Part shown: one piece after another, positions 1 through 64,000 of the stretch
Layout: each line of letters opens with the position of its first letter
Position numbering within the stretch: the stretch's first letter is position 1
NCBI RefSeq assembly: GCF_020037125.1
Contig: NZ_JAIQDG010000017.1
Span: 124,001-188,000 of the forward strand
Length of the DNA: 64,000 bases
Source of the DNA: Myxococcus sp. RHSTA-1-4
GTDB taxonomy: Bacteria; Myxococcota; Myxococcia; Myxococcales; Myxococcaceae
Reading direction: 5' to 3'
Position numbers and translations under genes: made by a program
The notes under the pieces: generated by a model
Seen by the model: only the letters and a program-made list of their open reading frames with translations
Told to the model about the DNA's origin: nothing
Databases searched by the model: none

Positions 1-2
1 GC

Positions 3-272
3 CGCCACCTCACCCGGCTGGTGCGCGGGCAGCTCGTGCGCGAGCTGTGGAGGTGTCTCCCGGATGGCTGGCCCGTCGTGCTGGACGACGCAAACCGGTT
101 CAAGGTCGCCGACGCGCTCAGTGCCTGGTCTTCCCATACCCCCATTACGCATGAGAAGCGCGTCGAGCAGGCCAGGGCCTCGCTCCGCGCAAAGCCCCCG
201 CCTCCCGGCTGGCGTCCGCTCGGTCCCGACGATGAGCTCCTGCGCACGCTGCTGCCCGATGAGGAGGCCTGA
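3..272 (+). CDS. C-terminal end of an unrecognised protein (5' truncated)
   Basis: The reading frame is already open at the window edge and ends in TGA at 270-272, so only about the last 89 residues are visible. The piece is rich in Arg, Leu and Pro and ends in an acidic tail (LLPDEEA). I recognise no domain and see no membrane segment. It could be the end of a regulatory or immunity-type protein, but nothing here shows that. An internal ATG or GTG start near 21 cannot be excluded. Confidence 0.4.
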   Translation, partial: RHLTRLVRGQLVRELWRCLPDGWPVVLDDANRFKVADALSAWSSHTPITHEKRVEQARASLRAKPPPPGWRPLGPDDELLRTLLPDEEA

Positions 273-285
273 CGGACGAGGCGCT

Positions 286-690
286 TCAACACCTTCCCCA
301 GGGCCCCGCCACCGTCAGAGGCAAACGGAGCGCATGCAGGTCTACGTTCAGCACCCTGTTGTTGAACGGAGCGCGCGCGCAGTGCGTTGCGCGGGCGCGC
401 CTTGGCCTGCATGGACATCTCCAGCGCCGGCACGCCGTCTTTTCCCATGTGCCCGGCGATGAGCGCCCCCGTGAGCCCACCGGGCTGGCACCGCTCACCG
501 CGCAGCCGCTCCACCTCCGCGGTGAGTTGCTGGATGTGCGAGTCCTTCACGCGCGACAGCGGCGCGTCGAACAGCAGCACCGTCGCCTTGCCGGGACTGA
601 CTTGCACGCGGTGCGCGACCCGCGAGGAGGACTCCGCGCGCAGCGCGAGGTGGCGCGTGGAGGCCTCCCACTCCGGGGTAGAGGAGAGAG
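286..690 (-). pseudogene. DUF2381-family remnant (Myxococcus paralogous family)
   Basis: Read on the minus strand from about 680 to 340, the frame has good GC3 codon usage and contains VSPGKATVLLFDAPLSR, then a short helix (IQQLTAEVERLRGE), then CQPGGLTGALIAGHMGKDG and PRNAL. From memory, these match separate blocks of DUF2381/TIGR02268 proteins: the N-terminal 'SPG...LLF..PL' strand, and the later 'GPGGLTGL..SGLM' and 'P.NAL' blocks. The middle of the family seems deleted. There is no start codon, no signal peptide and no clean stop, and a further shift of frame near 350 is needed to continue. The piece therefore looks like a dead internal fragment. Confidence 0.5.
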
Positions 691-1104
691 GCGGAGCGGT
701 CAACGGCTCGCACGTTCACCACGTTCCAGATGCGTGCGGTGTCCGGGTTCGTGGACGCATCTTCGCGCTCCACGCCCGGCTTCTGGTCGCGGTCGAGCAT
801 CTCCAGGCAGATGGGGAAGGGGGCCGTCCCTGGTGAAGCCCGTGGTGAACAGGCCGTGCACGCGCTCACCCAGCTTGAGCTGCCCGGCCACCGTCTCGTG
901 AGCCTCCAGCCCGTCCGGGAAGAGGTCCTCGTCGTCCACGTCCACCTCGTCGCGGTAGGCGCTGGCGTCGCGGATGAGGCGCTCCAGCTCCGCCGCCAGC
1001 TCCTTGCGCCCGTAAGCGTGGCCCGCCGCGCGCTCCTCCCGGGCCAAGCACTCGCACAGCGCGTCGCGCAGGGCGGCGTCGTGGGCATGTGTCCTCCTCG
1101 GCAT
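691..1104 (-). pseudogene. Unrecognised gene with probable frameshift
   Basis: An ATG at 1104 opens a frame reading MPRRTHAHDAALRDALCECL, followed by an acidic helical region (DEVDVDDEDLFPDG) and ERVHGLFTTGFTRDG. At about 821-828, a run of five G on the + strand shifts the good-codon frame. Deleting one base lets it continue as PFPICLEMLDRDQKPGVERE and on to ARIWNVVNVRAVDRS. I recognise no domain. The frame then runs into the DUF2381 remnant in yet another frame. It may be a genuinely frameshifted small gene or a sequencing error in the homopolymer. Confidence 0.4.
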
Positions 1105-1133
1105 GGGAGTGAGTGTATTGCGGTCACTCCATG

Positions 1134-2066
1134 TCAAACCTTCATCGCCGGATGTGTCTGCCCCCGTGGCAGGGGCCCGGCGCCGGAGGGAAACAGCGTC
1201 TGGATGAAGTCGAGGAAGACGCGGACGCGGGACGGCAGGTGCCGGCTGGCGGGGTGGAGCGCGTGGATGGGGCGCTCCTCGCAGGCGTACGCGTCGAGCA
1301 CCGTGACGAGCGCGCCGGAGGCCAGCTCGCGCGCCACCATGAAGTCCATCAGCCAGGCGATGCCGAGCCCCATCACCGCGGCGTCCCGCAGCGTGGCTCC
1401 CTGGCTGACGTGGAAGGCGCCGCGCGGTGTAAGTCGGATGGGGCCCTGCGCGTCCTTGAAGTGCCACTCCCCCGTCACGCCCTGGCGCAGGAAGCCCAGG
1501 CACTGGTGCCGGGCCAGGTCCGCGGGCGTCCTCGGGGTGCCGTGGCGCTCCAGGTAGGCGGGGGCGGCGACGGCCACCAGCCGCGCCACCGTCAGCTTGC
1601 GCGCCACCAGCCGCGAGTCCGCCAGCGGGCCCATGCGGATGAGCACGTCGGCGCCCTCGGTGATGGGGTCCACCACCTCGTCCCGCAGCGTCAGGTGCAG
1701 CTCGAGGCCCGGGTACGCCGCGAGGAAGCGCGGCAGGGCGGGGGTGAGCACGAGCTGACCGATGACCTGGGGCGTCTCCACGCGCAGCCGCCCCGTGGGC
1801 CGGCTCCGCGAGCGGGACAGGGCCTCCTTCGCCTCGTTCAGCTCCGCGAGGACGCGCTGGCAGCGGGCATAGAACTCACGGCCGTCGTCGGTGAGCCGGA
1901 GCGCCCGCGTCGTCCGATGGAAGAGGCGCACGCCCAGCTCCTCTTCCAGCCGGGCGATGCGCCGGCTGACGGCGGAGGCGGTGATGTCGAGCTTCCGCGC
2001 CGCGCGCGTGAAGCCGCCGTCCTCCACGGCTCGGACGAAGGCGTCGATGTTGGAGAGCGAGTGCAT
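1134..2066 (-). CDS. LysR-family transcriptional regulator
   Basis: This 310-residue protein has an N-terminal winged helix-turn-helix (about residues 1-60, with GGFTRAARKLDITASAVSRR), a linker helix, and a periplasmic-binding-protein-like effector domain. That length and layout are standard for LysR regulators, and the GRLRVETP strand beginning the effector domain resembles the DsdA/AaeR-like 'LysR substrate-binding' subgroup. I chose the Met in MHSLSNIDAF because family members start just before the HTH; an ATG five codons upstream is possible. The divergent neighbour at 2214 encodes a membrane protein, and the 147-bp gap between them could hold the operator. The effector is unknown. Confidence 0.88.
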   Translation of the reverse strand: MHSLSNIDAFVRAVEDGGFTRAARKLDITASAVSRRIARLEEELGVRLFHRTTRALRLTDDGREFYARCQRVLAELNEAKEALSRSRSRPTGRLRVETPQVIGQLVLTPALPRFLAAYPGLELHLTLRDEVVDPITEGADVLIRMGPLADSRLVARKLTVARLVAVAAPAYLERHGTPRTPADLARHQCLGFLRQGVTGEWHFKDAQGPIRLTPRGAFHVSQGATLRDAAVMGLGIAWLMDFMVARELASGALVTVLDAYACEERPIHALHPASRHLPSRVRVFLDFIQTLFPSGAGPLPRGQTHPAMKV

Positions 2067-2213
2067 GGCTGTCGCGGGCACGGCATTGATGCGCGGGACG
2101 CACAGGTGATGTGTCCAGGCTTCGCTCGCACTCTACCGGAGCGCGCTGCACATCCGTCCCAGGACGCGCGAGGCCCATCGGCCCGCGCCCATGTGTCCTG
2201 GGAGGAATGCGAA

Positions 2214-2732
2214 ATGGATGCCGTGAGATGGTCGAAGACCCTGAGCCCCGTGGCCCGCTCGGCGGTGGCGTCGCTCGCCGTGCTGCTGCTGACGAGCGTG
2301 CACCATGCGTATGGCGCCTTCATCTACCGGACGCCCTGGCGGTTGCACATGGTGGCCATCGCCGCCGTCACAGCCGTGGTGCTGCTCGGTGCGTTGGCGG
2401 TGCTCCGCGCGAGACCCGGGGGCTGGACGGGTGGGGTGGCGCTCGCCGTCTTCGCGCTGACCACGCTCGGCGTGCCCGTGGGGATGATTGGCGTGTTCGA
2501 GGGCGCCTACAACCACGTCCTCAAGAACGTCTTCTATTTCGGAGGCGCGTCCCCGGAGCTGCTGGGACGGCTGTTCCCGCCCCCCACCTACGAGCTGCCG
2601 AACGACTTCCTCTTCGAGCTCACCGGGGTGCTCCAGGTGGTGCCGGCGGTGCTCGCCGCCGTCTTCCTCGTCCACGCCTTCCGTGGGCGGCGCCAGCGCC
2701 TGACGGGCGCGGGCCTTCCGGAGGTGCTGTGA
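2214..2732 (+). CDS. Small integral membrane protein, function unknown
   Basis: The 172-residue product has about four hydrophobic segments (near residues 13-30, 40-60, 70-90 and 130-152) joined by short charged loops and ends in a basic tail. A GGAGG motif about 10 bases upstream supports the ATG at 2214; a longer open frame upstream has no family support. The gene stops one base before the ATG of the saccharopine-dehydrogenase-like gene, so the two are almost certainly co-transcribed. Divergent placement from the LysR gene suggests LysR control. I do not recognise a family. Confidence 0.75.
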   Translation: MDAVRWSKTLSPVARSAVASLAVLLLTSVHHAYGAFIYRTPWRLHMVAIAAVTAVVLLGALAVLRARPGGWTGGVALAVFALTTLGVPVGMIGVFEGAYNHVLKNVFYFGGASPELLGRLFPPPTYELPNDFLFELTGVLQVVPAVLAAVFLVHAFRGRRQRLTGAGLPEVL

Positions 2733-2733
2733 C

Positions 2734-3843
2734 ATGCGAGTCGTTCAGCCCCGGCGCGAGGGGAATGTCGTCATCGTGGGTGGCTATGGACAGGTCGGGC
2801 AGGCGGTGGCCCGCGCGCTGGCGCCCACGCTTCCCGGGCGCGTGGTGGTCGCGGGACGGAGCCAATCACGGGCCGAGTCGTTCGCCACCTCGCTGGGGCA
2901 CGGAGCGCGCGGGCTGCGCTTCGACGCGGACGCGGAGGACGCGGGCCCGCTCCTCGCGGACACCGCCGCGGTGGTGATGTGCGTGGACCCGCGGAGAACG
3001 GGCTTCGCGGAGCGCTGCCTCCAGGCCGGCGTGGACTACGTGGACGTGACGGCGAAGCAGGAGTCGCTGGACGCGCTCGAGCGGTTCGACGCCCTGGCGC
3101 GGGCCGCCGGCGGCACCGCCGTGCTCGGCGTGGGCGTGGCGCCGGGACTGACGAACCTGCTGGGCGCCTGGGCCGCGTCACGGATGGAGGCCGTGGAGCG
3201 GCTGGACCTCTTCCTGCTGATGGGCGCCGCGGACGTGCACGGCGTGGCGGCCCTGGAGTGGACCCTGGACAACCTGGCGGTGGACTTCGACGTCTACCGC
3301 GAGGGCCGGCTCCAGCGGGTCCACGGCTTCCGGGAGCGCGCCGACGTCCGCTTCCCGGGCGAGGCGCGGGCTCGCGGGGCCTGGCGGTTCAACTTCCCCG
3401 ACCAGCGCACGCTGGCGCGGACGCTGTCCCTTCCCACCGTGTCGACGTGGCTGGGCTTCGAGCCGCCATGGCTCACCTCGCTGGTGGCGCTCGCCGTTCG
3501 ACTCGGCGCGGCACGGTGGCTGCGCGCGCCCCGGCTGCGCGGCGCGCTCCTCGGCCTCGCGGGCCGCGTCCACTCCGGCTCGGACGTCTGCGCGGTCCTT
3601 GCCCGGGCGGAGGGCATGCTTCCGGGAGGACGACGCGGAGTGTGTGAGGCTTCGCTCCATGGGCGGCAGGAGGCGGTGCTCACGGGCGAGGTCGCGGCCG
3701 AGGTGGTCCGCGAGCTGCTCGCCGGCAACCGGCCCGGCGGTGTCCTGCACCTGGAGCGCTTCACGGAGCCGGAGAAATTGCTGCGGCGCATCGAAGCCCG
3801 GTCGCCCGGGACCCGCCTGTGGCCTCCTTCGTCGCCACGCTGA
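2734..3843 (+). CDS. Saccharopine dehydrogenase-like NAD(P)-binding protein
   Basis: The N-terminus has a Rossmann fold with the dinucleotide loop GGYGQVGQAVA (about residues 15-25), followed by the AGRS strand end typical of saccharopine-dehydrogenase-like reductases. A DYVDVTAK motif around residue 105 and GVGVAPGLTNLLG around 130 also match that family. At 369 residues it is close to bacterial family members, which act on unknown substrates rather than on saccharopine. The start lies one base after the stop of the membrane protein gene. No catalytic assignment can be made from sequence alone. Confidence 0.8.
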   Translation: MRVVQPRREGNVVIVGGYGQVGQAVARALAPTLPGRVVVAGRSQSRAESFATSLGHGARGLRFDADAEDAGPLLADTAAVVMCVDPRRTGFAERCLQAGVDYVDVTAKQESLDALERFDALARAAGGTAVLGVGVAPGLTNLLGAWAASRMEAVERLDLFLLMGAADVHGVAALEWTLDNLAVDFDVYREGRLQRVHGFRERADVRFPGEARARGAWRFNFPDQRTLARTLSLPTVSTWLGFEPPWLTSLVALAVRLGAARWLRAPRLRGALLGLAGRVHSGSDVCAVLARAEGMLPGGRRGVCEASLHGRQEAVLTGEVAAEVVRELLAGNRPGGVLHLERFTEPEKLLRRIEARSPGTRLWPPSSPR

Positions 3844-3985
3844 ACACCGGGCAGGCGCAGCGGCGACTTTCGCCGAGGCCACGTGCTACGAGGGCGCGGG
3901 GGCCAAGAGCGCCGCGGTGCCCGCCCGGAGAGCCGCGGTGCTTCCCAGCCAGTCGCCGGGCCACACCACGAGGACAACACTCCCC

Positions 3986-4570
3986 ATGATGCTCCTGAAG
4001 ACGTTCGCCGTCGCGCTCTCGCTCGCGCTGCTCCTGCCCGCCACCCGGGCCGAGGCCTCCGACTACCCGCCCGACTACGCCATCTGCCACCTGTTCGACA
4101 CGAAGACGGCGGGGCCCTTCGAAATCATCCGCGAGACCACGAAGCTGCCGGGCCGCTACGCCACGCTGACGGTGTCCTACCGGGGCTACCTGCGCGGCAA
4201 GTACCGGGACGACCAGATCAGCATCTTCGTGAAGCTCAATGGCAACTACGTGACGGTGCCGGCCAGCGCGGGCTCCAACAACGACGCGTACATCTTCCTG
4301 AACGCGGGCCCGCGCAACTGCACCAAGTGCATGCGCTACATGAACACGCCGCTGTGCAACGCGCACTTCGCCGCGGGCGGCCAGGAGGGCGTGTGGGTGT
4401 GCGAGCAGCCCACCGCCACGGAGAGCCACGTCTTCTTCTACGGCTGGGACCCATACGGCAACCAGAACCTGTGGAACATCGAGGTGGCCGCGACAGCCAA
4501 TGGAGAGTGGGACAGCAACTCCGGCGCGAACTTCTCCACGAGCCTGACGCCACGTACCTCCTGCCCGTAA
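3986..4570 (+). CDS. Secreted Cys-containing protein of unknown function
   Basis: The 194-residue product begins with a typical Sec signal peptide (MMLLKTFAVALSLALLLPAT, then AEAS), so it is exported. The mature part contains six Cys (CHLF, CTKCMRY, TPLC, VWVCE, final TSCP), likely forming disulfides, and many aromatic and Asn/Tyr residues, giving a compact beta-rich appearance. No enzymatic motif is recognised. The frame is open further upstream, but only the ATG at 3986 places a signal peptide at the N-terminus. A 142-bp gap separates it from the preceding gene, so it probably has its own promoter. Confidence 0.75.
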   Translation: MMLLKTFAVALSLALLLPATRAEASDYPPDYAICHLFDTKTAGPFEIIRETTKLPGRYATLTVSYRGYLRGKYRDDQISIFVKLNGNYVTVPASAGSNNDAYIFLNAGPRNCTKCMRYMNTPLCNAHFAAGGQEGVWVCEQPTATESHVFFYGWDPYGNQNLWNIEVAATANGEWDSNSGANFSTSLTPRTSCP

Positions 4571-4689
4571 TCCTCTGCTCGGGGTGGCGGGCGCATCGTC
4601 ACGCTTGACACCCCCGGTTCCCCGGCGGAAAAGCCGGGCCACGAATGGCGGCCCGCCGTTCCCCCAATGGGCCGCCGGGGAGCCCGGAA

Positions 4690-5667
4690 TTGAAGCTCGC
4701 GACGCTCAAGGACGGAACCCGTGACGGCCGGCTCATCGTCGTCAAGCGGGACAACTCGGCCTACGCACTGGCCACCAACGTGGCCCTGACGCTGCAGGCC
4801 GCGCTGGACGACTGGGACACGAAGGAGCCGCAGCTCCGCGCCCTGGCCGCGCAGCTCGAGGCGGGCACGGTGCAGAGCCGCCCGCTCGACGTTCGCGCCC
4901 TCCATGCTCCGCTGCCACGCGCCTACGAGTGGATTGACGGCAGTGCCTACCTCAACCACGTCATCCTGGTGCGCAAGGCCCGCAACGCGGAGCCGCCGCC
5001 CACGCTGAAGACCGACCCGCTGGTGTACCAGGGCGGCTCCGGCGACTTCCTCGCGCCCACCGCCGACATCCCCCTGGCCGACGAGGCGTGGGGCCTGGAC
5101 TTCGAGAGCGAGGTCTGCGTCATCCTCGGCGACACGCCCCAGGGCACGAAGGCCGCGGACGCGGAGAAGCACGTCAAGCTGCTGATGCTGGCCAACGACG
5201 TGTCCCTGCGCAACCTCATCCCCGACGAGCTGGCCAAGGGCTTCGGCTTCTTCCAGAGCAAGCCCGCCACCGCCTTCAGCCCCTTCGCGGTGACGCCGGA
5301 CGAGCTGGGCCCGGCCTGGCGCGAGGGCCGCATCCACCTGCGCCTGCAGTCCGTGCTCAACGGCGTGCAGGTGGGTGACACCGACGCCGGCCCGGAGATG
5401 CACTTCTCCTTCTTCGACCTCGTCCAGCACCTCTGCAAGACGCGCAGCTACACCGCGGGCACCATCCTCGGCAGCGGCACCGTGTCCAACGAGGACCGCG
5501 CCCGGGGCATCTCCTGCCTCGCCGAGCGCCGGATGATCGAGACGATTGAGGAGGGCAAGCCGAAGACGCCCTTCATGAAGCCCGGCGACACCATCGACAT
5601 CGAGATGCTGGACGCGGAAGGCAACAGCGTCTTCGGCCGCATCTCCCAGACGGTGAGGAAGGTATGA
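4690..5667 (+). CDS. Fumarylacetoacetate hydrolase family protein
   Basis: The 325-residue product matches FAH-family hydrolases, which cleave fumarylacetoacetate to fumarate and acetoacetate in the last step of tyrosine breakdown. The metal-binding strand GLDFESEVCVIL carries the E-x-E ligands, and GSGTVSNED and the CLAERR region are also characteristic. I favour the TTG at 4690 (protein starting KLATLKDGTRDGR) because GGGGAG lies about seven bases upstream and homologues begin there; the ATG at 4645 would add an unconserved 15-residue leader. It overlaps the next gene by four bases (ATGA), so it belongs to the homogentisate/tyrosine operon. Confidence 0.9.
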   Translation: MKLATLKDGTRDGRLIVVKRDNSAYALATNVALTLQAALDDWDTKEPQLRALAAQLEAGTVQSRPLDVRALHAPLPRAYEWIDGSAYLNHVILVRKARNAEPPPTLKTDPLVYQGGSGDFLAPTADIPLADEAWGLDFESEVCVILGDTPQGTKAADAEKHVKLLMLANDVSLRNLIPDELAKGFGFFQSKPATAFSPFAVTPDELGPAWREGRIHLRLQSVLNGVQVGDTDAGPEMHFSFFDLVQHLCKTRSYTAGTILGSGTVSNEDRARGISCLAERRMIETIEEGKPKTPFMKPGDTIDIEMLDAEGNSVFGRISQTVRKV

Positions 5668-6323
5668 AGGCGCTGAGGCTCCATAACTATTGGCGCTCGT
5701 CCGCCTCGTGGCGGGTGCGCCTGGGACTGCACCTCAAGGGCCTGAAGTTCGAGTACGTGCCGGTGCACCTGCTCCAGGACGGCGGGCAGCAGAACACGGA
5801 GGCGTACCGGGCGCTCAACCCCATGCGCACCGTGCCCACGCTGGAGTGGACCGAGGACGATGGCACCGCGCGCCGGCTGTCCCAGTCGCTCCCCATCCTG
5901 GAGTACCTGGAGGCGCGCTTCCCGTCCCCCGCCTTCCTGCCGAAGGACCTCTACCTCCAGGCCAAGACGCGCATGCTGGCGGAGATGGTGAACTCGGGCA
6001 TCCAGCCCTTGCAGAACCTGGCCGTGCTGCAACGCATCAAGGGTGAGCTGAAGGCGGACGACAAGGCCTGGGGCGCGCACTGGAATGTCCGGGGACTGGA
6101 GGCGTTGGAAGCGGCGGTGAAGCCCCTGGCCGGCCGTTATTGTGTGGGGGACGAGGTGTCGCTGGCGGACATCTGCCTCGTGCCCCAGCTCTACGGGGCC
6201 CGGCGTTTCGCGGTAGACCTGACGCCGTATCCCACGCTGCTGCGCATCGAGGCGGCGTGCAACGAGCTGCCCGCCTTCCAGGCGGCACACCCGGACCGGC
6301 AGCCCGACGCGGCGCCGGCCTGA
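5664..6323 (+). CDS. maiA: Maleylacetoacetate isomerase (zeta-class GST)
   Basis: This 219-residue glutathione-dependent enzyme converts maleylacetoacetate to fumarylacetoacetate, the substrate of the upstream hydrolase. The zeta-GST signature SSASWRVR lies at residues 12-19, with S12, S13 and S15 near the glutathione thiol, followed by the N-terminal thioredoxin-like fold (TVPTLEW, SQSLPILEYLE) and an all-helical C-terminal domain (SLADICLVPQLY). The ATG overlaps the preceding stop, indicating translational coupling. Homogentisate 1,2-dioxygenase, the missing step before this enzyme, is not in the window. Confidence 0.93.
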   Translation: MKALRLHNYWRSSASWRVRLGLHLKGLKFEYVPVHLLQDGGQQNTEAYRALNPMRTVPTLEWTEDDGTARRLSQSLPILEYLEARFPSPAFLPKDLYLQAKTRMLAEMVNSGIQPLQNLAVLQRIKGELKADDKAWGAHWNVRGLEALEAAVKPLAGRYCVGDEVSLADICLVPQLYGARRFAVDLTPYPTLLRIEAACNELPAFQAAHPDRQPDAAPA

Positions 6324-6349
6324 CACTCGCAGGCTCACGGAGGCACGAC

Positions 6350-7513
<1,164 letters not shown>

Positions 7514-7575
7514 CGCGCGCTCCCGTCGTCGAGTCGTTGCACCCTGTCCCCGGCTCGCGGGATAGGGTGCCGCTC

Positions 7576-8868
<1,293 letters not shown>

Positions 8869-8873
8869 GTGAA

Positions 8874-8894
8874 GGCCTCCCGTGTGCGGAGGTC
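8874..8894. terminator. Hairpin between convergent genes
   Basis: GGCCTCC and GGAGGTC, seven bases each with one G-T wobble, flank a seven-base loop just after the chrA stop and touching the stop of the convergent lipoprotein gene. There is no T-run, as is common in this GC-rich genome. It probably terminates one or both transcripts. Confidence 0.45.
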
Positions 8895-9696
8895 ACCCGC
8901 CGAACGAGCGCCGCTTCCGGGCGGCGGAGATGGCCAGCCCCAGCACCGCCAGCGGCACGCCGATGACCACCGGCCACAGCCACAGGGGCTCGCCCGAGTG
9001 CACCACCGCGCGGAACTCGCGGCCCTCCGCGGGGCCGTCCACCAGCTCCGCGAGGCTGACCTTCCACTCCACCGTGTCCTTCTTCTCGTTCACCGTGCCG
9101 TTCGTCTCGCCGATGCTCGGCCCGTGCACGCGGACGGTGATGGAGTTCTTCGCGAGGAGGGCCTTCACCATCTCCTTCGCGAGCACCTGCCCCACCTGCG
9201 CGGCCGCGTCATCACCGTCCTCGGCGGTGGGCGCCTTGTCCGGAACGAAGCGCTGCGTGAAGACGTAGTCGCCGCCATCGCGCTCGATGCGGAAGTCCCA
9301 GGTGCCCGAGCCCTGCTGCTGGCTGCCCGTGCTCTCACTGACCTTCCGGAACAGCTCCGGGAGCTTCGAGGCATCCTTCACCGTCAGCTCCTGGACGAGG
9401 TGGAACTGGTCGCCATCCTCGTACTGCCGGAGCACGAGCTCCACGACGTTCGGGTCATTGGCCACCGCCGCCTGCAACTGCTCGCGCTGCTCCCCGACCT
9501 GCTCCAGCAGCTCCTTGCCGCCGATGGCCTTCGCCAGTGCGCCCAGGGACGTGGGGATGCCCAGGTCGACCACCACGCGAGCGGAGCCGTCCGGGTTGAG
9601 CCACAGCTCCTGCACGACGTCGAAGCAGCCGGTCAGCGTGAGCAGTGCCAGCGTGGCGAGCAGCCACGGCGGGCGGGGCGTGGAGCGCGGGGCCAT
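8893..9696 (-). CDS. Lipoprotein with C-terminal membrane anchor
   Basis: The 267-residue product has a lipoprotein signal peptide ending in the lipobox LTGC (Cys about residue 23), a mostly beta/helical extracytoplasmic region that starts FDVVQELWLNPDGSARV, and a hydrophobic C-terminal segment (LWLWPVVIGVPLAVLGLAIS) followed by a basic tail. The early 'Q.L.L..DGS..V' pattern resembles bacterial lipoproteins of the DUF3153/LppM-like type. Function is unknown. The gene is convergent with chrA and lies 80 bp upstream of the ygfZ stop. Confidence 0.8.
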   Translation of the reverse strand: MAPRSTPRPPWLLATLALLTLTGCFDVVQELWLNPDGSARVVVDLGIPTSLGALAKAIGGKELLEQVGEQREQLQAAVANDPNVVELVLRQYEDGDQFHLVQELTVKDASKLPELFRKVSESTGSQQQGSGTWDFRIERDGGDYVFTQRFVPDKAPTAEDGDDAAAQVGQVLAKEMVKALLAKNSITVRVHGPSIGETNGTVNEKKDTVEWKVSLAELVDGPAEGREFRAVVHSGEPLWLWPVVIGVPLAVLGLAISAARKRRSFGG

Positions 9697-9776
9697 GAAG
9701 TCCTTCCGTTCGCGCCGGAGTCAGCCCGGCGACCGCGCTCTACTGTGCCCGAGCGGACACTCCGCGCGCCAGGGCC

Positions 9777-10847
9777 TCAGGCGGTGAAGGGCAGGGGGGC
9801 CACCTTCGCGGTGGCCGGGCCTTCCGCCAGCGTCAGCTCCGTGCCCGCGTCCAACGAGTCACGGTGCACGTAGCCCAGCGCCACGCGCTGCCCCTTCGCC
9901 GGCGAGCGCACCACGCTGGTGAGCCAGCCCACCTTCTTCTCGCCCCGCCGCAGCTCCGTGCCCGGCGCGGCGTCCGCGTCGCCCAGCAATAGCCCCGTCA
10001 GCTTGCGGTTCATGTGCCCGCGGAACGTGGCCCGGGCGATGACCTCCTGCCCGATGTAACAGCCCTTGTTGTAGGAGATGGCGCTCGCGAGGTTCGCCTC
10101 CAGGGGAATGGTGGTGTCCACCATGTCCTGCCCGTACCGGGGCACCCCGGCCTCCACGCGCAGCAGCTCCAGCGTCTCGAAGCCCAGGGGCTTCAGCCCG
10201 AACGCGGCGCCGGCCTCCGTCAGGGCCCGCCACACCGGCTCCAGCCCCGCGCGTGGCACCCACACGTCCACCCCGTGCGGCTCCACCGTGGGGCTCCCCA
10301 CCAGGCAGACCTCCTGCCCGGCGAGCGAGGCCGTCCGGGTGGCGTGCCAGGCCAGGGGCGCATGGGGGGCGCCCAGGGCGGCGGTCAGCACGTCCGCCGT
10401 ACGGGGGCCGAGGAGCCGGAGGAACGCATGCTCCCCCGTCGCGTCGTGCAGCTCCGCGTCCTCGGAGATGAGGTATTTCTCCAGGAACTCCCGCACCTTG
10501 GCGCCGGTCCCGGGCTCCAGGTCCAGGAGGAGGTCCGCCTCCCGCTTGAGGATGCGGGCGTCCGCCACCATGGCCCCCTTGGCGTTCACCATGGCGGCGT
10601 AGGCCGCCGAACCGACGGGCAGGTTCTTCACCTCCTGGGTGACCATGCCGTGCAGGAAGGAGGCACGGTCCTCCCCCGTTATCCGGAGGATTTCGCGGTA
10701 GGAGGCGTCATGGAGGGCGACGGCCTCATGGGCCGCCCGGTACTCTCCCTCCCCGTCTCCATACCCGGCCACGGCTTCCCGGCCGCCCACGTCCATGAAG
10801 CGGGCGCCCGTCGCCTCGTGAAGAAAATGCAGAGACAGCGGTTCCAT
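9777..10847 (-). CDS. ygfZ: YgfZ/GcvT-like folate-binding protein
   Basis: This 356-residue protein belongs to the tetrahydrofolate-binding YgfZ family, which supports iron-sulfur cluster enzymes. The diagnostic KGCYIGQE motif is present with its conserved Cys. The upstream GcvT-like domain has DRASFLHGMVTQEV and the LRVEAGVPRYGQDM helix. The ATG at 10847 gives the usual N-terminus; a much longer open frame upstream overlaps the divergent cupin gene and is not coding. Only 38 bp separate it from the divergent cupin gene, a shared promoter region. Confidence 0.92.
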   Translation of the reverse strand: MEPLSLHFLHEATGARFMDVGGREAVAGYGDGEGEYRAAHEAVALHDASYREILRITGEDRASFLHGMVTQEVKNLPVGSAAYAAMVNAKGAMVADARILKREADLLLDLEPGTGAKVREFLEKYLISEDAELHDATGEHAFLRLLGPRTADVLTAALGAPHAPLAWHATRTASLAGQEVCLVGSPTVEPHGVDVWVPRAGLEPVWRALTEAGAAFGLKPLGFETLELLRVEAGVPRYGQDMVDTTIPLEANLASAISYNKGCYIGQEVIARATFRGHMNRKLTGLLLGDADAAPGTELRRGEKKVGWLTSVVRSPAKGQRVALGYVHRDSLDAGTELTLAEGPATAKVAPLPFTA

Positions 10848-10885
10848 GTCCGTCGCTATATAGAGGCGAAGGAGCGAATGCCACG

Positions 10886-11212
10886 ATGGATGTGAAGCAC
10901 CTGTCGTCCTTCCAGGACTTCTCCCCGGAGAAGCTCCGGAAGCACAACGTCTTTCAGTCCGGGCGCTTCTTCCTCGACGTCTACTGCCTCGCGCCCGGGC
11001 AGGCCCAGAAGCCCCACCGCCATGCCACCTCGGACAAGGTCTACGTCGTCCTGGAAGGCCGCTGCCGCTTCCGCGTCGGCGCCGAGGAGGAAGTGCACGG
11101 CCCTGGCGCCTCCATCTTCGCCCCCGCGGGTTCCGAGCACGGCGTCGCCAACGACGGCCCGGACTCCGCCCGACTCCTCGTTCTGATGACCCCGCCCCCG
11201 GAGCACGCATGA
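10886..11212 (+). CDS. Cupin-domain protein
   Basis: The 108-residue single-domain cupin carries the first metal-binding motif (KPHRHATSDKVYVVLEG, the two His and Glu ligands spaced as in the family) and a second motif with GPGASIFAPAGSEHG. It may be a small metal-binding sensor or enzyme; the ligand is unknown. Its stop overlaps the ATG of the VKOR-DsbA gene by four bases, so the two are translated together, hinting at a link with redox or thiol chemistry. Confidence 0.85.
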   Translation: MDVKHLSSFQDFSPEKLRKHNVFQSGRFFLDVYCLAPGQAQKPHRHATSDKVYVVLEGRCRFRVGAEEEVHGPGASIFAPAGSEHGVANDGPDSARLLVLMTPPPEHA

Positions 11213-12615
11213 GTTCGAAGTCCTCCTCCAAGGCCCCCCAGGCCAAGGCCCCTCCGCCTTCCCCGGTGCCGACCCGTGGCGCGCTGGCGCTGCTGGTGCT
11301 GGGCCTCGCCGAGAGCGGGCTCGCCATCTTCCAGTGGATGCAGCTCGTCACCCTGCGCGGTGGCGGCGCCACCGTGTGCGGCGTGTCCGACACGGTGAAC
11401 TGTGAGACGGTGTGGAACTCGCCCTTCGCCAGCCGCGTCCATGAGCTGCTCGGCATCCCCGTGGCCGGACTGGGCCTCGTGTGGGGCCTGGTCGCGGTGG
11501 GCCTGTCCGCGCTGTACCTGGCGTGGGCGCGCTCGGGCCGGCCGGTGCGTCCGGCGGCCAACGGCCTGCGGCTGATGGCCGCCGCGGGCGTGGTGTCCGT
11601 GGCCGTCTTCGCCGCCGCGAGCGCGGGCGCGGGCGCGGTGTGCCCCACCTGTGTGGGCACCTACGTGCTGGTGCTGGCCTTCGCGGGCGTGGCCGGGCTC
11701 GGGCTGCCCGGGCCGGTGGTGCCGGCGGGCGGCGAGTGGGGCGCCACGCTGAAGTGGACGGTGGGAATGACGGCCGCCGCCTTCGTCGCGATGCTCCTGC
11801 CCGGGCGCGCCACGCCCTCGGCGTCCGCGCCCACGGTGGCCTCGCTGCTGCCCCCGGCGCCCGTGAGCTCCTCCGGCCAGGAGGCGCCGCCTCCGCCCGC
11901 GTCGCTGGAGGAGTTCCTGCGGAGCCTGAACCGGGAGCAGCAGCAGTTCATCTCGGACGGGCTGGCGCAGTACCGCCGGGGCACGCCGCAGCCGGCCTTC
12001 GCGACCGCGCGCAAGCTGTACGGGCCGGCGGACGCGCCGGTGAAGATTGTCGAGTGGACGGACAGCAAGTGCCCCCACTGCAAGGCGCTGGTGGAGGAGC
12101 TGGCGGTGCTGAAGAAGCGCGTGCCGGAGGGGAAGATGTCGCTGGAGGCCCGCCAGTTCCCGCTGGACGGCGCGTGCAACCCGGCGATTCCCCGGCGCGG
12201 CCCGGACGCGCCCAGCGTGCGGTGCGTGGCGGCCAAGGCCCAAATCTGCCTGGAGGGCGCGCAGGACTACTGGGAGCTGCGCGAGAAGCTCTTCGCCGCG
12301 CAGGCCATCCTGGACACGGAGCGGGTGCTGGAGATTGCCTCGTCCGGCTCGGTGTCGCGCATGCAACTCGACGCGTGCATGGCCAGCCCGGCGACGGCGG
12401 CCAAGCTGCAGGAGGACTCGGCGTACGCCCTGCGGCACCAGATCAGCGGGACGCCGCTGGTGGTGGTCAACGGCCGCCAGGCCCTGCCGTCCGCGCCGCT
12501 GCTCTACGCGCTGGTGATGGCGGACGGCAACCCGAGCGCCCCCGCCTTCGACATGCTGCCCCCGCCGCGTCCCATGCCCATGGGGCATGACGACCACGCC
12601 GGCCACAACCACTGA
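11209..12615 (+). CDS. VKOR-DsbA fusion: disulfide-bond-forming membrane protein
   Basis: The 468-residue protein joins a vitamin K epoxide reductase-like membrane domain to a thioredoxin-fold domain, a known arrangement in which VKOR reoxidises its own DsbA partner. Visible redox sites are Cys57/Cys65 (loop pair), CPTC at 145-148 (quinone-side pair) and CPHC at 288-291 in the DsbA part. About four or five membrane helices precede a Pro/Ser-rich linker (about 200-235). The cis-Pro loop reads GTPLVV. The C-terminus ends in a His-rich tail (MGHDDHAGHNH) that could bind metal. Confidence 0.92.
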   Translation: MSSKSSSKAPQAKAPPPSPVPTRGALALLVLGLAESGLAIFQWMQLVTLRGGGATVCGVSDTVNCETVWNSPFASRVHELLGIPVAGLGLVWGLVAVGLSALYLAWARSGRPVRPAANGLRLMAAAGVVSVAVFAAASAGAGAVCPTCVGTYVLVLAFAGVAGLGLPGPVVPAGGEWGATLKWTVGMTAAAFVAMLLPGRATPSASAPTVASLLPPAPVSSSGQEAPPPPASLEEFLRSLNREQQQFISDGLAQYRRGTPQPAFATARKLYGPADAPVKIVEWTDSKCPHCKALVEELAVLKKRVPEGKMSLEARQFPLDGACNPAIPRRGPDAPSVRCVAAKAQICLEGAQDYWELREKLFAAQAILDTERVLEIASSGSVSRMQLDACMASPATAAKLQEDSAYALRHQISGTPLVVVNGRQALPSAPLLYALVMADGNPSAPAFDMLPPPRPMPMGHDDHAGHNH

Positions 12616-12626
12616 GCAGGGACGCC

Positions 12627-13016
12627 ATGGGCAAGCGCGACAAGAAGGGTGAGCCGCCCGCGGCCCCGGCGGCGCCGTTCAACAACCCGTTCGCGGCGCT
12701 GGCCGCGCAGCGTGAGGCGCTGCCCCAGGCCCCCGCCGCGCCCGTGGCCCCGCCCGCCGCGAAGCCCGAGCCGAAGGGCCCCGCGCGCGCCGTGGTGCGC
12801 ATGGAGCGCAAGGGCCGTGGCGGCAAGGAAGTGACGGTGGTGGAGCACCTGGAGCTGCCCGCGCCCCAGCGCGAGGTGTGGCTCAAGGCGCTGAAGAACG
12901 CGCTGGGCTGCGGAGGCGTGGTGGAGGACGGCACGCTCGTCCTCCAGGGCGACCAGCGCGAGCGGCTGCCCGCGCTCCTGGAGGCGCGGGGCGTGCGCAA
13001 GGTGACGGTGGGCTGA
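12627..13016 (+). CDS. yciH: SUI1/YciH-family translation initiation factor-like protein
   Basis: The 129-residue product has a Pro/Ala-rich N-terminal extension of about 55 residues and a C-terminal SUI1 fold: RKGRGGKEVTVVEHLEL, then LKNALGCGGVVEDGTLVLQG and a final GVRKVTVG strand. This matches bacterial YciH, the homologue of eIF1, thought to influence start-codon choice. It starts 11 bp after the VKOR-DsbA stop and is followed by a strong hairpin shared with the convergent isocitrate dehydrogenase gene. Confidence 0.88.
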   Translation: MGKRDKKGEPPAAPAAPFNNPFAALAAQREALPQAPAAPVAPPAAKPEPKGPARAVVRMERKGRGGKEVTVVEHLELPAPQREVWLKALKNALGCGGVVEDGTLVLQGDQRERLPALLEARGVRKVTVG

Positions 13017-13024
13017 AACGACAA

Positions 13025-13055
13025 GGCCCGGGCCGCCGCGAAGGCGTCCCGGGCC
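13025..13055. terminator. Strong bidirectional terminator-like hairpin
   Basis: GGCCCGGG (13025-13032) pairs perfectly with CCCGGGCC (13048-13055), with an inner CGCC/GGCG stem closing a GCGAA loop. It lies between the convergent yciH and isocitrate dehydrogenase genes, nine bases after one stop. No T-run is present. Confidence 0.7.
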
Positions 13056-13081
13056 CGTGGCCACCTCTGCCGCGCTGGAGG

Positions 13082-14086
13082 CTACAGCGCGGCGATGATG
13101 GCGTCGGTGAACTCGCGGGTGGTGGCGCTGCCGCCCAGGTCGCCGGTGCGAATCTGGCCGTTGCCGTACACCTTCTGGATGGCGCCCTCCATGCGGCGGG
13201 CCGCCTCGCGCAGGTCCAGCCAGTCCAGCATCATCACCGCGGACATCATCAGCGCGGTGGGGTTGGCGATGCCCTTGCCCGCGATGTCCGGGGCGGTGCC
13301 GTGCACGGCCTCGAAGACGGCGGTGCGCTCGCCGATGTTGGCGCCCGGCACCAGTCCCAGGCCGCCCACCAGGCCCGCGCACAAATCACTGACGATGTCG
13401 CCGTACAGGTTCTCCGTCACCAGCACGTCGAAGCGCGTCGGGTCCTTCACGAGCTGCATGCAGAGGTTGTCGACGATGACCTCCTCGTAGGTGACCTCCG
13501 GGTACTCGCGGCCCACCTTGCGGCAGCAGTCCAGGAAGAGGCCGTCCGACAGCTTCATGATGTTGGCCTTGTGGACGGCCGACACCTTCTTGCGGCCATT
13601 CTTCTTGGCGTACTCGAAGGCGAAGCGGGCGATGCGCGTGGAGGCCTTCTCGGTGATGACCTTCAGCGACTCCACCACGCCCGGGACGATGATGTGCTCC
13701 AGGCCGGCGTAGAGGTCCTCCGTGTTCTCACGCACCACGATGAGGTCCACGCCTTCGTAGCGCGTCTTCACGTTGGGCACGCTCTTCACGGGCCGCAGCG
13801 ACGAGTACAGGTCCAGCCGCTTGCGCAGGCCCACGTTGGCCGAGGGCAGGCCGCCGCCCACCACCGTGCCCGTGGGGCCCTTGAGGGCCACGCCGTTGCG
13901 CAGCACCGCCTCCACCGTTTCGTGGGGGAGGTTGGTGCCGAACTTCGCCACCACCTCGGTGCCGGCGTCCTTGTGCTCGAAATCCAGGGGCACCTTGAGC
14001 GCCTCGAGGACGCGCACGGTGGCTCCCATCACCTCGGGGCCGATGCCATCGCCATTGATGATCGTGACAGTTCGGGTGTTCGCCAT
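13082..14086 (-). CDS. icd: NAD-dependent isocitrate dehydrogenase (IDH/IPMDH family)
   Basis: This 334-residue beta-decarboxylating dehydrogenase shows INGDGIGPEV at the N-terminus, the substrate Arg triad in NVGLRKRLDLYSSLRPVKS, RENTEDLYAG, and the metal/cofactor loop DIVSDLCAGLVGGLG. The RENTED motif, and the absence of the Leu-rich substrate pocket of isopropylmalate dehydrogenases, favour isocitrate as substrate. The length fits the short, NAD-type bacterial IDH group. I chose the ATG giving MANTRTVTIING; an upstream extension of 19 codons is unconserved. Confidence 0.85.
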   Translation of the reverse strand: MANTRTVTIINGDGIGPEVMGATVRVLEALKVPLDFEHKDAGTEVVAKFGTNLPHETVEAVLRNGVALKGPTGTVVGGGLPSANVGLRKRLDLYSSLRPVKSVPNVKTRYEGVDLIVVRENTEDLYAGLEHIIVPGVVESLKVITEKASTRIARFAFEYAKKNGRKKVSAVHKANIMKLSDGLFLDCCRKVGREYPEVTYEEVIVDNLCMQLVKDPTRFDVLVTENLYGDIVSDLCAGLVGGLGLVPGANIGERTAVFEAVHGTAPDIAGKGIANPTALMMSAVMMLDWLDLREAARRMEGAIQKVYGNGQIRTGDLGGSATTREFTDAIIAAL

Positions 14087-14245
14087 GGGTGCGGAGTCAC
14101 AGCACAAAACCCCAGGGCCCGAAAGGACGAATTCACCCGGCATTCAGCGGCGGGCATGGCGGCCATGAGCCCAGGCGCCCCCAGGCGCCCCGGCCGCTCC
14201 CCGGGCGGGAGGGCACGGCCGCGAGGGGCTGCCCGGGGGACACCC

Positions 14246-15019
14246 TCAGTGTTCGGTGGTGGCGCTCGGGCGCGGGGGGCTCCGCCGGGGCCGGCGGCGC
14301 CGGTGGATGGCATAGGGCCGGTAGAAGGACTCCCACAGCGCCGCGCGGCGGCCCCGGGGCCGGGGGCGCAATTCCCCCATGGGAGCCCGGACGAAGAAGG
14401 AGGAGATGAAGAGGTAGGTGGCGGTCAGCGTGAGCAGGGCCAGCACGACCATCACCAGGGGGCCCGGAACCCAGGCCACGTGGGCGCGCTCCATGAACTC
14501 GGAGAAGTCCTCGGGCGGCTTCGGGTGGCTGTAGACCTTCACGAACCAGGTGACCATCAGCACCATCAGGATGGGCCCGTAGGCGCGGTTGAGCCGCGTG
14601 GAGAGGGCGGAGAACAGCGAGAGCTGGAGCTGCGGCCGGGACATCTCCACCGCCAGCTCGCGCATCGCGTCCGGGTCGATGGGCTCCCGCCGGAGCATGG
14701 GCGCCCACCAGCCGTCCTCCAGCAGGCGCACCCGGCGGTTCCACAAGTCGTAGTAGCGGTAGCGCCGCGCCTCGATGAGGAGGAACGACACCACCATCCA
14801 GATGCCCACCAGGAAGGTGACATGCGAGCTCTGCGGCGTGGCGAAGCCGAAGGAGATGACCGCCGCCGTGGTGGTGAGCGCCCAGTTGGTGGTGGTGTCC
14901 AGCCGCGTGCGCCACGTGTCGGAGCGGCTGATCTCCCCGCGGAAGAGCTGTGCCATGGCCTGCTGGGACAGCCAGGGTGGCTCCTGGAGGTCGTACTTGT
15001 TGCGCTCGGTGCCTGCCAT
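14246..15019 (-). CDS. DUF2270 membrane protein
   Basis: The 257-residue product has DUF2270 character: an N-terminal soluble stretch with LFRGEISRSDTWRTRLD, two closely spaced membrane helices (about residues 45-82), EARRYRYYDLWNRRVRLLE on the cytoplasmic side, then two more helices (about 148-170 and 190-212) and a strongly basic, Pro-rich tail. Function is unknown in this family. The ATG at 15019 begins the conserved portion. It is divergent from the histidine kinase gene at 15155. Confidence 0.85.
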   Translation of the reverse strand: MAGTERNKYDLQEPPWLSQQAMAQLFRGEISRSDTWRTRLDTTTNWALTTTAAVISFGFATPQSSHVTFLVGIWMVVSFLLIEARRYRYYDLWNRRVRLLEDGWWAPMLRREPIDPDAMRELAVEMSRPQLQLSLFSALSTRLNRAYGPILMVLMVTWFVKVYSHPKPPEDFSEFMERAHVAWVPGPLVMVVLALLTLTATYLFISSFFVRAPMGELRPRPRGRRAALWESFYRPYAIHRRRRPRRSPPRPSATTEH

Positions 15020-15154
15020 CCGTCCATGCAAGGTGGGCCGTGTGGCGGTGGATGGCAACGCGAGGGCGCCGCGGCGGGCGCGATGAGGGGGCGGGCGGCC
15101 AGGCAGGCGCCGGGTGGCCATGATGGGCACGCGTGTACACCTTGGGACTTGAAC

Positions 15155-17227
15155 GTGGCTGCCGTGAACCCCATCCAGGCTCTCTCCGACCTGCTCGACG
15201 AAGAGCGCGAGCGCGTGGCACGCCTGTGGGCGAAGCGCTTGCGGGCGGAGACGCATGACGTGGACGTCCCCGGGCGGGATTTGCGCGCGCCGCTGCGCCG
15301 GCTGCTCGACGAGCTGACCCGGCTGTTGAAGGACCGGGGAGACGACGCGGTCCGGCTGTGGCCGGAGGTGGTGCGCCCGCACGGCATCTTCCGTTACAGC
15401 CAGAACTTCGAGGCCGAGGACCTGTCGCGCGAGTTCAAGTCCCTGGAAGAGGTGCTGCTGTACGTCTACGCGCGCCGCAACGAGGGCTTCATCGAGCCGG
15501 AGGTGGCGACGCTCATCGCCGACCTGGTGTGGGAGGCGCACGCGGCCGCGCAGGCCTCCTACGCGCGGGTGCTGAAGACGGAGGAGGTGCGCTTCCGCGA
15601 GGCGGCGGTGATGGAGTCGGTGCTCAACCAGGTGGACGTGGGCATCCTGCTGGCGGAGGTGGACGGCACCGTCTCGTTCGCCACCCCGCCGGTGAGCCGG
15701 CTGATGGGGCTGCCCATGCGCGCGGTGGTGGGGACGCGGGGGACCAACACGCTCGGCCCGGTGCTGGGCCAGGTGAACGCGCGCCACCCCACGGGGGAGC
15801 CCTTCAAGGTCGCGGACATGCCCTTCCTGCGCGCGCTCAAGGAGAAGGGGCCGGTGCGCGGGGTGATGATGGTGGTGGAGCGGCCCAGCGGGGGGGAGGC
15901 CACGCTGGAGATGAGCGCCACGCCCGTGTGGGAGGAGGAGGGCGAGCTGGCCGGCGCCATCCAGACGTTCACCGACCGCACCGAGGCCGCCAACAAGACC
16001 AAGGCGCTGCAGAGCGCGCACGGCGAGCTGCGCCGGCTGCAGGGGCGGTTGTTGCAGCGCACCCGCCAGCAGGCGCTGGGGCAGCTCGCCAGCGGCGCGG
16101 CGCATGCCCTCAACAACTTCCTCAACGTGCTGCGGCTGCGCATCACCCTCCTGCGGCGCGAGTTCAAGCCCGAGCACCTGGAGGCGCTGGACAGGACGGT
16201 GGGGCAGATTGGCGAGCTGGTGGCGCGGCTGCAGGAGTTCAACGTGCAGCGCACCCAGGAGCAGCCCACGGACGTGGTGGTGGACCAGATGGTGCGCGAG
16301 GCGCTGGAGCTGGCGCGCGGCGAGCTGGAGCAGCGCGAGCACCCGGTGCACGTGGACCTGGACCTGGGAGGGCCGGGGAAGGTGCGGGCGGACGCGGGCT
16401 TCTTCCGCGAGCTGGTGGTGAACCTGCTGCTGGCGGCCAGGGACCGCATGGAGTCCGGGGGCCGGCTGCGCGTCATCACCCGCGCGGAAGGCGAGCCGTG
16501 GCTGACGCTGCGCATCGAGGACGAGGGCCCGCCGTACGCGGTGGAGGAACTGACGCAGCTCTTCGACCCGCTGCGGCGGGACTCGGGGGCGCCACAGCTC
16601 TCGCTGTACCTGGCGGTGGCGCGCGCACAGGTGGAGCGCTGGGGCGGCGAGCTGACGGCGGAGAACAGCAGCACCGGCGTGGGGGCGGCCTTCGTGGTGC
16701 GGCTGCCGCGCGTGCATGAAGCCGCGGCTCTGGAAGCGTCCCGAGAGGAGGTGGCGCGCGCGGAGGTGACGCGGCCGGGGGCGCCCAGGCGCTTCCAGCA
16801 GACGCGGCGCGTGCTGGTGGTGGACGACGACCTGGACAACGCGCGGATGATGGCCGAGGTGCTGAGCGAGGAGGGCTACGACGTGCAGGTGGCCCACAGC
16901 CCGGAGGTGGCGCTGGGGATGTGGGACCGGCGCCGCTTCGACGCAGCGCTGCTGGATGCCGTCATGCCGGAGATGAGCGGGTGGGAGCTGGCGCGCGAGC
17001 TGCGCAAGAAGTCACCGCAGACGCTGCTGGCCATCGTCACCGGCATGGACGTGCGCGGGCAGAACCGCGCCAACCTGGCGCTGGTGGACGCGGTGTTCCG
17101 CAAGCCCATCGACGTGGGCGCGCTGGACGACTTCCTCGGCCAGTCCGAGGGAGGCGCGGGAGAGGCCGCGGCGGGAGGCTCGGCGCCGGGCGCGCAGGGG
17201 GCCGGCCCCGCCGGGTGGCAGCACTGA
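15155..17227 (+). CDS. Hybrid histidine kinase with degenerate ATPase and intact receiver
   Basis: Domain order over 690 residues: an RsbRD-type N-terminal helical domain (about 5-140), a PAS domain (about 150-275), a HisKA-like dimerisation helix pair with His317 in GAAHALNN, an HATPase-like domain (about 420-535), and a receiver (about 553-665). The receiver keeps D557-D559, phospho-acceptor Asp601, Thr629 and Lys650. The ATPase domain is eroded: N-box NLLLAARDRM lacks the second Asn, G1 reads DEGPPY, and no GxGxG G2 loop exists. No membrane segments are seen. Start is GTG, at 15155 or three codons later. Confidence 0.85.
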   Translation: MAAVNPIQALSDLLDEERERVARLWAKRLRAETHDVDVPGRDLRAPLRRLLDELTRLLKDRGDDAVRLWPEVVRPHGIFRYSQNFEAEDLSREFKSLEEVLLYVYARRNEGFIEPEVATLIADLVWEAHAAAQASYARVLKTEEVRFREAAVMESVLNQVDVGILLAEVDGTVSFATPPVSRLMGLPMRAVVGTRGTNTLGPVLGQVNARHPTGEPFKVADMPFLRALKEKGPVRGVMMVVERPSGGEATLEMSATPVWEEEGELAGAIQTFTDRTEAANKTKALQSAHGELRRLQGRLLQRTRQQALGQLASGAAHALNNFLNVLRLRITLLRREFKPEHLEALDRTVGQIGELVARLQEFNVQRTQEQPTDVVVDQMVREALELARGELEQREHPVHVDLDLGGPGKVRADAGFFRELVVNLLLAARDRMESGGRLRVITRAEGEPWLTLRIEDEGPPYAVEELTQLFDPLRRDSGAPQLSLYLAVARAQVERWGGELTAENSSTGVGAAFVVRLPRVHEAAALEASREEVARAEVTRPGAPRRFQQTRRVLVVDDDLDNARMMAEVLSEEGYDVQVAHSPEVALGMWDRRRFDAALLDAVMPEMSGWELARELRKKSPQTLLAIVTGMDVRGQNRANLALVDAVFRKPIDVGALDDFLGQSEGGAGEAAAGGSAPGAQGAGPAGWQH

Positions 17228-17311
17228 GGCGGGGCCCGCGAGGGCCGCTCCCGGGTGGTCATGCCCGATGACCGCTTCCGCCGGTTTCCCCATGACCATT
17301 ATCCTCCGGGC

Positions 17312-18826
17312 ATGAAGCGAGCCCCCTCGGGAATCCTGCCCATCATCGCGGTGGACCGTCGCTCGCCGGTGCCGCTGTACCGGCAGGTCTACGAGGGCTA
17401 CCGCGAGGCCATCGTCGACCGCAGGCTGCGGGCGGGGCAGCGGCTCCCGTCCACGCGCAGTCTGGCCTCCGAGCTGGGCATCTCCCGCATCCCCATCCTG
17501 GGCGCGTTCGAGCAGCTCCTCGCCGAGGGCTACTTCGAGAGCCGCGTGGGCGCGGGAACGTTCGTGGCCCACTCGCTGCCCGACGAAGGGCCTCCGCCGG
17601 ATGCGCGTGAGATGGCTCGCGGCGCGGCGGCGCAGGTGCGTCCCGGCAAGCGCGTCGTCTCGCGGGCCTCGGAGCTGTTGAGCCCCACGGCGGCTCCCTG
17701 GCTCGGCGGCCATGGCGCCTTCCGCTTGAGCGCACCCGCGCTGGACCCGTTCCCCTTCCAGGTGTGGTCCTCCCTGATGGCCCGGCACTCGCGAAACCCC
17801 ACCCGGAGCCAGCTCGCCTACGGGGACCCCATGGGGTACCGGCCCTTCCGCGAGGCGCTCGCGGAGTACCTGCGGACGTCGCGAGCCGTCCGGTGCGAGC
17901 CGGAGCAGATCATGGTGGTCAGTGGCTCGCAGCAGGCCCTGGAGTTGTCGGCCCGCGTGCTGCTCGACCCGCGCAGCCCCGTGTGGATGGAGGAGCCGGG
18001 CTACGCCGGAGCGCGGGACGTGCTCACGATGGCGGGTGCCCGGCTGGTGCCGGTGCCGGTGGACGAGGAGGGGCTGGACGTGAGCGCCGGCATCGCCCGC
18101 TGCGCGAACGCCCGGGCCGCCTACGTGACGCCCTCGCATCAGTATCCGCTCGGGGGGACGCTGAGCGCGACACGCCGGCTCCAGCTCCTGGACTGGGCAC
18201 AGCGCAGCGGCGCGTGGATTCTCGAGGACGACTACGACAGCGAGTACCGCTACGAGAGCCTTCCCATCTCCGCGTTGCAGGGGCTGGATAGGGATGCGCG
18301 CGTCATCTACATCGGGACCTTCAGCAAGGTGCTCTTCCCCGCGCTGCGCGTGGGCTACCTGGTGCTCCCGGCGGACCTGGTTCCCCGCTTCGCCCGGGTG
18401 CGCGACGCGATGGACATCTTCCCGCCGACGCTCTTCCAGGCCGTGCTGACGGACTTCATCACCGAGGGCCACTTCGCGCGCCACCTGCGGAAGACGCGGC
18501 AGCTCTACCGCGAGCGGCGCACCGTGCTCGTGGATGCGCTCACGCGGGAGCTGGGCGGCACGGTGGAGGTGCTCGGCGCCCGGGCGGGCATGCACCTGGT
18601 GGCGGCGCTACCCAAGGGGTTTCAGGACCGGGCCATCTCCGAGCGCGCCGCGAAGGAGGGACTCTGGGCCATGCCGCTCTCCGCCTGCTACCTGGCAGGG
18701 GACTCCCGCCAGGGACTCGTCCTTGGCTACGGAGGCACGGACGCCAGGCGGATACCGGACGCCGTGCGGCGGCTGCGAAAGGTCATTCTCGCGGGCCGGG
18801 CTGGGAGCGGAGCACCCCGGCGGTGA
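17312..18826 (+). CDS. MocR-type regulator (GntR HTH fused to aminotransferase fold)
   Basis: The 504-residue protein has a GntR winged helix (about residues 12-80, with PLYRQVYEGYREAIVDRRLR and LPSTRSLASELGISR) joined to a class I aminotransferase-like domain. The PLP lysine is Lys339 in GTFSKVLFPALRVGY, and EDDYDSEYRY supplies the expected Asp/Tyr contacts. MocR proteins sense PLP-linked metabolites and usually control adjacent genes. It lies 54 bp upstream of, and in the same direction as, the ATP-grasp gene, so it may regulate the biosynthetic cluster that follows. The ATG at 17312 is preferred to an upstream in-frame one. Confidence 0.9.
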   Translation: MKRAPSGILPIIAVDRRSPVPLYRQVYEGYREAIVDRRLRAGQRLPSTRSLASELGISRIPILGAFEQLLAEGYFESRVGAGTFVAHSLPDEGPPPDAREMARGAAAQVRPGKRVVSRASELLSPTAAPWLGGHGAFRLSAPALDPFPFQVWSSLMARHSRNPTRSQLAYGDPMGYRPFREALAEYLRTSRAVRCEPEQIMVVSGSQQALELSARVLLDPRSPVWMEEPGYAGARDVLTMAGARLVPVPVDEEGLDVSAGIARCANARAAYVTPSHQYPLGGTLSATRRLQLLDWAQRSGAWILEDDYDSEYRYESLPISALQGLDRDARVIYIGTFSKVLFPALRVGYLVLPADLVPRFARVRDAMDIFPPTLFQAVLTDFITEGHFARHLRKTRQLYRERRTVLVDALTRELGGTVEVLGARAGMHLVAALPKGFQDRAISERAAKEGLWAMPLSACYLAGDSRQGLVLGYGGTDARRIPDAVRRLRKVILAGRAGSGAPRR

Positions 18827-18880
18827 CGCGGGCCGGGCGGCATGCGCGAGGGTGGGGGCGGTGTGGAATACTCGCCCGCC

Positions 18881-20242
18881 ATGCCAGGCAACGAGCTGAC
18901 CGAAGCCATCTCCTTCTACGACGGGTTGCTCCAGGGCGAGGTCTTGCGACGGACCCATGAGCTGCTCCTCCAGCGCACGCTCGCGGAGCGGGTGACCTAC
19001 AAGAGCCGCTCGCTGTATCACGTGCTTCGCCCGCGCTTCATCACTCCCCAGCAGCTGGTGGAACACCAGCGCGCCACCCTCGCGGTGAGGCGGGGAATCG
19101 AGGCGGTGTATCGGCACGCCTGCCGGGACGAGGCCTTCCGCCGCGAGCTGGGCGTCCAGGACTGGGAAGAGCTCCTGATGCGCGTGGACGGGGACAGCCG
19201 GATGCCGGCCATCGTCGGACGCCTGGACGGCTTCGTCGACCCGGACGGCGTCCTGCGCTTCATGGAGTACAACCCCGCCCCCGGCGGCTACCTCATCATG
19301 CACCTCCTCGGCGAGGCGTTCTCCGCCACGCCCGTTCTGGAGGCCTTCTCGCGCCGCTACGACGTCGTCCTGCCGCGCACCGCCCCCAACATCATCGACG
19401 CGCTGAAGGCCAACCACGCGCGCATGGGCCGTGATGGCATGCCGCAGCTCGCCCTCTTCGGCCCCGCCGGCCCGGATGACGTGGACGAGGAGCAGCTCCT
19501 CCAGGAGTACCTCCCCGCGCAGGGGGTGCACTTCCAGCACGTCACCTCCGAGGACGAGTGGACGTACCGGGACGGCCGGCTCTACGTGCGCGACTTCCGC
19601 GTGGACGTCGTCACCTTCATCTCCAGCGTCGGGTTTGGCGGGCTGATTGTCGGCTGCGGCCCGGACCACCCGGTGATGCGGGCGCTCGTCGACGGCGCGG
19701 CGTACTTCATGAACGGGATGTTCCAGCTCTGCGTGCTGAACAGCAAGGTGCTCTTCGCCGCGCTGAGCACGCCCACGAATGCGCACCTGTTCGCGCCGGA
19801 CGTCCGTGAGGCGCTGGCCCGCCACATCCCCTGGACCCGGGTCGTTCGCGAGAGCACGACGTCCTACGGCGGGAAGGAAGTGGACCTGCTCCCCTTCGTC
19901 TCGGCGAACCGCGAGCGCTTCGTCCTCAAGCCGGCCACCGGTTATGGCGGCACGGGCGTGGTGCTGGGCTGGGTGGCCGACGCGGAGACCTGGGACGCCA
20001 CCCTGAAGCAGGCCCTGACGGAGCCGTGGGTCATCCAGGAGCGCATCCACACGACGAAGGAGCCCTACCCCGTCCTGGACGGCACGGGCATCCGTTACGA
20101 AGAGCTCCACATGGACCTCAACCCGTACGTGTGGAACGACGAGCGCGCGGAGGGCTGCTTCGTGCGTGTCTCACCCACGCCGATGATGAACCTGGCCCAG
20201 GGCGGCTCGCTGGCGCCGCTGGCCGTCGTCCGCGAGCGCTGA
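18881..20242 (+). CDS. ATP-grasp-like ligase candidate
   Basis: This 453-residue protein has features of an ATP-grasp ligase, which activates a carboxylate as acyl phosphate for attack by an amine. The nucleotide loop reads FVLKPATGYGGTGVVLG with Lys350, followed by WVIQERI, a likely hinge strand, and a C-terminal EELHMDLNPYVW strand with acidic/Asn metal ligands. The N-terminal half resembles glutathionylspermidine-synthase-like or circularly permuted ATP-grasp proteins (FMEYNPAPGGY). No signal peptide is present. It precedes the two GNAT/C-Ala genes and the NRPS on the same strand, suggesting it ligates a building block or product. Exact family and substrate are not established. Confidence 0.65.
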   Translation: MPGNELTEAISFYDGLLQGEVLRRTHELLLQRTLAERVTYKSRSLYHVLRPRFITPQQLVEHQRATLAVRRGIEAVYRHACRDEAFRRELGVQDWEELLMRVDGDSRMPAIVGRLDGFVDPDGVLRFMEYNPAPGGYLIMHLLGEAFSATPVLEAFSRRYDVVLPRTAPNIIDALKANHARMGRDGMPQLALFGPAGPDDVDEEQLLQEYLPAQGVHFQHVTSEDEWTYRDGRLYVRDFRVDVVTFISSVGFGGLIVGCGPDHPVMRALVDGAAYFMNGMFQLCVLNSKVLFAALSTPTNAHLFAPDVREALARHIPWTRVVRESTTSYGGKEVDLLPFVSANRERFVLKPATGYGGTGVVLGWVADAETWDATLKQALTEPWVIQERIHTTKEPYPVLDGTGIRYEELHMDLNPYVWNDERAEGCFVRVSPTPMMNLAQGGSLAPLAVVRER

Positions 20243-20261
20243 AGCCGGCCGCCCCGCCGGA

Positions 20262-20294
20262 CGCCAGCACCCGGGAAGTGCTGGGTGTCTGGCG
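20262..20294 (+). terminator. Two overlapping hairpins after the ATP-grasp gene
   Basis: CCAGCAC (20264-20270) pairs with GTGCTGG (20278-20284). Alternatively CGCCAG (20262-20267) pairs with CTGGCG (20289-20294). The two folds exclude each other. This could be a simple terminator after the ATP-grasp gene or an attenuator-like switch before the GNAT genes. The 60 bp that follow are unusually AT-rich and may hold a separate promoter. Confidence 0.35.
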
Positions 20295-20393
20295 CCTCAT
20301 ACGGAGAGTGTTCTCCGCGTGCGCCTACCCCTCGGGGAGGGAGCCGGGGGGTGCGTTGATTTTGTCTCAGGTATCATTGGATTCTCAGACTTG

Positions 20394-22211
20394 ATGATTC
20401 TCTATGACGAGCACGCACTCTCTGCGATTCCGTGGCCTGAGACACCGGAGGGGCGGTTCGCTCGCGACTATCTGAGCCCGCTGCTGCGCGAGGGCAGCAC
20501 GGCCTTCGTGTCGGACCGGACGACGTACCGCGTCGTCGGCATGGACGGGTTGCTCATCCCCGTGGCCATCAACGACGCGGAGTACGACAACTCGCCGCTG
20601 TTCTCCAACTTCGCCCGCTACATCACCGTCCAGCTCGCGATGATGGACGCGAGGAACTGGGGCGGCGCGTCCGGGTGGGCCATCCGCCGCGTGCTCCGGA
20701 GCCTGGGGCTGATGCTCAAGGCCGCGCGCATCGACCGGTGCGTCTACGTGGACCACTGGCTGGTGCTGCGCAACCTGGGCGCCATGCTGACGCCGGAGCA
20801 GGTGCGGCGGCTCACGGGCTTCCTGGCCGAGCGCTTCCCCGGGCACGCCATCGTCTTTCCGTCGGTGAACCCGGCCACGCACTCGCCACTGCTCAACAAC
20901 CTCCGGGCGGAGGGCTACGGCTTCATCTACGCGTTCCACACGCGGATGCTCCTGCCCTTCAAGGCCGAGCTGAGCCGCCAGGTGCGGGAGAACCACCGCC
21001 GGGACGCGCGGCTCCTGGAGACGGCCGGCTACAAGCTGGTGGACGGCGCCGACCTGCCGGGCTGTGCGCCCCGGCTGCTGGAGCTGTACCGCGCGCTGAA
21101 CGAGGAGAAGTACTCGACGAACCTGCGAGTCACGGAGAAGTTCTTCGAGCACGCGCTGAGAGACCGCACGCTCCGCTTCCGCGTGGCGGTGAAGGATGGC
21201 CGCATCGACGGGTTCTACGCCTTCACGGTGAATGACGACGTCGTCTTCTCTCCCTGGTTCGGGTACGACCTGAGCCTCCCGCAGGAGCTCGGCCTGTACC
21301 GGGGGCTCGTGTATCAGCTCATGCAGGAGGCGATGGAGCACGGGCTGACCGTCGAGCTGGGCGCCGGCGCGGACGAGTTCAAGAGCCGGCGCGGCGACAA
21401 GCCGGTGCCCCGCTACAACGCCGTCCATACCGGCCACCTGCCCGCGTGGCGGCGCGCGGGGTGGCGGCTGCTCCAGCGCTTCGCCAACGAGGCCCTGCTG
21501 CCGTCGTCGAAGTCGTACCTGCGGAGCATCGACGGTGACGGGGTGGTGGGCTTCGACCGCATGCCCGAGGTCTTCACGCCGCCCACCGGCCTCAGCCCTC
21601 GCGAGGCGGCGGAGTCCCTGCGCCAGGAGCTGGCCTCGCTGGAGCGAGCGCTGGAGGAGGCCTCCGCCCTGGAGGGCGAGGCCCTGGCCCGGGCCCTCAC
21701 CCCGTTGTCGCAGAAGCTCCACAACTGGCCGCAGCCCCCGAAGCGGGTGGTGGAGCTGCGCGGGCGGCTGGAGGCGCTGGAGCAACGCCAGCGGCGCAAG
21801 GCCAGCGCTCCCGAGGAGAAGACCTCGCCCGTGGAGGAGGCCCAGCGCCTGCTCGCGGGCGCGGCGCGGCTGGGAGACACCTCCCTGGTGGCCCAGCACC
21901 TGGGGGACGCCTCGTCGCGGCACCTGAAGGACGTGGTGGACTGTCTGAAGCAGCACGCCGGCAGCGCCGCCGTGGTGCTGACCGCCATGCGTGGAGAGAA
22001 GGTGGTGCTCGTCACCGCGGCGACGCAGGCGCTGCTCCAGCGCGGCGTGGACGCCGGCCAGCTCATGGCGCATGTCGCGCCGGCCGTGGACGGGAAGGGC
22101 GGCGGCGCGCCGGAGGTGGCCTGGGGCGGGGGCTCGCGCCCCGACGGCATCCAGGCGGCGCTGGATGCGGCGCGGCGGTACCTCGATGAGCGCCTCGGTA
22201 GGACGGCCTGA
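20394..22211 (+). CDS. FemX-like GNAT protein fused to AlaRS C-Ala (DHHA1) domain, copy 1
   Basis: Residues 1-400 look like a double-GNAT, FemABX-type transferase: AYKLVDG region, LYRALNEEKY, then VAVKDGRIDGFYAF and LGLYRGLVYQL...VELGAGADEFKSRRG. Residues 405-500 are helical/coiled-coil. Residues about 510-605 match the alanyl-tRNA synthetase C-terminal DHHA1/C-Ala domain: VDCLKQHAGS, KVVLVTAAT, GVDAGQLMAHVAP and GKGGG at 567-571 followed by P. C-Ala binds the tRNA elbow, so the fusion suggests an aminoacyl-tRNA-dependent transferase. A close tandem paralogue follows. The shared MxLYDE N-terminus fixes the start. Confidence 0.75.
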   Translation: MILYDEHALSAIPWPETPEGRFARDYLSPLLREGSTAFVSDRTTYRVVGMDGLLIPVAINDAEYDNSPLFSNFARYITVQLAMMDARNWGGASGWAIRRVLRSLGLMLKAARIDRCVYVDHWLVLRNLGAMLTPEQVRRLTGFLAERFPGHAIVFPSVNPATHSPLLNNLRAEGYGFIYAFHTRMLLPFKAELSRQVRENHRRDARLLETAGYKLVDGADLPGCAPRLLELYRALNEEKYSTNLRVTEKFFEHALRDRTLRFRVAVKDGRIDGFYAFTVNDDVVFSPWFGYDLSLPQELGLYRGLVYQLMQEAMEHGLTVELGAGADEFKSRRGDKPVPRYNAVHTGHLPAWRRAGWRLLQRFANEALLPSSKSYLRSIDGDGVVGFDRMPEVFTPPTGLSPREAAESLRQELASLERALEEASALEGEALARALTPLSQKLHNWPQPPKRVVELRGRLEALEQRQRRKASAPEEKTSPVEEAQRLLAGAARLGDTSLVAQHLGDASSRHLKDVVDCLKQHAGSAAVVLTAMRGEKVVLVTAATQALLQRGVDAGQLMAHVAPAVDGKGGGAPEVAWGGGSRPDGIQAALDAARRYLDERLGRTA

Positions 22212-22286
22212 CGCGCGGGCCCGCGGACACCCTTGAACGGGCGCTCTCCGGGCGCCTCCACCTCCTCGACTGACTCCGCACGCACC

Positions 22287-24134
22287 ATGAACCTCTACGA
22301 CGAGCGCGACATCACCTCCGCCCCGTGGCCGGACACGGAGGCGGGGCGCAGGGCCCGGGACTTCCTCGTCCCCCTCTTCCAGCAGGGCGCCATGGCGTTC
22401 TTCTCGGAGCGGACCACCTTCCGGCTCGTCGAGCTGGACGGGCTGCTCCTGCCCCTCTCCATCAACGACGCGGAGTACGGCAACACGGGCGCCTTCTCCC
22501 TCTTCGCCCGCTACATCACCAACCAGCGCGCGGCCATCGCGGACAACGAGGGCTTCGGGCCCGTCGCCAGGCGGGTGGTCAGCCGCGTCCTTCAGGGGCT
22601 GGGTGGGGTGCTCAAGGCCTCGCGAATCAACAAGTGCATCTTCGTGGACAACTGGCCCACGCTGCGCAACACCACGCCGCTGCTGTCCGCCGACCAGGTG
22701 CGGCGCCTCACGCGCTTCCTCACGGAGCGCTTCCCCGGACATGCCATCGCCTTCCCGGCGCTGAGCCCCGCCACGCACGCGCCGCTGCTCGACACGCTGA
22801 CGGAGTGTGGCTACTCCGCCCTCTACACGCCCTACACCCGGATGGGGCTCGCCCACGGGGAGGAAATCCACCGCAAGGTGCGGGAGAACCGCCGCCGGGA
22901 TGCGCGGTTGCTGGAGACGTCCGGCTACCAGCTCGTGGATGCCCGGGACGTGCCCGGCTGCGCCCCCCGGCTGGCGGAGCTGTACCGGATGCTCAACCGG
23001 GAGAAGTACCGGACGAACCCCGACGTCCGCCCCGAGTACTTCGAGGCCGCCCTGCGCGGCGGGCCGATTCACCTCCGCGCGCTGGTGAAGGACGGGCGAA
23101 TCGACGTGTTCTACGGCATCTCCGTGGTGGGAGATGTCCTCTGGTCGCCCGTCGCCGGGTATGACCTCGGCGTTCCCCGCGAGGTCGGGCTGTACCGCAT
23201 CCTCAACAGCCTGCTGCTGAAGGAGGCCGTGGACCGGGGCGTGGCCATCGAGACGGGGGCCGGCGCGGACGAGTTCAAGAGCCTGCGCGGTGACAGGCCG
23301 CTTCCCCGCTACTGCATCGTCTACACCGACCACCTGCTCCCGCACCGCAAGGCGGGGTGGAGGTTGTTGCAGCGCTTCGCCAACGGCTCGCTGCTGCCGG
23401 CCGCCCGGGGCTACCTGCGCCGTATCGACGGGGACGCGGTGGTGGGCTTCGACGCCATCCCCCAGCGCTTCGTCCCTCCGTTCATGAGCCCCGGGGAATC
23501 GGTGGAGCTCCTGCGCAAGGACCTGGAGGCGATGGAGGCCGAGCTGGAGGAAATCCCCCGGCTGGAGCGGCGGGAGCGGGCCGGCCGCCTCGCCGCGCTC
23601 GCGAAGAAGCTGGAGGACTGGCCCCCTCCCCTTCCGCCGCGCTTGTCGGAGCTTCGCGAGAAGCTCGGGCACATGACGCAGCGGCTGAACGAGGAGAAGC
23701 CCGGCCGGAGCAGGGAGGCCACGAAGGCCCGGCGGGCGGAGCTGGCCCGCTCGCTCATCGCGAGCGCGATGAAGCTGGGGGACGCCACGCTCGTGGTCAG
23801 CCACCTGGGGGAGGCTCCCGTGGAGCAGCTTCGCGCCGTCGCCAGCGCGGTCCGCGAGGCCGCCGCGTCCTCCGCGGTGGTGCTCACGGGCACGCAGGGC
23901 GGCAAGGTGGTGATGTTCGCCGCGGCGGCGCCGGAGCTGTGTGCGCGCGGCGTGGACGCGGGGGCGCTCCTGGCCCAGGTGACACCGGTCGTGGAGGGAC
24001 GTGCCGAGGGCGGACCGGAGCTGGCCTGGGGCGAGGGAACGCGCCGCGAGGGCGTGGACGCGGCGCTTGAGGCGGCGCGGCAGTTCCTCCAGGCCCGTCT
24101 GGGCGGTGAACCCCGAGAGGTAGGTGGAAGATGA
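22287..24134 (+). CDS. FemX-like GNAT protein fused to C-Ala domain, copy 2
   Basis: This 615-residue paralogue of the preceding protein shares the start MNLYDERD, the GNAT blocks (LYRMLNREKYRTNPDV, LVKDGRIDVFYGI, IETGAGADEFKSLRG) and the helical linker. Its C-terminal C-Ala-like domain keeps KVVMFAAAA, ARGVDAGALLAQV and LAWGEGT, but the GKGGG loop has become GRAEG (571-575), so tRNA contacts may differ or be lost. It overlaps the NRPS start by four bases (ATGA), giving tight co-translation. The two copies may act on different acceptors or form a heterodimer; that is inference. Confidence 0.75.
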   Translation: MNLYDERDITSAPWPDTEAGRRARDFLVPLFQQGAMAFFSERTTFRLVELDGLLLPLSINDAEYGNTGAFSLFARYITNQRAAIADNEGFGPVARRVVSRVLQGLGGVLKASRINKCIFVDNWPTLRNTTPLLSADQVRRLTRFLTERFPGHAIAFPALSPATHAPLLDTLTECGYSALYTPYTRMGLAHGEEIHRKVRENRRRDARLLETSGYQLVDARDVPGCAPRLAELYRMLNREKYRTNPDVRPEYFEAALRGGPIHLRALVKDGRIDVFYGISVVGDVLWSPVAGYDLGVPREVGLYRILNSLLLKEAVDRGVAIETGAGADEFKSLRGDRPLPRYCIVYTDHLLPHRKAGWRLLQRFANGSLLPAARGYLRRIDGDAVVGFDAIPQRFVPPFMSPGESVELLRKDLEAMEAELEEIPRLERRERAGRLAALAKKLEDWPPPLPPRLSELREKLGHMTQRLNEEKPGRSREATKARRAELARSLIASAMKLGDATLVVSHLGEAPVEQLRAVASAVREAAASSAVVLTGTQGGKVVMFAAAAPELCARGVDAGALLAQVTPVVEGRAEGGPELAWGEGTRREGVDAALEAARQFLQARLGGEPREVGGR

Positions 24135-27100
24135 CGCTGACTCCCGATGAGAAGCGGGCCCGGCTCGCGCGGCTGCTGCGTGAGAAGGCCCGCAGGTCCC
24201 GGCGGGCGCCTCCCTCCTTCTCCCAGGAGCGGATGTGGTTCCTGGAGCAGTGGAACCCCGGCAGCGCCCTCTTCAACATGCCCGTGGTGGTGCGGCTGTC
24301 CGGTGAGCTCCACCTGGAGGCGCTGGAGCGCGGCCTCCAGCAGCTCGTGGACCGGCACGAGGCGCTGCGCACCACCCTCACCGTGGAGGAGGGGCTCCCC
24401 GTCCAGTGCATCTCCACCGGCATGGAAGTGCCTCTGGAGGTGGTGGAGCTCCCGGAGGCGCTGGCCTGGGAGCGCATCTCCACCGAGGCGCGGCGGCCGT
24501 TCGACCTGGAGCGGGGGCCCCTGCTGCGCACCGTGCTGCTCCGGCTCGCCCCGGACGCGCACCTGCTCCTGGTGAACACGCACCACATCGTCACCGACGC
24601 CTGGTCCCTGGGGGTGCTCGTGCGCGAGCTGGCCGCCGTGTATCAGGCCTTCGCCGAGGGGCAGCCCTCGCCGCTGGCGCCGCTGCCGCTCCAGTACGCG
24701 GACTACGCCGCGTGGCAGCGCGAATGGCTGCGGGGCCCGGTGCTGGAGGAGCAGCTCGCCTGGTGGCGCTCCCGGTTGGACCCCAAGGCCCGCCTGGAGC
24801 TGCCCGCCGACAAGCCGCGTCCCGCCGTGCTCGGCTCGCGCGGAGAGCGGCAGGTGCGGATGCTGTCCCCGGCGCTCACCGAGGCGCTCAAGGCCCTGGG
24901 CCAGCGCGAGGGGAAGACGCTCTTCGTCGTCCTGTTGGCCGCCTTCAAGGCGCTCCTGTACCGCTACACGGGGCAGACGGACCTGACGGTCGGCTCGCTC
25001 ATCGCGGGCCGCAACCGCGCCGACCTGGAAGGACTCATCGGGCTGTTCATCAACGCCCTGGCCCTGCGCACCCAGATGTCGGGGGACACCTCGTTCCGCG
25101 CGTTGCTGGAGGCCGTGCACGAGACGACGCTCCAGGCCTATGCGCGCCAGGACGTGCCTTTCGAGAAGCTGGTGGAGGCGCTCAAGGTGGAGCGCAGCTC
25201 CAGCCACCTGCCGCTGTTCCAGGTGATGCTCGTCCTGCAGAACTCGCCCCTGCCGCCGCTTCGAGCCCGCGGGCTGGTGATGGACGCGCTGCCCGTCGAC
25301 ACGAAGACGACGAAGCACGACCTCACGCTGTACGCCATCGAGCTGCCCCAGGGCTTGCGGCTCAGCGCGGAGTACAGCACGGACCTGTTCGAGGCCCCGA
25401 CGATGGCGCGCCTCCTGGGCCACCTGGAGACGCTGCTGGCCGGTGCCGTGGAGGACCCGAACCGGCGCCTCGCGGAGCTGCCGCTGTTGACCGGCCCGGA
25501 GCGCCACCAGCTCCTGCGCGAGTGGAGCGGCGAGCACTTCGACCTCCCGCGTGAGGCCTGCATCCACACCCTCATCGAGGCCCAGGTCCGGCGCACGCCC
25601 GACGCGGTGGCGCTTTCCTTCGAGGGCTCGCGCCTCACGTACGCGGAGCTGGACGCGCGCGCGAATCAGCTCGCGTGGCACCTGCGCTCGCTGGGCGTGG
25701 GCCCGGAGGTGCGCGTCGGCCTGTGTCTGGAACGCTCCCTGGAGATGGTGGTGGCCCTGCTGGCCACCCTCAAGGCCGGTGGCGCCTATGTGCCGCTGGA
25801 CCCGGCATACCCCTCGCAGCGCCTGACGTGGATGCTGGAGGACGCGCGGCCCGCGGTGCTGCTCGCACAGGAGCGGTTGCTGCCGCGCCTTCCTCCGCAC
25901 GAGGCCCGGGTGGTGCTCGTGGACTCCGGCTGGGACGTGGTGGCCCTCCAGCCGCGGCACGCTCCTCCTCCCACGGCCAGCTCCGGCGGCCTCGCGTACG
26001 TCATCTTCACCTCGGGCAGCACCGGCCGCCCCAAGGGGGCGATGAACGAGCATGGCCCGGTGGTCAACCGCCTGCTGTGGATGCAGCGGGAGTACGGGCT
26101 GACGCCAGCGGACACCGTGCTTCAGAAGACGCCGTTCAGCTTCGATGTATCCGTGTGGGAGTTCTTCTGGCCGCTGATGGTGGGGGCGCGGCTGGTGGTG
26201 GCGAAGCCGGGCGGGCACCAGGAGCCGGCGTACCTCGCGCGCCTCATCGCGGAGGAGGGCGTCACCACGCTGCACTTCGTGCCCTCCATGCTCCAGGTGT
26301 TCCTGGAGGAGCCGGGGCTGGAGCGCTGCGCGTCGCTGAAGCGCGTGGTGTGCAGCGGCGAGGCCCTGCCGCTGGACCTGGCCGAGCGCTGCCTCGAGCG
26401 GCTGCCCGGCGCGGGGCTGCACAACCTCTACGGCCCCACCGAGGCCGCGGTGGACGTCACCTATTACCCGTGCGTGCCGGGCGAGCCGCGCCGCTCGGTG
26501 CCCATTGGCCGCCCCGTGGCCAACACGCAGATTCGCCTGCTGGATGCGAACCTGCGCCCGGTGCCCATCGGCGTGTCGGGCGAGCTGTTCATCGGCGGCG
26601 TGCAGGTGGGGCGCGGCTACCTGGGCCGTCCGGAGCTGACGGCGGAGCGCTTCATTCCGGACCCCTTCATCGACACGCCGGGCGCGCGGCTGTACCGCAC
26701 CGGCGACGTGGCGCGCTGGCTGCCGGATGGCGCCATCGAGTACCTGGGCCGGGCCGACTTCCAGGTGAAGGTGCGCGGCCTGCGCATCGAGCTGGGTGAA
26801 ATCGAGGCCGTGCTGGAGCAGCACCCCTCCGTGCGGCAGGCGGTGGTGGTGGCGCGCGAGGACGGGGGCGGGGACAAGCGGCTGGTGGCCTACGTCGCGG
26901 GGCGGGGCGAGGCGGGCGCGGTGGACCCCGAGGCACTGCGGGCGCTGATGCAGGCGAAGCTGCCCGAGTACATGGTGCCCTCGGCCCTCGTGGTGCTGGA
27001 CGCGCTTCCGCTCAGCCCCAACGGCAAGGTGGACCGCAAGGCCCTGCCCGCGCCGGAATTGGAGCGCGCGCGCGAGGGACATGTGGCTCCGGCCACTCCC

Positions 27101-30100
27101 ACCGAGGTGGAGGTGGCCGCGCTCTTCGGCGAGCTGCTCGGCGTGGAGCGCGTGGGCGCGCGGGATGACCTCTTCAAGCTGGGCGGCAACTCGCTGATGG
27201 CCACGCGCGTCCTCGCCCGCCTGCGCGCGCGCTTCGGTGTGGAGCTGCCCCTTCGCGCCCTGTTCCAGCACTCCACCGTCCAGCAGGTCGCGAGGCTGGT
27301 GGATGAGGCCCGGGCCCGCGTGGCGCCCGCACCGGAGCGCATTCCCGCGCCGGAGCAGCGGCGCCGCCTGCCCGTCATCTCCCTGCGCGCCGATTCGTTG
27401 CCCCCGGGCCTGGAGACCCCGGCAGCGGCAGGCGAGGCGCCGCTCACGGACGAGGAGCGGCACCGCCTGCTGGTGGAGTGGAATGACACGGCCGCGGACT
27501 TCCCCCGTGAGACGTGCCTGCACCAGCTCGTGGAGGCCCAGGCCCGCGAGACTCCCGAGGCCGTTGCGGTGGTGGCGGGCTCCACGCGCCTCACCTACGC
27601 GGAGCTGGAGGCGCGCGCCAACCGGCTCGCCTGGCGCCTGCGTGAGCTGGGCGTGGGGCCCGAGGTGCGCGTCGGCCTGTGCGTGGAGCGCACGGCGGAC
27701 ATGGTGGTGGGGATGCTCGGCATCCTCAAGGCGGGTGGTGCCTACGTGCCGCTGGACCCCACGTACCCGCGGGAGCGCCTGGCCTTCCTGCTCGAGGACG
27801 CGCAGGGGCCCGCGCTCGTCGCCCACTCGCACCTGCTCGCGGCGCTGCCTCCGCACGCCGCCACGCCGGTGTGCCTGGACACGGACGCGGAGGCCCTGGC
27901 GCTTCAGCCCTCGACACAGCCTCCGGTCGCGGCGCTGCCGGAGAACATCTCCTACCTCATCTACACGTCGGGCAGCACGGGCCGCCCCAAGGGCGTGGCC
28001 ATTCCGCACCGCGCCGCCGTGGCGTTCCTCTCCTGGGCGCACGGCGTCTTCTCCGCGGAGGAGCTGGGCGGTGTGCTGGCCGGCACCTCGCTCAACTTCG
28101 ACCTCTCCGTGTTCGAGGTCTTCGCCCCGCTGAGCCGTGGCGGCAGCGTCATCGTCGCCCGCAATGCGCTGGCGCTGGCGGAGCTGCCCCACGCGTCGGA
28201 GGTGACCCTCGTCAACACCGTGCCCTCCGCCATGGCCCAGTTGCTGCGGCTGGGCGCGCTGCCCGCCTCGGTGCGCACCGTCAACCTCGCCGGAGAGCCG
28301 CTCCCGGCGCCCCTGGCGCGAGAGGTGTACGAGGTGCCCACCGTGCGGCGCCTCTACGACCTCTATGGCCCGTCGGAGGACACCACCTACTCCACCTTCT
28401 CGTTGGTGAAGCCCGGGGAGCCGCCCCTCATCGGCCGCCCCATCTCCAACACCCGCGCCTACGTGCTGGACGAGCACCTGCAACCGGTGCGCGTGGGCGC
28501 GCCCGGCGAGCTGTACCTGGCGGGCTCGGGGCTGGCGCGGGGCTACCTCCATCGCCCGGAGCTGACGGCGGAGCGCTTCCTCCCGGACCCCTTCGGTCCG
28601 CCGGGCTCGCGCATGTACAAGACGGGAGACCGGGTGCGCTACCGGCCGGACGGTGAGCTGGAGTACCTGGGCCGCAACGACTTCCAGGTGAAGGTGCGCG
28701 GCTTCCGCATCGAGCTGGGCGAGGTGGAGGCCCGGCTCCAGGCCCAGCCGGGCGTGCGCGAGGCCGTGGTGGTGGCGCGCGAGGACGGCCCTGGAGGTCA
28801 GCGCCTCGTCGCGTACGTGGCGGGCGAGGCGGGACAGACGCTCGAAATCAGCGCCCTGCGCGAGGGACTTCGCGCCACGCTGCCCGAGTACATGGTGCCC
28901 TCGGCCTTCGTGGTGCTGGAGGCCCTGCCGCGCAACTCGAATGGCAAGGTGGACCGCAAGGCGCTGCCCGTGCCCCTCAATGAGCGCACCAGCCTCCGGC
29001 CCTATGAGGCACCGCGCACGCCCACGGAGGAGTTGCTGGCGGGGCTGTGGCGCCAGGTGCTCGGCCTGGAGCGCGTGGGCGTGAAGGACCACTTCTTCGA
29101 GCTGGGCGGCCACTCGCTGCTGGCCACGCAGGTGGTGGCCCGGCTGCGCACGGCGCTGCGGACGGAAGTGCCCATGCAGGCCTTCTTCGAGGCGCCCACG
29201 CTGGAGGCGTTGGCCCGGCGGGTCGACGCCGCCCGCGGCGATGGCGAGGCCACGCCCGTGGTGCCCCCGCTGCTGCCGGTGCCGAGGACGACGGGCGCGC
29301 TGCCGGTGTCCTTCGCCCAGCAACGCCTGTGGCTGCTGGACCGGCTGGAGCCCGGAAGCACCGCGTACATCATCCTCGCGGCGCTGCGCCTCCAGGGGGC
29401 GCTGGACGTGCGCGCGCTGGTGCTCGCCTTCCAGGCGCTGCACGAGCGGCACGAGAGCCTGCGCACCGTCTTCGGCGAGGACGCGCAGGGCCCCACCCAG
29501 GTCATCCTCCCCGCCGGGCCGCCGGACATGGGACTGGTGGACCTGCGGGAGCTGCCCGAGCCGGAGCGCGAGGCCGAGGCGCGCGCGCTGGCGGCCGATG
29601 AGGCCCAGCGGCCCTTCAACCTGGAGAAGGGCCCGCTGGTGCGCGCCCTGCTGCTGCGGCTGAGCGAGCAGCACCACCTGCTGGTGGTGTCGATGCACCA
29701 CATCATCTCGGACGGTTGGTCCTCGGCGGTGCTCATCCGCGAGCTGTCCGCGCTCTACGAGGCCTTCTCACGGGGCGAGGAGCCCCGTCTGCCGCCGCTG
29801 CCCGCGCAGTACGCGGACTACGCGGTGTGGCAGCGCCAGTGGCTGAAGGGCGAGGTGGTGGAGTCCCAGCTCGACTGGTGGCGCCAGCAGCTCACCGGGG
29901 CGCCGTCCCTGCTGGAGCTGCCCACGGACCGGCCGCGCCCGGAGGTGCTCTCTCCGAGAGGCGGCCGCGTGCCGGTGCAGCTGGGCGAGCCTGTGTCCAC
30001 GGCGCTCAAGGCCCTGTGCCACCGCGCGGGCGTGACGCCCTTCATGGCCCTGCTGGCGGGCTTCGTGGCGCTGCTGTCCCACGAGTCGGGACAGCCCGAC

Positions 30101-31504
30101 GTGCTGGTGGGCTCGCCCGTCGCGGGCCGTGGCCTGCCGGAGCTGGAGGGGCTCATCGGCTTCTTCGTCAACACGCTGGCGCTGCGCACGCGGCTGCACG
30201 GCAACCCCAGCTTCCGCGAGCTGCTGGGCCGGGTCCGCGAGGTGACGCTCGGGGCCTATGCACACCAGGACGTGCCCTTCGAGCGCGTGGTGGAGGCCGT
30301 CCAGCCGGAGCGCGGCCCGGACCGCTCGCCGCTCTTCCAGGTCATGTTCGTGCTGCAGAACGCGCCGTGGGCACAACCCATGGGGCCGGGGCTGTCCATG
30401 CGGTTCGAGGACGTGGAGCGGCACTCGGCGAAGTTCGACCTGACGCTGGCGCTGTGGGAGACGGAGGAGGGGTTCTCCGGCTCGCTGGAGTACGCCAGTG
30501 ATTTGTTCGAGCGCACCACGGCGGCGCGGATGTCCGAGCGGCTGCGCGGCCTGCTGGCGTGGGCGGTGGCGCATCCGGAAGCGCCGCTGTCCCGGCTGGA
30601 CCTGGCGCCCGACGTGCGCGAGCTGCTGGTGCCGCTCCAGGCCGGGGGCTCGCGTCCGCCGTTCTTCTGCGTCCATGCGGTGGGCGGCACCGTGTCGGGC
30701 TACGCGGAGCTGGCCCGTCACCTCGGCTCGGAGCAGCCCTTCATCGGCATACAGGCCCGCGGGCTGGAGGGCGAGCAGCCCCCGCTGGAGTCCATCGAGG
30801 CCATGGCGGCGCTCTACGTGGAGGCCCTGCGCACCGCGCGGCCTCACGGGCCCTACCGCCTGGGAGGCTGGTCGCTGGGCGCGGTCATCGCCGTCGAGAT
30901 GGCGCGGCTCCTCCAGGAGGCGGGGGAGGTGGTGGAGCAGCTCATCCTCATCGAGCCCAGCCCCACGTCGTATGCGCAGGGCACCCGTGTCGAGGAGTCC
31001 GAGACGCTGGATGGGCTGTTCGCGCTGAACCTGGCGCGCACGCTGGGGCTGCCCGTGGAGCCCGAGGACGTCCAGCGGTTGGACGATGGCCCGGCGCTGC
31101 TGAAGCACCTGCTGGAGAGGGGCCGCCGCGCGGGTGTCTTTGGCCCCGAGGTGGGGCTGGCGCGGCTCCAGGCGCTCCAGCGCGTCTTCACGTCCTGTGC
31201 GCGCGCCCTCCATCAGCATGTGCTGCGTCCCCTCTCGCTTCCGGTCGTCCTGCTGCGAGGCACGGAGGCCGAGGTGGGGGAGGCCCACGTGCCCGACCGG
31301 GGCTGGGCGGCGCTGGCTTCCCAGGTGGAGGTGGTGGACGTGTCGGGCGACCACTACACCGTGCTGCAGGCGCCGCATGTGGAGACGCTGGCCAGCGCGC
31401 TGAGCCGTGTCCTGGAGGTCTACCCCGCGCGGAGTCCTTGCGGGGAGGGACCGCCGCTTCGGCCCGAGGTGAGCGGGCTGTCCACGAAGCGCACCTCGCG
31501 GTAG
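24131..31504 (+). CDS. Non-ribosomal peptide synthetase, C-A(Ser)-T-A(Ala)-T-C-TE
   Basis: Domains over 2457 residues: C1 (about 27-450; HHIVTDA at 151-157), A1 (about 480-980), carrier T1 (Ser1021 in LGGNSL), A2 (about 1105-1620) directly after T1 with no condensation domain between, T2 (Ser1662 in LGGHSL), C2 (about 1725-2160; HHIISDG at 1856-1862) and thioesterase (about 2175-2430). Reading the ten specificity positions by motif alignment gives DVWHVSLVDK for A1, close to the EntF serine code, and DLFNNALTYK for A2, a code I know as alanine. The thioesterase has GWSLG (Ser2248), His2408, and Glu2275 where Asp is usual. The ATG overlaps the preceding stop. Confidence 0.95.
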   Translation: MTLTPDEKRARLARLLREKARRSRRAPPSFSQERMWFLEQWNPGSALFNMPVVVRLSGELHLEALERGLQQLVDRHEALRTTLTVEEGLPVQCISTGMEVPLEVVELPEALAWERISTEARRPFDLERGPLLRTVLLRLAPDAHLLLVNTHHIVTDAWSLGVLVRELAAVYQAFAEGQPSPLAPLPLQYADYAAWQREWLRGPVLEEQLAWWRSRLDPKARLELPADKPRPAVLGSRGERQVRMLSPALTEALKALGQREGKTLFVVLLAAFKALLYRYTGQTDLTVGSLIAGRNRADLEGLIGLFINALALRTQMSGDTSFRALLEAVHETTLQAYARQDVPFEKLVEALKVERSSSHLPLFQVMLVLQNSPLPPLRARGLVMDALPVDTKTTKHDLTLYAIELPQGLRLSAEYSTDLFEAPTMARLLGHLETLLAGAVEDPNRRLAELPLLTGPERHQLLREWSGEHFDLPREACIHTLIEAQVRRTPDAVALSFEGSRLTYAELDARANQLAWHLRSLGVGPEVRVGLCLERSLEMVVALLATLKAGGAYVPLDPAYPSQRLTWMLEDARPAVLLAQERLLPRLPPHEARVVLVDSGWDVVALQPRHAPPPTASSGGLAYVIFTSGSTGRPKGAMNEHGPVVNRLLWMQREYGLTPADTVLQKTPFSFDVSVWEFFWPLMVGARLVVAKPGGHQEPAYLARLIAEEGVTTLHFVPSMLQVFLEEPGLERCASLKRVVCSGEALPLDLAERCLERLPGAGLHNLYGPTEAAVDVTYYPCVPGEPRRSVPIGRPVANTQIRLLDANLRPVPIGVSGELFIGGVQVGRGYLGRPELTAERFIPDPFIDTPGARLYRTGDVARWLPDGAIEYLGRADFQVKVRGLRIELGEIEAVLEQHPSVRQAVVVAREDGGGDKRLVAYVAGRGEAGAVDPEALRALMQAKLPEYMVPSALVVLDALPLSPNGKVDRKALPAPELERAREGHVAPATPTEVEVAALFGELLGVERVGARDDLFKLGGNSLMATRVLARLRARFGVELPLRALFQHSTVQQVARLVDEARARVAPAPERIPAPEQRRRLPVISLRADSLPPGLETPAAAGEAPLTDEERHRLLVEWNDTAADFPRETCLHQLVEAQARETPEAVAVVAGSTRLTYAELEARANRLAWRLRELGVGPEVRVGLCVERTADMVVGMLGILKAGGAYVPLDPTYPRERLAFLLEDAQGPALVAHSHLLAALPPHAATPVCLDTDAEALALQPSTQPPVAALPENISYLIYTSGSTGRPKGVAIPHRAAVAFLSWAHGVFSAEELGGVLAGTSLNFDLSVFEVFAPLSRGGSVIVARNALALAELPHASEVTLVNTVPSAMAQLLRLGALPASVRTVNLAGEPLPAPLAREVYEVPTVRRLYDLYGPSEDTTYSTFSLVKPGEPPLIGRPISNTRAYVLDEHLQPVRVGAPGELYLAGSGLARGYLHRPELTAERFLPDPFGPPGSRMYKTGDRVRYRPDGELEYLGRNDFQVKVRGFRIELGEVEARLQAQPGVREAVVVAREDGPGGQRLVAYVAGEAGQTLEISALREGLRATLPEYMVPSAFVVLEALPRNSNGKVDRKALPVPLNERTSLRPYEAPRTPTEELLAGLWRQVLGLERVGVKDHFFELGGHSLLATQVVARLRTALRTEVPMQAFFEAPTLEALARRVDAARGDGEATPVVPPLLPVPRTTGALPVSFAQQRLWLLDRLEPGSTAYIILAALRLQGALDVRALVLAFQALHERHESLRTVFGEDAQGPTQVILPAGPPDMGLVDLRELPEPEREAEARALAADEAQRPFNLEKGPLVRALLLRLSEQHHLLVVSMHHIISDGWSSAVLIRELSALYEAFSRGEEPRLPPLPAQYADYAVWQRQWLKGEVVESQLDWWRQQLTGAPSLLELPTDRPRPEVLSPRGGRVPVQLGEPVSTALKALCHRAGVTPFMALLAGFVALLSHESGQPDVLVGSPVAGRGLPELEGLIGFFVNTLALRTRLHGNPSFRELLGRVREVTLGAYAHQDVPFERVVEAVQPERGPDRSPLFQVMFVLQNAPWAQPMGPGLSMRFEDVERHSAKFDLTLALWETEEGFSGSLEYASDLFERTTAARMSERLRGLLAWAVAHPEAPLSRLDLAPDVRELLVPLQAGGSRPPFFCVHAVGGTVSGYAELARHLGSEQPFIGIQARGLEGEQPPLESIEAMAALYVEALRTARPHGPYRLGGWSLGAVIAVEMARLLQEAGEVVEQLILIEPSPTSYAQGTRVEESETLDGLFALNLARTLGLPVEPEDVQRLDDGPALLKHLLERGRRAGVFGPEVGLARLQALQRVFTSCARALHQHVLRPLSLPVVLLRGTEAEVGEAHVPDRGWAALASQVEVVDVSGDHYTVLQAPHVETLASALSRVLEVYPARSPCGEGPPLRPEVSGLSTKRTSR
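31476..31504 (+). repeat. 29-bp direct repeat, left copy
   Basis: This copy forms the last 29 bases of the NRPS gene and matches 34724-34752 at 28 of 29 positions (C here, A there at position 15). On the minus strand both copies encode YREVxFVDS. The pair brackets 3.2 kb containing the lower-GC HipA/DUF3037 genes. Confidence 0.75.
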
Positions 31505-31630
31505 TGGGGGAGGCGCCGCTTGGCGAGGTGCGAACTCAACTCGCAGCTGGCCTCCATGGGGTTGGGCTCCGCGGAAAGCTCGCGCAGTACGTGTCAGCTC
31601 GGATAACGTCCCTACCTCTTGGGGTGGGGG
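31505..31630. other. Intergenic stretch with minus-strand coding remnant
   Basis: Together with the NRPS 3' end, the minus strand is open from 31593 to a TAG at 31420 and has good codon usage: an ATG at 31557 starts MEASCELSSHLAKRRLPHYR, continuing as EVRFVDSPLTSGRSGG. It looks like the tail of a lost gene. I do not recognise the family. Confidence 0.35.
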
Positions 31631-32396
31631 ATGCGCGTGCCGGATGACACGTGGCTCGGAGGACTACTGGGACCATCCCTGGAGGTGGTCAGCGGTGGCA
31701 CGAGCGCTGGTCCCGTCGATGTTCCACATACGAGTCAAGCCGACTTCTTTGTGGACGGAGTGGGCCGACGATGGGTGCGCAAGAGCCTCGACCAGATTTG
31801 GCTGGCAGGAGATGCTCGCTGAGCTCGTCGGCTGGTTCTTGGGGCGAGACCTTGGTGCACCTGTACCTGATGCCGCCATTCTGTTCCCGGGGCGCGCAGA
31901 CGCAGCGTGGCTGAGTGCCTACATCCCCCATCCGATTCACTGGGAGGCACACCACGCCCACTTCGTGACCAACCTGGACGCCTTTGGCGCGATGCTCGCG
32001 CTCGATGCGATCATCCACAACCACGACCGGCACAAGATGAACATCTTGCTGACGCCAGGGGCTGAAGAGCCAGAGCTCGACGCGTGGGCGATCGACACAG
32101 GGGCGGCGTTGGTCGGATTCCCTGCAGACTTCGCAGCAGCAGATCTGGCTGTGCCGGAAAAGCCGAATATTGCCCGGGGGTTACCTGTGCGCTTGATGGA
32201 ACCAGGCGCCCGCCGGGCTGCCAGGCGGGCAGTCGAGCTGGTGGAGTCTCCTGCCCTTCAGCATCAGGTAGCCGGTGCCTGCAGGCTTGTAGGTGAGCAA
32301 GAAAGCAACATACTGTTCTCGGCCCTTTCGAAGAGGATGAAGCAGGCGACCAGGTTGGTTGAACGCTACATCGAGGTCGTGGGAGCAATCTCGTGA
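31631..32396 (+). pseudogene. HipA-like kinase (HipA_2 type), frameshifted
   Basis: An ATG at 31631 after a GGGGTGGGGG purine run opens MRVPDDTWLGGLLG and on to RRWVRKSLDQI, then stops at 31818-31820. The conserved body is in another frame: GWQEMLAELVGWFLG, the kinase loop HNHDRHKMN and AIDTGAALVG (metal-binding Asp). Removing one T from the TTT near 31797 joins the halves exactly. HipA-like kinases phosphorylate targets such as aminoacyl-tRNA synthetases and act as toxins or stress switches. GC content is clearly below the surroundings, implying transfer. Either the gene is broken, the frameshift is programmed, or it is a sequencing error. The downstream partner overlaps its stop. Confidence 0.65.
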
Positions 32397-33217
32397 GCGC
32401 CAAGTTCCGTCTCGTCCAATACGTGCCGGATCCCTTCGTTGGGACGAAGATCACTATTGGCGCGCTCGTCGAGCACGATGGGCAGGTCGAACTTGCTCGG
32501 GCTCCTTGGGTTCCCGGCCCTGGCTGCATCGGTGGGCGCAAAGCATGGTCCACCATGCAGCTCATCCTCGACTCTCTCTCCACGCCAGCTCGGTTCGATC
32601 TCCCATCTGGAGAGCTAAGTGCCCTCGCCCAACTGGGGGAAGAGCGCCTCGTACCAGCAGGTGTTGGCAGCGCGCGGGAATGGCTTGAGGCCAAGCTTCT
32701 GCCGCAGAAGCCGCTGCGTGAGCAGGATCAAAAGGAGACTCCGCCATACCGACCCCATCGGGATACGGTGGGCTACCGATTCTTCGAGCAGTGGAGCGTC
32801 GCAGACTTCGTGAAGAGGAAGTACGCGCCCAGTTCCCTGCCTCGAACGCACCCCAAGGCTGCGGCAAGTGTCTCGCACTACGTTCCTGGAAAGGACGAGT
32901 TGCTGCTGATGGAGCCGGTGGTTGGTACGCGTCCGAAGTTTGAGGATGACCTTCAGGCCATCAGCCAAGAGTTCTTGGCGTTCCGCGAACTCTTCCGTCA
33001 GATGAGCGGTCCTCATCAAACCCCTGTGTTCATTGCGTACGTGCTCACGGGGGGATACTCGGCGGCGATGGGAGAGGCGAGCAGGGTGCTCTCGCGAGCT
33101 GCCGACCAGGTCGTCAATGTCGATGACCCAGCTCAGCGCACACTATTTCTTCAGCGCATTGTTGCTGTGGGCAGCTCTGGTGGGAACCAAGGCTCGTTGC
33201 CATTGCCGCGGAACTGA
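32393..33217 (+). CDS. DUF3037-like partner of the HipA-like kinase
   Basis: The 274-residue product starts at a GTG overlapping the HipA-like stop (GTGA). Its N-terminus, KFRLVQYVPDPFVGTKITIG, resembles DUF3037 proteins, which often follow HipA_2-type kinases in two-gene units. The rest is poorly recognisable, with YRPHRDTVGYRFFEQW, LLMEPVVGTRP and a helical C-terminus. Codon usage and GC content are those of the upstream gene and unlike the flanking DNA, so both were probably gained together. The role (antitoxin or co-factor) is unknown. Confidence 0.55.
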   Translation: MSAKFRLVQYVPDPFVGTKITIGALVEHDGQVELARAPWVPGPGCIGGRKAWSTMQLILDSLSTPARFDLPSGELSALAQLGEERLVPAGVGSAREWLEAKLLPQKPLREQDQKETPPYRPHRDTVGYRFFEQWSVADFVKRKYAPSSLPRTHPKAAASVSHYVPGKDELLLMEPVVGTRPKFEDDLQAISQEFLAFRELFRQMSGPHQTPVFIAYVLTGGYSAAMGEASRVLSRAADQVVNVDDPAQRTLFLQRIVAVGSSGGNQGSLPLPRN

Positions 33218-33373
33218 TTCCGTGGTTGGGCCGCGAGCACCTTGCGTGACTGTCGGGCGCGTTAAGTCTCATCTCACGGTTCGTGACGGAGTTCGCAACC
33301 GGGGCAGCATCGCCGCTTGGCGCATGATGACTCGGAAATACGACGTCTTTGGCGAACGTCCTGGGGAATGCTC

Positions 33374-34633
33374 GTGAGTTCCACTCACGAACTGGAGCGC
33401 GTCCGCCGGAAGGTGGAGGCGGGTGAAGTCCTCGGCGACGCGGAGCTGGAGCTGCTCCGTGAGGAGGCCCGGCGTACCCCGGGCCCCACGCTGCGGCTGG
33501 CGGTGGCCCATGCGCTCATCAACGCGGGCGCCGAGCGCGAAGCCCTGCCGCTGCTGGAGTCCCTGCGGCGCGACTTCCCCCGGGACGTGCCGGTGCGCCT
33601 GGGCCTGGCGCGGGCGCTGCTGGGACTGGAGCGGCACGGCGACGCGGAGGCGCTGCTGCGCGAGGTGCAGGCGCAGGAGCCGGACGACCCGGAGGTACTC
33701 AAGGTGCTCGCCGTGCTCGGGCTGCGGCGCGGCGAGGCCGACAAGGCCCGCGCGTATATAAAGGATGCGCTGGCCAGGGACCCCTTCGACGCCGAGGCGC
33801 GGCTGCTGAAGGAGGAGCTGGAGGCCGCGGACCTGCCGCCTCCGCCCGCGCCCCGGGAGGAGGTGCTGCGCCCGGAGTTCACCACGGCGCTCACCGCGGC
33901 GCTGGCCCGGGCCCGTGTCGCCTTCCGGCGGCAGGGAAGGGACCTGCTGGTGAAGCTCGCCAGCGGTGGAGTGGGCCGCGTGGACGTGGGCTCGCTGTAT
34001 GTGGCCTGGCGCGAGTCCCCAGGCACGGAGAGCCTCACCGCGCACGTGGACGCGCTGGCGGCGCGGCTGGGCGGGCTCTCCTCCGGGCTGGGCACGGAGG
34101 ACCCGGCGCTGGAGTCCCGGCTGCGTCCGGTGCTGCGGCCGGCGGACTTCGCCACTCGGGCGGTGGGCGCGCTGCACCGGCCGGGCCCCGCGGGCCTGGA
34201 GGTCTTCTACGTGCTGGAGGACGCGGACTTCGTGCGCTACCTGCCGGAGTCCGCGCTCGCCCCGGCGGGGCTGACGGCGGAGGCCGTGGACGCGGCGGCG
34301 TGGCGCAACCTGGAGGCGTGTCCCGCGTCGGTGCGGCCCGTGCTCATCGACAAGGGCGAGGTGCGGCTGGCCGAGGCCTTCTCCGGACTCTGGGCGGTGG
34401 CGGAGGGGGATGGCCACGACGGTGCGCGTCTGCTCACCCGCGCGCAGTGGAGCGCGCTGATGCAGGTCGCGGGCGAGGGGCCGCTCCGGGTGTCGCTGGG
34501 CCGGCGCGAGCTGGCGCTCGTGTGCCGTGAGTCGGACGCCTCCGCGCGCGAGGCGCTGGAGCGGCTGGTGCCCTCGCCGGACGGGATTCCCGGCACCTTC
34601 CGCCTCACCGCTGAGGGGCTTCTCTCCGTGTAG
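33374..34633 (+). CDS. TPR-repeat protein with DUF1444-like domain
   Basis: Of about 419 residues, the first 150 are helical repeats with TPR character (ALINAGAEREALPLLESL, ALLGLERHGDAEALLREV, AVLGLRRGEADKARAYI). The C-terminal 240 residues resemble DUF1444: RPEFTTALTAALAR near 170 and a predicted alpha/beta fold with FYVLEDADFVRYL and RPVLIDKGEVRLAE. GC content returns to the genome norm here, marking the right edge of the foreign segment. I favour GTG at 33374, six bases after GGGGA; the ATG at 33368 would overlap the ribosome site. Function is unknown. Confidence 0.75.
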   Translation: MSSTHELERVRRKVEAGEVLGDAELELLREEARRTPGPTLRLAVAHALINAGAEREALPLLESLRRDFPRDVPVRLGLARALLGLERHGDAEALLREVQAQEPDDPEVLKVLAVLGLRRGEADKARAYIKDALARDPFDAEARLLKEELEAADLPPPPAPREEVLRPEFTTALTAALARARVAFRRQGRDLLVKLASGGVGRVDVGSLYVAWRESPGTESLTAHVDALAARLGGLSSGLGTEDPALESRLRPVLRPADFATRAVGALHRPGPAGLEVFYVLEDADFVRYLPESALAPAGLTAEAVDAAAWRNLEACPASVRPVLIDKGEVRLAEAFSGLWAVAEGDGHDGARLLTRAQWSALMQVAGEGPLRVSLGRRELALVCRESDASAREALERLVPSPDGIPGTFRLTAEGLLSV

Positions 34634-34678
34634 GCCGCGCGGGGCCCCGGTCTTCCGGGAGAGCGCCAGGCCTCGGCA

Positions 34679-34698
34679 CTCCGGGGCGTGCCCCGGAG
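34679..34698. terminator. Perfect 9-bp hairpin between convergent genes
   Basis: CTCCGGGGC and GCCCCGGAG are perfect inverted repeats separated by GT (a four- to six-base loop in practice). It lies 46 bp after the TPR/DUF1444 stop and just before the stop of the convergent DUF4230 gene, so it can terminate both. Confidence 0.7.
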
Positions 34699-34700
34699 CC

Positions 34701-35315
34701 TCAGCCCGCGGTGGCCGTAGGCAGGCTGTCCACGAAGAGCACCTCGCGGTAGCCCAGGGTGAGCAGCAGGGAGCGCAGCGCGCGCTCCGCGGAGTCCCGG
34801 GCGCGCTGCTGGAGGCGCGAGTCGGCGCGCACTTCCTGCTCGAAGGCCAGGCGGGCCTTCTCCAGCAACTGCGCCGTCTGAGCGCTGTCCAGGTTGGAGT
34901 CGATGACCTCCGTCTCGCCCGGGCGCAGCTCCACCTTCACCTCGATGGGCGGCAGCACCACGTAGACGCGGGTGCCGGACACCTGGAGGTTTGACGGGCC
35001 GAAGCGCTGGAAGTCGAAGCCCAGTCGCGCGTCCGCGAAGACGATGGCGCGCCCGTGCGGGTTCTGAATCGTGTAGGCGGCCCAGTTGAGCACGTCCTTC
35101 CACAGCGCATCCGTGGCCTGGGGCTCGGGGGTGAAGGTCACCTTCTTGTAGAGGGCGACGTCGAGCGTCTCCAGCCGGGCCACCTCGCGCATCTGCTGCA
35201 CCACGGACGGGGTGTCCGGCAGGGAGGTGGGCGGAGGCCGGAGGAGCAGCCAGGCGCCCAGCGCGCCGAGCGTGGCACCCAGGAGGACGGTGAGGGCTCT
35301 CGAGAGGTACGCCAT
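34701..35315 (-). CDS. DUF4230 membrane-anchored protein
   Basis: The 204-residue product has one N-terminal membrane helix (about residues 5-25, LTVLLGATLGALGAWLLL) and an extracytoplasmic domain with DUF4230 features: VVQQMREVARLETLDVALYKKV, a FGFDFQRFG-like strand, VYVVLPPIEV and a long C-terminal helix (LEKARLAFEQEVR). Members are conserved but uncharacterised. The start ATG at 35315 puts the helix at the N-terminus. Codons near its end contain the right copy of the 29-bp direct repeat. Confidence 0.82.
   Translation of the reverse strand: MAYLSRALTVLLGATLGALGAWLLLRPPPTSLPDTPSVVQQMREVARLETLDVALYKKVTFTPEPQATDALWKDVLNWAAYTIQNPHGRAIVFADARLGFDFQRFGPSNLQVSGTRVYVVLPPIEVKVELRPGETEVIDSNLDSAQTAQLLEKARLAFEQEVRADSRLQQRARDSAERALRSLLLTLGYREVLFVDSLPTATAG
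34724..34752 (+). repeat. 29-bp direct repeat, right copy
   Basis: Same orientation as 31476-31504 with one mismatch in 29. This copy lies inside the 3' end of the DUF4230 gene, where the minus strand encodes YREVLFVDS. Confidence 0.75.
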
Positions 35316-35399
35316 GGCGGCAGTGTACCTCCTTCCCAGGAGTGGGCGTCTGGGGCAGGGTGCGCGTGAGTGTATGTCGTGTGTCGTGAAGGGAGCAGT

Positions 35400-36002
35400 G
35401 TGGAGTTGACGGTCCAGGAAGTCGAAGGCCTGGGGACGCGGGGATACTTCATCCGGTCCGCGTTCCTGGGCGAGGCGCGAGCCGTTGCCGTGAGGGACGT
35501 GGCATTGGCTCGCATGGCGTCTGGCAGCTTGCGGCCGGCGGGCATCCGCCGCGGAGCGGACCGGACGCAGGACTCCTCCGTGAGGGGAGACCTCATCGAG
35601 TGGGTGCTTCCGGAGCCGGACACACCGCTGGGCGAACTGTGGGAGTCCTTCCGCACGCTCGGCGATGCGTTGTCCACGGGAGCGTATCTGGGGCTGGGGC
35701 GCTTCGACCTGCAGCTCGCCTGCTACCCGGGCGGAGGGGCCCACTACTCCCGCCACCGTGATGCATTTCCCGGCCAGTCCAACCGGCGGGCCACGGCTGT
35801 CTGGTACGCCAACGCGGGCTGGGAGCCGGCGCATGGGGGCGTGCTGCGGCTGTACCCGGAAGGCTCGGCGCCCGTGGACGTGGCACCGGTGCTGGACACG
35901 CTCGTGGTGTTCCTGAGCGAGCGCATCGAGCACGAGGTGCTGCCCGCCTACGCCACGCGCCTGGCGCTCACCGCCTGGTACTACGGGCGGGCCGCGGGCT
36001 GA
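35400..36002 (+). CDS. 2-oxoglutarate/Fe(II)-dependent prolyl hydroxylase-like oxygenase
   Basis: The 200-residue protein has the double-stranded beta-helix core of prolyl 4-hydroxylases. Iron ligands are the His and Asp of HRDAF, after CYPGGGAHYSR, and the His of ERIEHEV; the 2-oxoglutarate Arg is in YATRLALTAWYY. Such enzymes hydroxylate protein or small-molecule substrates; the substrate here is unknown. GAAGGGA a few bases upstream supports GTG at 35400, though an in-frame GTG at 35370 is possible. It is divergent from DUF4230. Confidence 0.85.
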   Translation: MELTVQEVEGLGTRGYFIRSAFLGEARAVAVRDVALARMASGSLRPAGIRRGADRTQDSSVRGDLIEWVLPEPDTPLGELWESFRTLGDALSTGAYLGLGRFDLQLACYPGGGAHYSRHRDAFPGQSNRRATAVWYANAGWEPAHGGVLRLYPEGSAPVDVAPVLDTLVVFLSERIEHEVLPAYATRLALTAWYYGRAAG

Positions 36003-36006
36003 CGCG

Positions 36007-36564
36007 TCAGATGGAAGGCGCCAGCAGGACGACGGAGTAGCCCACCGCGGTCTTCGTCCCCGGGTTCTCGTACGAGTGCTTCTGGTCCCCCCGGAAGACG
36101 ACCACGTCTCCGGGCTGGAGGAGGAAGCGCTCGCCGCTGGCGACGAGCAGCAGTTCGCCGGCCTCGCATGCCAGGTACTCACGGGTGCCGGGCGTGTGGG
36201 GCACGCCGGTGATGCGCACCTGGGGCGGCAGCTCCACCCGGTCGAACTCCATGCCGGGCAGCGGGTCGGGCAGCAGCTTGCGCAGCATGCCCGCGCCCCG
36301 CATGCGGACGGGCAGGCTGGCGCGAGGGTAGTGCCGGGCGCTCGCCCGGGGCCTGGCCACCAGTTCCTCCAATGACACCTGGAGCGCCGCGGCCACGCGG
36401 TGCAGCACGGACAGCGTGGGGTTGGCCGCGCCGGACTCCAGGTGCGCCCACGTGGCGCGAGGCACCCCCGCGAGCTTCGCGAGCTGCGCCTGGGTGGCCC
36501 CGCGCGTCTCGCGGAGCGTCCGGATGTTGCGTGCCAGCCTGTCGGGCAGGTCCTCGTCGTTCAT
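36007..36564 (-). CDS. XRE-family regulator with C-terminal cupin
   Basis: In 185 residues, a helix-turn-helix of the Cro/XRE type (about 10-66, with ATQAQLAKLAGVPRATWAHL and the NPTLSVLHRVAAAL helix) is followed by a cupin sensor domain (about 105-180; REYLACEAGEL, LLQPGDVVVFRGDQKHSYEN). These regulators usually repress an adjacent metabolic operon and sense a small ligand through the cupin. It is divergent from the SDR/QueA-like operon, with two inverted repeats between, and its stop lies four bases from the convergent oxygenase stop. Confidence 0.9.
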   Translation of the reverse strand: MNDEDLPDRLARNIRTLRETRGATQAQLAKLAGVPRATWAHLESGAANPTLSVLHRVAAALQVSLEELVARPRASARHYPRASLPVRMRGAGMLRKLLPDPLPGMEFDRVELPPQVRITGVPHTPGTREYLACEAGELLLVASGERFLLQPGDVVVFRGDQKHSYENPGTKTAVGYSVVLLAPSI

Positions 36565-36567
36565 GGA

Positions 36568-36604
36568 TTGGCAATCTGCCAAGCCATTGGCCCGGGCACC
36601 AATG
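36568..36604. promoter_or_regulatory. Paired inverted repeats, candidate XRE-cupin operator
   Basis: Two adjacent palindromes lie in the 85-bp divergent promoter region: TTGGCA-atc-TGCCAA at 36568-36582 and CATTGG-cccgggca-CCAATG at 36585-36604. Both arms are perfect and both share a TTGG/CCAA core. They start four bases upstream of the XRE-cupin start codon and end 45 bases before the SDR gene. Confidence 0.5.
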
Positions 36605-36649
36605 CTTTGGCGAAGCCCGTGTATCCCTCCTGGAGAGGAGGAGAGACGC

Positions 36650-37378
36650 ATGAAGCTGGTTGGGAAGGCCGTGCTGGTGACGGGAGCGAGCCGGGGACTG
36701 GGCCAGGCGCTGATGGCCACCTTCGCCCGCCGGGGAGCCCGGGTGGTGGGCGTGTCGCGCCACGCAGGAGAAATGGAGGCCGCCGCCGCGGCCCTGCGAG
36801 AGGAGGGGCTGGACGTCCATGCCCTGGCGTACGACGTGGGGGACAAGGAATCCATCTACCCGTTGGTGGGCGCGGCCACCGCGCTGGTGGGCCCCATCGA
36901 CGTGCTGGTGAACAACGCGAGCACGCTGGGGCCCACGCCGCTGCCGCTGCTGCTGGACACCGCGTGCGAGGACCTGGGCCGGGTGCTGGAGGTCAACGTG
37001 GTGGGCCCCTTCCGGCTCACCAAGGCGGTGGCGGGAAGCATGGCGGTGCGGGGCCAGGGGCTGGTGCTGAACATCAGCTCCGACGCGGCGGTGTCCGCCT
37101 ACCCGCGCTGGGGCGCCTACAGCGTGTCGAAAATCGCCCTGGAGCACCTGGGCCGCATCTGGGCCGCGGAGCTGGAGGGCACCGGCGTGCGCTTCCTCAA
37201 CGTGGACCCGGGGGAGATGGACACGCGGATGTATCGCGACGCGGTGCCGGGCGCGGACTACGCCCAGCTCCAGCGTCCGGAGGGGGTGGCGGCGCGCCTC
37301 GTCACAATGATGGAGGGGCGGGCGGAGTCGCTGCCCTCCGGCACCCGCCTGGAGGCGGCGAAGCTGGAGGCCGCATGA
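36650..37378 (+). CDS. Short-chain dehydrogenase/reductase
   Basis: This 242-residue classical SDR has the cofactor loop TGASRGLG (residues 11-18), the structural NNAS motif, catalytic Ser in NISSDAA and the YSVSK active-site pair. It may use NADP(H), as the loop is followed by a Ser-Arg-His (SRH) stretch after the second strand. A purine-rich GGAGAGGAGGAG ribosome site precedes the ATG. Its stop overlaps the start of the QueA-like gene (ATGA), so the two form an operon, probably under the divergent XRE-cupin regulator. Substrate is unknown. Confidence 0.92.
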   Translation: MKLVGKAVLVTGASRGLGQALMATFARRGARVVGVSRHAGEMEAAAAALREEGLDVHALAYDVGDKESIYPLVGAATALVGPIDVLVNNASTLGPTPLPLLLDTACEDLGRVLEVNVVGPFRLTKAVAGSMAVRGQGLVLNISSDAAVSAYPRWGAYSVSKIALEHLGRIWAAELEGTGVRFLNVDPGEMDTRMYRDAVPGADYAQLQRPEGVAARLVTMMEGRAESLPSGTRLEAAKLEAA

Positions 37379-38400
37379 ATCCCGCGCGTTGGCCCAACGC
37401 CCACCCGGAGACGGGGCGCCTGCTGCACGTGGAGCCTCGCGCGGGCCGCTTCTCCGATGCCCATGTTGCGGACCTGCCTTCGCTGCTGCGCGCCGGTGAC
37501 CTGCTGGTGGTGAATGACGCCGCCACGCTGCCCGCCTCCCTGCCCGGGAGGACGGAGAATGGAGAGCGCATCGAGCTGCGGCTGCTGTCGCGCGAGCCGG
37601 ACGGCACCTGGACGGCGGTGCTCTTCGGCACGGGAGACTGGCGCAAGCGCACCGAGGACCGGCCGCCTCCGCCGGTGCTGCCCGTGGGCGCGCGCCTCGT
37701 CGCCGGGGGACTGCTGACGCGGGTGGTGGAGGTGCTGCCGCCCTCGCCCCGGCTGCTGCGCGTGGCCTTCGAGGAGTCCGGCGCGGCGCTGTGGGCGGCG
37801 CTGTACCGGGGCGGGCGTCCGGTGCAGTACGCGTACACCGAGGGGCCGCTGGCGCTGTGGCACGTGCAGACGGTGTATGGCGCGCGCCCGTGGGCCGTGG
37901 AGGCCCCGTCCGCGGGCCTGCCCCTCACCTGGAGCCTGCTGCTGGAGCTGCGGCGGCGGGGCGTGGCGCTGGCGTCCCTCACGCATGCCGCCGGGCTGTC
38001 CTCCACGGGGGACGAGGCGCTGGACGCGGCGCTGCCCCGGCCGGAGCGCTCGGACATTCCCGCGCACACGGTGGAGGCGGTGGAGCGTACGCGGGCGGCG
38101 GGCGGGCGCGTGGTGGCGGTGGGCACCACGGTGGTACGGGCCCTGGAGGGCCGCGCGGCACGGTACGGCGGGAAGCTGGTGGCGGGGGAGGAGACGACGG
38201 ACCTGCTCCTGGGGCCGGGCTACGTCCCCTGCGTGGTGCACGGGCTGCTCACCGGAGTGCACGAGCCGGGCAGCAGCCACCATGCGCTGCTCCAGTCCTT
38301 CGCGCCGCTGCCGCTGTTGCGCGAGGCGGCCGCGCACGCGGAGGCGCGCGGCTATCTGGGGCACGAGTTCGGCGACTCGTGCCTCGTGCTGGATGCGTGA
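37375..38400 (+). CDS. Divergent QueA-like S-adenosylmethionine:tRNA ribosyltransferase-isomerase
   Basis: The 341-residue protein has the QueA fold order and several motifs: the LRAGDLLVVNDAATLPA strand (QueA: GDLLVVNDTRV.PAR), LWHVQTVYGARPWAVEAPSAGL, and a C-terminal block with GTTVVRALE and FGDSCLVLD. True QueA transfers ribosyl from SAM to preQ1 in tRNA. Here AGLHFT is replaced by AGLPLT and the HVGLGTF motif by a THAAGLSST stretch, so this is a separate subfamily whose reaction may differ. It is coupled to the SDR gene rather than to tgt or queC-E genes. Confidence 0.75.
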   Translation: MNPARWPNAHPETGRLLHVEPRAGRFSDAHVADLPSLLRAGDLLVVNDAATLPASLPGRTENGERIELRLLSREPDGTWTAVLFGTGDWRKRTEDRPPPPVLPVGARLVAGGLLTRVVEVLPPSPRLLRVAFEESGAALWAALYRGGRPVQYAYTEGPLALWHVQTVYGARPWAVEAPSAGLPLTWSLLLELRRRGVALASLTHAAGLSSTGDEALDAALPRPERSDIPAHTVEAVERTRAAGGRVVAVGTTVVRALEGRAARYGGKLVAGEETTDLLLGPGYVPCVVHGLLTGVHEPGSSHHALLQSFAPLPLLREAAAHAEARGYLGHEFGDSCLVLDA

Positions 38401-38411
38401 GGCGGGGCCCG

Positions 38412-39632
38412 CTACTGAATCTGCGCCGGCTCCAGCTCCACCTTCACCCAGCCCGGCTTGCGCAGGTCGAAGTTGCGGTAGGCGTCGACGGCGCTGCCGA
38501 TGGGCTCCACGTGGGACAGGATGGCGGTGGGGTCCACCACGCCGGTACGCACCAGCTCCAGCAGCCGGGGGATGTACTTGCGGTGGTTGCAGTTGCCCAT
38601 CTTCAGCGTGAGGTTCTTGTTCATCGCCATGCCGATGGGGAACGTCTTCACCTGGTCCGGGTAGACGCCGATGATGGACAGCGTGCCCGCCTTGGCCAGT
38701 CCCTCCACGGCCCACATCAGCACCTGCGCGGGGGCGTCGCCGGGCACCCAGTTGTCACCCTTGGGGTTGGTGACGGGGGCGGCCTCCTTCACCTCGCGCT
38801 TGAACTCGGCCTTCTCCGCCTTGGCCTTCTTCGCCGCGGGGCCGTGGTGCGCGTGCACGGAGTCCACGCCCACCGCGTCGATGGCGCGGTCCACGCCGAT
38901 GCCGTTGGTGAGGCGCTTGAGCGTCTCGACAGGGTCCTCCTGGTCGAAGTTGATGACCTCGGCGCCCTGCGCGCGCGCCAGGTCCAGCCGGTCCTCGTGG
39001 CAGTCGATGGCGAAGACGCGGCCGGCGCCCAGCAGCTTCGCGCTGACGATGGCGAACAGGCCCACCGGCCCGCAGCCGAACACCGCCACGGTGTCGCCGG
39101 GTTTGATTTCCGCCAGCTCCGCGCCGAAGTAGCCGGTGGGGAAGATGTCGGAGATGAGGATGGCCTGCTCGTCGGTGACGCCCTCGGGAATCTTCACCAT
39201 GCCCACGTGCGCGAAGGGGACCCGCACCTTCTCCGACTGCATGCCGTTGAACGGACCGGTCTTCGCCGGGCCGCCGAAGAAGGCGGTGCCCGCCTCGGGC
39301 CCGTTGGGGTTCGCGTCGTTGCACTGGGCGTAGTAGCCGGCGCGGCAGTAGACGCAGTTGCCGCAGGCGATGGTGGAGCAGATGACGACCCGGTCGCCGA
39401 CGTTGAAGTTGCGCACGTCGTCCCCGAGCGACTCCACGTAGCCCACGCCCTCATGGCCGAGGATGGTGCCCGGCTTCATGCCCGGCATGGTGCCGCGAAT
39501 CATGTGCAGGTCCGTGCCGCAGATGGCGCTCGCGCTCAACCGGACGACGGCGTCCGTCGGCTTCTCGATGTTCGGCTCTTCCACCTCGTCGAGCCGGATG
39601 TCCCCAATCCCATGGAAAACGACAGCCTTCAT
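38412..39632 (-). CDS. Zinc-dependent alcohol dehydrogenase, formaldehyde-dehydrogenase-like
   Basis: This 406-residue medium-chain dehydrogenase has the catalytic zinc ligands (Cys38 in AICGTDLH; His-Glu in LGHEGVGYV), the structural zinc cluster (CGNCVYCRAGYYAQC), and the Rossmann loop FGCGPVGLFA. A Lys/Ala-rich insertion (KKAKAEKAEFKREVKEAA) of about 35 residues lies in the nucleotide domain, typical of the glutathione-independent formaldehyde dehydrogenase-like branch. The natural substrate cannot be told. The ATG at 39632 starts MKAVVFHG, the usual N-terminus. Confidence 0.9.
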   Translation of the reverse strand: MKAVVFHGIGDIRLDEVEEPNIEKPTDAVVRLSASAICGTDLHMIRGTMPGMKPGTILGHEGVGYVESLGDDVRNFNVGDRVVICSTIACGNCVYCRAGYYAQCNDANPNGPEAGTAFFGGPAKTGPFNGMQSEKVRVPFAHVGMVKIPEGVTDEQAILISDIFPTGYFGAELAEIKPGDTVAVFGCGPVGLFAIVSAKLLGAGRVFAIDCHEDRLDLARAQGAEVINFDQEDPVETLKRLTNGIGVDRAIDAVGVDSVHAHHGPAAKKAKAEKAEFKREVKEAAPVTNPKGDNWVPGDAPAQVLMWAVEGLAKAGTLSIIGVYPDQVKTFPIGMAMNKNLTLKMGNCNHRKYIPRLLELVRTGVVDPTAILSHVEPIGSAVDAYRNFDLRKPGWVKVELEPAQIQ

Positions 39633-39674
39633 CGCGCGCTCCTCCCCCCCGCGGGGGCCCTGGTGCCAGGCGAA

Positions 39675-39709
39675 CAAGGCCCGCCGTGAGGGCGGACCCG
39701 TGCGCCTTG
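39675..39709 (-). terminator. Hairpin between ppx and the alcohol dehydrogenase
   Basis: CAAGGC (39675-39680) and GCCTTG (39704-39709) enclose a second stem CCGCC/GGCGG with a five-base loop. The site lies about 80 bases downstream of the ppx stop on the minus strand and upstream of the next gene's start. It could end ppx transcription or act in the leader of the dehydrogenase gene. Confidence 0.4.
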
Positions 39710-39785
39710 GAGGCTGGGCATCGCCCGGGGTGGGGGCAAAGCTCGCGCCGCTTCCTCTTCCGGAAGGCGGCCGGGGGAGCGGGCG

Positions 39786-41300
39786 CTAGCGGGCGGCGCC
39801 CTGGTGGACGTGGAACGACAGCCGCTTGCCGAAGACGCGGCGGAAGTTCAGCACCTCATGCTCCACGTTCCACAACTCCAGGTCCACGGGCTGGCGGGTG
39901 TGCAGGTGCAGGGACACGCCCTCGCGGCCGTTGGTGACCTTGAAGTCCTTGATGGGCTGGTGGTGGCTGAGGTCCAGCGAGTTGGCCACGCGCAGGAGGG
40001 TGGCCAGCTTGCGCACGGTGCGGGCCTCGGTGGGGGTGAGCCCGTCCATGCCCGAGTGCGACAGGTCCGGCGGGCTGCGCCGGTGGTAGCGGGCGATGCG
40101 GGCCACCAGCTCGCGCTCGCGGTCCGCGAGGCCGGGGATGTCCGCGTTCCGGATGAGGTAGTACGTGTGCTTGTGGTGGCGCTCGTAGCTGACGGCATGG
40201 CCGATGTCGTGCAGCAGCGCGGCCACCTCCAGGTAGGGGCGGACCGACAGCGGGAGCTGGTGGAGGGCGGCGAGGCTGTCGAAGAGGGTGAGGGAGAGGC
40301 GGGAGACCTGGCGCGCGTGCTTCTCGTCGAAGAAGAAGCGCTGGCCCATGACGATGGCGGCGTCCGCGAGGCTGGGGTCCTCGCGCTCCGCGTCCTGGCG
40401 GTAGAGCAGGTCCACGAGGATGCCGTCGCGCAGGCCGCGGTTGACGACGCTGACGGACTCGATGCCCAGGTGCCGGGCCACGGCCTCCAGGATGACGGCG
40501 CCGGCGACGATGATGTCCGCGCGCTTGGGGTCGAAGCGCTTGCGCCGGCGCTCGGGGGACATCTCCGCGAGCGTGTCCACGGTGCTCGTGAGCTGGCGCA
40601 CGGTGGCGTTGCCGCTGTTCTCGCTGGAGGCGAAGGACACCACGGCGTTGATGGTGCCGGACGAGCCGAGCGCCACGCGGGGCAGGTGGGGCGGGCGCTC
40701 CGGGAGCATCTTGCGCAGGGACTCGTAGACGAAGCTGCGCATGAGCCGGAGCTGCTTGGGCGTCACCGTGCGGGAGGCGTCGAAGACCTCGGTGAGGCGC
40801 ACGGCGCCGAGGTTGAGGCTCCAGAGGTTGTCGGGCTTCTCGCCCACGGCGGTGGCCACCTCGGTGCTGCCGCCGCCGATGTCGACGAGCAGCGAGCGCG
40901 TGCCGGGCGGCTTGCGGTGGAGGACGCCGAGGCAGATGAGGCGGGCCTCCTCCTTGCCGCTGACGACCTCCAGGTTGAGGCCGGCCTCCTCGCGCACGCG
41001 GCGGACGATGTCGTTGCTGTTGCGGGCCTCACGCAGGGCGCTGGTGGCCACGGCGCGCACCTGGGCCTTGTGGCGGCGGCAGAGGGCGGCGTAGCGGCGC
41101 AGGGTGGAGAGCAGGCGCTCGGCGGTCTCCTCCGGCATGGCGCCGGTGGCGAAGACGCCCTCGCCCGGGCGGATGGGGTCGCGCTCCTGGTGCAGCGTCT
41201 CGAGCGCGCCGTCGGCGTCCGGCCGGGCCAGCTCCAGGCGCACGGCATTGGTGCCCACGTCGATGGCGGCGAGAACGGGGTGTAGGGCACGGGAGGGCAT
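39786..41300 (-). CDS. ppx: Exopolyphosphatase/guanosine pentaphosphatase (Ppx/GppA)
   Basis: The 504-residue enzyme hydrolyses terminal phosphates of polyphosphate and/or pppGpp. The ASKHA ATPase-fold motifs are clear: AAIDVGTNAVRLE near the start, ATSALREARN, VDIGGGSTEV and LGSSGTI. The C-terminal third is an HD-type helical domain (LLHDIGHAVSYERHHKHTYY), as in long Ppx proteins. It stands alone, with no ppk gene beside it in this window. Confidence 0.94.
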   Translation of the reverse strand: MPSRALHPVLAAIDVGTNAVRLELARPDADGALETLHQERDPIRPGEGVFATGAMPEETAERLLSTLRRYAALCRRHKAQVRAVATSALREARNSNDIVRRVREEAGLNLEVVSGKEEARLICLGVLHRKPPGTRSLLVDIGGGSTEVATAVGEKPDNLWSLNLGAVRLTEVFDASRTVTPKQLRLMRSFVYESLRKMLPERPPHLPRVALGSSGTINAVVSFASSENSGNATVRQLTSTVDTLAEMSPERRRKRFDPKRADIIVAGAVILEAVARHLGIESVSVVNRGLRDGILVDLLYRQDAEREDPSLADAAIVMGQRFFFDEKHARQVSRLSLTLFDSLAALHQLPLSVRPYLEVAALLHDIGHAVSYERHHKHTYYLIRNADIPGLADRERELVARIARYHRRSPPDLSHSGMDGLTPTEARTVRKLATLLRVANSLDLSHHQPIKDFKVTNGREGVSLHLHTRQPVDLELWNVEHEVLNFRRVFGKRLSFHVHQGAAR

Positions 41301-41420
41301 GGCGTGGTGCCGAGTGTAGGGTGCGACGGCACGCGGCGCAGCGGGAATGGCACCCGGCTGCCCGGCGGGCGGGCGTGTGACAGGAATGTTGCGAGGGGCG
41401 CCCGCGTGCCCGTGTGTGGG

Positions 41421-42326
41421 TCAGTCAAGGAAGCGGCGCTCCCAGCGGCGGGCTTCATCCGGGTCGAGCCCGAGGAGGTTCTCGCCGAAGCAGGTCCACG
41501 GCTCCAGCACGCGCGCCAGCTCCCGGTAGGCGGGGAGGTCCTTGCCCTGCTCGGTGTCCCCGGCTTCGGGCCAGGGGCCGAGCGTGACGACGGCGCGGTC
41601 ACCCTCCAGCTCCTGCACGGTGGTTCCTGGCGTGTGGAGGCGGGAGCGCAGGCCGGAGACTCCGCCCAGCTCGCAGAGCACGGGCTGGCCCAGGAAGGTC
41701 AGCCAGGAGGGGCCATGGACACGCGTGCCGATGCGCAGGGATGTCATGCTCGGGTGGAGCACATCCATTCCGGGGTAACGGAAGCAGTATTTGAGGACTT
41801 CGCGGTCGACACCCGACTCGTCGAGGTGGCAGTTGAACGAGAGCCCCGCGTTACCAGAAGAGAAGGGCAGAGGAGCGGCAAGCTCCAGCATGAGCTCGCG
41901 CATCTTCTGGGGACCATGGCGCTCCAGGAGTTCGTCGGGTAGCCAATAGGAGACCGCACAGACCTCCTCTGGCTTGTAGAAGATGGAGGCCGGGTCGAGC
42001 GATTTCCCGAGATAATCGACAAGGTATCTCTCTTGCTCTCCGGCCGCGCTGATGAGTCGAACCGAGGCAGATGGCCCTTCCAGCATCTCGCGGTGGAGAT
42101 GCTCCCACACACGCTCATCGAAGCGTTGCCACTCCCCATCGGCGCCCGCATACCAACTCAGGGCCTGGGGACCCACGGCTCGCCGGTAGGCCTCGATTGA
42201 GTGCAGCACGCTTCGAGCAAGCTCCGAATGAGAACGAGGCATGTAGAAACAGGCACTCAGTCCATCTCGAATCCAGAGAGACCCATCCCGCGCGAGGGCA
42301 CGAATGTCCGGGTGGTGTTCATTCAT
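41421..42326 (-). CDS. DUF3396 protein, probable immunity protein
   Basis: The 301-residue product matches DUF3396 (now often called type VI immunity family) by overall layout: FYMPRSHSELARSVLHSIEA, LSWYAGADGEWQ, then SVRLISAAGEQERYLVDYLG, FSSGNAGLSFNCH and a C-terminal LPAYRELARVLEPW segment. There is no signal peptide, so it is cytoplasmic. Its ATG overlaps the stop of the upstream lipoprotein nuclease-like gene by four bases, the usual order for toxin then immunity. Confidence 0.75.
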   Translation of the reverse strand: MNEHHPDIRALARDGSLWIRDGLSACFYMPRSHSELARSVLHSIEAYRRAVGPQALSWYAGADGEWQRFDERVWEHLHREMLEGPSASVRLISAAGEQERYLVDYLGKSLDPASIFYKPEEVCAVSYWLPDELLERHGPQKMRELMLELAAPLPFSSGNAGLSFNCHLDESGVDREVLKYCFRYPGMDVLHPSMTSLRIGTRVHGPSWLTFLGQPVLCELGGVSGLRSRLHTPGTTVQELEGDRAVVTLGPWPEAGDTEQGKDLPAYRELARVLEPWTCFGENLLGLDPDEARRWERRFLD

Positions 42327-43135
42327 GGCGTGGCCCCCAACCGGGGAATGATTTGAATGGGACCGTGCCGTGGATTGAGCGCGTTCTTGTACACGATGTT
42401 CTGTGCCTGCCCTGCGTATGCATGCCCCTGCGGATACAGCGGCCAGGGTGGGAGCTGGGTGGGGTTCACACAGGGAAATTTGAAATCGTAGATCGCCAGG
42501 ACATGGAGCGGGTCACCTGTATGGATGACGACGTCCGGCGCAACCGTTCCCTTCAGTTCATTGCCGCGTCCCTGCCTGAGCAGCGACCGTACCGTCTCTT
42601 CGCTCACGAACTCCCACTTCCTCGTATCCGGGTTGTAGCGATACCGCGGCTCCAGGCTGAACCCTCCAGGGCGTAACTCGTTCAATTTCTTCTGGGCGCA
42701 CTCGTGCGCAACCTTGTGCATCTCCGTGCCCAATTTCCTGGCCCATGACACGGGTTTCTTCTGGGAGTCCTCCTTTGCTTCGGCCTTGCACTTCTCCTCG
42801 GTTGGAGGCACCCCGTTGAGCAGGCTCAAGATCACCTCCGAGCGTGCCGCATCAGCGCACGCCTCCAGCATCTCTTGAATGTGGTCGCGCTGCTCCTCAG
42901 TCAGCGCCCGCACCACCATGTTGCCCGCAGTGCCCACCGAGGCCGCCACCTGCACCGGCCTGCTCATGGGCACGACAGCCTCTTCCCCCGCCATCCGCGC
43001 GCACAGCGCCGGGGTCTGCCGGCACGAAGCCGTCGCGGAGTCCAGTCCGTAGCGGCCCGTCCTCCCACGCTCCGGCGTCCCCGCGCACCCGGCGAGCACC
43101 AGCCCACCCACAGCAATCAACATCCACCGCGGCAT
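42323..43135 (-). CDS. Lipoprotein with C-terminal PD-(D/E)xK-like nuclease toxin domain
   Basis: The 270-residue protein starts with a lipoprotein signal (IAVGGLVLAGC, Cys about residue 18). The central part is helical with several Cys. The C-terminal domain reads PDVVIHTGDPL, then AIYDFKFPCVN, PPWPLYPQGHAYAGQAQNIVYK and a final PIQIIPRLG. The PD...DxK spacing with the downstream Gln/Tyr-Lys helix resembles restriction-endonuclease-fold toxins. With the overlapping DUF3396 gene it looks like an effector-immunity pair. A GTG four codons upstream is an alternative start. Nuclease activity is inferred. Confidence 0.6.
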   Translation of the reverse strand: MPRWMLIAVGGLVLAGCAGTPERGRTGRYGLDSATASCRQTPALCARMAGEEAVVPMSRPVQVAASVGTAGNMVVRALTEEQRDHIQEMLEACADAARSEVILSLLNGVPPTEEKCKAEAKEDSQKKPVSWARKLGTEMHKVAHECAQKKLNELRPGGFSLEPRYRYNPDTRKWEFVSEETVRSLLRQGRGNELKGTVAPDVVIHTGDPLHVLAIYDFKFPCVNPTQLPPWPLYPQGHAYAGQAQNIVYKNALNPRHGPIQIIPRLGATP

Positions 43136-43234
43136 GTCCCCTCCCACACGCGCCGACCCGCGGCGCCGCGAGAGCGGGACTCTAGGAAGCTCGCACGCAC
43201 CACCGGAATACGGGGAATCCGCGGTCCCGCCCCC

Positions 43235-44365
43235 TCACCGCCGCCGCCGCCGGCCGATGAAGCTGGCGAACCGCTCCGCGAAGCGCGCCACCGCGAGGCC
43301 CAGGATGTCCAGCAGCCACTGCTGCAACCCCGAGCGTGCGCAGTCCTCCAGGAACACGCGCCGCGACAGCTCCATGTGCCTCTCCAGCCAGAGCGCCGAC
43401 TGCGCCGCCACGCCCGGCTCCTCCACCTCCACCAGCGTCTCCAGATTCACCAGCGACAGCGGGTCCAGGTTGAAGCTGCCCACCAGCAGCTTCTTCCCAT
43501 CCATCACCGCCGCCTTCGCGTGCAGCGTGGACGCCGTCCACTCGTGGATGCTCACGCCCGCGCGCAGGAAGTCGCGGTACAGCCGCATCGTCGCCGCGCG
43601 CGCGAACACCACGTCGCTGCGCCCGGCCAGCAGCAGGGACACCTTCACGCCTCGCCGGGCCGCCCGCTTCAGCGCCCGCACGAAGGCCACGTCCGGCAGG
43701 AAGTACGCATGTGCCAGCACCAGCTCGCGCGTCGCCCCGTCAATCGCGGAGATGTACCGCTTGCGCAGCCGGTGCCCGCCGCCGAAGCCCGACAGGAAGA
43801 CGCTCACCGGCCCCGACGTCAGCGCTGACGTCCCCGCGTGCAGCTTCGCCCCGAGCTGCCGGCAGATGTCGCCCCGAAGCTCCACCGCCAGGTCCGCCCA
43901 GCCGGGCTCGTTACCGTGCGCGGCGTACGCGTCCCCGATGTTGATGCCTCCCAGGAACGCCACCGCGTCATCCACCAGGAGAATCTTCCGGTGGTTGCGC
44001 CACGAGCGGCCCGTGAAGAGCGAGGTGAGCGGGTTGTACACGCGCACCGTCGCACCGGCGGCCTTCAGCGTCTCCGTCAGGTGACTGCTGGAATTCATGC
44101 TGCCCCAGCCGTCCACCACCACCTTCACCACCACACCCCGCCGCGCCGCTGCCACGAGTGCGTCCACGAAGCGCGCGCCTACACCTTCACGCTCGAAGGT
44201 GTACACCTCCAGGTGCACCCGCTGTTTCGCGGAGGCGATGGCCTCCAGCATCCGCGGGTACGCCTCCGTCCCGCCATCCAGCAGGGTGATTCGCTCTTCC
44301 GGCGCCTCCCGGGAGGAGGGGAGGGCCGGAGCGAGCGGTGGGGAAGGCTGGGCTTCGGGGCGCAC
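43235..44365 (-). CDS. Phospholipase D/cardiolipin synthase-like protein
   Basis: The 376-residue product has two PLD-type HKD motifs: NHRKILLVDD (followed by AFLGGINIGD) and LHAKAAVMDGKKLLVGSFNLD. These form the phosphatidyl-transfer active site of the family. Overall order and the LLDGGTEAYPRMLEAI start resemble bacterial cardiolipin synthase ClsB-type enzymes. No clear N-terminal membrane helix is seen, and the C-terminus ends in a basic RRRRR tail that could contact membrane phospholipids. Confidence 0.9.
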   Translation of the reverse strand: MRPEAQPSPPLAPALPSSREAPEERITLLDGGTEAYPRMLEAIASAKQRVHLEVYTFEREGVGARFVDALVAAARRGVVVKVVVDGWGSMNSSSHLTETLKAAGATVRVYNPLTSLFTGRSWRNHRKILLVDDAVAFLGGINIGDAYAAHGNEPGWADLAVELRGDICRQLGAKLHAGTSALTSGPVSVFLSGFGGGHRLRKRYISAIDGATRELVLAHAYFLPDVAFVRALKRAARRGVKVSLLLAGRSDVVFARAATMRLYRDFLRAGVSIHEWTASTLHAKAAVMDGKKLLVGSFNLDPLSLVNLETLVEVEEPGVAAQSALWLERHMELSRRVFLEDCARSGLQQWLLDILGLAVARFAERFASFIGRRRRR

Positions 44366-44394
44366 ATCCCCACCCTACCGCTCCCTGAGCGGAA

Positions 44395-44431
44395 GCGGGA
44401 CAGCCTCCCGGTGACACCGGTGCCGTCCCGC
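44395..44431 (-). terminator. Hairpin after the small lipoprotein gene
   Basis: GCGGGAC (44395-44401) pairs with GTCCCGC (44425-44431), with a further CCGGTG-a-CACCGG palindrome inside. It lies just downstream of the minus-strand lipoprotein gene and upstream of the phospholipase-like gene, so it probably separates the two transcripts. Confidence 0.5.
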
Positions 44432-44442
44432 CCGCGTGGGAC

Positions 44443-44649
44443 TCAGTCGTCGTGCTTGCGCGCGCCCTTCCCCTTGCCCTTGTGACGGCACTTATCGCCG
44501 TCCCAGTACTGGCTCGGATGGCACTCCTTGCTGCTGAGCCTGGACTTCTTCGACTTGGGCGGAGGTGAGTCCTTGTATACGCGGTGGTAGATGCAGCCCT
44601 GAAGTGAGACCAGGGCGAGGACGGGGATGAGGAATCGGAGATTCTTCAT
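44443..44649 (-). CDS. Small lipoprotein with basic C-terminus
   Basis: The 68-residue product has a lipoprotein signal peptide ending in LQGC (Cys about residue 19). The remainder is very basic, with Lys-rich stretches (PPPKSKKSR, KGKGKGARKH) and two Cys around ECHPSQYWDGDKC, which may form a disulfide. Function is unknown. It is divergent from the Ser/Thr kinase gene. Confidence 0.7.
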   Translation of the reverse strand: MKNLRFLIPVLALVSLQGCIYHRVYKDSPPPKSKKSRLSSKECHPSQYWDGDKCRHKGKGKGARKHDD

Positions 44650-44770
44650 GGGGCCACACAGGGTAGCGGACTCCACCGTGGAGTCATCCCCCCTCGGACC
44701 CGCTCGCCCGGTGGATGGCCACACGGCCATCCCATCGACGCTGTGCGCGCGCTCCGCTACCCTCCGGCCC

Positions 44771-45862
<1,092 letters not shown>

Positions 45863-45879
45863 GGCGGGGGGAGGACTCC

Positions 45880-46074
45880 ATGGGACGCATCATCACCTTC
45901 ATCCTGGGCGTGGGCGTCGTCGTCTGGGTGCTCTGGTACGTCATGTACCGGCCCACAACGCAGACGGGCCCCGAAGCAGCCGCCCACCGCCTGGAGAACG
46001 TGCGGCAGACGGCCGGCCAGGTGGAGGCGGACCTCCAGCAGAAGGCGGAGGACCTCCTCCAGAAGACGGAGTAG
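45880..46074 (+). CDS. Small single-pass membrane protein
   Basis: The 64-residue product has one N-terminal membrane helix (residues 4-23, IITFILGVGVVVWVLWYVMY) and an amphipathic, probably coiled-coil tail (LENVRQTAGQVEADLQQKAE). GGGGGGAGGA a few bases upstream is a strong ribosome site. It begins 17 bp after the kinase stop, so it may be a kinase partner or substrate. I recognise no family. Confidence 0.7.
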   Translation: MGRIITFILGVGVVVWVLWYVMYRPTTQTGPEAAAHRLENVRQTAGQVEADLQQKAEDLLQKTE

Positions 46075-46087
46075 GCGGAAGGCCGCT

Positions 46088-46450
46088 TCAGGCCTTCTTC
46101 TTCTCGTGCGTGACGGTGACGATGGTGCCGATGCCGCCGCGCACGAAGAAGTCGCCCACCACGGTGAGCTTGCGCGGCTGGATGGCCTTGATGATGTCGT
46201 CCGCGATGGTGTTGGTGACCTTCTCGTGGAAGGCCCCCTCGTTGCGGTAGGCCCACATGTAGAGCTTGAGGCTCTTGAGCTCCACGCAGAGCTGGTCCGG
46301 CACGTAGGAGATCTTGAAGCGGGCGAAGTCCGGCTGGCCCGTCAGGGGGCACAGGCAGGTGAACTCCGGGCAGTCGAAGGCGATCTCGTAGTCGCGCTCG
46401 GGTGCCGGGTTGGGGAAGGTCTGAAGTTCCTTGGACGGCTGCGAAGGCAT
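46088..46450 (-). CDS. queF: NADPH-dependent 7-cyano-7-deazaguanine reductase QueF
   Basis: The 120-residue type I QueF reduces preQ0 to preQ1 in queuosine synthesis. Signature elements are present: [14 protein letters not shown] with the catalytic second Cys, the QueF motif [20 protein letters not shown] and the C-terminal VRGGIGT. The ATG at 46450 gives the usual short N-terminus. It stands alone between convergent and divergent neighbours; a QueA-like gene exists 8 kb away but in another operon. Confidence 0.94.
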
Positions 46451-46645
46451 GACGCTGTCGTCTACCACACTGACGCTGAGTGTCATCCCTTACGTCCGTG
46501 TCGGCTCGCCGCCCGCCTCCAGGGGCATCTGTCGGCCCCTCAACGCGTCTGGCGTCCACCAGCGGGGAATCCGGGGGGAGGGCCGGTTGTCGGCCCGGCG
46601 GGGGGCTCATAATCCACGCTGGGTTTCTCCCCCCGCCCCGAGCAC

Positions 46646-48565
46646 ATGCCGCTTCCCACCGACGTCGAAGATGCCTTCTCGTGCCTCCCGCTGGCCCTGG
46701 TGCGCGTGGGGCCCGACCTGCGCGTCCAGTGGTGCGAGGAGGGCTTCGCCAGCAAGACGGGCGTGGAGCTTCGCGCAGGTGGAGACCTGCTGGACGCGCT
46801 CGAGCGGGGGCGCACCCTGGACGCGGTGGAGCGCGCCATCCGCGAGGGGCGCGCCCACACGGGCCACGTCATCACCCGCGCGCTGCGCCAGGTGCGCGTG
46901 CAGGTGAGGCCCGCGCGGGCGGACGAGCAGCCGGGAGCCTGGCTGGTGGTGGAGCCCTCCGGGGTGGACGACGAGGGGGCCTTCTCCCAGGCGGTGCAGG
47001 AGATTGCCCGCGCGGTGGGTGAGACGCTGGAGGTGGACAGCGTGTGCGCCGCCGCGGTGGTGGCGCTGGTGCGCTGCGCGCAGGTGCGGCGCGCCGAGGT
47101 GTTCCTCTGCGACGAGGAGGGCAAGGAGCTGCGCCGCGCGGCGGTGTCGGACCTGGCCGGAGGGGAGGCGCCGGAGGACACCTTCGACGCGGAGGACGAC
47201 CCGTTCCGCCAGGCCCTGGCCACGCGCCAGGCGCAGCTCGGCATCCAGCGCGGCTATGGAGACGCCATGGGCTCCATCTTCGCCGCGGTGCCGCTGTGCG
47301 CGCCGCGCCGGACGGTGGGCCTGCTGCTGCTCTACAAGGAACAGGGCACGTCCTTCTCCGTGCGCGAGCTGGAGCTGTGGAGCGCCGCGGCCAACCAGCT
47401 CGCGGTGGCGGTGGAGAACGCGCGGCTCTTGCGCGAGGCGAAGGCGGCGCTCCAGGTGCGCGAGGACTTCATGTCCATCGCCAGCCACGAGCTGAAGACG
47501 CCGCTCACCCCGCTGAAGCTGGGCCTCTACACCATGGAGCGGCGCATCTCCGCGGGCCAGCCGGTGGAGCTGGCCACGGTGCTCAAGTCCAAGCGGCAGG
47601 TGGACCGGCTGGTGGGGCTGGTGGATGACCTGCTGGACGCGTCGCGGCTGGACACCGGGAGGCTGGAGCTGAAGCTGGCGCCGCTGGAGGTGGGGCAGCT
47701 GGTGGCGGAGGTGGTGGACCACTTCCGTGCCGCCTTCGAGCGGCCCTTCTCCGTGGAGGTGCCGCGCGACCGTGTCTGGGTGCGGGGAGACCGGGACAGG
47801 CTGGAGCAGGTGCTCGTCAACCTGCTGGAGAACGCGCACAAGTACAGCCCCGCGGGCGAGCCCATCACCGTGAAGGTGGAGAAGCTGCCGGGCGAGGCGC
47901 GCATCCACGTGCAGGACAACGGCATCGGCATCCCGGGCGCGGACCAGGCCCAGGTGTTCCAGCGCTTCTACCGGGCGCGCAACGTGTCGCACCGCAACTT
48001 CGGCGGGCTGGGGCTGGGCCTCTTCATCAGCCACTCCATCGCCAAGCTGCACCGCGGCTCGCTCACGCTGGCCAGCTCGGAGGGCCACGGCAGCACCTTC
48101 ACCGTGTCCCTGCCGCGCATGGCGTCCCACGAGGTGAAGCGGCTGCCCCGCCGGGTGCTGCTGTTGGACGAGGACCGGACACAGGAGGCGCTGGCCGAGC
48201 AGGTGCTGCTCGCCGAGGGTTTCGAGGTGCTCACCGCGCGGGACGGGGCGGAGGCGCTGCGCCGGGCCACGCACCTGCCGGTGGACCTCATCGTCCTCTC
48301 CACCAGCGCCACGCATGGGCAGGCGGGCGTCTTCCTGGAGACCTTCGCCACGCTGCCCCGCGCGAGACCCGTCCCCATCCTGCTGGCCGGCGACGAGCGG
48401 CCGTGGTGGGCACAGGAGGGCACCACGCTGTGCACCCGCCCGTACCGCGCGGACGAGCTGGTGGCTCGGGTGCGCAACGTGCTGATGGTGGAGCGGCGCC
48501 GGTCCCCGGGGCTGTCCGGGCCCACGGAGGGGGCGCCGCTCGACGGGCTCAGCTCCCGGGCGTGA
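46646..48565 (+). CDS. Hybrid histidine kinase with GAF sensor and degenerate receiver
   Basis: Over 639 residues: a PAS-like N-terminal domain (about 10-100), a GAF domain (about 115-265), HisKA with His281 in ASHELKTPLTPL, a complete HATPase (N-box NLLENAHKYS, G1 DNGIGI, G2 GGLGLGLFI) and a C-terminal receiver-like domain (about 508-625). The receiver keeps the acidic pair (LLLDEDRT) but has Ser552 at the phospho-Asp position (LIVLSTSA) and Arg for the conserved Lys (TRPYRADEL), so it cannot be phosphorylated normally. No membrane helix is seen; the sensor is cytoplasmic. Confidence 0.9.
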   Translation: MPLPTDVEDAFSCLPLALVRVGPDLRVQWCEEGFASKTGVELRAGGDLLDALERGRTLDAVERAIREGRAHTGHVITRALRQVRVQVRPARADEQPGAWLVVEPSGVDDEGAFSQAVQEIARAVGETLEVDSVCAAAVVALVRCAQVRRAEVFLCDEEGKELRRAAVSDLAGGEAPEDTFDAEDDPFRQALATRQAQLGIQRGYGDAMGSIFAAVPLCAPRRTVGLLLLYKEQGTSFSVRELELWSAAANQLAVAVENARLLREAKAALQVREDFMSIASHELKTPLTPLKLGLYTMERRISAGQPVELATVLKSKRQVDRLVGLVDDLLDASRLDTGRLELKLAPLEVGQLVAEVVDHFRAAFERPFSVEVPRDRVWVRGDRDRLEQVLVNLLENAHKYSPAGEPITVKVEKLPGEARIHVQDNGIGIPGADQAQVFQRFYRARNVSHRNFGGLGLGLFISHSIAKLHRGSLTLASSEGHGSTFTVSLPRMASHEVKRLPRRVLLLDEDRTQEALAEQVLLAEGFEVLTARDGAEALRRATHLPVDLIVLSTSATHGQAGVFLETFATLPRARPVPILLAGDERPWWAQEGTTLCTRPYRADELVARVRNVLMVERRRSPGLSGPTEGAPLDGLSSRA

Positions 48566-49298
48566 GGACGCGGAAGTCCGCCGGGACGACGCCGGCGCGC
48601 GCCAGCAGCTCGCGGGCCCTGGGGTGGAGGAAGGTGTCCAGCTCCACCTCGCGCTGGGCGGAGTAGCCGCTCTTCAGCGTCTCCGGCCGGTAGCCCGGGT
48701 GGCACATCAGCTCGATGACGCCGTCCGCGGGCAGCGAGGCGAGGTGCGCCTCGAAGCGCTCCAGCGTCCAGTACGCCTCCGTGCCCGCGTCACCGATGAA
48801 GTGCGCGTTGGTGGCCACGCCGTGGGCTTGCAGCGCGCGGCGCATGTCCGGGTGGATGGAGCGCACCGGGAGCCCGGCGGCGCGGGCGGCGCGGGCAAGG
48901 CCCTCCAGGACGTGGGGGTGCTGGTGCAGGTGCTTGTGCACGTCCACGTGTGTGGCCGGCCGTCCGAGCAGCCCCGCGAGCCGTGCGAGCTGGGCGAAGG
49001 CCTCCGCCTCCACCACGTCCGGGGGCAGGGCGGCGGCGCGGGACTCCACGAGGCCGTCGTCCTCGCCGAGCAGCGCGCGCGGGAAGCCGCTCCAGACGGG
49101 CGTGCCCCGGGCGAGGTTGAAGTGCAGGCCGATGGACAGGCCCCGGGCCTCGCGCGCGGCGGCCTCGGAGTGGGGCGTGTTCACCATGAAGGTGGCGGAG
49201 GAGACGACGCCCTCGCGCATGGCGCGGAGGATGCCTCGGGTGACGGCCGGGTCGTAGCCCAGGTCGTCGGCGTTGATGATGAGGGCGCGGGTGCTCAT
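48549..49298 (-). CDS. ChbG/YdjC-family carbohydrate deacetylase
   Basis: The 249-residue protein matches YdjC/ChbG, metal-dependent deacetylases of acetylated oligosaccharides. Metal and catalytic motifs visible are INADDLGYD near the N-terminus, SIGLHFNLARGTP, and HVDVHKHLHQHP; the C-terminal ELMCHPGY is also conserved. Its 3' end overlaps the convergent histidine kinase gene by 17 bp. Substrate is unknown. The ATG at 49298 yields the standard start. Confidence 0.9.
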   Translation of the reverse strand: MSTRALIINADDLGYDPAVTRGILRAMREGVVSSATFMVNTPHSEAAAREARGLSIGLHFNLARGTPVWSGFPRALLGEDDGLVESRAAALPPDVVEAEAFAQLARLAGLLGRPATHVDVHKHLHQHPHVLEGLARAARAAGLPVRSIHPDMRRALQAHGVATNAHFIGDAGTEAYWTLERFEAHLASLPADGVIELMCHPGYRPETLKSGYSAQREVELDTFLHPRARELLARAGVVPADFRVLTPGS

Positions 49299-49418
49299 GG
49301 ATGGAAGAATCGCCATGCCTCGCGCGCGGCGTCCAGGGCCGGGAAGGCCGGGTGTGTAGATGGTGAAACCGGGCCGGCCGCGCCCGTCGAGTGCCGTTCT
49401 TCTAATAGGATGCCACCG

Positions 49419-50111
49419 ATGAACAGCGAGGGCGCCGGTAGGACGAGGATTCTCGTGGGAGTGGGAGCCGCCAGTGCGGTGGCCTTCCTTCTCGCGGTGG
49501 GGTTGGACAGCCATGGACTCCGGCTGGCCACCAAGCCGCTGCCCATGCTCTGCCTGCTCCTGTGGTTGTGGCCGCCCCGGGAGCGCTATGCGCGGTGGGT
49601 CTTCGCCGGGCTCGTGCTCTCGCTGCTCGGAGACGTGCTGTTGGAGGTGGGACCCGGCCTGTTCCTGCCGGGCCTGGGCGCCTTCCTGCTGGCGCATGTG
49701 AGCTATGCGGCCGCGTATCTCACCGTGACGCGGAGCCCCAGCCTGACGAGGGCTCTCCCCTTCGTGTTGCTGGGCGTGGGTGCCAGCCTGTTCCTGTGGC
49801 CTGGCCTTGGGCGCATGGCGCTGCCCGTGACGGCCTATATCGCCGTCATCTGCATGATGGCGTGGCGCTCGGCGGCCATGGTGGGCGCGGAGGGGTTGGC
49901 GCGTCGTGAGCAGTGGGCCGCGTTCGCGGGCGCGCTGCTGTTCGCCGCCAGTGATGGGCTTCTCTCCATCAAGCTCTTCGTGCGCCCCATGCCCGGCGCG
50001 AGCTACGCCATCATGCTGCTGTACTGGGGCGCGCAGCTCTGCCTTGCCCGCTCGGCTCGCGGGCCGAGCGGGCAGGATGAACCGCGAAGCCTCGTCGCGC
50101 GAAGCCTCTAG
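49419..50111 (+). CDS. TMEM86/YhhN-type lysoplasmalogenase-like membrane protein
   Basis: The 230-residue product has about eight membrane helices and family traits: KPLPMLCLLLWL early, LVLSLLGDVLLE with the conserved Asp, LAHVSYAAAYL and ASDGLLSIKLF with a second conserved Asp, then YWGAQLCLA at the end. Homologues hydrolyse the vinyl ether bond of lysoplasmalogens; myxobacteria do make ether lipids, which fits. AGGA eight bases upstream supports the ATG at 49419; an ATG nine bases earlier is possible. Confidence 0.85.
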   Translation: MNSEGAGRTRILVGVGAASAVAFLLAVGLDSHGLRLATKPLPMLCLLLWLWPPRERYARWVFAGLVLSLLGDVLLEVGPGLFLPGLGAFLLAHVSYAAAYLTVTRSPSLTRALPFVLLGVGASLFLWPGLGRMALPVTAYIAVICMMAWRSAAMVGAEGLARREQWAAFAGALLFAASDGLLSIKLFVRPMPGASYAIMLLYWGAQLCLARSARGPSGQDEPRSLVARSL

Positions 50112-50143
50112 CGGCTCGGAGCCGTGGTGTGTGGGGAGGACCG

Positions 50144-50650
50144 TCAGTCGTCGAAGCCGCCGCCGCCGGAGCTGCCGTCCCCATCCACGGCGAGGCCGAC
50201 GGCGACGAGCGAGCCCAGCACCCCGAGGGCGATGCCGCCGGAGAGCAGCAGTGTCTTCCCCCAGCTGAACTCGCGGACGGCCGCCCGCTCCACCTCGCCG
50301 AGCGCGACGGCGACGGGCCGGCCAGGACGCTCCACGGGCACGCCCCGGAACTGGAGTGAGTCCACGTCCACCTGGAGGTACTTCGACTCCAGCTCCTCGC
50401 CCCGGGTGCGAACCAGTATCAGCGGCGTGTCCGCATTGAACTTGTGCGGCCGTCCTTCATCGTCATGAAGCTGCCGGACGTCCTTGCGCTCGCCGCGCAG
50501 GGATGCGCCCACGTCCTCGAGCAGTGTGTTGCCGTCGTCCTTCCAGCCGTCGAGCCGGGAGAGCTCCGACCTGGGGATGCTGTAGGTGGTGGTGCAGCCG
50601 GTGGTGGAGGACAGCAGTGCCAGGAGGGTGAGCGACGCGCGTAGACGCAT
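50144..50650 (-). CDS. Lipoprotein with C-terminal hydrophobic segment
   Basis: The 168-residue protein has a signal peptide ending in the lipobox STTGC (Cys about 19). The middle is polar (SRLDGWKDDGNTLLEDVG, LILVRTRGEELESKYLQVD), and a hydrophobic helix near residues 133-155 is followed by an acidic, Gly-rich tail (DGDGSSGGGGFDD). The family is not recognised. It is convergent with the lysoplasmalogenase-like gene. Confidence 0.72.
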   Translation of the reverse strand: MRLRASLTLLALLSSTTGCTTTYSIPRSELSRLDGWKDDGNTLLEDVGASLRGERKDVRQLHDDEGRPHKFNADTPLILVRTRGEELESKYLQVDVDSLQFRGVPVERPGRPVAVALGEVERAAVREFSWGKTLLLSGGIALGVLGSLVAVGLAVDGDGSSGGGGFDD

Positions 50651-50741
50651 GGTGGGTTCCTTCGTGCCGCGGCCGAAGGTAGCGCATGCATGCCGTGGTG
50701 CCCAGGTGCCTGCTTGGATGCACCTTCCGCGCGGGCCGGGT

Positions 50742-53078
50742 CTACTTCCCCGCCGAGCACTCCGCCACGAGCGTGCTCGCGCGGCCGGGGAAGCGCTCCG
50801 CGAGCACGCGCTTCACCTCATTGACCGCGGCCGTGTTGCCGGTATGGGCATGGAGCTGGCAGCGCGCGGTGAGGGCTCGCGGGTCCTCGGGGGCGAGCCG
50901 GTCCGCCTCCACGTAGGAGCGCTCGGCGGCGGCGGTGTCGCCCTGGCGGAAGAGGACGGCCCCCAGGTAGTAGTGGGCCACGGAGAGCCGGGCGTCCTTG
51001 CGAATCGCGCGCCTGAGGAGGCTGGCCGCGTCGTCCACGCGCTCCTGGCGGAAGCGCACGAAGCCCAGCTCCGCGAGGCTCTCCGCGTCGTCGTGGTCTC
51101 TCGTCCACGCGGCCAGGACGGCGGCGGCCTCGTCCAGCCGGCCACTCTGCGACAGGAGGCGGCCATAGCGCGGCGTCACGTCGGACGAGCGCGGCCGCAG
51201 GGCATGGGCCTTCGCCAGCGCCGCGAGCGCGCCCGGCACGTCGCCCTGGCGCTCGCGCAGCTCCGCCAGTGCCAGCAGGGGCTGGAGGTCCCTGGGCGCC
51301 AGCGTGGTGGCCTCCTCGATGGCGCGCTCGGCCCGCTTGCCCATGCGCAGCTCCGTCGCCGCCCGCGCGGCCAGCAGGTGCGCCTGGACGTCCTTCGGGA
51401 AGCGCGAGACAAAGGACTCCGCCAGCGCCAACGCCTGGGTGTGCGCGCCCGCCTCCATCAGCAGGGCACCGGCCCGGGCCAGCTCCTTCGCGGTGGCGCG
51501 CGCGTCCGTGCCCAGCCCGTCGAGCGCGGACACCTTCGCCTCGGGTGTGGCGGCGGCCTCGGCCTTCGCCAGCCGCTCGGCCGGAGGCGGCGCCGGGCGC
51601 ATGAAGAACCACGCCGCGCCTCCACCGAGCGCGCCCACCACCAGCACGCCTCCGAGGATGGCGCCCAGGCGCGAGGGCTTCCTGCCCCCGGGCCCCACGC
51701 CGGAGTTCCCGGCCCGAGCGGGCTGCGCCGCGCCCTTCGCTCCGGCGGCCCCGGGCTTCATCCGCCCCTCGCCCTTCGCGCCGGCGGAACCCGGAGTCAT
51801 CGCCGCTTCCGCTTCACCCGCGTGTGGAGCCGGCCCCTGCGCTCCCGGTGCCTGTCCCATCCCACCCGCGTGGGCGGCCGTACCGGCCGGGCTCTGCGCG
51901 CCGTGCGGAGGCGGACCCCACTCCGGCGCGGCCGTGCCCGGGTGGGCGGCCGCACCCTCGGGCCCGTGCGCGCCCGGCGCCATGGAGGGCCCCATCCCGT
52001 ACGGATTCGGGGCCTGCGCGCCGCCAGTCCAGTCCGCCGGGGCACCCGCCATGCCGAGCACCGGGCGGATGATGCCTGGGGGCGTGCTGCCATGGGACGG
52101 GTCCGCGAGCCGGGCGCGGCGCAGGGCCTGCCGCTTGGAGTCCGTGTCGGGAGGGAAGAGGGTGTCCACGTACGCGGCGAGCTGCTCGTGCGTGGCCACC
52201 TCCGCCGCGCCGCCAATGGCTTCAATCGCGTCGATGAAGGACTCGAGGCTGTCGAAGCGCGCGGCCGGCTCCCGGGCCAGCGCGGTGAGACACACCAGCT
52301 CCAGCGCGGCGGGCACGGACGGGTCGAAGGCGGTGGGCGGCTTCGGACGTCCTTCCGCGATGCGCCCCAGCACCTCCTCCGCCGTCAGGCCCGTGAAGGG
52401 GCGCCGGCCGCAGAGCTGCTCGTAGAGCATGACGCCCGCGGCGAACAGGTCCGCGCGGTGGTCCACCGGCCTGCCGGCAATCATCTCCGGCGACATGTAG
52501 AAGAACTTGCCCTTGAGGACCCCGGGCTCCGTGCCCGAGCCGAGCGCGTCCGCCTTGGCGATGCCGAAGTCGATGACCTTCACCGCGCCATTCACGCCCA
52601 CGTGGACGTTGTCCGGCGTGAAGTCGCGGTGGACGATGCGCAGCGGACGGCCCGCCTCGTCCACGGCGCGGTGCGCGGCGTCCAGCCCGCGGCAGGCGTC
52701 CACCAGCACGCGCAGCGTGATTCCCAGCGGCACGCGCTGGCCGTGCTCCGCGGCCTCCTGGCGCAGCTCCGCGAAGGAGCGCCCCTCCAGCAACTCCATG
52801 GCGATGAAGGGCTCGGTGCCCTCCATGCCCAGCTCGAGGATGGTGACGACGTTGGGATGCCGCACCTGCGCGGTGATGCGCGCCTCGTTGAGGAACATCT
52901 GCACCACGCGCCGGTCCGAGGCCAGGTGCGGCATCAGCCGCTTCACCGCCACGGCCGGGCCGCGCCGCCCGTCCTCGTCGATGCGCCGCCCGAGGTACAC
53001 CTCCGCCATGCCGCCTGTCGCGATGCGCGCGGACAGCCGGTAGCGGCCCACCCAATAGGTGCTCTGCTCCTGCTCCAA
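50742..53078 (-). CDS. Ser/Thr protein kinase with extracytoplasmic TPR domain
   Basis: The 778-residue protein has a Hanks kinase domain (about 10-290: IATGGMAEVYLG, AVKRLMPH, VHRDFTPDNVH, DFGIAKA, SPEMI), a long Gly/Ala/Pro/His-rich linker (about 330-480), one membrane helix (about 488-508) and a TPR array (about 530-770, with AIEEATTLAPRDLQPLLALAEL and AHYYLGAVLFRQGDTAAAERS). The catalytic loop carries FT in place of the usual LK (HRDFTP), a common myxobacterial variant. The start is probably the TTG at 53078. It faces away from the SsnA-like gene. Confidence 0.9.
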   Translation of the reverse strand: MEQEQSTYWVGRYRLSARIATGGMAEVYLGRRIDEDGRRGPAVAVKRLMPHLASDRRVVQMFLNEARITAQVRHPNVVTILELGMEGTEPFIAMELLEGRSFAELRQEAAEHGQRVPLGITLRVLVDACRGLDAAHRAVDEAGRPLRIVHRDFTPDNVHVGVNGAVKVIDFGIAKADALGSGTEPGVLKGKFFYMSPEMIAGRPVDHRADLFAAGVMLYEQLCGRRPFTGLTAEEVLGRIAEGRPKPPTAFDPSVPAALELVCLTALAREPAARFDSLESFIDAIEAIGGAAEVATHEQLAAYVDTLFPPDTDSKRQALRRARLADPSHGSTPPGIIRPVLGMAGAPADWTGGAQAPNPYGMGPSMAPGAHGPEGAAAHPGTAAPEWGPPPHGAQSPAGTAAHAGGMGQAPGAQGPAPHAGEAEAAMTPGSAGAKGEGRMKPGAAGAKGAAQPARAGNSGVGPGGRKPSRLGAILGGVLVVGALGGGAAWFFMRPAPPPAERLAKAEAAATPEAKVSALDGLGTDARATAKELARAGALLMEAGAHTQALALAESFVSRFPKDVQAHLLAARAATELRMGKRAERAIEEATTLAPRDLQPLLALAELRERQGDVPGALAALAKAHALRPRSSDVTPRYGRLLSQSGRLDEAAAVLAAWTRDHDDAESLAELGFVRFRQERVDDAASLLRRAIRKDARLSVAHYYLGAVLFRQGDTAAAERSYVEADRLAPEDPRALTARCQLHAHTGNTAAVNEVKRVLAERFPGRASTLVAECSAGK

Positions 53079-53407
53079 AGTTCCCGTAGTCTACGTGTAG
53101 GGACCCATCCGCGTCCTGCTCCTGACTCGCATCCTGTCCGCTTGCCTGCTGCTGTCGGATGGCGGTGCTGGAAACTTGCCCCATTCCACCGGGCGTCCCA
53201 CCCTGGACAGTTCCAGGGTGGGCTTCGACCCTGAAGCGCACCGCCGGCGGGTTTTCACCAACTGGCTGCGCACCGCGTTGTGGTCATGACGCGGGGTGTG
53301 GGTGCTCTACCTGCTTGCTCGCGCGCTGGAATGGGAGTGCTAACCTCCAGGGCTGTTCTGGCCCACGGGAGGAGGGCCCCTGATACGCACGCGTTGCGTC
53401 CGGAGGG
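53079..53407. other. 329-bp divergent intergenic region with perfect hairpin
   Basis: No convincing ORF is seen. CCCACCCTGG (53197-53206) and CCAGGGTGGG (53213-53222) form a perfect ten-base stem with loop ACAGTT. About 20 bases further, CCGCCGGCGG is followed by GTTTT, like a short terminator. The region must hold promoters for the divergent kinase and SsnA-like genes and might encode a small RNA. Confidence 0.4.
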
Positions 53408-54697
53408 ATGTTGGGCACCGTCCTCAAGGGTGGTTACGTCGTCGAGCTGGAGCCCGCGCTGGTGGAGCGTGTGGACCTGCGCATCGAGGGTGAGCGCATC
53501 GTCGCGCGCGGGCCGGACCTGACGCCCGCGGCGGACGACGAGGTGGTCGCGCTCTCCGGCAAGCTCGTCTTCCCGGGGCTCGTCAGCGCGCACCACCGGC
53601 TCCACGCGGTGCTCGGCCGCGGCATGCCGCGCCCGGCGCTGGAGAGCTACCAGGACATCGTCGAGAAGGTGGTCTGGCCCTACGAGAGCGCGCTGGATTT
53701 GGACGCGGTGCAGGTGGCCGGGTGTGCCGGCGGCCTGGAGGCCCTCCAGTGCGGCACCACCACGGTGTGTGACTGGCACTCCTCGCCCAAGGCCGTGTCG
53801 GGCTCGCTGGTGCGGCTGGCGCGCGGACTCCACGAGGTAGGTGTGCGTGGCGTGCTGTCCTACGCGGTGTCGGACCGCATGGGCGCGCTGGGCCGCGAGG
53901 AGGGGCTGGAGGAGACGGTCAGCTTCGCGAAGAAGGCGAAGGGCCGCTTCCGCGGGCAGGTGGGCGCGGGGCCCTGCTTCACGTTGGGGCAGGATGCCCT
54001 CCAGGGGCTGGTGGAGGCGCTGCAGGCCCTGGGCACCGGCGGGCTGCACCTGCCGCTCGCCGAGGACCCGCTGGACGAGCGCCTGTCCACGGAGCGCTTC
54101 GGCGCGTCGCCCGTGGCGCGGCTGCTGGAGGCGGGGCTCTTGTCCCCCAGGAGCCAGCTGGCGCACGTGGGCCACCTGGAGTGGGCGGACCTGGCGCAGG
54201 TGATTGCCACCGGCGCGTGGATTGTCCACACGCCGCGCGCCAACCAGGGGCTGGAGGTGGGCTACGCGCCGGCCCTGAAGTTCGGCCACCGGGCCACGCT
54301 GGGCGCGGACGCCGTGTCCGCGGACCTCTTCGCGGAGGCGCAGGCGGCGTACCTCCGCTCGCGCGAGGCGGGGCAGCCCATCGATGTGCTGCGCTACCTG
54401 GCCAACGGCCACCGGCTGGCGTCGCAGCTCTTCGAGACGCCGGTGGGCCCCATGCGCGAGGGCGCGCTGGCGGACCTGCTCATCCTGGACTACCTGCCGG
54501 CCACGCCGCTCACCGCGGAGAACCTGGCGTGGCACGTGGTGTTCGGCCTGGGCAGCCGGCACGTGGAGGCGGTGATGGTGGACGGCGTGTGGCGCATGTG
54601 GGCGCGCCGGCCTCTGTCCGTGAATCCCACGGTGGTGGCGGAGCAGGCGCGCGAGGCCGCCGCCGCGGTGTGGGCGCGCATGGCCGAGGCGAAGTAG
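53408..54697 (+). CDS. SsnA-like amidohydrolase with altered metal ligands
   Basis: The 429-residue protein aligns from memory with E. coli SsnA along its length: [64 protein letters not shown] and a final [12 protein letters not shown]. SsnA is an amidohydrolase-superfamily protein found in selenium- and purine-related clusters. Here the H-x-H metal pair reads HHR, and the later HIHAAED motif reads HLPLAED, so the metal site is changed and activity doubtful. His in LAHVGHL and the Asp of LGAD remain. The next gene, 46 bp on, is a probable selenoprotein. Confidence 0.8.
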
Positions 54698-54743
54698 GCC
54701 CCGCTCCTTGCCTTCCCGCCGGGAAGCCCGTCAAATCCCGGCC

Positions 54744-55286
54744 ATGCTCATTCCAGTGCTCGTCGCGGGGCTCTTCAGTGGAGCCATTCCGCAAGTCGGG
54801 GACACGGCGCCGGACTTCACGGTGAAGGACACCGCCGGCAACGTGTACACCCTGTCGGAGATGGTGAAGCAGGGGCCCGTCATCCTGGCCTTCTTCCCCA
54901 AGGCCTTCACAGGGGGTTGAACCCGCGAGCTCTCGGCGTACCGGGACAGGTACTCGGACATCGAGAAGCTCCACGGCCAGGTCCTGGCCGTCAGTATGGA
55001 TGATTCGGAGACGCTCGCGCGCTTCAAGGCCGAGCTGAAAGCACCGTTCCCCTTCATTCCCGACCCGGAGGGCAAGGTCATCGCGGCGTATGACGTGAAG
55101 ATGCCGCTCTTGTCCCTACCCAAGCGGTACACGTTCGTCATCGGCGAGGGACGGAAGATATTGAAGGTGGAGTCCGGCAACGACGCCATCGACCCCAATG
55201 GGGCGATTGTGTCGTGTCCCATCCGGAAGCCCGGCTCGAAGTCAGCGGGCGCGGACGGGGGGACGCCGGACGGAGGGGCGAAGTAG
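54744..55286 (+). CDS. Redoxin-family selenoprotein (in-frame TGA read as Sec59)
   Basis: One frame runs from ATG 54744 to TAG 55286 interrupted only by TGA at 54918-54920. Read through, the 180-residue protein is an AhpC/TSA-type thioredoxin-fold protein: [65 protein letters not shown]. The TGA sits exactly where the peroxidatic Cys of FxPxAFTxxCTxE is expected. A hairpin with a G-starting apical loop lies 22 bases after the TGA, as in bacterial SECIS elements. The start is hydrophobic, perhaps a signal or anchor. It is most likely a selenocysteine peroxidase; a nonsense pseudogene is the alternative. Confidence 0.8.
54927..54971 (+). promoter_or_regulatory. SECIS-like hairpin after the TGA codon
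   Basis: Nested stems: GAGCT (54927-54931) with AGCTC (54967-54971), CTCG (54932-54935) with CGAG (54962-54965), and an apical stem GTACC (54938-54942) with GGTAC (54949-54953) closing loop GGGACA. The loop starts with G and begins 22 nt past the TGA, within the spacing known for bacterial SECIS elements that bind SelB. Confidence 0.6.
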
Positions 55287-55303
55287 CGGGCCCTTCGCGC
55301 GCC

Positions 55304-56179
55304 TCACGCCTCGCGCGAGGCGCGCCACCCGCGCAGCACCCAGAGCTGCGCGGCCACCATCGCCGCGGTGACGAGGAACATCACCCACGTCATCGCGGAC
55401 GCGTACCCGAGGCGCAGGTACTCGAAGCCGTTCTGGTAGATGTAGAGCGGCAGGAAGGTGGTCGCGTAGCGCGGGCCCCCCTGGGTGATGACGAGCGCGG
55501 GGACGAACGTCGTCTGCAGGCTGACCACCACGTCGCGAGCGGCCAGCAGCGCCAGCGTGGGCGCCATCAGCGGCAGCGTCACCCGGCGGAAGACGGTGAG
55601 CGCGCCGCCGCCTTCCAGCTCGCACAGCTCGTACAGCTCCTCCGGCAGCTCGCGCCGCGCGGCCAGCAGCACCACGAACACCTCGCCGAGCTGGAAGACG
55701 GTGAGCGCCACCAGCGCCCCGCGCGCGCCCCAGGGCGTGAGCAGCCACCCGCTGTCCGCCACGCCCACCGCCTTCAGCCCGAGCGCCAGCGGCCCGTACA
55801 GCGGGTTGAGCAGCCACAGCCACAGCAGCGCATAGGCGATGTCCGGCACCACGGTGGGCAGGAACACCGCGGACCGCGCCAGCCGCCCACCCTTGTGCAG
55901 CAGCAGCGCCAGCCCCAGGGCCAGCGCCAGCCTCAGCGGCACCGCCAGCGCGGCGAACAGCAGCGAGTTGCCCAGCGCCGTCCAGAAGAGCGGGTCGTCC
56001 CATAGCCGGAGGAAGTGCGCCGCGCCCACGAAACGGGGGGCGCTCAGCGCGTCGTACTCCGTGAAGGCCAGCCCCAGGGCGAGCAGCGCGGGCAGCCCCA
56101 CCAGCAGCGCCGCCGCCACGAGGAACGGCGCCGCCAGGAAGAGCATGGCCTCCCGGCCGTGTGAGGCGCCCGCCTTCAT
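55304..56179 (-). CDS. ABC sugar transporter permease (MalF-like)
   Basis: The 291-residue inner-membrane protein has about six membrane helices and the EAA loop that contacts the ATPase (ELCELEGGGALTVFRRVTLPL, Gly at the standard place). The N-terminal FLAAPFLVAAALLVGLPALL helix is typical of CUT1-family MalF-type permeases. It overlaps the upstream binding-protein gene by four bases and is the last gene of a three-gene operon (permease, binding protein, permease) with no ATPase. Confidence 0.92.
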   Translation of the reverse strand: MKAGASHGREAMLFLAAPFLVAAALLVGLPALLALGLAFTEYDALSAPRFVGAAHFLRLWDDPLFWTALGNSLLFAALAVPLRLALALGLALLLHKGGRLARSAVFLPTVVPDIAYALLWLWLLNPLYGPLALGLKAVGVADSGWLLTPWGARGALVALTVFQLGEVFVVLLAARRELPEELYELCELEGGGALTVFRRVTLPLMAPTLALLAARDVVVSLQTTFVPALVITQGGPRYATTFLPLYIYQNGFEYLRLGYASAMTWVMFLVTAAMVAAQLWVLRGWRASREA

Positions 56180-57603
56180 GGGGCCTCGCGCTTCGGCGCC
56201 GAGTCGAGGATGCCCTGCACGGCCTCGGTGAGCTCCTGCCCCAGCGCGTTCACCTCGTCACCCTGGCGCAGCAGCCGGCGCATGGAGCCACCGGCCTCCT
56301 GCCCTGACTTCACCTCGGTGGAGTCCGCCTCCGTCAGCCGCGTGCCGTGGGGAGGCACCGTGTAGAACCACTCCTCGACGATGACGTCCGCGCGCGTCTC
56401 CACCTCGTTCCACACCGCCACGTTGGGCAGCCGGCGGATGGAGAGGAGGGAGTCCAGGAACACGCGGGCGGAGGCGGGGCGCTGGTTCGAGTCCAGGAAG
56501 GCGGGGCCCTCCGCCACGCTGCGCAGCGACGGCACGGTGCGCCCGCCGCGCGCCACCAGCTCCGCGCCCACCGGGCCCAGGGCGAACTCCACGAAGCGGA
56601 AGGCGGCGTCCTTCGCCCTGGACGCTCGGGACATGCAGTACGCGTCCGAGTGGAGCACCGTGGCCGTCTTGTGGTGCCGGGGCAGGGGCGCCACGTCCCA
56701 GTCCAGGCCGGGGACGTCGCGCAGCGTGGGCACCAGCCGGCGGCTGTTGAGGAGCATGCCCAGCCGGCCCGCGGCGAAGCGCGCCTCGTGGTTCTCCGAC
56801 TTCGCCTCCTCCAGCGTGGGCGTCACCTTGAAGACGCGCTGCAGTCGAAGCACGAAGCGCAGTGCCTCCAGCGACGGGGTGTTGAGCAGCTCCAGGTGGT
56901 GCGGGTCCTTCACGTCGTCCACCACCTCGCCGCCCGCCTGCCAGATGAAGGGCGCCAGGCGGGACAGGGTCGGCTCGAAGGCCAGTCCGTGGATGTCCAT
57001 GCGCCCGTCACCGTCCTCGTCGCGGGTGAGGGCCTGCGCCGTCTTACGGAAGTCGTCCCACGTCCAGTCCGGCCTGGGCGGCGGCACGCCCAGGCGCTGG
57101 AAGAGGCCGCGGTTCCAGTAGACGACGAGGCTGGAGACGTTCTGCGGGATGCACTGCAGCGCGCCGCCGTGGCGGAAGGCCTCCACCGCCTGGGGATAGA
57201 GGTCCCGCTCCTTGAGGATGGTGCTCTTCTCCAGCCGGGGGCCCAGCGGCTCCAGCACGCCCTTGGCGGCGAACTGGCCGAAGCGCCGGTAGTTGAGGAG
57301 GAAGAGGTCGGGCGGGGTGCCACCGGAGAAGGCGGTGGTGAGCTTCGCCATGTGGTCCTTCTGCTTGCCGATGGGGACCAGGCGCACCTTCACGTCCGGG
57401 TTCTTCGCCTCGAAGGCGGCGATGAGCTGGCGGTAGCCCCCCACCTCGGCCGGGTCCCCGAAGAGCTGGAGCGTCACCTCGATGGGCGCGGCGGGGGTGC
57501 CCGTCCGCGCGGGCTCCGGAGTCATCTCCTCGCGCTTGCACCCACCCAGCAGCGCCGCGCCGGCCAGCGCGAGCGCCGCGGCCCACCTCAACGTCCGAGC
57601 CAT
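56176..57603 (-). CDS. Extracellular solute-binding lipoprotein of an ABC importer
   Basis: The 475-residue protein has a lipoprotein signal ending in LLGGC (Cys about 22) and the family-1 solute-binding fold: VTLQLFGDPAEVGGYRQLIAAFEAKNP, TPPDLFLLNYR, IPQNVSSLVVYWNRGLFQ, and a calcium-loop-like DEDGDGRMD. CUT1 systems bind sugars or sugar-phosphates; the ligand is unknown. Both ends overlap the flanking permease genes, confirming an operon. Confidence 0.92.
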   Translation of the reverse strand: MARTLRWAAALALAGAALLGGCKREEMTPEPARTGTPAAPIEVTLQLFGDPAEVGGYRQLIAAFEAKNPDVKVRLVPIGKQKDHMAKLTTAFSGGTPPDLFLLNYRRFGQFAAKGVLEPLGPRLEKSTILKERDLYPQAVEAFRHGGALQCIPQNVSSLVVYWNRGLFQRLGVPPPRPDWTWDDFRKTAQALTRDEDGDGRMDIHGLAFEPTLSRLAPFIWQAGGEVVDDVKDPHHLELLNTPSLEALRFVLRLQRVFKVTPTLEEAKSENHEARFAAGRLGMLLNSRRLVPTLRDVPGLDWDVAPLPRHHKTATVLHSDAYCMSRASRAKDAAFRFVEFALGPVGAELVARGGRTVPSLRSVAEGPAFLDSNQRPASARVFLDSLLSIRRLPNVAVWNEVETRADVIVEEWFYTVPPHGTRLTEADSTEVKSGQEAGGSMRRLLRQGDEVNALGQELTEAVQGILDSAPKREAP

Positions 57604-58427
57604 CCGCTCCCTCTCTCTTCGCCCAGGAACAAACGCTGCGCGCCGAGGAAGGCGAGGACGGCGGGCAGGGTGACCACCACGGCACCGGCGAGCAGCACGG
57701 GCCACTGCGTGGAGCCGAGCAGCTCCAGCGCGTGCAGCGCGAGGGGCGCGGTGAGTGCGTCCTCACCGCTGAGGTACAGCAGCGGGTCGATGAAGTTGCT
57801 CCACGACAGGCCGAAGGCCAGCAGCGCCACCGCGGCGGTGGTGGGACGCACCAGCGGCAGGGCGATGGAGCGCCACAGGCGCAGGGGGCCGGCGCCCTCC
57901 AGCCGCGCGGCCTCGAACAGCTCCTGCGGAAGGCGCCGGAAGGCCACCGCGTAGAGGAGCACGAAGAGGGGGCTGCCGCCCATGAGCGCGGGCGCCACCA
58001 GCGGGACGGCGGTGCCGGTGAGGCCCAGCACCTTGAAGACGGCGAAGCGTGTCAGCCACACGGCGGTGGCGGGCACCATGACGAGCAGGAGCACCGCGCC
58101 GGCCAGCGTGCGCCATCGCCACCCGGACGTCTGCGCCAGGGCCAGTCCCGCCCAGGACGCGGTGATGACGCTGAGCGGCACCATGATGGCGGCCAGCAGC
58201 ACGGAGTTGAGGAGCGCGCGGCCGAAGGGCACCCGCTCGAAGGTGGAGGCGTAGGCGGCCAGCCCGGCTCCCTGTGGCAGCAGCTCCACCCCGCGCGGGG
58301 GAGGCAGCCCGGGCGGACGCAGCGAGCCGGTGAACATCACGACCAGGGGCGCGAGGAACAGCGCCACCAGCACTCCGACGAGGAGGACGCGCGACGTGGA
58401 GCGGAGGAGTCGGACGGGAGACGGCAT
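57588..58427 (-). CDS. ABC sugar transporter permease (MalG-like)
   Basis: This 279-residue protein is the first gene of the operon. It has about six membrane helices and the EAA loop EAARLEGAGPLRLWRSIALPL. The short N-terminus and location fit the MalG-type partner of the downstream MalF-like permease. Its 3' end overlaps the binding-protein start by 16 bp. The importer probably uses a shared MsmK/UgpC-type ATPase encoded elsewhere. Confidence 0.92.
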   Translation of the reverse strand: MPSPVRLLRSTSRVLLVGVLVALFLAPLVVMFTGSLRPPGLPPPRGVELLPQGAGLAAYASTFERVPFGRALLNSVLLAAIMVPLSVITASWAGLALAQTSGWRWRTLAGAVLLLVMVPATAVWLTRFAVFKVLGLTGTAVPLVAPALMGGSPLFVLLYAVAFRRLPQELFEAARLEGAGPLRLWRSIALPLVRPTTAAVALLAFGLSWSNFIDPLLYLSGEDALTAPLALHALELLGSTQWPVLLAGAVVVTLPAVLAFLGAQRLFLGEERGSGWLGR

Positions 58428-58535
58428 CGCGGGGAGGCCCCATTCGCGCCCACCGGGCGGTGGGCCGTCAAGCCGGGAATGGGGCGGCCCTGGCCGGAGG
58501 GCCGGGCAGGCGAGCGGGAGGCGTGGGTCTCCGCC

Positions 58536-59666
58536 TCAGGGTGTCGTTTCTCCGCCGGTGCCGGGGACGGGTGGCTCGACAGGCAGGGCCAGCCGCTTCG
58601 GCTCCAGGTGATGGCGCTGCTTGAAGGCCCGCCACTCCTGCACGAGTGGGTGCGTGCTCCGCGGCGTGGAGCCCTTGGGGGCACCGCTCGCGTCGGTGAA
58701 GGTGCGAAGCTGCGGGTCCTCCTTCGGCGCTGACCGCTGCTTGAGCTTCTCTCCATGGCGCTCGCGGAGCAGTGCGAACGCGAGCGCTGCCCAGTGCGGC
58801 GGGTCCTCCTCGGCGAGGAGGGTCTCGAGCGCGTTCGCGGCCGCGCGGTCCACCTCGACGCTCGCCTGGCCTCGCAGGGTGGCGAGCATCATCGGCAGCG
58901 CGCGGTCGAGCGGCGGGTGCTCCACGAAGCCTTTCGCCAGTTGCTCGCGCTGCGCGGGGGACAGGGGCGCGGAACGGGGGCGCCGCAAGTCGTAGAAGAA
59001 ATGGTCCTCGTCGGATTCGGGCTCCAGCCCGTACATGCCATCCCAGCGGGTCGCGGGGTGGGCGGCCGCGAGCACCTGCCAACTCGTGCGTGCCGCCGCC
59101 ATGTCGTCGGCCGTCCTGCCCGAGGCCCGGACCTGCGTCCACTGCTCCTGTATCGCGTGGGCGCGCGTCACCGCTTCCCGGTAGGCATCTGCCTCGCTGT
59201 GGCTCGTCGGGTAGCGCGTCCCGTACGAAAGGCTGACGGTCCTCCACCTTCCTCCCTCCAGCGTGAGGAACGCGACGACAGCGAGCCCGGGCTCGTAGCG
59301 TGGAGGCGCCGGGCAGACCAATCCCGAATTGAAGTGAACCTCCACGAGCTCGCCCGGGCGTGTGGCGCCTTTCCAGACCTCCCGGACACGCAGGCGTGCG
59401 ACGTCGCCAGCATTCAGGTCGACGGTCTTTTCCCCGGACGGATTCGGGGGCAGTGGCTCCACTCCCTCGATATCCGCCCAGACCACCAGTGTCGCCTTCT
59501 GCGTCAGCTCCCAGAGCGTCTGCGGGGCGATGGGGAAGGCCTCGGCCTGTGGGAGTGGGGCGAGCAGGACGGCCAGGGCCAGGAGTTGATGAAACCGGCC
59601 CGAGTCCCTCTGAACGCGATGCTCCGGACGGAGCGTGGCGCGGCGGGTGAGTGCTTCCTCACGCAT
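58536..59666 (-). CDS. Secreted protein of unknown function
   Basis: The 376-residue product has a hydrophobic stretch near residues 26-44 (LLALAVLLAPLPQAEAF) that looks like a signal peptide behind a long basic leader; a later start would place it at the N-terminus. The following LWELTQKATLVVWADIEGVEP, GDVARLRVREVWKG and ELVEVHFNSGLVCPAPPRYEPG resemble the small beta domain found in many predicted secreted proteins of this type. The C-terminal half is helical and polar. Function is unknown. Confidence 0.7.
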   Translation of the reverse strand: MREEALTRRATLRPEHRVQRDSGRFHQLLALAVLLAPLPQAEAFPIAPQTLWELTQKATLVVWADIEGVEPLPPNPSGEKTVDLNAGDVARLRVREVWKGATRPGELVEVHFNSGLVCPAPPRYEPGLAVVAFLTLEGGRWRTVSLSYGTRYPTSHSEADAYREAVTRAHAIQEQWTQVRASGRTADDMAAARTSWQVLAAAHPATRWDGMYGLEPESDEDHFFYDLRRPRSAPLSPAQREQLAKGFVEHPPLDRALPMMLATLRGQASVEVDRAAANALETLLAEEDPPHWAALAFALLRERHGEKLKQRSAPKEDPQLRTFTDASGAPKGSTPRSTHPLVQEWRAFKQRHHLEPKRLALPVEPPVPGTGGETTP

Positions 59667-60369
59667 GGATGCCCCCTTTCAAGTCACGAGGAGGGTACCC
59701 CATCCGCGAAAGCGGAGTGTCACACCGGGTTCAGCGCTTCATCATGGTTCCATCATCGCGGAAGGCTCCGGGCCCGTGCGCGCGAGGCTCCGCGGCTCGC
59801 CGGAGTCCGATGTCGTTCCGCCAGGCTCTTCCGCTGGCGCCAGGGCTCGACCACCCCATTGCGGCTCATTCATGACGGAGTAGGGAAACGCACGAGGCCA
59901 GGCGCCGCCCGGCGGTGCCCGGGTCATGGCGGTGCCTCGAAGAGGCGGCGGACGGGGAGGCCTGTGATGGATGCTCTTGCGTTGCACATTCCATGAAGGA
60001 CGTTTCGCCGTATTCGCAGCCGTCCGAGCGCCACGGCACTCGCCCCTTCCATCCCGCCATCGAGGGCTCAGACACCTGCCGCTTCGAGGCCAGGAGGCAC
60101 GACTGCCAGGTGATGTGGCCACGCGCTCGCGGTGCCGAGAAGCGCATGAGGGCGCGGCGTGCGTTGAGACCGCGTCCTTTTCTCGGGGGGCATGGTGCGG
60201 CACCACCCCGGTGGAGTCGGGCGCGTGGGAGGATGCCGCTTCGGTGGCCAACGCGGGTCCACCAGTCCTCTCGACCTCGACGTGCCCTGTCGTGGACGCA
60301 GACTCGCTGGCGCCGCCGGGCTCGGCGTCTCCTGTCGCCCCCGAAGGAGGCGTGCCAGTGCCTCGGGAA
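59667..60369. other. About 700 bp without a supportable gene
   Basis: Open frames here have irregular, Arg/Pro/Ser-rich translations and no ribosome sites, and none matches a family I know. The stretch lies between the secreted protein gene and decayed regulator sequence and appears to be eroding DNA. Confidence 0.5.
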
Positions 60370-60655
60370 GGCGAGTCCTCCTCCGCCAGCGCACCCCAGA
60401 TGAGCCCCTCACCGACTCGGACGCTGCCCGGCGCCAGCGCCCCCTCGCGCTCGCCGTGCGCCAGCACCTCGCGCACCAGTTCCCGTGCTTCACTCCCGGG
60501 TGACTGGGACTCCAGTGAATCCTCGTGAGGCCAGGTCCCGCCAGAAGTCCTCGAAGACCTGACGGAAGCCGCCCTCCTCCGGTGCGCTCAGCCCCATCTC
60601 GAAGCCCCCGCGCGCGATGCGGCACAGGGAAGGCGAGAAGCCCTCGAGCAGTGGG
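60370..60655 (-). pseudogene. TetR-like regulator, C-terminal remnant
   Basis: The minus strand reads GFSPSLCRIARGGFEMGL and GGFRQVFEDFWRDLASR in one frame, ending at a TGA near 60490. It resumes in another frame as SEARELVREVLAHGEREG and VGEGLIWGALAEE. The second part is the ligand-domain end typical of TetR proteins (VREVL.HG...G.L...L.WGAL). No N-terminal HTH is present and at least one frameshift separates the halves, so it is a decayed fragment. Confidence 0.45.
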
Positions 60656-60899
60656 TGGCTGGCAGGCCCAACGGATGCTCCATTCCGGCAAGGGCGGTCC
60701 CAGGAGCGGCCTGGGGCGCGTTTGGGGCAATGAGGGGTAGGGACCTGACAGACCACTTGGAACGGGCGCTCCATTCCGGACGCGGGCGGCCCTGGGGGCC
60801 GACATGGCGGGACGTCTTGGCCTGGGAGACAGGGCCTGGGGCTTCGTATGCACTCGGGCTCCGGGCAGTCCAAGCATTCCCGAGGTACCGTTCCTTTGG

Positions 60900-61198
60900 C
60901 TCTCGCCCGATGAGCCGTCGCACGACTTCGGATGTGCCGCACCCCCCCGTTGGACCGCGCACCGGACGAACGCGGGGTCCACCGGGAGCTCGTGCGGTGC
61001 CATGAGGTACATCCGCGAGGCGCCCGTCACGGCATGCTCCCAGGCTCCCGGGTCGGACCCGTCGAAGCGCACCTCGCCGTGACGGGAGGCCGCTCGTACC
61101 GGGACTCCGGCCGCGCGCAGCAGGCCGGTCAATCTCCGGCCGGTGGTTCCGGTGGCTCCGAGGACGAGTACTTCATGCTTCGTGGTGTGGGCAGTCAT
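60900..61198 (-). pseudogene. NmrA-like NAD(P)-binding protein, N-terminal remnant
   Basis: From an ATG at 61198 the frame reads MTAHTTKHEVLVLGATGTTG, with the Rossmann loop GATGTTGRR, VRAASRHGEVRFDGSD, AVTGASRMYLMAPHE and FVRCAVQRG, all typical of NmrA-like proteins. At a seven-base homopolymer near 60945 the frame breaks; deleting one base continues as GVRHIRSRATAHR, then similarity is lost. About two thirds of the protein is missing, so the gene is dead. Confidence 0.6.
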
Positions 61199-61361
61199 AC
61201 GCGCTCCGTCTCCAGGAACATGACCTCGCCGCTGCTTCGTGCCGCGATGGAAGAGCGCTCCATCGCGTCTCCCTCTTTCCGTCCTCCTCGCCGCGGAGCA
61301 TCGGGAGGACGTACCCTCCAAGGCGCCACGGCCCGCGAGGGGGGCTCCTGGAAGGGCTTGC

Positions 61362-62111
61362 TCAGGGCGTCCGGGCGGCCTGGCGCAGCGCGAAGGCGGC
61401 GCCCTGCGGGTCCTCGCACTGCGCGACGCGGTCCCCACCGGGGACCTGCATCGGTCCGTTCAGCACCCGGCCACCGAGTGCGCGGAGCTTCACGAGCGTG
61501 GCATCCAGGTCCTCCACCGTCAGGTAGAAGAGCCAGTGGGTGTGGATGGACGGGAGGCGTGCCGTGTTGACCATGGCGCCCACGTCCCGCCCGGCCCCGT
61601 CCCAGGTGAACATCTGGTACGTCCCGACCTGGGGGCCCAGCTCCAGTGCCCCGGTTGCCCTCCAGCCGAACAGCCCCGAGTAGCTGGCCCAGGCGTGCTC
61701 ACGGTCTGTCGTGTTCAGCTCGTGCCACGCGACCACGTCGAGGCCCGCGCCCTCCCTTCCGGAGCTCATCGCGAAGACAGCGCCCTGGGCGTCCTTGAAG
61801 ATGGAAACGCGCTGCCCCGGCGCGGGCTGCTGCACCGGGCCCAGCATCTGGCCCCCGAGCGCCACGAAGCGCCGCGCCGCCGCGTCGACGTCCTCGACGC
61901 CGATATGCCCGAGCCAGTGCGCCGGGGCGCCCTGGGCCCGCGCCCGCTCGGGCAGGGCCATCAGCTCGCCCACACGCTGCGTGCCCGCGAGGAACACCCG
62001 GGACTCTCCCGACCGCTGGACCTGCCAGCCCAGGAGGCCCGTGTAGAACGCCTGGGCCGCCTCCAGGTCCGGGGTCCTCAGGTCATACGAAACGAACGCT
62101 CCGGCCGTCAT
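61362..62111 (-). CDS. VOC-family (glyoxalase/bleomycin-resistance fold) protein
   Basis: The 249-residue protein holds two vicinal-oxygen-chelate modules. The first begins [18 protein letters not shown] and the second [25 protein letters not shown]; each ends with a conserved '[13 protein letters not shown]'-type strand. This two-domain form is common in proteins of unknown substrate related to glyoxalase and to the CFP32-type hydroxylase family. Metal ligands cannot be set with certainty. It is divergent from the FtsH-like gene. Confidence 0.88.
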
Positions 62112-62344
62112 CGCCTCTTCCTTCCCGGTGCCAACGCGTCATCCCTCCGTGCCGCGGCGGGAGCCTATGACACGGTGTCCGTCCACGGCGCAGCAACTGC
62201 GTGGCATGATGCCGGTCCGCAGGATTTGCGCGCCCGTGACCGCGTGTGTGTGCCTCATGTCGCGGCACACCCGCTGCAATCCCTGCCTGGGTCCGTTGCC
62301 GGCTCGGGATGGGGCACGGGCGTCCAGCCCGGGAGGCATACGTA

Positions 62345-64000
62345 ATGGCGGTGAAGGAACCGAAGACCTCGAAGTGGCGGCCCTGGCTCCCCGTGGTGTT
62401 GCTGTTCCTGGGCGTGTTCGCCATGCAGGAGTTCACCCGGTTCCGCGAGCCGCCCCCCTTCACCTGGACGGCCTTCCGGGAAGCGGTGTCCCAGGGGCGC
62501 GTGGAGTCGGTGGTCATCACCGGCGGGCGCATCCACGGCCGCCTCAAGGCGGAGGCAGGCAAGGAGGCGCAGGGCTTCACCACGGTGAAGGTGGATGACC
62601 CGGAGCTGCTGAAGGACCTGCAGGCGCACGGCGTCCAGGTGTCCGCCGAGCTGCCGGAGAACCCGTGGCTCATCACCGCCCTGTGGCTGCTGCCGCTGGG
62701 CGTGTTCCTGTGGCTCAGCCTGCTCCGCCAGCGAAGCGGCGGTGGGGCGGGGCGCGCCGGGGGGCTCTTCGCGGTGGGCCGCAGCAACGCGCGCATGTAC
62801 GCGGAGAAGGACATCCGCGTGCGCTTCGCCGACGTCGCGGGCGTGGACGAGGCGAAGGAGGAGCTGCGCGAGGTCATCGCCTTCCTCAAGACGCCGCAGA
62901 AGTACCGCCGCCTGGGCGGGAAGATTCCGAAGGGCATCCTGCTGGTGGGCCCGCCGGGCACGGGCAAGACGCTGCTGGCGAAAGCGGTGGCCGGTGAGGC
63001 CGGGGTGCCCTTCTTCAGCATCAGCGGCTCGGAGTTCGTGGAGATGTTCGTGGGCGTGGGCGCGGCGCGCGTGCGCGACTTGTTCGAGCAGGCGCAGGCG
63101 CAGGCGCCCTGCATCATCTTCATCGACGAGCTGGACGCGCTGGGCAAGGCGCGCAACACGGGGCCGGTGTCCCACGAGGAGCGCGAGCAGACGCTCAACC
63201 AGCTCCTGGTGGAGCTGGACGGCTTCGACCCGCACACCGGCGTCATCCTGATGGCGGCCACCAACCGGCCCGAAATCCTGGACCCGGCGCTGCTGCGCGC
63301 GGGCCGCTTCGACCGTCACGTGGTGGTGGACCGGCCGGACCGGGAGGGGCGCCTGGCCGTCCTCAAGGTGCACGCGGCGAAGGTGCCGCTGGAGGACCCC
63401 AAGGACCTGGAGCTCATCGCGGCGGCCACGGTGGGCATGGTGGGCGCGGACCTGGCCAACATCATCAACGAGGCCGCGCTGCTGGGCGCGCGCCGCGGCA
63501 AGGAGAAGGTGGGACGCGCCGAGCTGGAGGAGGCGGTGGAGCGCGCCGTGGCGGGCCTGGAGAAGCGCAACCGCGTCCTCAGCCCGCTGGAGCGCGAGCG
63601 CGTGGCCTTCCACGAGCTGGGGCACGCGCTGATGGCGCTGGCGCTGTCCCGGGGCGGCGATGCGGTGCGCAAGGTCTCCATCATCCCGCGCGGCGTGGCG
63701 GCGCTGGGCTACACGCTGCAGGTCCCCACGGAGGACCGCTTCCTGATGACGCGGAGCGAGCTGGAGGACCGCATCGCCGTGCTGCTCGGCGGGCGGCTGG
63801 CGGAGGAGCTCATCTTCCGCGAGTCGTCCACGGGAGCGCACGACGACCTGAAGAAGGCGACGGACATCGCGCGCGGCATGGTGATGACGTACGGGATGGG
63901 CCAGGCGCTGGGGCTCGTGACGGTGGACCCGGGACGGCGGCCGCTCTTCCTGGAGACGGGAATGGCGGGCGGGCGAGGGGAGTACAGCGAGGCCCTGGCG
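62345..64000 (+). CDS. FtsH-like ATP-dependent zinc metalloprotease (3' truncated by window)
   Basis: The first 552 residues are visible. Two membrane helices (about 13-29 and 103-123) flank a small periplasmic domain. The AAA+ module has Walker A GPPGTGKT near 202-209, Walker [13 protein letters not shown] and the second region of homology [20 protein letters not shown]. The peptidase has HELGH at 423-427. FtsH degrades membrane and short-lived cytosolic proteins as a hexamer. GGGAGG about eight bases before the ATG at 62345 supports the start. This may be one of several FtsH paralogues. Confidence 0.93.

Follow-up and report, generated by a model that had tools for sequence, protein, structure and literature searches.

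Within the window, a stretch of 64,000 nucleotides from the 11.2-Mb genome of Myxococcus sp. RHSTA-1-4, the genes for an ATP-grasp-like ligase, two paralogous GNAT/C-Ala proteins (GN1 and GN2) and an NRPS form a cluster at 18881–31504 on the + strand, which, judged from its sequence, probably serves in Myxococcaceae to make a very short peptide based on Ser and Ala. By its predicted components and by analogy with characterized systems, the whole resembles an aminoacyl-tRNA-dependent natural-product pathway. The best explanation, to which we assign a somewhat better than even chance, is a system like that of PacB, in which GN1 would add Ala from Ala-tRNA to a Ser/Ala chain that is bound to, or derived from, the NRPS. 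In the literature searched, which left most subscription journals outside its coverage, there was no paper on GNAT-C-Ala fusions; neither the FemX-C-Ala fusion nor its pairing with a C-A-T-A-T-C-TE NRPS was found, and the parts are known.

Five consecutive genes on the + strand span 17255–31504: a MocR/PdxR-like regulator (17255–18826), the ATP-grasp-like ligase of the circularly permuted type 2-like kind (18881–20242), GN1 (20394–22211), GN2 (22287–24134) and the NRPS (24131–31504; 2457 aa). The gaps between them are 54, 151, 75 and −4 bases, the NRPS start overlapping the GN2 stop as ATGA. This content, the common strand and the overlapping stop and start of the last two genes are as given in the preliminary description of the locus. 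The open reading frame of GN1 begins at a GTG codon at 20319, and alignment of homologues moved the start to 20394; this position and 22287 for GN2 were adopted because all homologues begin with M-x-LYD. For the ATP-grasp gene the earliest possible start is 18842, and comparison with homologues places it probably at 18881. The coding signal was strong in all members of the cluster. Scans of the locus for promoters and terminators yielded nothing above chance. A Pfam search of the window cluster found no oxidase, MbtH or transporter, as had been noted before; an MFS exporter adjoins the cluster in three relatives (G044, G055 and G056).

The regulator had been counted as part of a five-gene system, an assignment that we reject. 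The protein has GntR and class I aminotransferase domains (Pfam) and is PdxR-like, with a score of 442 bits against a cut-off of 320. In three genomes of the same genus (G109, G114 and G120), the genes for DUF2270, MocR and a TPR protein are direct neighbours, uninterrupted by the cluster. In three other genomes of the genus MocR does not lie beside DUF2270 and TPR, and no MocR orthologue was present in those loci of other genera that were examined and that hold GN1, GN2 and the NRPS together. By sequence comparison, MocR is a resident of the locus, next to the site of insertion, and it may still regulate the cluster in the source strain. On the other side, the NRPS gene is followed by an insert of low GC content (31505–33316, + strand; 62% versus 72%) with two overlapping open reading frames at 31644–32396 (250 aa) and 32393–33217 (274 aa), neither of which has a Pfam family. 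The insert is missing between the NRPS and TPR genes of the sister genome G098 and is not part of the cluster. Its first reading frame weakly matches the PADLOC candidate PDC-M03A (E 6e-5). Elsewhere in the window, a gene pair on the − strand (41421–43147) strongly matches both halves of another PADLOC entry, the candidate defence system PDC-M20 (PDC-M20A, E 6e-94; PDC-M20B, E 1e-125), the second gene being a T6SS immunity protein, TsiV, by Pfam; at 11209–12615 a VKOR domain is fused to a DsbA/thioredoxin-like domain, with a gene for a SUI1-family protein following it.

The architecture of GN1 and GN2 was assessed with Pfam, profile searches, homologue alignment and a predicted structure. GN1 and GN2 are 53% identical. 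By Pfam, both proteins have DHHA1, which in GN2 scored just below the cut-off (25.5 versus 25.9 bits), and GN1 has a GNAT domain. When a profile of 34 relatives was compared with known structures, the only significant matches were to AlaRS C-Ala (E 4e-9 and about 5e-8), and these extended across the helical and globular subdomains; human C-Ala (5t5s) was matched over 200 residues (hmmsearch, E 4.6e-8). The model of GN1 was predicted from five sequences, taken only from the window and the loci L032 and L033, and is of moderate confidence (mean pLDDT 64). It comprises a FemX-like double GNAT part (residues 1–363), in which two GNAT-like domains are predicted to form one cleft, and C-Ala (about 404–603). 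Residues 2–363 of the model aligned with FemX over 286 residues (Z 14.8, rmsd 4.7), and the top matches of this part were FemX, MprF and the streptothricin aminoacyl-tRNA peptide synthases, with Z about 14; residues 404–603 aligned with C-Ala (Z 14.4, rmsd 6.7). Sequence profile and model together support the view that GN1 and GN2 combine the fold of known aminoacyl-tRNA transferases with the tRNA-binding domain of AlaRS; the earlier description of two GNAT/C-Ala proteins holds, with a FemX-like part and a complete C-Ala in each. A search of the host genome with GN1 matched only GN1, GN2 and the housekeeping AlaRS; tRNA charging would therefore have to come from AlaRS.

The motifs of the two domains separate the paralogues. 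An FK[ST]-x-RG motif is kept in both, its F329-K330 pair being invariant in 34 of 34 aligned rows. The catalytic lysine is Lys305 in FemX and Lys329, preceded by Phe328, in DhpH-C (PMC12945691), and from the likeness of the patterns the Phe-Lys of GN1 and GN2 would occupy the position of FemX Lys305 and DhpH-C Phe328-Lys329; this motif may be common to acyl-CoA-using GNATs as well. The host AlaRS carries GGKGGGKPDMAQAGG, that is, the GGKGGGK motif, the first lysine of which, in C. elegans C-Ala, contacts G18 of the tRNA and on its loss weakens binding 11-fold (PMC10485164). The corresponding GKGGG is intact in GN1, and in the GN1 copies at other loci, in every row readable there, but degenerate in every readable row of GN2, which retains the Phe-Lys motif. 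The prediction is thus that GN1 holds the tRNA elbow and that GN2 does not do so by this means. The two proteins had been described together as GNAT/C-Ala proteins; they share an architecture but are not equivalent, since GN2 has lost the motif that contacts tRNA in every readable C-Ala. In a tree of 38 proteins GN2 formed one supported clade and the orphan GN1 copies a single clade nested within GN1, which places the GN1/GN2 duplication, by sequence, before the split of four genera. One GN2 gene (G065; L040, 10830–12266) stops in frame ahead of C-Ala, either by true truncation or by an error of the draft assembly.

The catalytic part could also be read as that of an acyl-CoA-dependent N-acyltransferase capping the peptide, with C-Ala serving dimerisation or some other use. 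In Pfam it matches a general acetyltransferase family best, the fold matches of GN1 include tandem GNATs that use acetyl-CoA, and the missing tRNA motif in GN2 would fit as well. We nevertheless think this improbable, since the top fold matches are users of aminoacyl-tRNA and the elbow motif of GN1 is kept wherever it is readable.

The NRPS has the domain order C-A-T-A-T-C-TE, with the active-site motifs of the A, T, C and TE domains all intact. The same order, with intact HHxxxD, LGGxS and GxSxG, was present in every orthologue covering these parts. The A1 code, DVWHVSLVDK, was identical in 13 of 13 orthologues, and the A2 code, DLFNNALTYK, in every orthologue covering A2. We take the A2 code to be one for Ala; it was not found in the literature searched. 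From published Ser codes the A1 code differs by one residue (PMC12283262). By these codes T1 would receive Ser and T2 probably Ala, in keeping with the Ser- and Ala-containing product proposed earlier. The NRPS departs from the canonical rule that a C domain precedes every extension A domain: between T1 and A2 there is just a remnant of a C-A linker, EERHRLLVEWNDTA, and no C domain, from which we infer that a C domain was lost and that the loss became fixed. Nor is there a T domain between the last C domain and TE in any orthologue covering that part. Among solved structures the teixobactin C domains are nearest to both C domains, and no C-domain subtype was assigned from this. A corallorazine-like NRPS was considered and rejected. 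The corallorazine NRPS (crz, Corallococcus) is likewise bimodular and myxobacterial and begins with C-A(Ser)-T; it is, however, organized as C-A-T-C-A-nMT plus T-TD and accompanied by acyl-chain genes (PMC11342130), whereas the present NRPS differs in domain order, ends in TE rather than TD, and has neither nMT nor reductive release nor acyl-chain genes.

Several readings turn on this unusual domain order. The PacB-like system that we favour would have the C domain after T2 join the residues on T1 and T2, because no C domain lies between the two. A variant in which tRNA feeds a replacement for the lost C domain is rather unlikely in our estimation: the missing Ser-Ala bond, or an inserted Ala, would be made in trans by FemX enzymes that bear C-Ala and recognise tRNA(Ala) through its elbow, the GN1/GN2 pair would have different tRNA partners, and the ATP-grasp enzyme would finish the peptide. 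The junction of C and TE with no intervening T domain, seen in every orthologue covering it, might instead mean that the terminal C domain offloads the chain by joining it to a free amine, for example a product of the ATP-grasp or GN enzymes, the GNATs then making the acceptor and not the donor; with such a release there is no explanation for the T1-T2 bond unless T1 is passed over, and TE would not be needed, and we give it little credence. Finally, the absent C domain before A2, the patchy distribution of the cluster, the genome with GN1 only (G095) and the shortened GN2 of G065 could be taken as signs that the NRPS is a remnant, decaying or no longer functional, and that the genes are simply passed on side by side. 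Against this stand a domain order and catalytic motifs that are the same in all covering orthologues from four genera and the strong coding signal of all members, and we hold it to be highly improbable.

The ATP-grasp assignment of the protein encoded in the window was below threshold in Pfam (CP_ATPgrasp_2, 22.3 bits versus a cut-off of 32), and a distant homologue in G146 passed the same cut-off with 35 bits. Nine orthologues were aligned. A profile search of the PDB gave nothing meaningful, and an AlphaFold prediction from two sequences (pLDDT 37) was set aside. One genome (G047; L093, 9085–14437) has two divergent copies flanking an 844-aa PEARL-like protein with a lantibiotic-dehydratase-N domain, a context that hints that the family works with tRNA-dependent ligases; by Pfam, the lantibiotic dehydratase domain that marks PEARL systems is absent from all five genes of the window locus.

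The distribution was determined in 145 genomes of the order. Of these, 17 encode a GN protein with C-Ala, and 13, belonging to four genera, have the triad of GN1, GN2 and NRPS; GN2 and the NRPS orthologue occurred nowhere else in the sample. In G060 the triad is spread over two contigs, and the NRPS runs off its contig in G060, G062 and G065. Full-length NRPS matches (at least 2114 bits) were confined to the triad genomes, the next-best match (1380 bits) covering only an A-T-C stretch common to other NRPSs. An ATP-grasp orthologue was found in 11 of the 13 triad genomes, adjacent in nine and elsewhere in the genome in G055 and G056, as against two of the other 132, namely the divergent pair of G047 and a partial copy in G111 (Fisher p 6e-13, uncorrected for relatedness). 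Pairwise distances of GN1, GN2 and NRPS were correlated (r 0.92–0.94). The orthologues have mean identities of 61–76% with their catalytic motifs kept, which is far beyond chance. The preliminary description had made its proposal depend in part on the genes being conserved together in relatives; the GNAT pair, the NRPS and, for the most part, the ATP-grasp gene are. A gene for a SnoaL-like/DUF4440 protein is adjacent in eight Corallococcus-type loci. The search of the phylum returned no further genomes and no C-Ala-bearing relatives outside Myxococcaceae; plasmid matches covered the GNAT part alone. A scan of genome contigs with a single protein query gave two loci, other phyla being searched shallowly.

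Relatives of GN1 without C-Ala have neighbourhoods of their own. Those on Paenibacillus and Rhizobium plasmids (L099, 6571–15279; L102, 4853–12169) share a set of genes for KAS III-like, NAD(P) oxidoreductase, MBL-fold, CoF/F390-synthetase-like, GNAT and ATP-grasp proteins; whether this ATP-grasp and GNAT are the same pair as in the window was considered and rejected, its ATP-grasp sequence being unrelated. A Corallococcus-type set (L055, 6306–15452; the same in L056–L061) comprises a FeeM-like GNAT, haem-oxygenase-like, DUF3419, Asp/Asn-hydroxylase-like, FMN-binding and Transferase-family proteins and looks like another uncharacterised biosynthetic cluster.

GN1 also occurs by itself. In G095 it lies alone, flanked by DUF2270 and MocR. 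A second, TlpA-linked place for it exists in seven Corallococcus-type genomes, and four of these have the triad as well. These seven orphan copies (L043–L049), with intact motifs, are located just downstream of genes for a TlpA/AhpC-like protein and a 338-aa protein without a Pfam family, and about 3 kb from a large unrelated NRPS. GN1 can thus serve without GN2 and the NRPS, or has a second acceptor, and may have another substrate. Its solitary occurrence in G095 and at the seven second places, and the triad of G070, which has no ATP-grasp orthologue, stand against the best explanation. A rival possibility is that GN1 and GN2 are tRNA-dependent modifiers of peptidoglycan or a membrane lipid, which would shield the producing cell against the product of the NRPS instead of building that product: the nearest folds, FemX and MprF, modify a wall precursor and a lipid, and eight GN1 loci are without the cluster NRPS. 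Yet GN2 overlaps the NRPS start and was never found apart from the NRPS, and the cluster unit holds no other wall or lipid gene, so that we find this role doubtful.

Comparison with known systems supplies the analogies for the PacB-like reading. PacB of pacidamycin biosynthesis in Streptomyces takes L-Ala from aminoacyl-tRNA and attaches it N-terminally to the chain bound to PacH (PMC4052509). Like GN1 and GN2 it has a FemX-like GNAT fold and is encoded with an NRPS (PMC4052509, PMC12945691); unlike them, it is a single enzyme rather than two paralogues, no AlaRS C-Ala is described for it in these sources, and NRPS and product differ. The enzymes DhpH-C, DhpK, VlmA and Orf11/Sbb17/Sba18 of dehydrophos, valanimycin and streptothricin biosynthesis are double-GNAT proteins dependent on aminoacyl-tRNA, as GN1 and GN2 are predicted to be, and Sba18/Sbb17 aligned with the GN1 model at Z about 14. 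The enzymes of this group are described as having two GNAT domains and a tRNA-binding helix but no elbow-binding C-Ala tail (PMC12945691). AlaRS C-Ala shares with GN1 the helical and globular subdomains and the GG motif, whereas in GN1 and GN2 it is fused to a GNAT transferase and there is no aminoacylation or editing domain. In AcmF of ascamycin biosynthesis, AlaRS-derived parts also serve to alanylate a natural product (PMC12945691); AcmF, however, is an AlaRS-like class II enzyme, and GN1 and GN2 carry the C-Ala part only.

In the PacB-like system, the housekeeping AlaRS would charge tRNA(Ala), and GN1 would take the resulting Ala-tRNA(Ala), gripping the tRNA elbow by C-Ala with the charged end in the GNAT cleft. 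Ala would then be transferred to the free amine of the Ser/Ala chain, either NRPS-bound or released, much as PacB acts on the chain bound to PacH. The C domain after T2 would probably have joined the two residues, with TE then releasing the product. GN2 may be a specialised second transferase, using another tRNA or acting as a partner subunit, the ATP-grasp enzyme would add or cap one more residue, and in some relatives the MFS pump could export the product.

FemX-type enzymes are known from natural-product pathways, and the choice of tRNA by each of them is largely open. Here the transferase itself carries C-Ala, whole in one paralogue and degenerate in the other, so that the choice of tRNA can be put directly to the test and could perhaps be transplanted. 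The invariable C-A-T-A-T-C-TE order beside predicted tRNA-dependent ligases also raises the question of how an NRPS functions when one of its C domains is displaced, and the carriers of the cluster are strains of a culturable family.

Follow-up and report, generated by a model that had tools for sequence, protein, structure and literature searches.

Tandem myxobacterial fusions of a FemX-like double-GNAT module with the C-Ala domain of alanyl-tRNA synthetase, encoded next to an NRPS gene

Two adjacent genes, GC1 and GC2, in the 64,000-nt stretch of DNA analysed here (the window) encode proteins in which a double-GNAT module is followed by the C-terminal C-Ala domain of alanyl-tRNA synthetase (AlaRS). 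This architecture is far beyond chance. The two proteins probably act as aminoacyl-tRNA-dependent transferases of the FemX/MprF/Sbb17 type that carry a C-Ala appendage and add one or more amino acids to the product of an NRPS cluster. The original prediction had placed a tandem pair of such proteins at positions 20394-24134, and both open reading frames were found there, with the layout given below.

20394..22211, + strand: GC1, FemX-like double-GNAT protein with C-terminal AlaRS C-Ala, 605 aa (ATG at 20394, stop ends at 22211)
20394..21482, + strand: GC1 double-GNAT module, residues 1-363 (AlphaFold2 model, VIA-align, Pfam PF13480)
21378..21383, + strand: GC1 F329-K330 dyad, proposed counterpart of DhpH-C F328-K329 and FemX K305
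21597..21803, + strand: GC1 C-Ala helical subdomain, residues 402-470 (model, phmmer, Foldseek)
21882..22184, + strand: GC1 C-Ala globular subdomain (DHHA1), residues 497-597 (PF02272 and structure match)
22092..22106, + strand: GC1 GKGGG motif, residues 567-571, putative C-Ala tRNA D-loop contact motif
22287..24134, + strand: GC2, GC1 paralogue of the same architecture with a degenerate GG-motif (GRAEGG), 615 aa (ATG at 22287, stop ends at 24134)
23787-24092, + strand: GC2 DHHA1, residues 500-601 (E = 1.8e-5)

GC1 and GC2 are 53% identical overall and 58% identical in their GNAT parts. Pfam matched Acetyltransf_6 (GNAT, PF13480) to residues 196-331 of GC1 (E = 1.2e-9) and reported no such match in GC2. 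DHHA1 was matched in GC1 with E = 3.6e-10 and 40.7 bits (cut-off 25.9); in GC2 the score was slightly below the cut-off in the whole-protein search (25.6 bits) and above it when the genome was searched with the model (29.7 bits). The NCBIfam AlaRS models were matched solely at their C-terminal end, and by this coverage the AlaRS catalytic and editing domains are absent.

The full-length model of GC1 showed that residues ~400-601 match AlaRS C-Ala in both its helical part, which consists of three helices, and its globular part. The phmmer alignment with human C-Ala (5t5s) covered residues 405-602, and Foldseek aligned the C-terminal part with 5t5s/5t76 over 202 columns and with 3g98_A over 108 columns (rmsd 1.8 Å, TM 0.87 on the target); 2zvf was a further structural match. 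A DHHA1 domain of the RecJ/NrnA kind was rejected, as the archaeal RecJ model gave E = 0.034 against 1.5e-11 for alaS. The claim that both proteins end in the AlaRS DHHA1/C-Ala domain was thus borne out by the profile search and, for GC1, also by the model. In addition, all 19 fused proteins taken from other genomes were matched (E = 3e-26 to 4e-11) by an HMM based on 15 C-Ala segments of myxobacterial AlaRS, which did not match any GNAT-only relative.

The fused proteins form one clade with 100/100 support, and homologues from other phyla are without C-Ala. In the tree built here, the fusion arose once, in myxobacteria, and was then duplicated anciently into GC1 and GC2. No description of a GNAT-C-Ala or GNAT-DHHA1 fusion was found in the open-access literature, in agreement with the earlier remark that it had not been met before, and the combination of a FemX-type enzyme with AlaRS C-Ala is apparently new.

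The N-terminal half of the pair is, by its predicted structure, a FemX-like double-GNAT fold, as had been proposed from FemABX/GNAT motifs. Residues 1-400 of GC1 were modelled with AlphaFold2 (pLDDT 85.6), and VIA-align superposed this model on FemX (7z5y) with Z = 16.5 over 286 residues (rmsd 4.5), spanning residues 2-362. The model has the layout that defines FemABX and MprF, in which a pair of GNAT domains flanks a substrate cleft. Sba18 followed with Z = 16.1 over both GNAT domains, and Sbb17/Sba18 and MprF were close behind FemX. The top Foldseek matches were mostly aminoacyl-tRNA-dependent enzymes (Sbb17, Sba18, MprF, A-PGS, L-PGS and FemX). A PDB search to E = 10 with a profile of the 39-member family returned no sequence of Fem, MprF or Sbb17, and the FemAB_like Pfam model gave a weak match to one GNAT-only relative only. 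The kinship with FemX therefore rests on structure, and GC1 and GC2 are best described as working like this class, not as established members of it.

Conservation within the family points in the same direction. K330 is kept in 39/39 members, the preceding position is Phe in 37 and Tyr in 2, and R333 and G334 are conserved throughout (39/39). In DhpH-C a Phe-Lys pair (F328-K329) matters and its Lys, whose FemX counterpart is K305, is essential (PMC12945691); we propose F329-K330 of GC1 as the equivalent, on the basis of motif and position and not of a residue-level structural alignment. The classical CoA pyrophosphate loop, [QR]xxGx[GA], was found in 0/39 members; a bulky GLYR motif takes its place, with Tyr at loop position 6 in 38 of the 39.

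The GKGGG motif predicted for the first copy is present in GC1 and kept in all 13 proteins of the GC1 clade, while the GG-motif is degenerate in all 8 of the GC2 clade. The Lys after GGG and the Gln of AQxGG are invariant in 15/15 myxobacterial AlaRS; in the fused proteins, Lys572 (GC1 numbering) is replaced, mostly by Ala, Ser or Gly, and Gln577 by Trp, each in 21/21, and the net charge of C-Ala is about 0 compared with +4/+5 in AlaRS. In a docking model of the C. elegans C-Ala, one Lys touches G18 in the D-loop, and changing this Lys to Ala weakens binding 11-fold (PMC10485164). The Lys of GKGGG may be the counterpart of this residue, an assignment of our own made from the K-GGG-K spacing. 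Since GKGGG is kept in GC1 and lost in GC2, and the Lys, the Gln and the positive charge are lost, delivery of tRNA by C-Ala is plausible for GC1 and doubtful for GC2, whose C-Ala may only dimerise. The original view of both copies as transferases recruiting tRNA through C-Ala therefore stands in part: the FemX-like fold, the true C-Ala and the adjacent NRPS speak for it, but these replacements, and the genes around the GNAT-only relatives described below, weaken it, most of all for GC2.

The genes surrounding the pair suggest a biosynthetic setting, and three of them are considered here.

24131..31504, + strand: bimodular NRPS, C-A(Ser)-T-A(probably Ala)-T-C-TE (Pfam domains, motif positions)
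18842..20242, + strand: ATP-grasp-like protein, possibly of the circularly permuted type (PF14403, E = 7.6e-5, under the Pfam cut-off)
17255..18826, + strand: MocR-type (GntR plus aminotransferase) regulator (PdxR/MocR NCBIfam models)

The NRPS indeed begins directly downstream of GC2, as had been noted, and the GC1-GC2-NRPS order is conserved in Pyxidicoccus, Citreicoccus, Archangium and Corallococcus, with GC1 and GC2 usually directly before the NRPS. The two genes are found as a pair in most genomes that have the NRPS; in G022, GC1 stands at the same site without GC2, the ATP-grasp gene or an adjacent NRPS. Motifs of the NRPS were located at 150 and 1855 (C), 1016 and 1657 (T), 671 and 1323 (A, FD-motif) and 2245 (TE), and no C domain lies between T1(Ser) and A2, either here or in the orthologues read, in which the domain order and the specificity-pocket residues are conserved. 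The Ser string is identical to DVWHVSLI, documented as Ser-like (PMC3207962), except that it ends in V and not in I. The second A domain is probably specific for Ala, and a literature search gave no confirmation of its Ala-type string.

Taken as transferases of this kind, the double-GNAT modules would accept a charged tRNA by its 3' end and pass the amino acid on to an amine group of an NRPS pathway intermediate, either a Ser- or Ala-loaded carrier protein or the released product, in a reaction resembling the PacB step of pacidamycin biosynthesis. The C-Ala of GC1 would grip the tRNA elbow through GKGGG and supply the charged tRNA, most simply tRNA-Ala with relaxed choice, and that of GC2 would mainly pair with GC1. 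A more specific version, which we put forward tentatively, is a hybrid tRNA/NRPS line: the two proteins would pair, the tail of GC1 would capture charged tRNA, and the GNAT domains would transfer its amino acid to the carrier-bound Ser or Ala, in place of the condensation step that is absent between T1 and A2.

It is also conceivable, though rather unlikely, that the donor is an aminoacyl-tRNA but C-Ala is a dimerisation or docking module, for a GC1-GC2 heterodimer or for NRPS binding, and binds no tRNA. Bacterial C-Ala dimerises through the helical subdomain (PMC10485164), which GC1 possesses, and the neutral charge, the replaced residues, the degenerate GC2 motif and the frequent pairing of the genes all agree with such a role. 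Against it are the strict retention of GKGGG in the GC1 clade and the globular subdomain, which is kept and conserved and which dimerisation alone would not need. We consider it improbable that the pair are acyl-CoA or acyl-ACP N-acyltransferases acting on the NRPS product, with C-Ala only assembling them. Membership of the GNAT superfamily would allow this, and acyl-CoA double-GNAT enzymes do score in VIA-align (VipF, Z = 14.7; MshD, Z = 12.5), which counts against a tRNA donor; so do the GNAT-only relatives, whose genes lie in operons for enzymes of the acyl/lipid type without a tRNA link, beside genes for 3-beta-HSD-like, metallo-beta-lactamase, AMP-ligase and KASIII proteins. However, the missing CoA loop with its bulky replacement and the rank of aminoacyl-tRNA enzymes as best structural matches argue otherwise, and the C-Ala fusion would be hard to account for. 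Self-protection acting on tRNA or AlaRS, for example by taking off or modifying aminoacyl groups that the cluster product has attached, would make use of an AlaRS module and suits the persistence of GC1 without the NRPS in G022, but the FemX-type fold with its Phe-Lys pair is kept, and tight gene order with two copies is more typical of biosynthesis, so that this reading is very improbable.

FemX of Weissella viridescens and the other FemABX enzymes, as well as MprF/A-PGS, share with GC1 and GC2 the double-GNAT fold over ~285 residues and the catalytic-type Lys of the Phe-Lys motif, and the absence of a classical CoA loop from the GC1/GC2 family is a further point of likeness; they differ in acting on a peptidoglycan precursor or lipid, and the PDB search showed no sequence similarity between them and the GC1/GC2 family. 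We know of no C-Ala module in either group. PacB, VlmA, DhpH-C, DhpK, Orf11 and Sbb17/Sba18, the GNAT enzymes that draw on aminoacyl-tRNA in natural product pathways, share both the fold class, with 9wqx and 9wqy among the top structural matches, and the context of a biosynthetic cluster, and none of those described carries C-Ala (PMC12945691). PacB also works beside an NRPS. The present locus differs from these systems in its tandem paralogues and in an NRPS without an internal C domain. Compared with AlaRS, which has the same helical and globular parts, the C-Ala of the pair stands apart from the synthetase and is joined to a GNAT enzyme. LysX and related actinobacterial MprF-LysRS fusions join a GNAT aminoacyl-tRNA transferase to a tRNA synthetase (PMC2922099); there the whole synthetase charges the tRNA, whereas GC1 and GC2 have only the tRNA-binding tail of AlaRS. 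AcmF/AcmD of ascamycin synthesis likewise reuse AlaRS parts for aminoacyl transfer, but in AcmF these are the domains for aminoacylation and tRNA recognition; C-Ala is not among them, and a GNAT domain is lacking (PMC12945691).

The GNAT and DHHA1 combination provides a strong sequence handle by which natural product clusters can be searched for tRNA-dependent steps, and the fusion marks an uncharacterised family of myxobacterial NRPS. The GNAT enzymes known to use aminoacyl-tRNA contact it chiefly at its acceptor end. If the proposed function is correct, a GNAT enzyme joined to an elbow-binding AlaRS module would show directly, in one case, how such enzymes secure charged tRNA while translation competes for it, and would connect small-molecule synthesis directly with the translation machinery; if C-Ala has no tRNA binding in these proteins, it would clearly exemplify a synthetase module taken over solely for assembly.

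Several other assignments were rejected. A tRNA gene or an AlaRS duplicate as part of the cluster was set aside: the window contains no tRNA gene, and a genome search with DHHA1 gave one clear AlaRS-type match outside, plus other DHHA1 matches. The locus is not the corallorazine (crz) cluster, whose NRPS has the order C-A-T-C-A-nMT plus T-TD and whose description includes no tRNA-type genes (PMC11342130). A defence role of the pair was set aside, as PADLOC yielded weak and implausible matches only. The ATP-grasp-like protein showed a weak match to the glutathionylspermidine synthase-like 3n6x (E = 0.097); by tblastn, its orthologues adjoin or lie near GC1 in L039, L043, L049 and L050, and similar open reading frames occur in L062, L063 and L066; in G043 one lies at another place in the genome. 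The MocR-type gene is kept with GC1 in G012 and G022, and its product possibly regulates the GC1/GC2/NRPS cluster.

The two genes analyzed here are tandem paralogues in an 11.2 Mb genome, and their products, GC1 and GC2, are 53% identical end to end.

20394-22211: GC1, 605 aa, FemX-like double-GNAT module with a C-terminal C-Ala domain
22287-24134: GC2, 615 aa, the same architecture

The C-Ala domain of alanyl-tRNA synthetase (AlaRS) that the original prediction placed at both C-termini was confirmed by Pfam DHHA1 (3.6e-10 in GC1 and 1.8e-5 in GC2) and by PDB sequence matches to Aquifex C-Ala (3g98, 2e-6) and human AlaRS (5t5s, 8e-6), the latter alignment covering both C-Ala subdomains (GC1 405-602); the NCBIfam matches were to the C-terminal end of AlaRS only. 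The proposed FemX/GNAT-type N-terminal region likewise held, with a Pfam GNAT domain in GC1 (1.2e-9) and a matching modelled fold. GC1 1-400 was modelled with AlphaFold2 from 15 sequences (pLDDT 85.6, pTM 0.87), and the leading Foldseek matches of the model were Sbb17 first (the structure of a streptothrisamine-bound aminoacyl-tRNA-dependent peptide synthase), MprF/DUF2156, Sba18, A-PGS and FemX. VIA gave Z 16.5 for FemX (286 residues, rmsd 4.5) and Z 16.1 for Sba18 (254 residues, 3.6 Å). Because VIA rows differing by less than 1 Z unit are tied, we claim a double-GNAT FemX-type fold for the modelled module and no nearest relative. In the full-length GC1 model (pLDDT 85.3, pTM 0.72), the GNAT module is followed by three helices (402-470) and then a globular domain (480-601), and the Foldseek matches included many AlaRS C-Ala structures alongside MprF and FemX; 3g98 fitted with TM 0.87 and 1.8 Å over 108 columns. 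A pTM of 0.72 is too low for the modelled position of C-Ala against the GNAT module to be trusted.

In the most probable reading, GC1 and GC2 transfer an amino acid from charged tRNA to a molecule that their gene cluster makes, and the best precedent is PacB, which lies beside the pacidamycin NRPS as they lie beside theirs. One rival reading is acyl-CoA chemistry. Acyl-CoA double-GNAT proteins score next in VIA, at Z 14.7 and lower (VipF at an rmsd around 8), and the CoA loop [QR]xxGx[GA] was found in none of 39 diverse family members, GLYR occupying its place. K330, R333, G334 and G325 are invariant in these 39, and position 329 is F or Y. In DhpH-C, the essential Lys329 directly follows Phe328 and has been likened to FemX K305 (PMC12945691); from motif and position, we infer that K330 is their equivalent. 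A sequence-profile search of the PDB gave no connection to Fem or MprF.

For C-Ala, the rival reading to tRNA capture is dimerization or docking. The GKGGG motif noted in the first copy is present in GC1 and kept in 13/13 GC1-clade proteins, and it is broken in 8/8 GC2-clade proteins. GGGKPDxAQ occurs in all 15 AlaRS of the same phylum, and all 21 fused proteins have another residue at its Lys and Trp at its Gln. In GC1 and GC2 the globular part has a net charge of about 0, and the AlaRS segments, which cover a somewhat larger span, have +4/+5. For the C-Ala of C. elegans, a docking model puts the GG-motif Lys in contact with D-loop G18, with an 11-fold loss for K934A and a threefold cost for K938A (PMC10485164). 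By our own assignment from K-GGG-K spacing, K934 and K938 would correspond to GC1 K568 and A572, and GC1 would therefore keep the stronger contact and lose the weaker; only some GC2 members have a Lys or Arg at such a contact position. Capture of tRNA by C-Ala is thus graded as likely in the case of GC1, and as doubtful in that of GC2.

The placement directly upstream of an NRPS recurs, as the order GC1-GC2-NRPS is conserved in P. fallax, Citreicoccus, Archangium and several Corallococcus. In many of these genomes, an ATP-grasp-like gene adjoins GC1 or is near it; G043 has it at a separate locus. The NRPS has two C, two A, two T and one TE domain by Pfam, arranged by motif positions as C-A-T-A-T-C-TE, the same as in the orthologues read; the spacing from T1 (1016) to A2 (FD motif 1323) is too short for a C domain. 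The A1 pocket, DVWHVSLV(D), is near the Ser code DVWHVSLI, and the A2 pocket is DLFNNALTY, probably an Ala code. The C1 motif of the NRPS (24131-31504) is HHIVTDA, and HHLVTDA in P. fallax, versus HHxxxDG, with DG retained in other genera; a functional change in this lineage is possible from these motifs. After the NRPS, 31644-33217 encodes a HipA/PI3K-like protein (weak match to the PADLOC candidate PDC-M03A, 6.2e-5) and an unmatched 274-aa protein; neither gene was matched in P. fallax, where a TPR gene follows the NRPS. In some Corallococcus, an additional GC1-like gene stands by itself within a few kb of a different NRPS. In Pyxidicoccus caerfyrddinensis (G022, L040:11780-19547), a lone GC1 has the histidine kinase gene on one side and the MocR/TPR genes on the other, the genes that enclose the entire cluster here, and GC2 and ATP-grasp were not found in that genome, which suggests either loss of the rest of the cluster or an independent role.

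Among 195 genomes searched within the phylum, 17 encode the protein. Members of the GNAT family that lack C-Ala (about 380 aa) are widespread, occurring in Bacillota, Chloroflexota, Pseudomonadota and others, and proteins with the fusion (about 606 aa) were observed in Myxococcota alone (Pyxidicoccus, Citreicoccus, Archangium, Corallococcus and Sorangium), although fusions in other groups may be missed because relatives were scanned for with two peptide patterns only. All 33 fused rows group in a single clade (100/100) of the maximum-likelihood tree, and this divides into GC1 and GC2 clades, the Archangium pair being split between them and Sorangium falling in the GC2 clade; on this tree, duplication is therefore later than fusion, and old. 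A stop ends the GC2 copy of Corallococcus sicarius (L061:11848-13284) at 479 aa, with loss of globular C-Ala, and a TGA is also read within a GC2 match (G162).

GNAT-only relatives share a recurrent operon encoding a 3-beta-HSD/epimerase-type dehydrogenase, a metallo-beta-lactamase-fold protein and an AMP-ligase-like protein, with KASIII also in the Chloroflexota versions, and by analogy it recalls Ole/beta-lactone pathways.

L072, L074, L077, L087, L088, L089, L095, L096, L100, L114, L115: recurrent GNAT-only operon, about 3 kb upstream of the match

A short GNAT homologue in Corallococcus (L101:4144-8846), with homologues in L105, neighbors a haem-oxygenase-like diiron protein, DUF3419, an Asp/Asn hydroxylase-like protein and FMN-binding proteins; three of these neighbors are common to Zooshikella, and the group is possibly a small biosynthetic cluster.

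Follow-up and report, generated by a model that had tools for sequence, protein, structure and literature searches.

The window, a stretch of 64,000 nucleotides from Myxococcus sp. RHSTA-1-4, harbors on its forward strand a gene (54744–55286) that is predicted to encode a TxxU peroxiredoxin selenoprotein, a kind already known, within which it forms a new orthologous group. The selenoprotein reading follows from the codon at the active site, which among relatives is TGA, TGC or TGT only, from the presence of the selenocysteine (Sec) machinery, and from a downstream hairpin that is kept in the loci with TGA outside one family. A selenocysteine peroxiredoxin decoded by SelB with the aid of this hairpin, equipped with a likely Sec59–Cys158 pair and descended from a Sec-containing ancestor, is very probably the joint explanation. 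In the proposed mechanism SelB and Sec-tRNA(Sec) would decode the TGA at 54918–54920 as Sec, aided by the hairpin at 54933–54957, and Sec59 in its P-x3-T-x2-U pocket would attack the peroxide and be converted to a selenenic acid. The latter would most likely be resolved by Cys158 to a selenenyl-sulfide, which a thioredoxin-type reductant would then reduce.

Reading frame, site 59 and selenocysteine machinery

The predicted coding sequence comprises 180 residues and ends in TAG. Its sole internal stop in translation is the TGA at 54918–54920 (forward strand), namely residue 59, the predicted Sec59 at the peroxidatic position of the P-x3-T-x2-U motif. A single frame broken by TGA alone at the peroxiredoxin Cys position had been claimed from the letters of the DNA, and this is confirmed by the translation and by a Pfam AhpC-TSA match spanning the TGA (residues 18–139, 6.5e-32, 110.5 bits versus a gathering score of 26). 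In the relatives proline and threonine of the PxxxTxxC/U motif are both present in 88 of 96 proteins, and position -3 is threonine or serine in all 96. A conserved active-site arginine is a further peroxiredoxin motif; the corresponding R128 is invariant in 33 aligned sequences. Comparison with six close relatives gives dN/dS values of 0.03–0.09 upstream and 0.13–0.28 downstream of the TGA; purifying selection acts on both sides. Among the best 80 of 97 relatives, the closest named one is Pyxidicoccus fallax with 96% protein identity, which places the source genome probably within the Myxococcaceae, near Pyxidicoccus. The NCBIfam equivalogs (PRK09437, PrxU, AhpC and others) all score below their curated cut-offs, and because the nearest model reaches 60.8 bits versus 140, it is plausible that automatic annotation misses or splits the gene; the finding corrects a gene that standard annotation likely truncates.

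The codon at site 59 was compared in two sets of relatives. In a scan of named genomes, of which the best 80 of 97 relatives were kept, TGA, TGC or TGT occupies the aligned column in 80/80. Of 145 genomes searched within the order, 114 gave a match, and 90 loci from 87 of these, together with the window and 25 named-genome loci, make up a set of 116 loci, all of which (window included) carry TGA, TGC or TGT. After setting aside 20 loci identical in the codon itself, the 120 nt before it and the 90 nt after it, among them the window itself (L100) and L120, 96 distinct myxobacterial loci remain, with 47 TGA, 45 TGC and 4 TGT. TAA, TAG or another sense codon occurs at the site in 0/96 distinct loci and in 0/116 loci read. 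Other stop codons at this site in relatives had been named beforehand as what would speak against a selenoprotein; none is seen among the 80 relatives or the 116 loci, and the restriction to TGA, TGC and TGT exceeds chance. A phylum-wide search matched 117 of 195 genomes, six of them outside the order. In Acidobacteria, Methylomirabilota and Bacillales MAGs, some peroxiredoxin-like genes (L071, L072, L074, L075, L093) likewise carry TGA at this position.

That the TGA is a true stop, leaving either a pseudogene or a short product of 58 residues followed by a separate downstream ORF, is very improbable. Standard-code ORFs do exist at 54708–54920 and 54996–55286, and single-sequence folds of the hairpin are unexceptional, but TGA recurs in 47/96 distinct loci with an open and conserved downstream frame under purifying selection, TAA and TAG never take its place, and the Sec machinery is present. 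A sequencing error as origin of the TGA was considered and rejected.

The source genome (11.24 Mb in 134 contigs) contains selA (561.5 bits), selB (295.5 bits, or 319.7 with a neighbouring piece) and selD (374.2 bits), each over its curated cut-off, as well as a tRNA-Sec (72 bits, over the cut-off) that ARAGORN also calls as tRNA-SeC with anticodon tca. The sequence-only reading had proposed looking for selA, selB, selC and selD, and with selA, selB, selD and tRNA-Sec all found over cut-offs its selenoprotein interpretation is supported. The SelD gene (L018 1531, G000:C22) is itself interrupted in frame by a TGA, at HCAG-U-AAKL, and its terminal stop codon is TGA as well; SelD is thus a second predicted selenoprotein, and UGA is predicted to serve both as Sec codon and as stop in this genome. 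The best FdhA match of the source genome (765.8 bits) is without an internal stop, and a weaker FdhA-like match (L195, G000:C112) has one TGA inside.

Insertion of an amino acid such as Cys or Trp at the UGA by a standard tRNA would agree with Cys being the alternative residue at the site. This possibility is even less probable than a true stop, given that the source genome has tRNA-Sec, selA, selB and selD, that selA is present in 40/40 well-complete genomes with the Sec form, and that UGA also ends the SelD gene.

Candidate SECIS hairpin

The candidate bacterial SECIS element (54933–54957, forward strand) is put forward on the basis of hairpin conservation and of a published model. Its upper stem GUACC/GGUAC pairs 54938–54942 with 54949–54953; a bulged C lies at 54937, and the lower stem is UCGG/UCGG. 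The loop GGGACA (54943–54948) begins 22 nt after the TGA, so that the hairpin noticed earlier, with a G-starting apical loop at this distance, is borne out. The 25-nt segment folds with -9.6 kcal/mol. In the 58-nt stretch 54918–54975, however, the single-sequence minimum moves to another register, as it can in longer stretches, and the case for the hairpin therefore rests on comparison and not on that fold.

The SECIS criteria given in a 2026 review (PMC13188914) comprise a loop of 3–9 nt, a stem of 4–16 bp, a G in the first two loop positions, a spacing of 16–37 nt and an MFE of -7.5 or lower. In our own implementation of these criteria, the window hairpin satisfies the model. So do 43/43 Sec loci outside family f2, versus 555/860 synonymous randomisations and 17/49 Cys loci. 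Family f2 consists of five loci (L185–L189), which are excluded from the counts of hairpin pairs; in its four Sec loci (L185–L187, L189) the common hairpin is absent, and three of the four fail the SECIS model.

All seven consensus pairs are formed in 33 and six pairs in 10 of the 43 Sec loci outside f2, so that at least six of seven pairs are found in 43/43 Sec loci versus 11/48 Cys loci. Six Cys loci retain all seven pairs (L107, L113, L139, L142, L144, L145). The loop starts with GG in 41/43 of these Sec loci, and the same hairpin sequence is found again across Sec clades. A similar difference is seen in the codons of the R-D-R segment, where the first Arg codon is CGG in 41/43 Sec loci versus 10/31 Cys loci having R-D-R; the pair CGC/CGC, commonest in the Cys loci (10/31 with R-D-R), occurs in no Sec locus.

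Tests at the level of single loci gave little signal. Single-sequence folding compared with synonymous randomisation yields a mean z of -0.74 for Sec and -0.12 for TGC loci, with p<=0.05 in 1/47 Sec loci, and a per-locus pair-count test reaches p<=0.05 in only 1/43 Sec loci; both are weak because GC-rich coding sequence folds anyway. Phylogenetically independent pairs number 4.3 for and 0 against the link between hairpin and Sec (median p 0.125), a comparison that is underpowered. Compensatory changes at the hairpin positions are almost absent among the relatives compared. A search of 54500–55500 against Rfam (E<=1) returned only a mascRNA match on the other strand (19.6 versus 42.5 bits), which is at chance level.

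Evolution of the Sec and Cys forms

After masking of the Sec/Cys column, a tree was calculated from 96 rows of the ingroup and 7 of the outgroup. On this tree the form has to change 10 times, and well-supported branches force at least 7 of these changes. If Sec is placed at the ingroup root, 10 losses are enough. Sec is probably ancestral in the myxobacterial clade and was probably switched to Cys independently 10–12 times; these numbers are gene-tree counts, which could shift with gene transfer or with the paralogous copies of G045 and G048. Ancestral Sec would have been converted by single-base changes (TGA to TGC or TGT), after which the hairpin would decay.

Repeated gain of Sec from Cys, instead of its loss, is improbable. 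Gains alone would need 21 events versus 10 losses, and a Sec root is cheaper in 200/200 bootstrap trees (losses-only 10–12, gains-only 19–23, 5–95% range), a count made without the outgroup states. The Cys loci with the full 7-pair hairpin, listed above, are as expected of remnants, and the recurrence of an identical hairpin sequence across Sec clades likewise stands against gain. In favour of gain, all but one of the seven outgroup rows used have Cys, and the table of a 2006 survey (PMC1794560) lists for Prx five switches from Cys to Sec and none in the reverse direction.

The switch to Cys took place mostly in genomes retaining the Sec machinery. Among genomes of at least 90% completeness, with two genomes having both forms counted twice, selA is present in 40/40 with the Sec form and 37/38 with the Cys form; the two Sec-form genomes missing a selA match are both incomplete (80% and 87%). 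In the one exception among the Cys-form genomes, G077 (100% complete, two contigs), none of selA, selB and tRNA-Sec is found over cut-offs, and its gene (L142) has TGC together with a complete 7-pair hairpin relic. A close sister pair is formed by Archangium violaceum (L025) with TGA versus A. lansinium (L023) with TGT at the site. Two Archangium-like genomes of one genus hold both a Sec and a Cys copy (L118/L145 in G045, L120/L144 in G048); the Cys copies L145 and L144 adjoin an SsnA-like gene, and none was found upstream of the Sec copy L118.

Sec-to-Cys switching as such is already known: the 2006 survey reports it for four families, with SECIS relics in some cases and in hosts retaining Sec decoding (PMC1794560). 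The 2026 review calls the reversal rare, mainly concerning FdhA and SelD (PMC13188914). One gene family in one order would thus provide 10–12 switches versus none for peroxiredoxins in the 2006 count (PMC1794560). If true, the order would be a natural replicate experiment on why selenium is dropped. Its close Sec/Cys sister pairs, and the hairpin relics in Cys genes, offer matched enzymes from nature with which to test what selects for selenium in a peroxidase.

Catalytic pair, gene context and relation to known peroxiredoxins

Beyond site 59 the protein contains a single cysteine, the candidate resolving Cys158 (codon 55215–55217, forward strand). Exactly one Cys is found beyond this site in 96/96 distinct proteins, which have few others; its offset from site 59 is 99 in 88/96 and within 96–105 in 96/96. 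Position +5 is Cys in 0/96 distinct proteins, the residue there being S, T, K, Q, A or E. In the 16 outgroup relatives, +5 is Cys in 10, and a Cys near offset 99 is found in one (L068, offset 98). As invariance is what a resolving residue predicts, the lone invariant second thiol is taken as the resolving Cys, and Sec59 and Cys158 likely form the catalytic redox pair. It is less likely, though to be reckoned with, that the selenoprotein is a 1-Sec enzyme like AhpE with Cys158 in a structural or partner-binding role. AhpE, a 1-Cys peroxiredoxin by PDB title, is indeed among the closest folds, and Cys158 is located past the last strand, where model confidence drops; a single Cys after the site in 96/96 proteins with otherwise almost none argues instead for the Sec59–Cys158 pair.

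At the N-terminus, about residues 1–14 (54744–54785, forward strand) form a hydrophobic, uncharged, signal- or anchor-like segment. A strongly hydrophobic stretch of nine residues precedes the redoxin domain in 91/95 loci, in a region of low model confidence, which suggests export of the protein or membrane contact. A promoter-like TTGCCT-17-TCAAAT (54708–54736, forward strand) of modest conservation ends 7 nt before the ATG. An evident ribosome-binding site is absent in 54708–54743, many relatives having a similar layout, and this suggests that the mRNA may be leaderless.

The conserved upstream neighbour (53408–54697, same strand) is an SsnA-like amidohydrolase, which ends 46 nt from the peroxiredoxin gene. 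Its score against TIGR03314 ("putative selenium metabolism protein SsnA") is 283.6 bits, below the cut-off of 455.5. A homologue is present at 66/96 loci, with Sec and Cys forms alike, although not directly adjacent at L156 and L162.

TxxU peroxiredoxin selenoproteins are an established family, for which the 2026 review cites the Eubacterium acidaminophilum enzyme; the string "myxo" is absent from the main text of that review (PMC13188914). The 2006 survey counts three selenoprotein Prx in Anaeromyxobacter dehalogenans (PMC1794560), so that relatives of the window gene may already be included there. Among the papers listed by searches on selenoproteins, selenoproteomes or selenocysteine in myxobacteria, none is, judged by title, about the window gene. 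Measured against the 2006 tabulation and the main text of the 2026 review, the family itself is known, and new are the repeated Sec-to-Cys reversal in a peroxiredoxin and the Cys partner. Chances are about even that the myxobacterial proteins constitute a distinct subfamily, which would be characterized by the Sec59 and Cys158 pair, possibly by export or membrane binding, by an SsnA-like partner, and by ancestral Sec replaced by Cys at least 7 and probably 10–12 times with the machinery kept.

The structure model (mean pLDDT 84.8) allows a comparison with characterized enzymes. A resolving Cys at +5 is typical, though not universal, of PrxQ/Bcp. Members of this group, M. tuberculosis BcpB (5epf) and Sulfolobus Bcp1 (3drn), are closest both in sequence (5epf, 2.5e-20) and in fold (TMt 0.85–0.88), whereas in the myxobacterial family the +5 Cys is missing in 96/96 and Sec replaces Cys. 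M. tuberculosis AhpE has a TMt of up to 0.87 and a sequence match of 8.9e-13 (1xvw), but in contrast to this 1-Cys peroxiredoxin the myxobacterial proteins have a second, invariant Cys. The thioredoxin-dependent PrxU (NF040737) shares the peroxiredoxin fold with a partial match of 43.5 bits versus a cut-off of 270. With the bacterial selenoprotein Prx (PF00578, TxxU) the predicted protein has in common the PxxxTxxU motif, the AhpC/TSA fold and a peroxidatic Sec, and the myxobacterial family differs from these in its lone C-terminal Cys and its many Sec-to-Cys switches.
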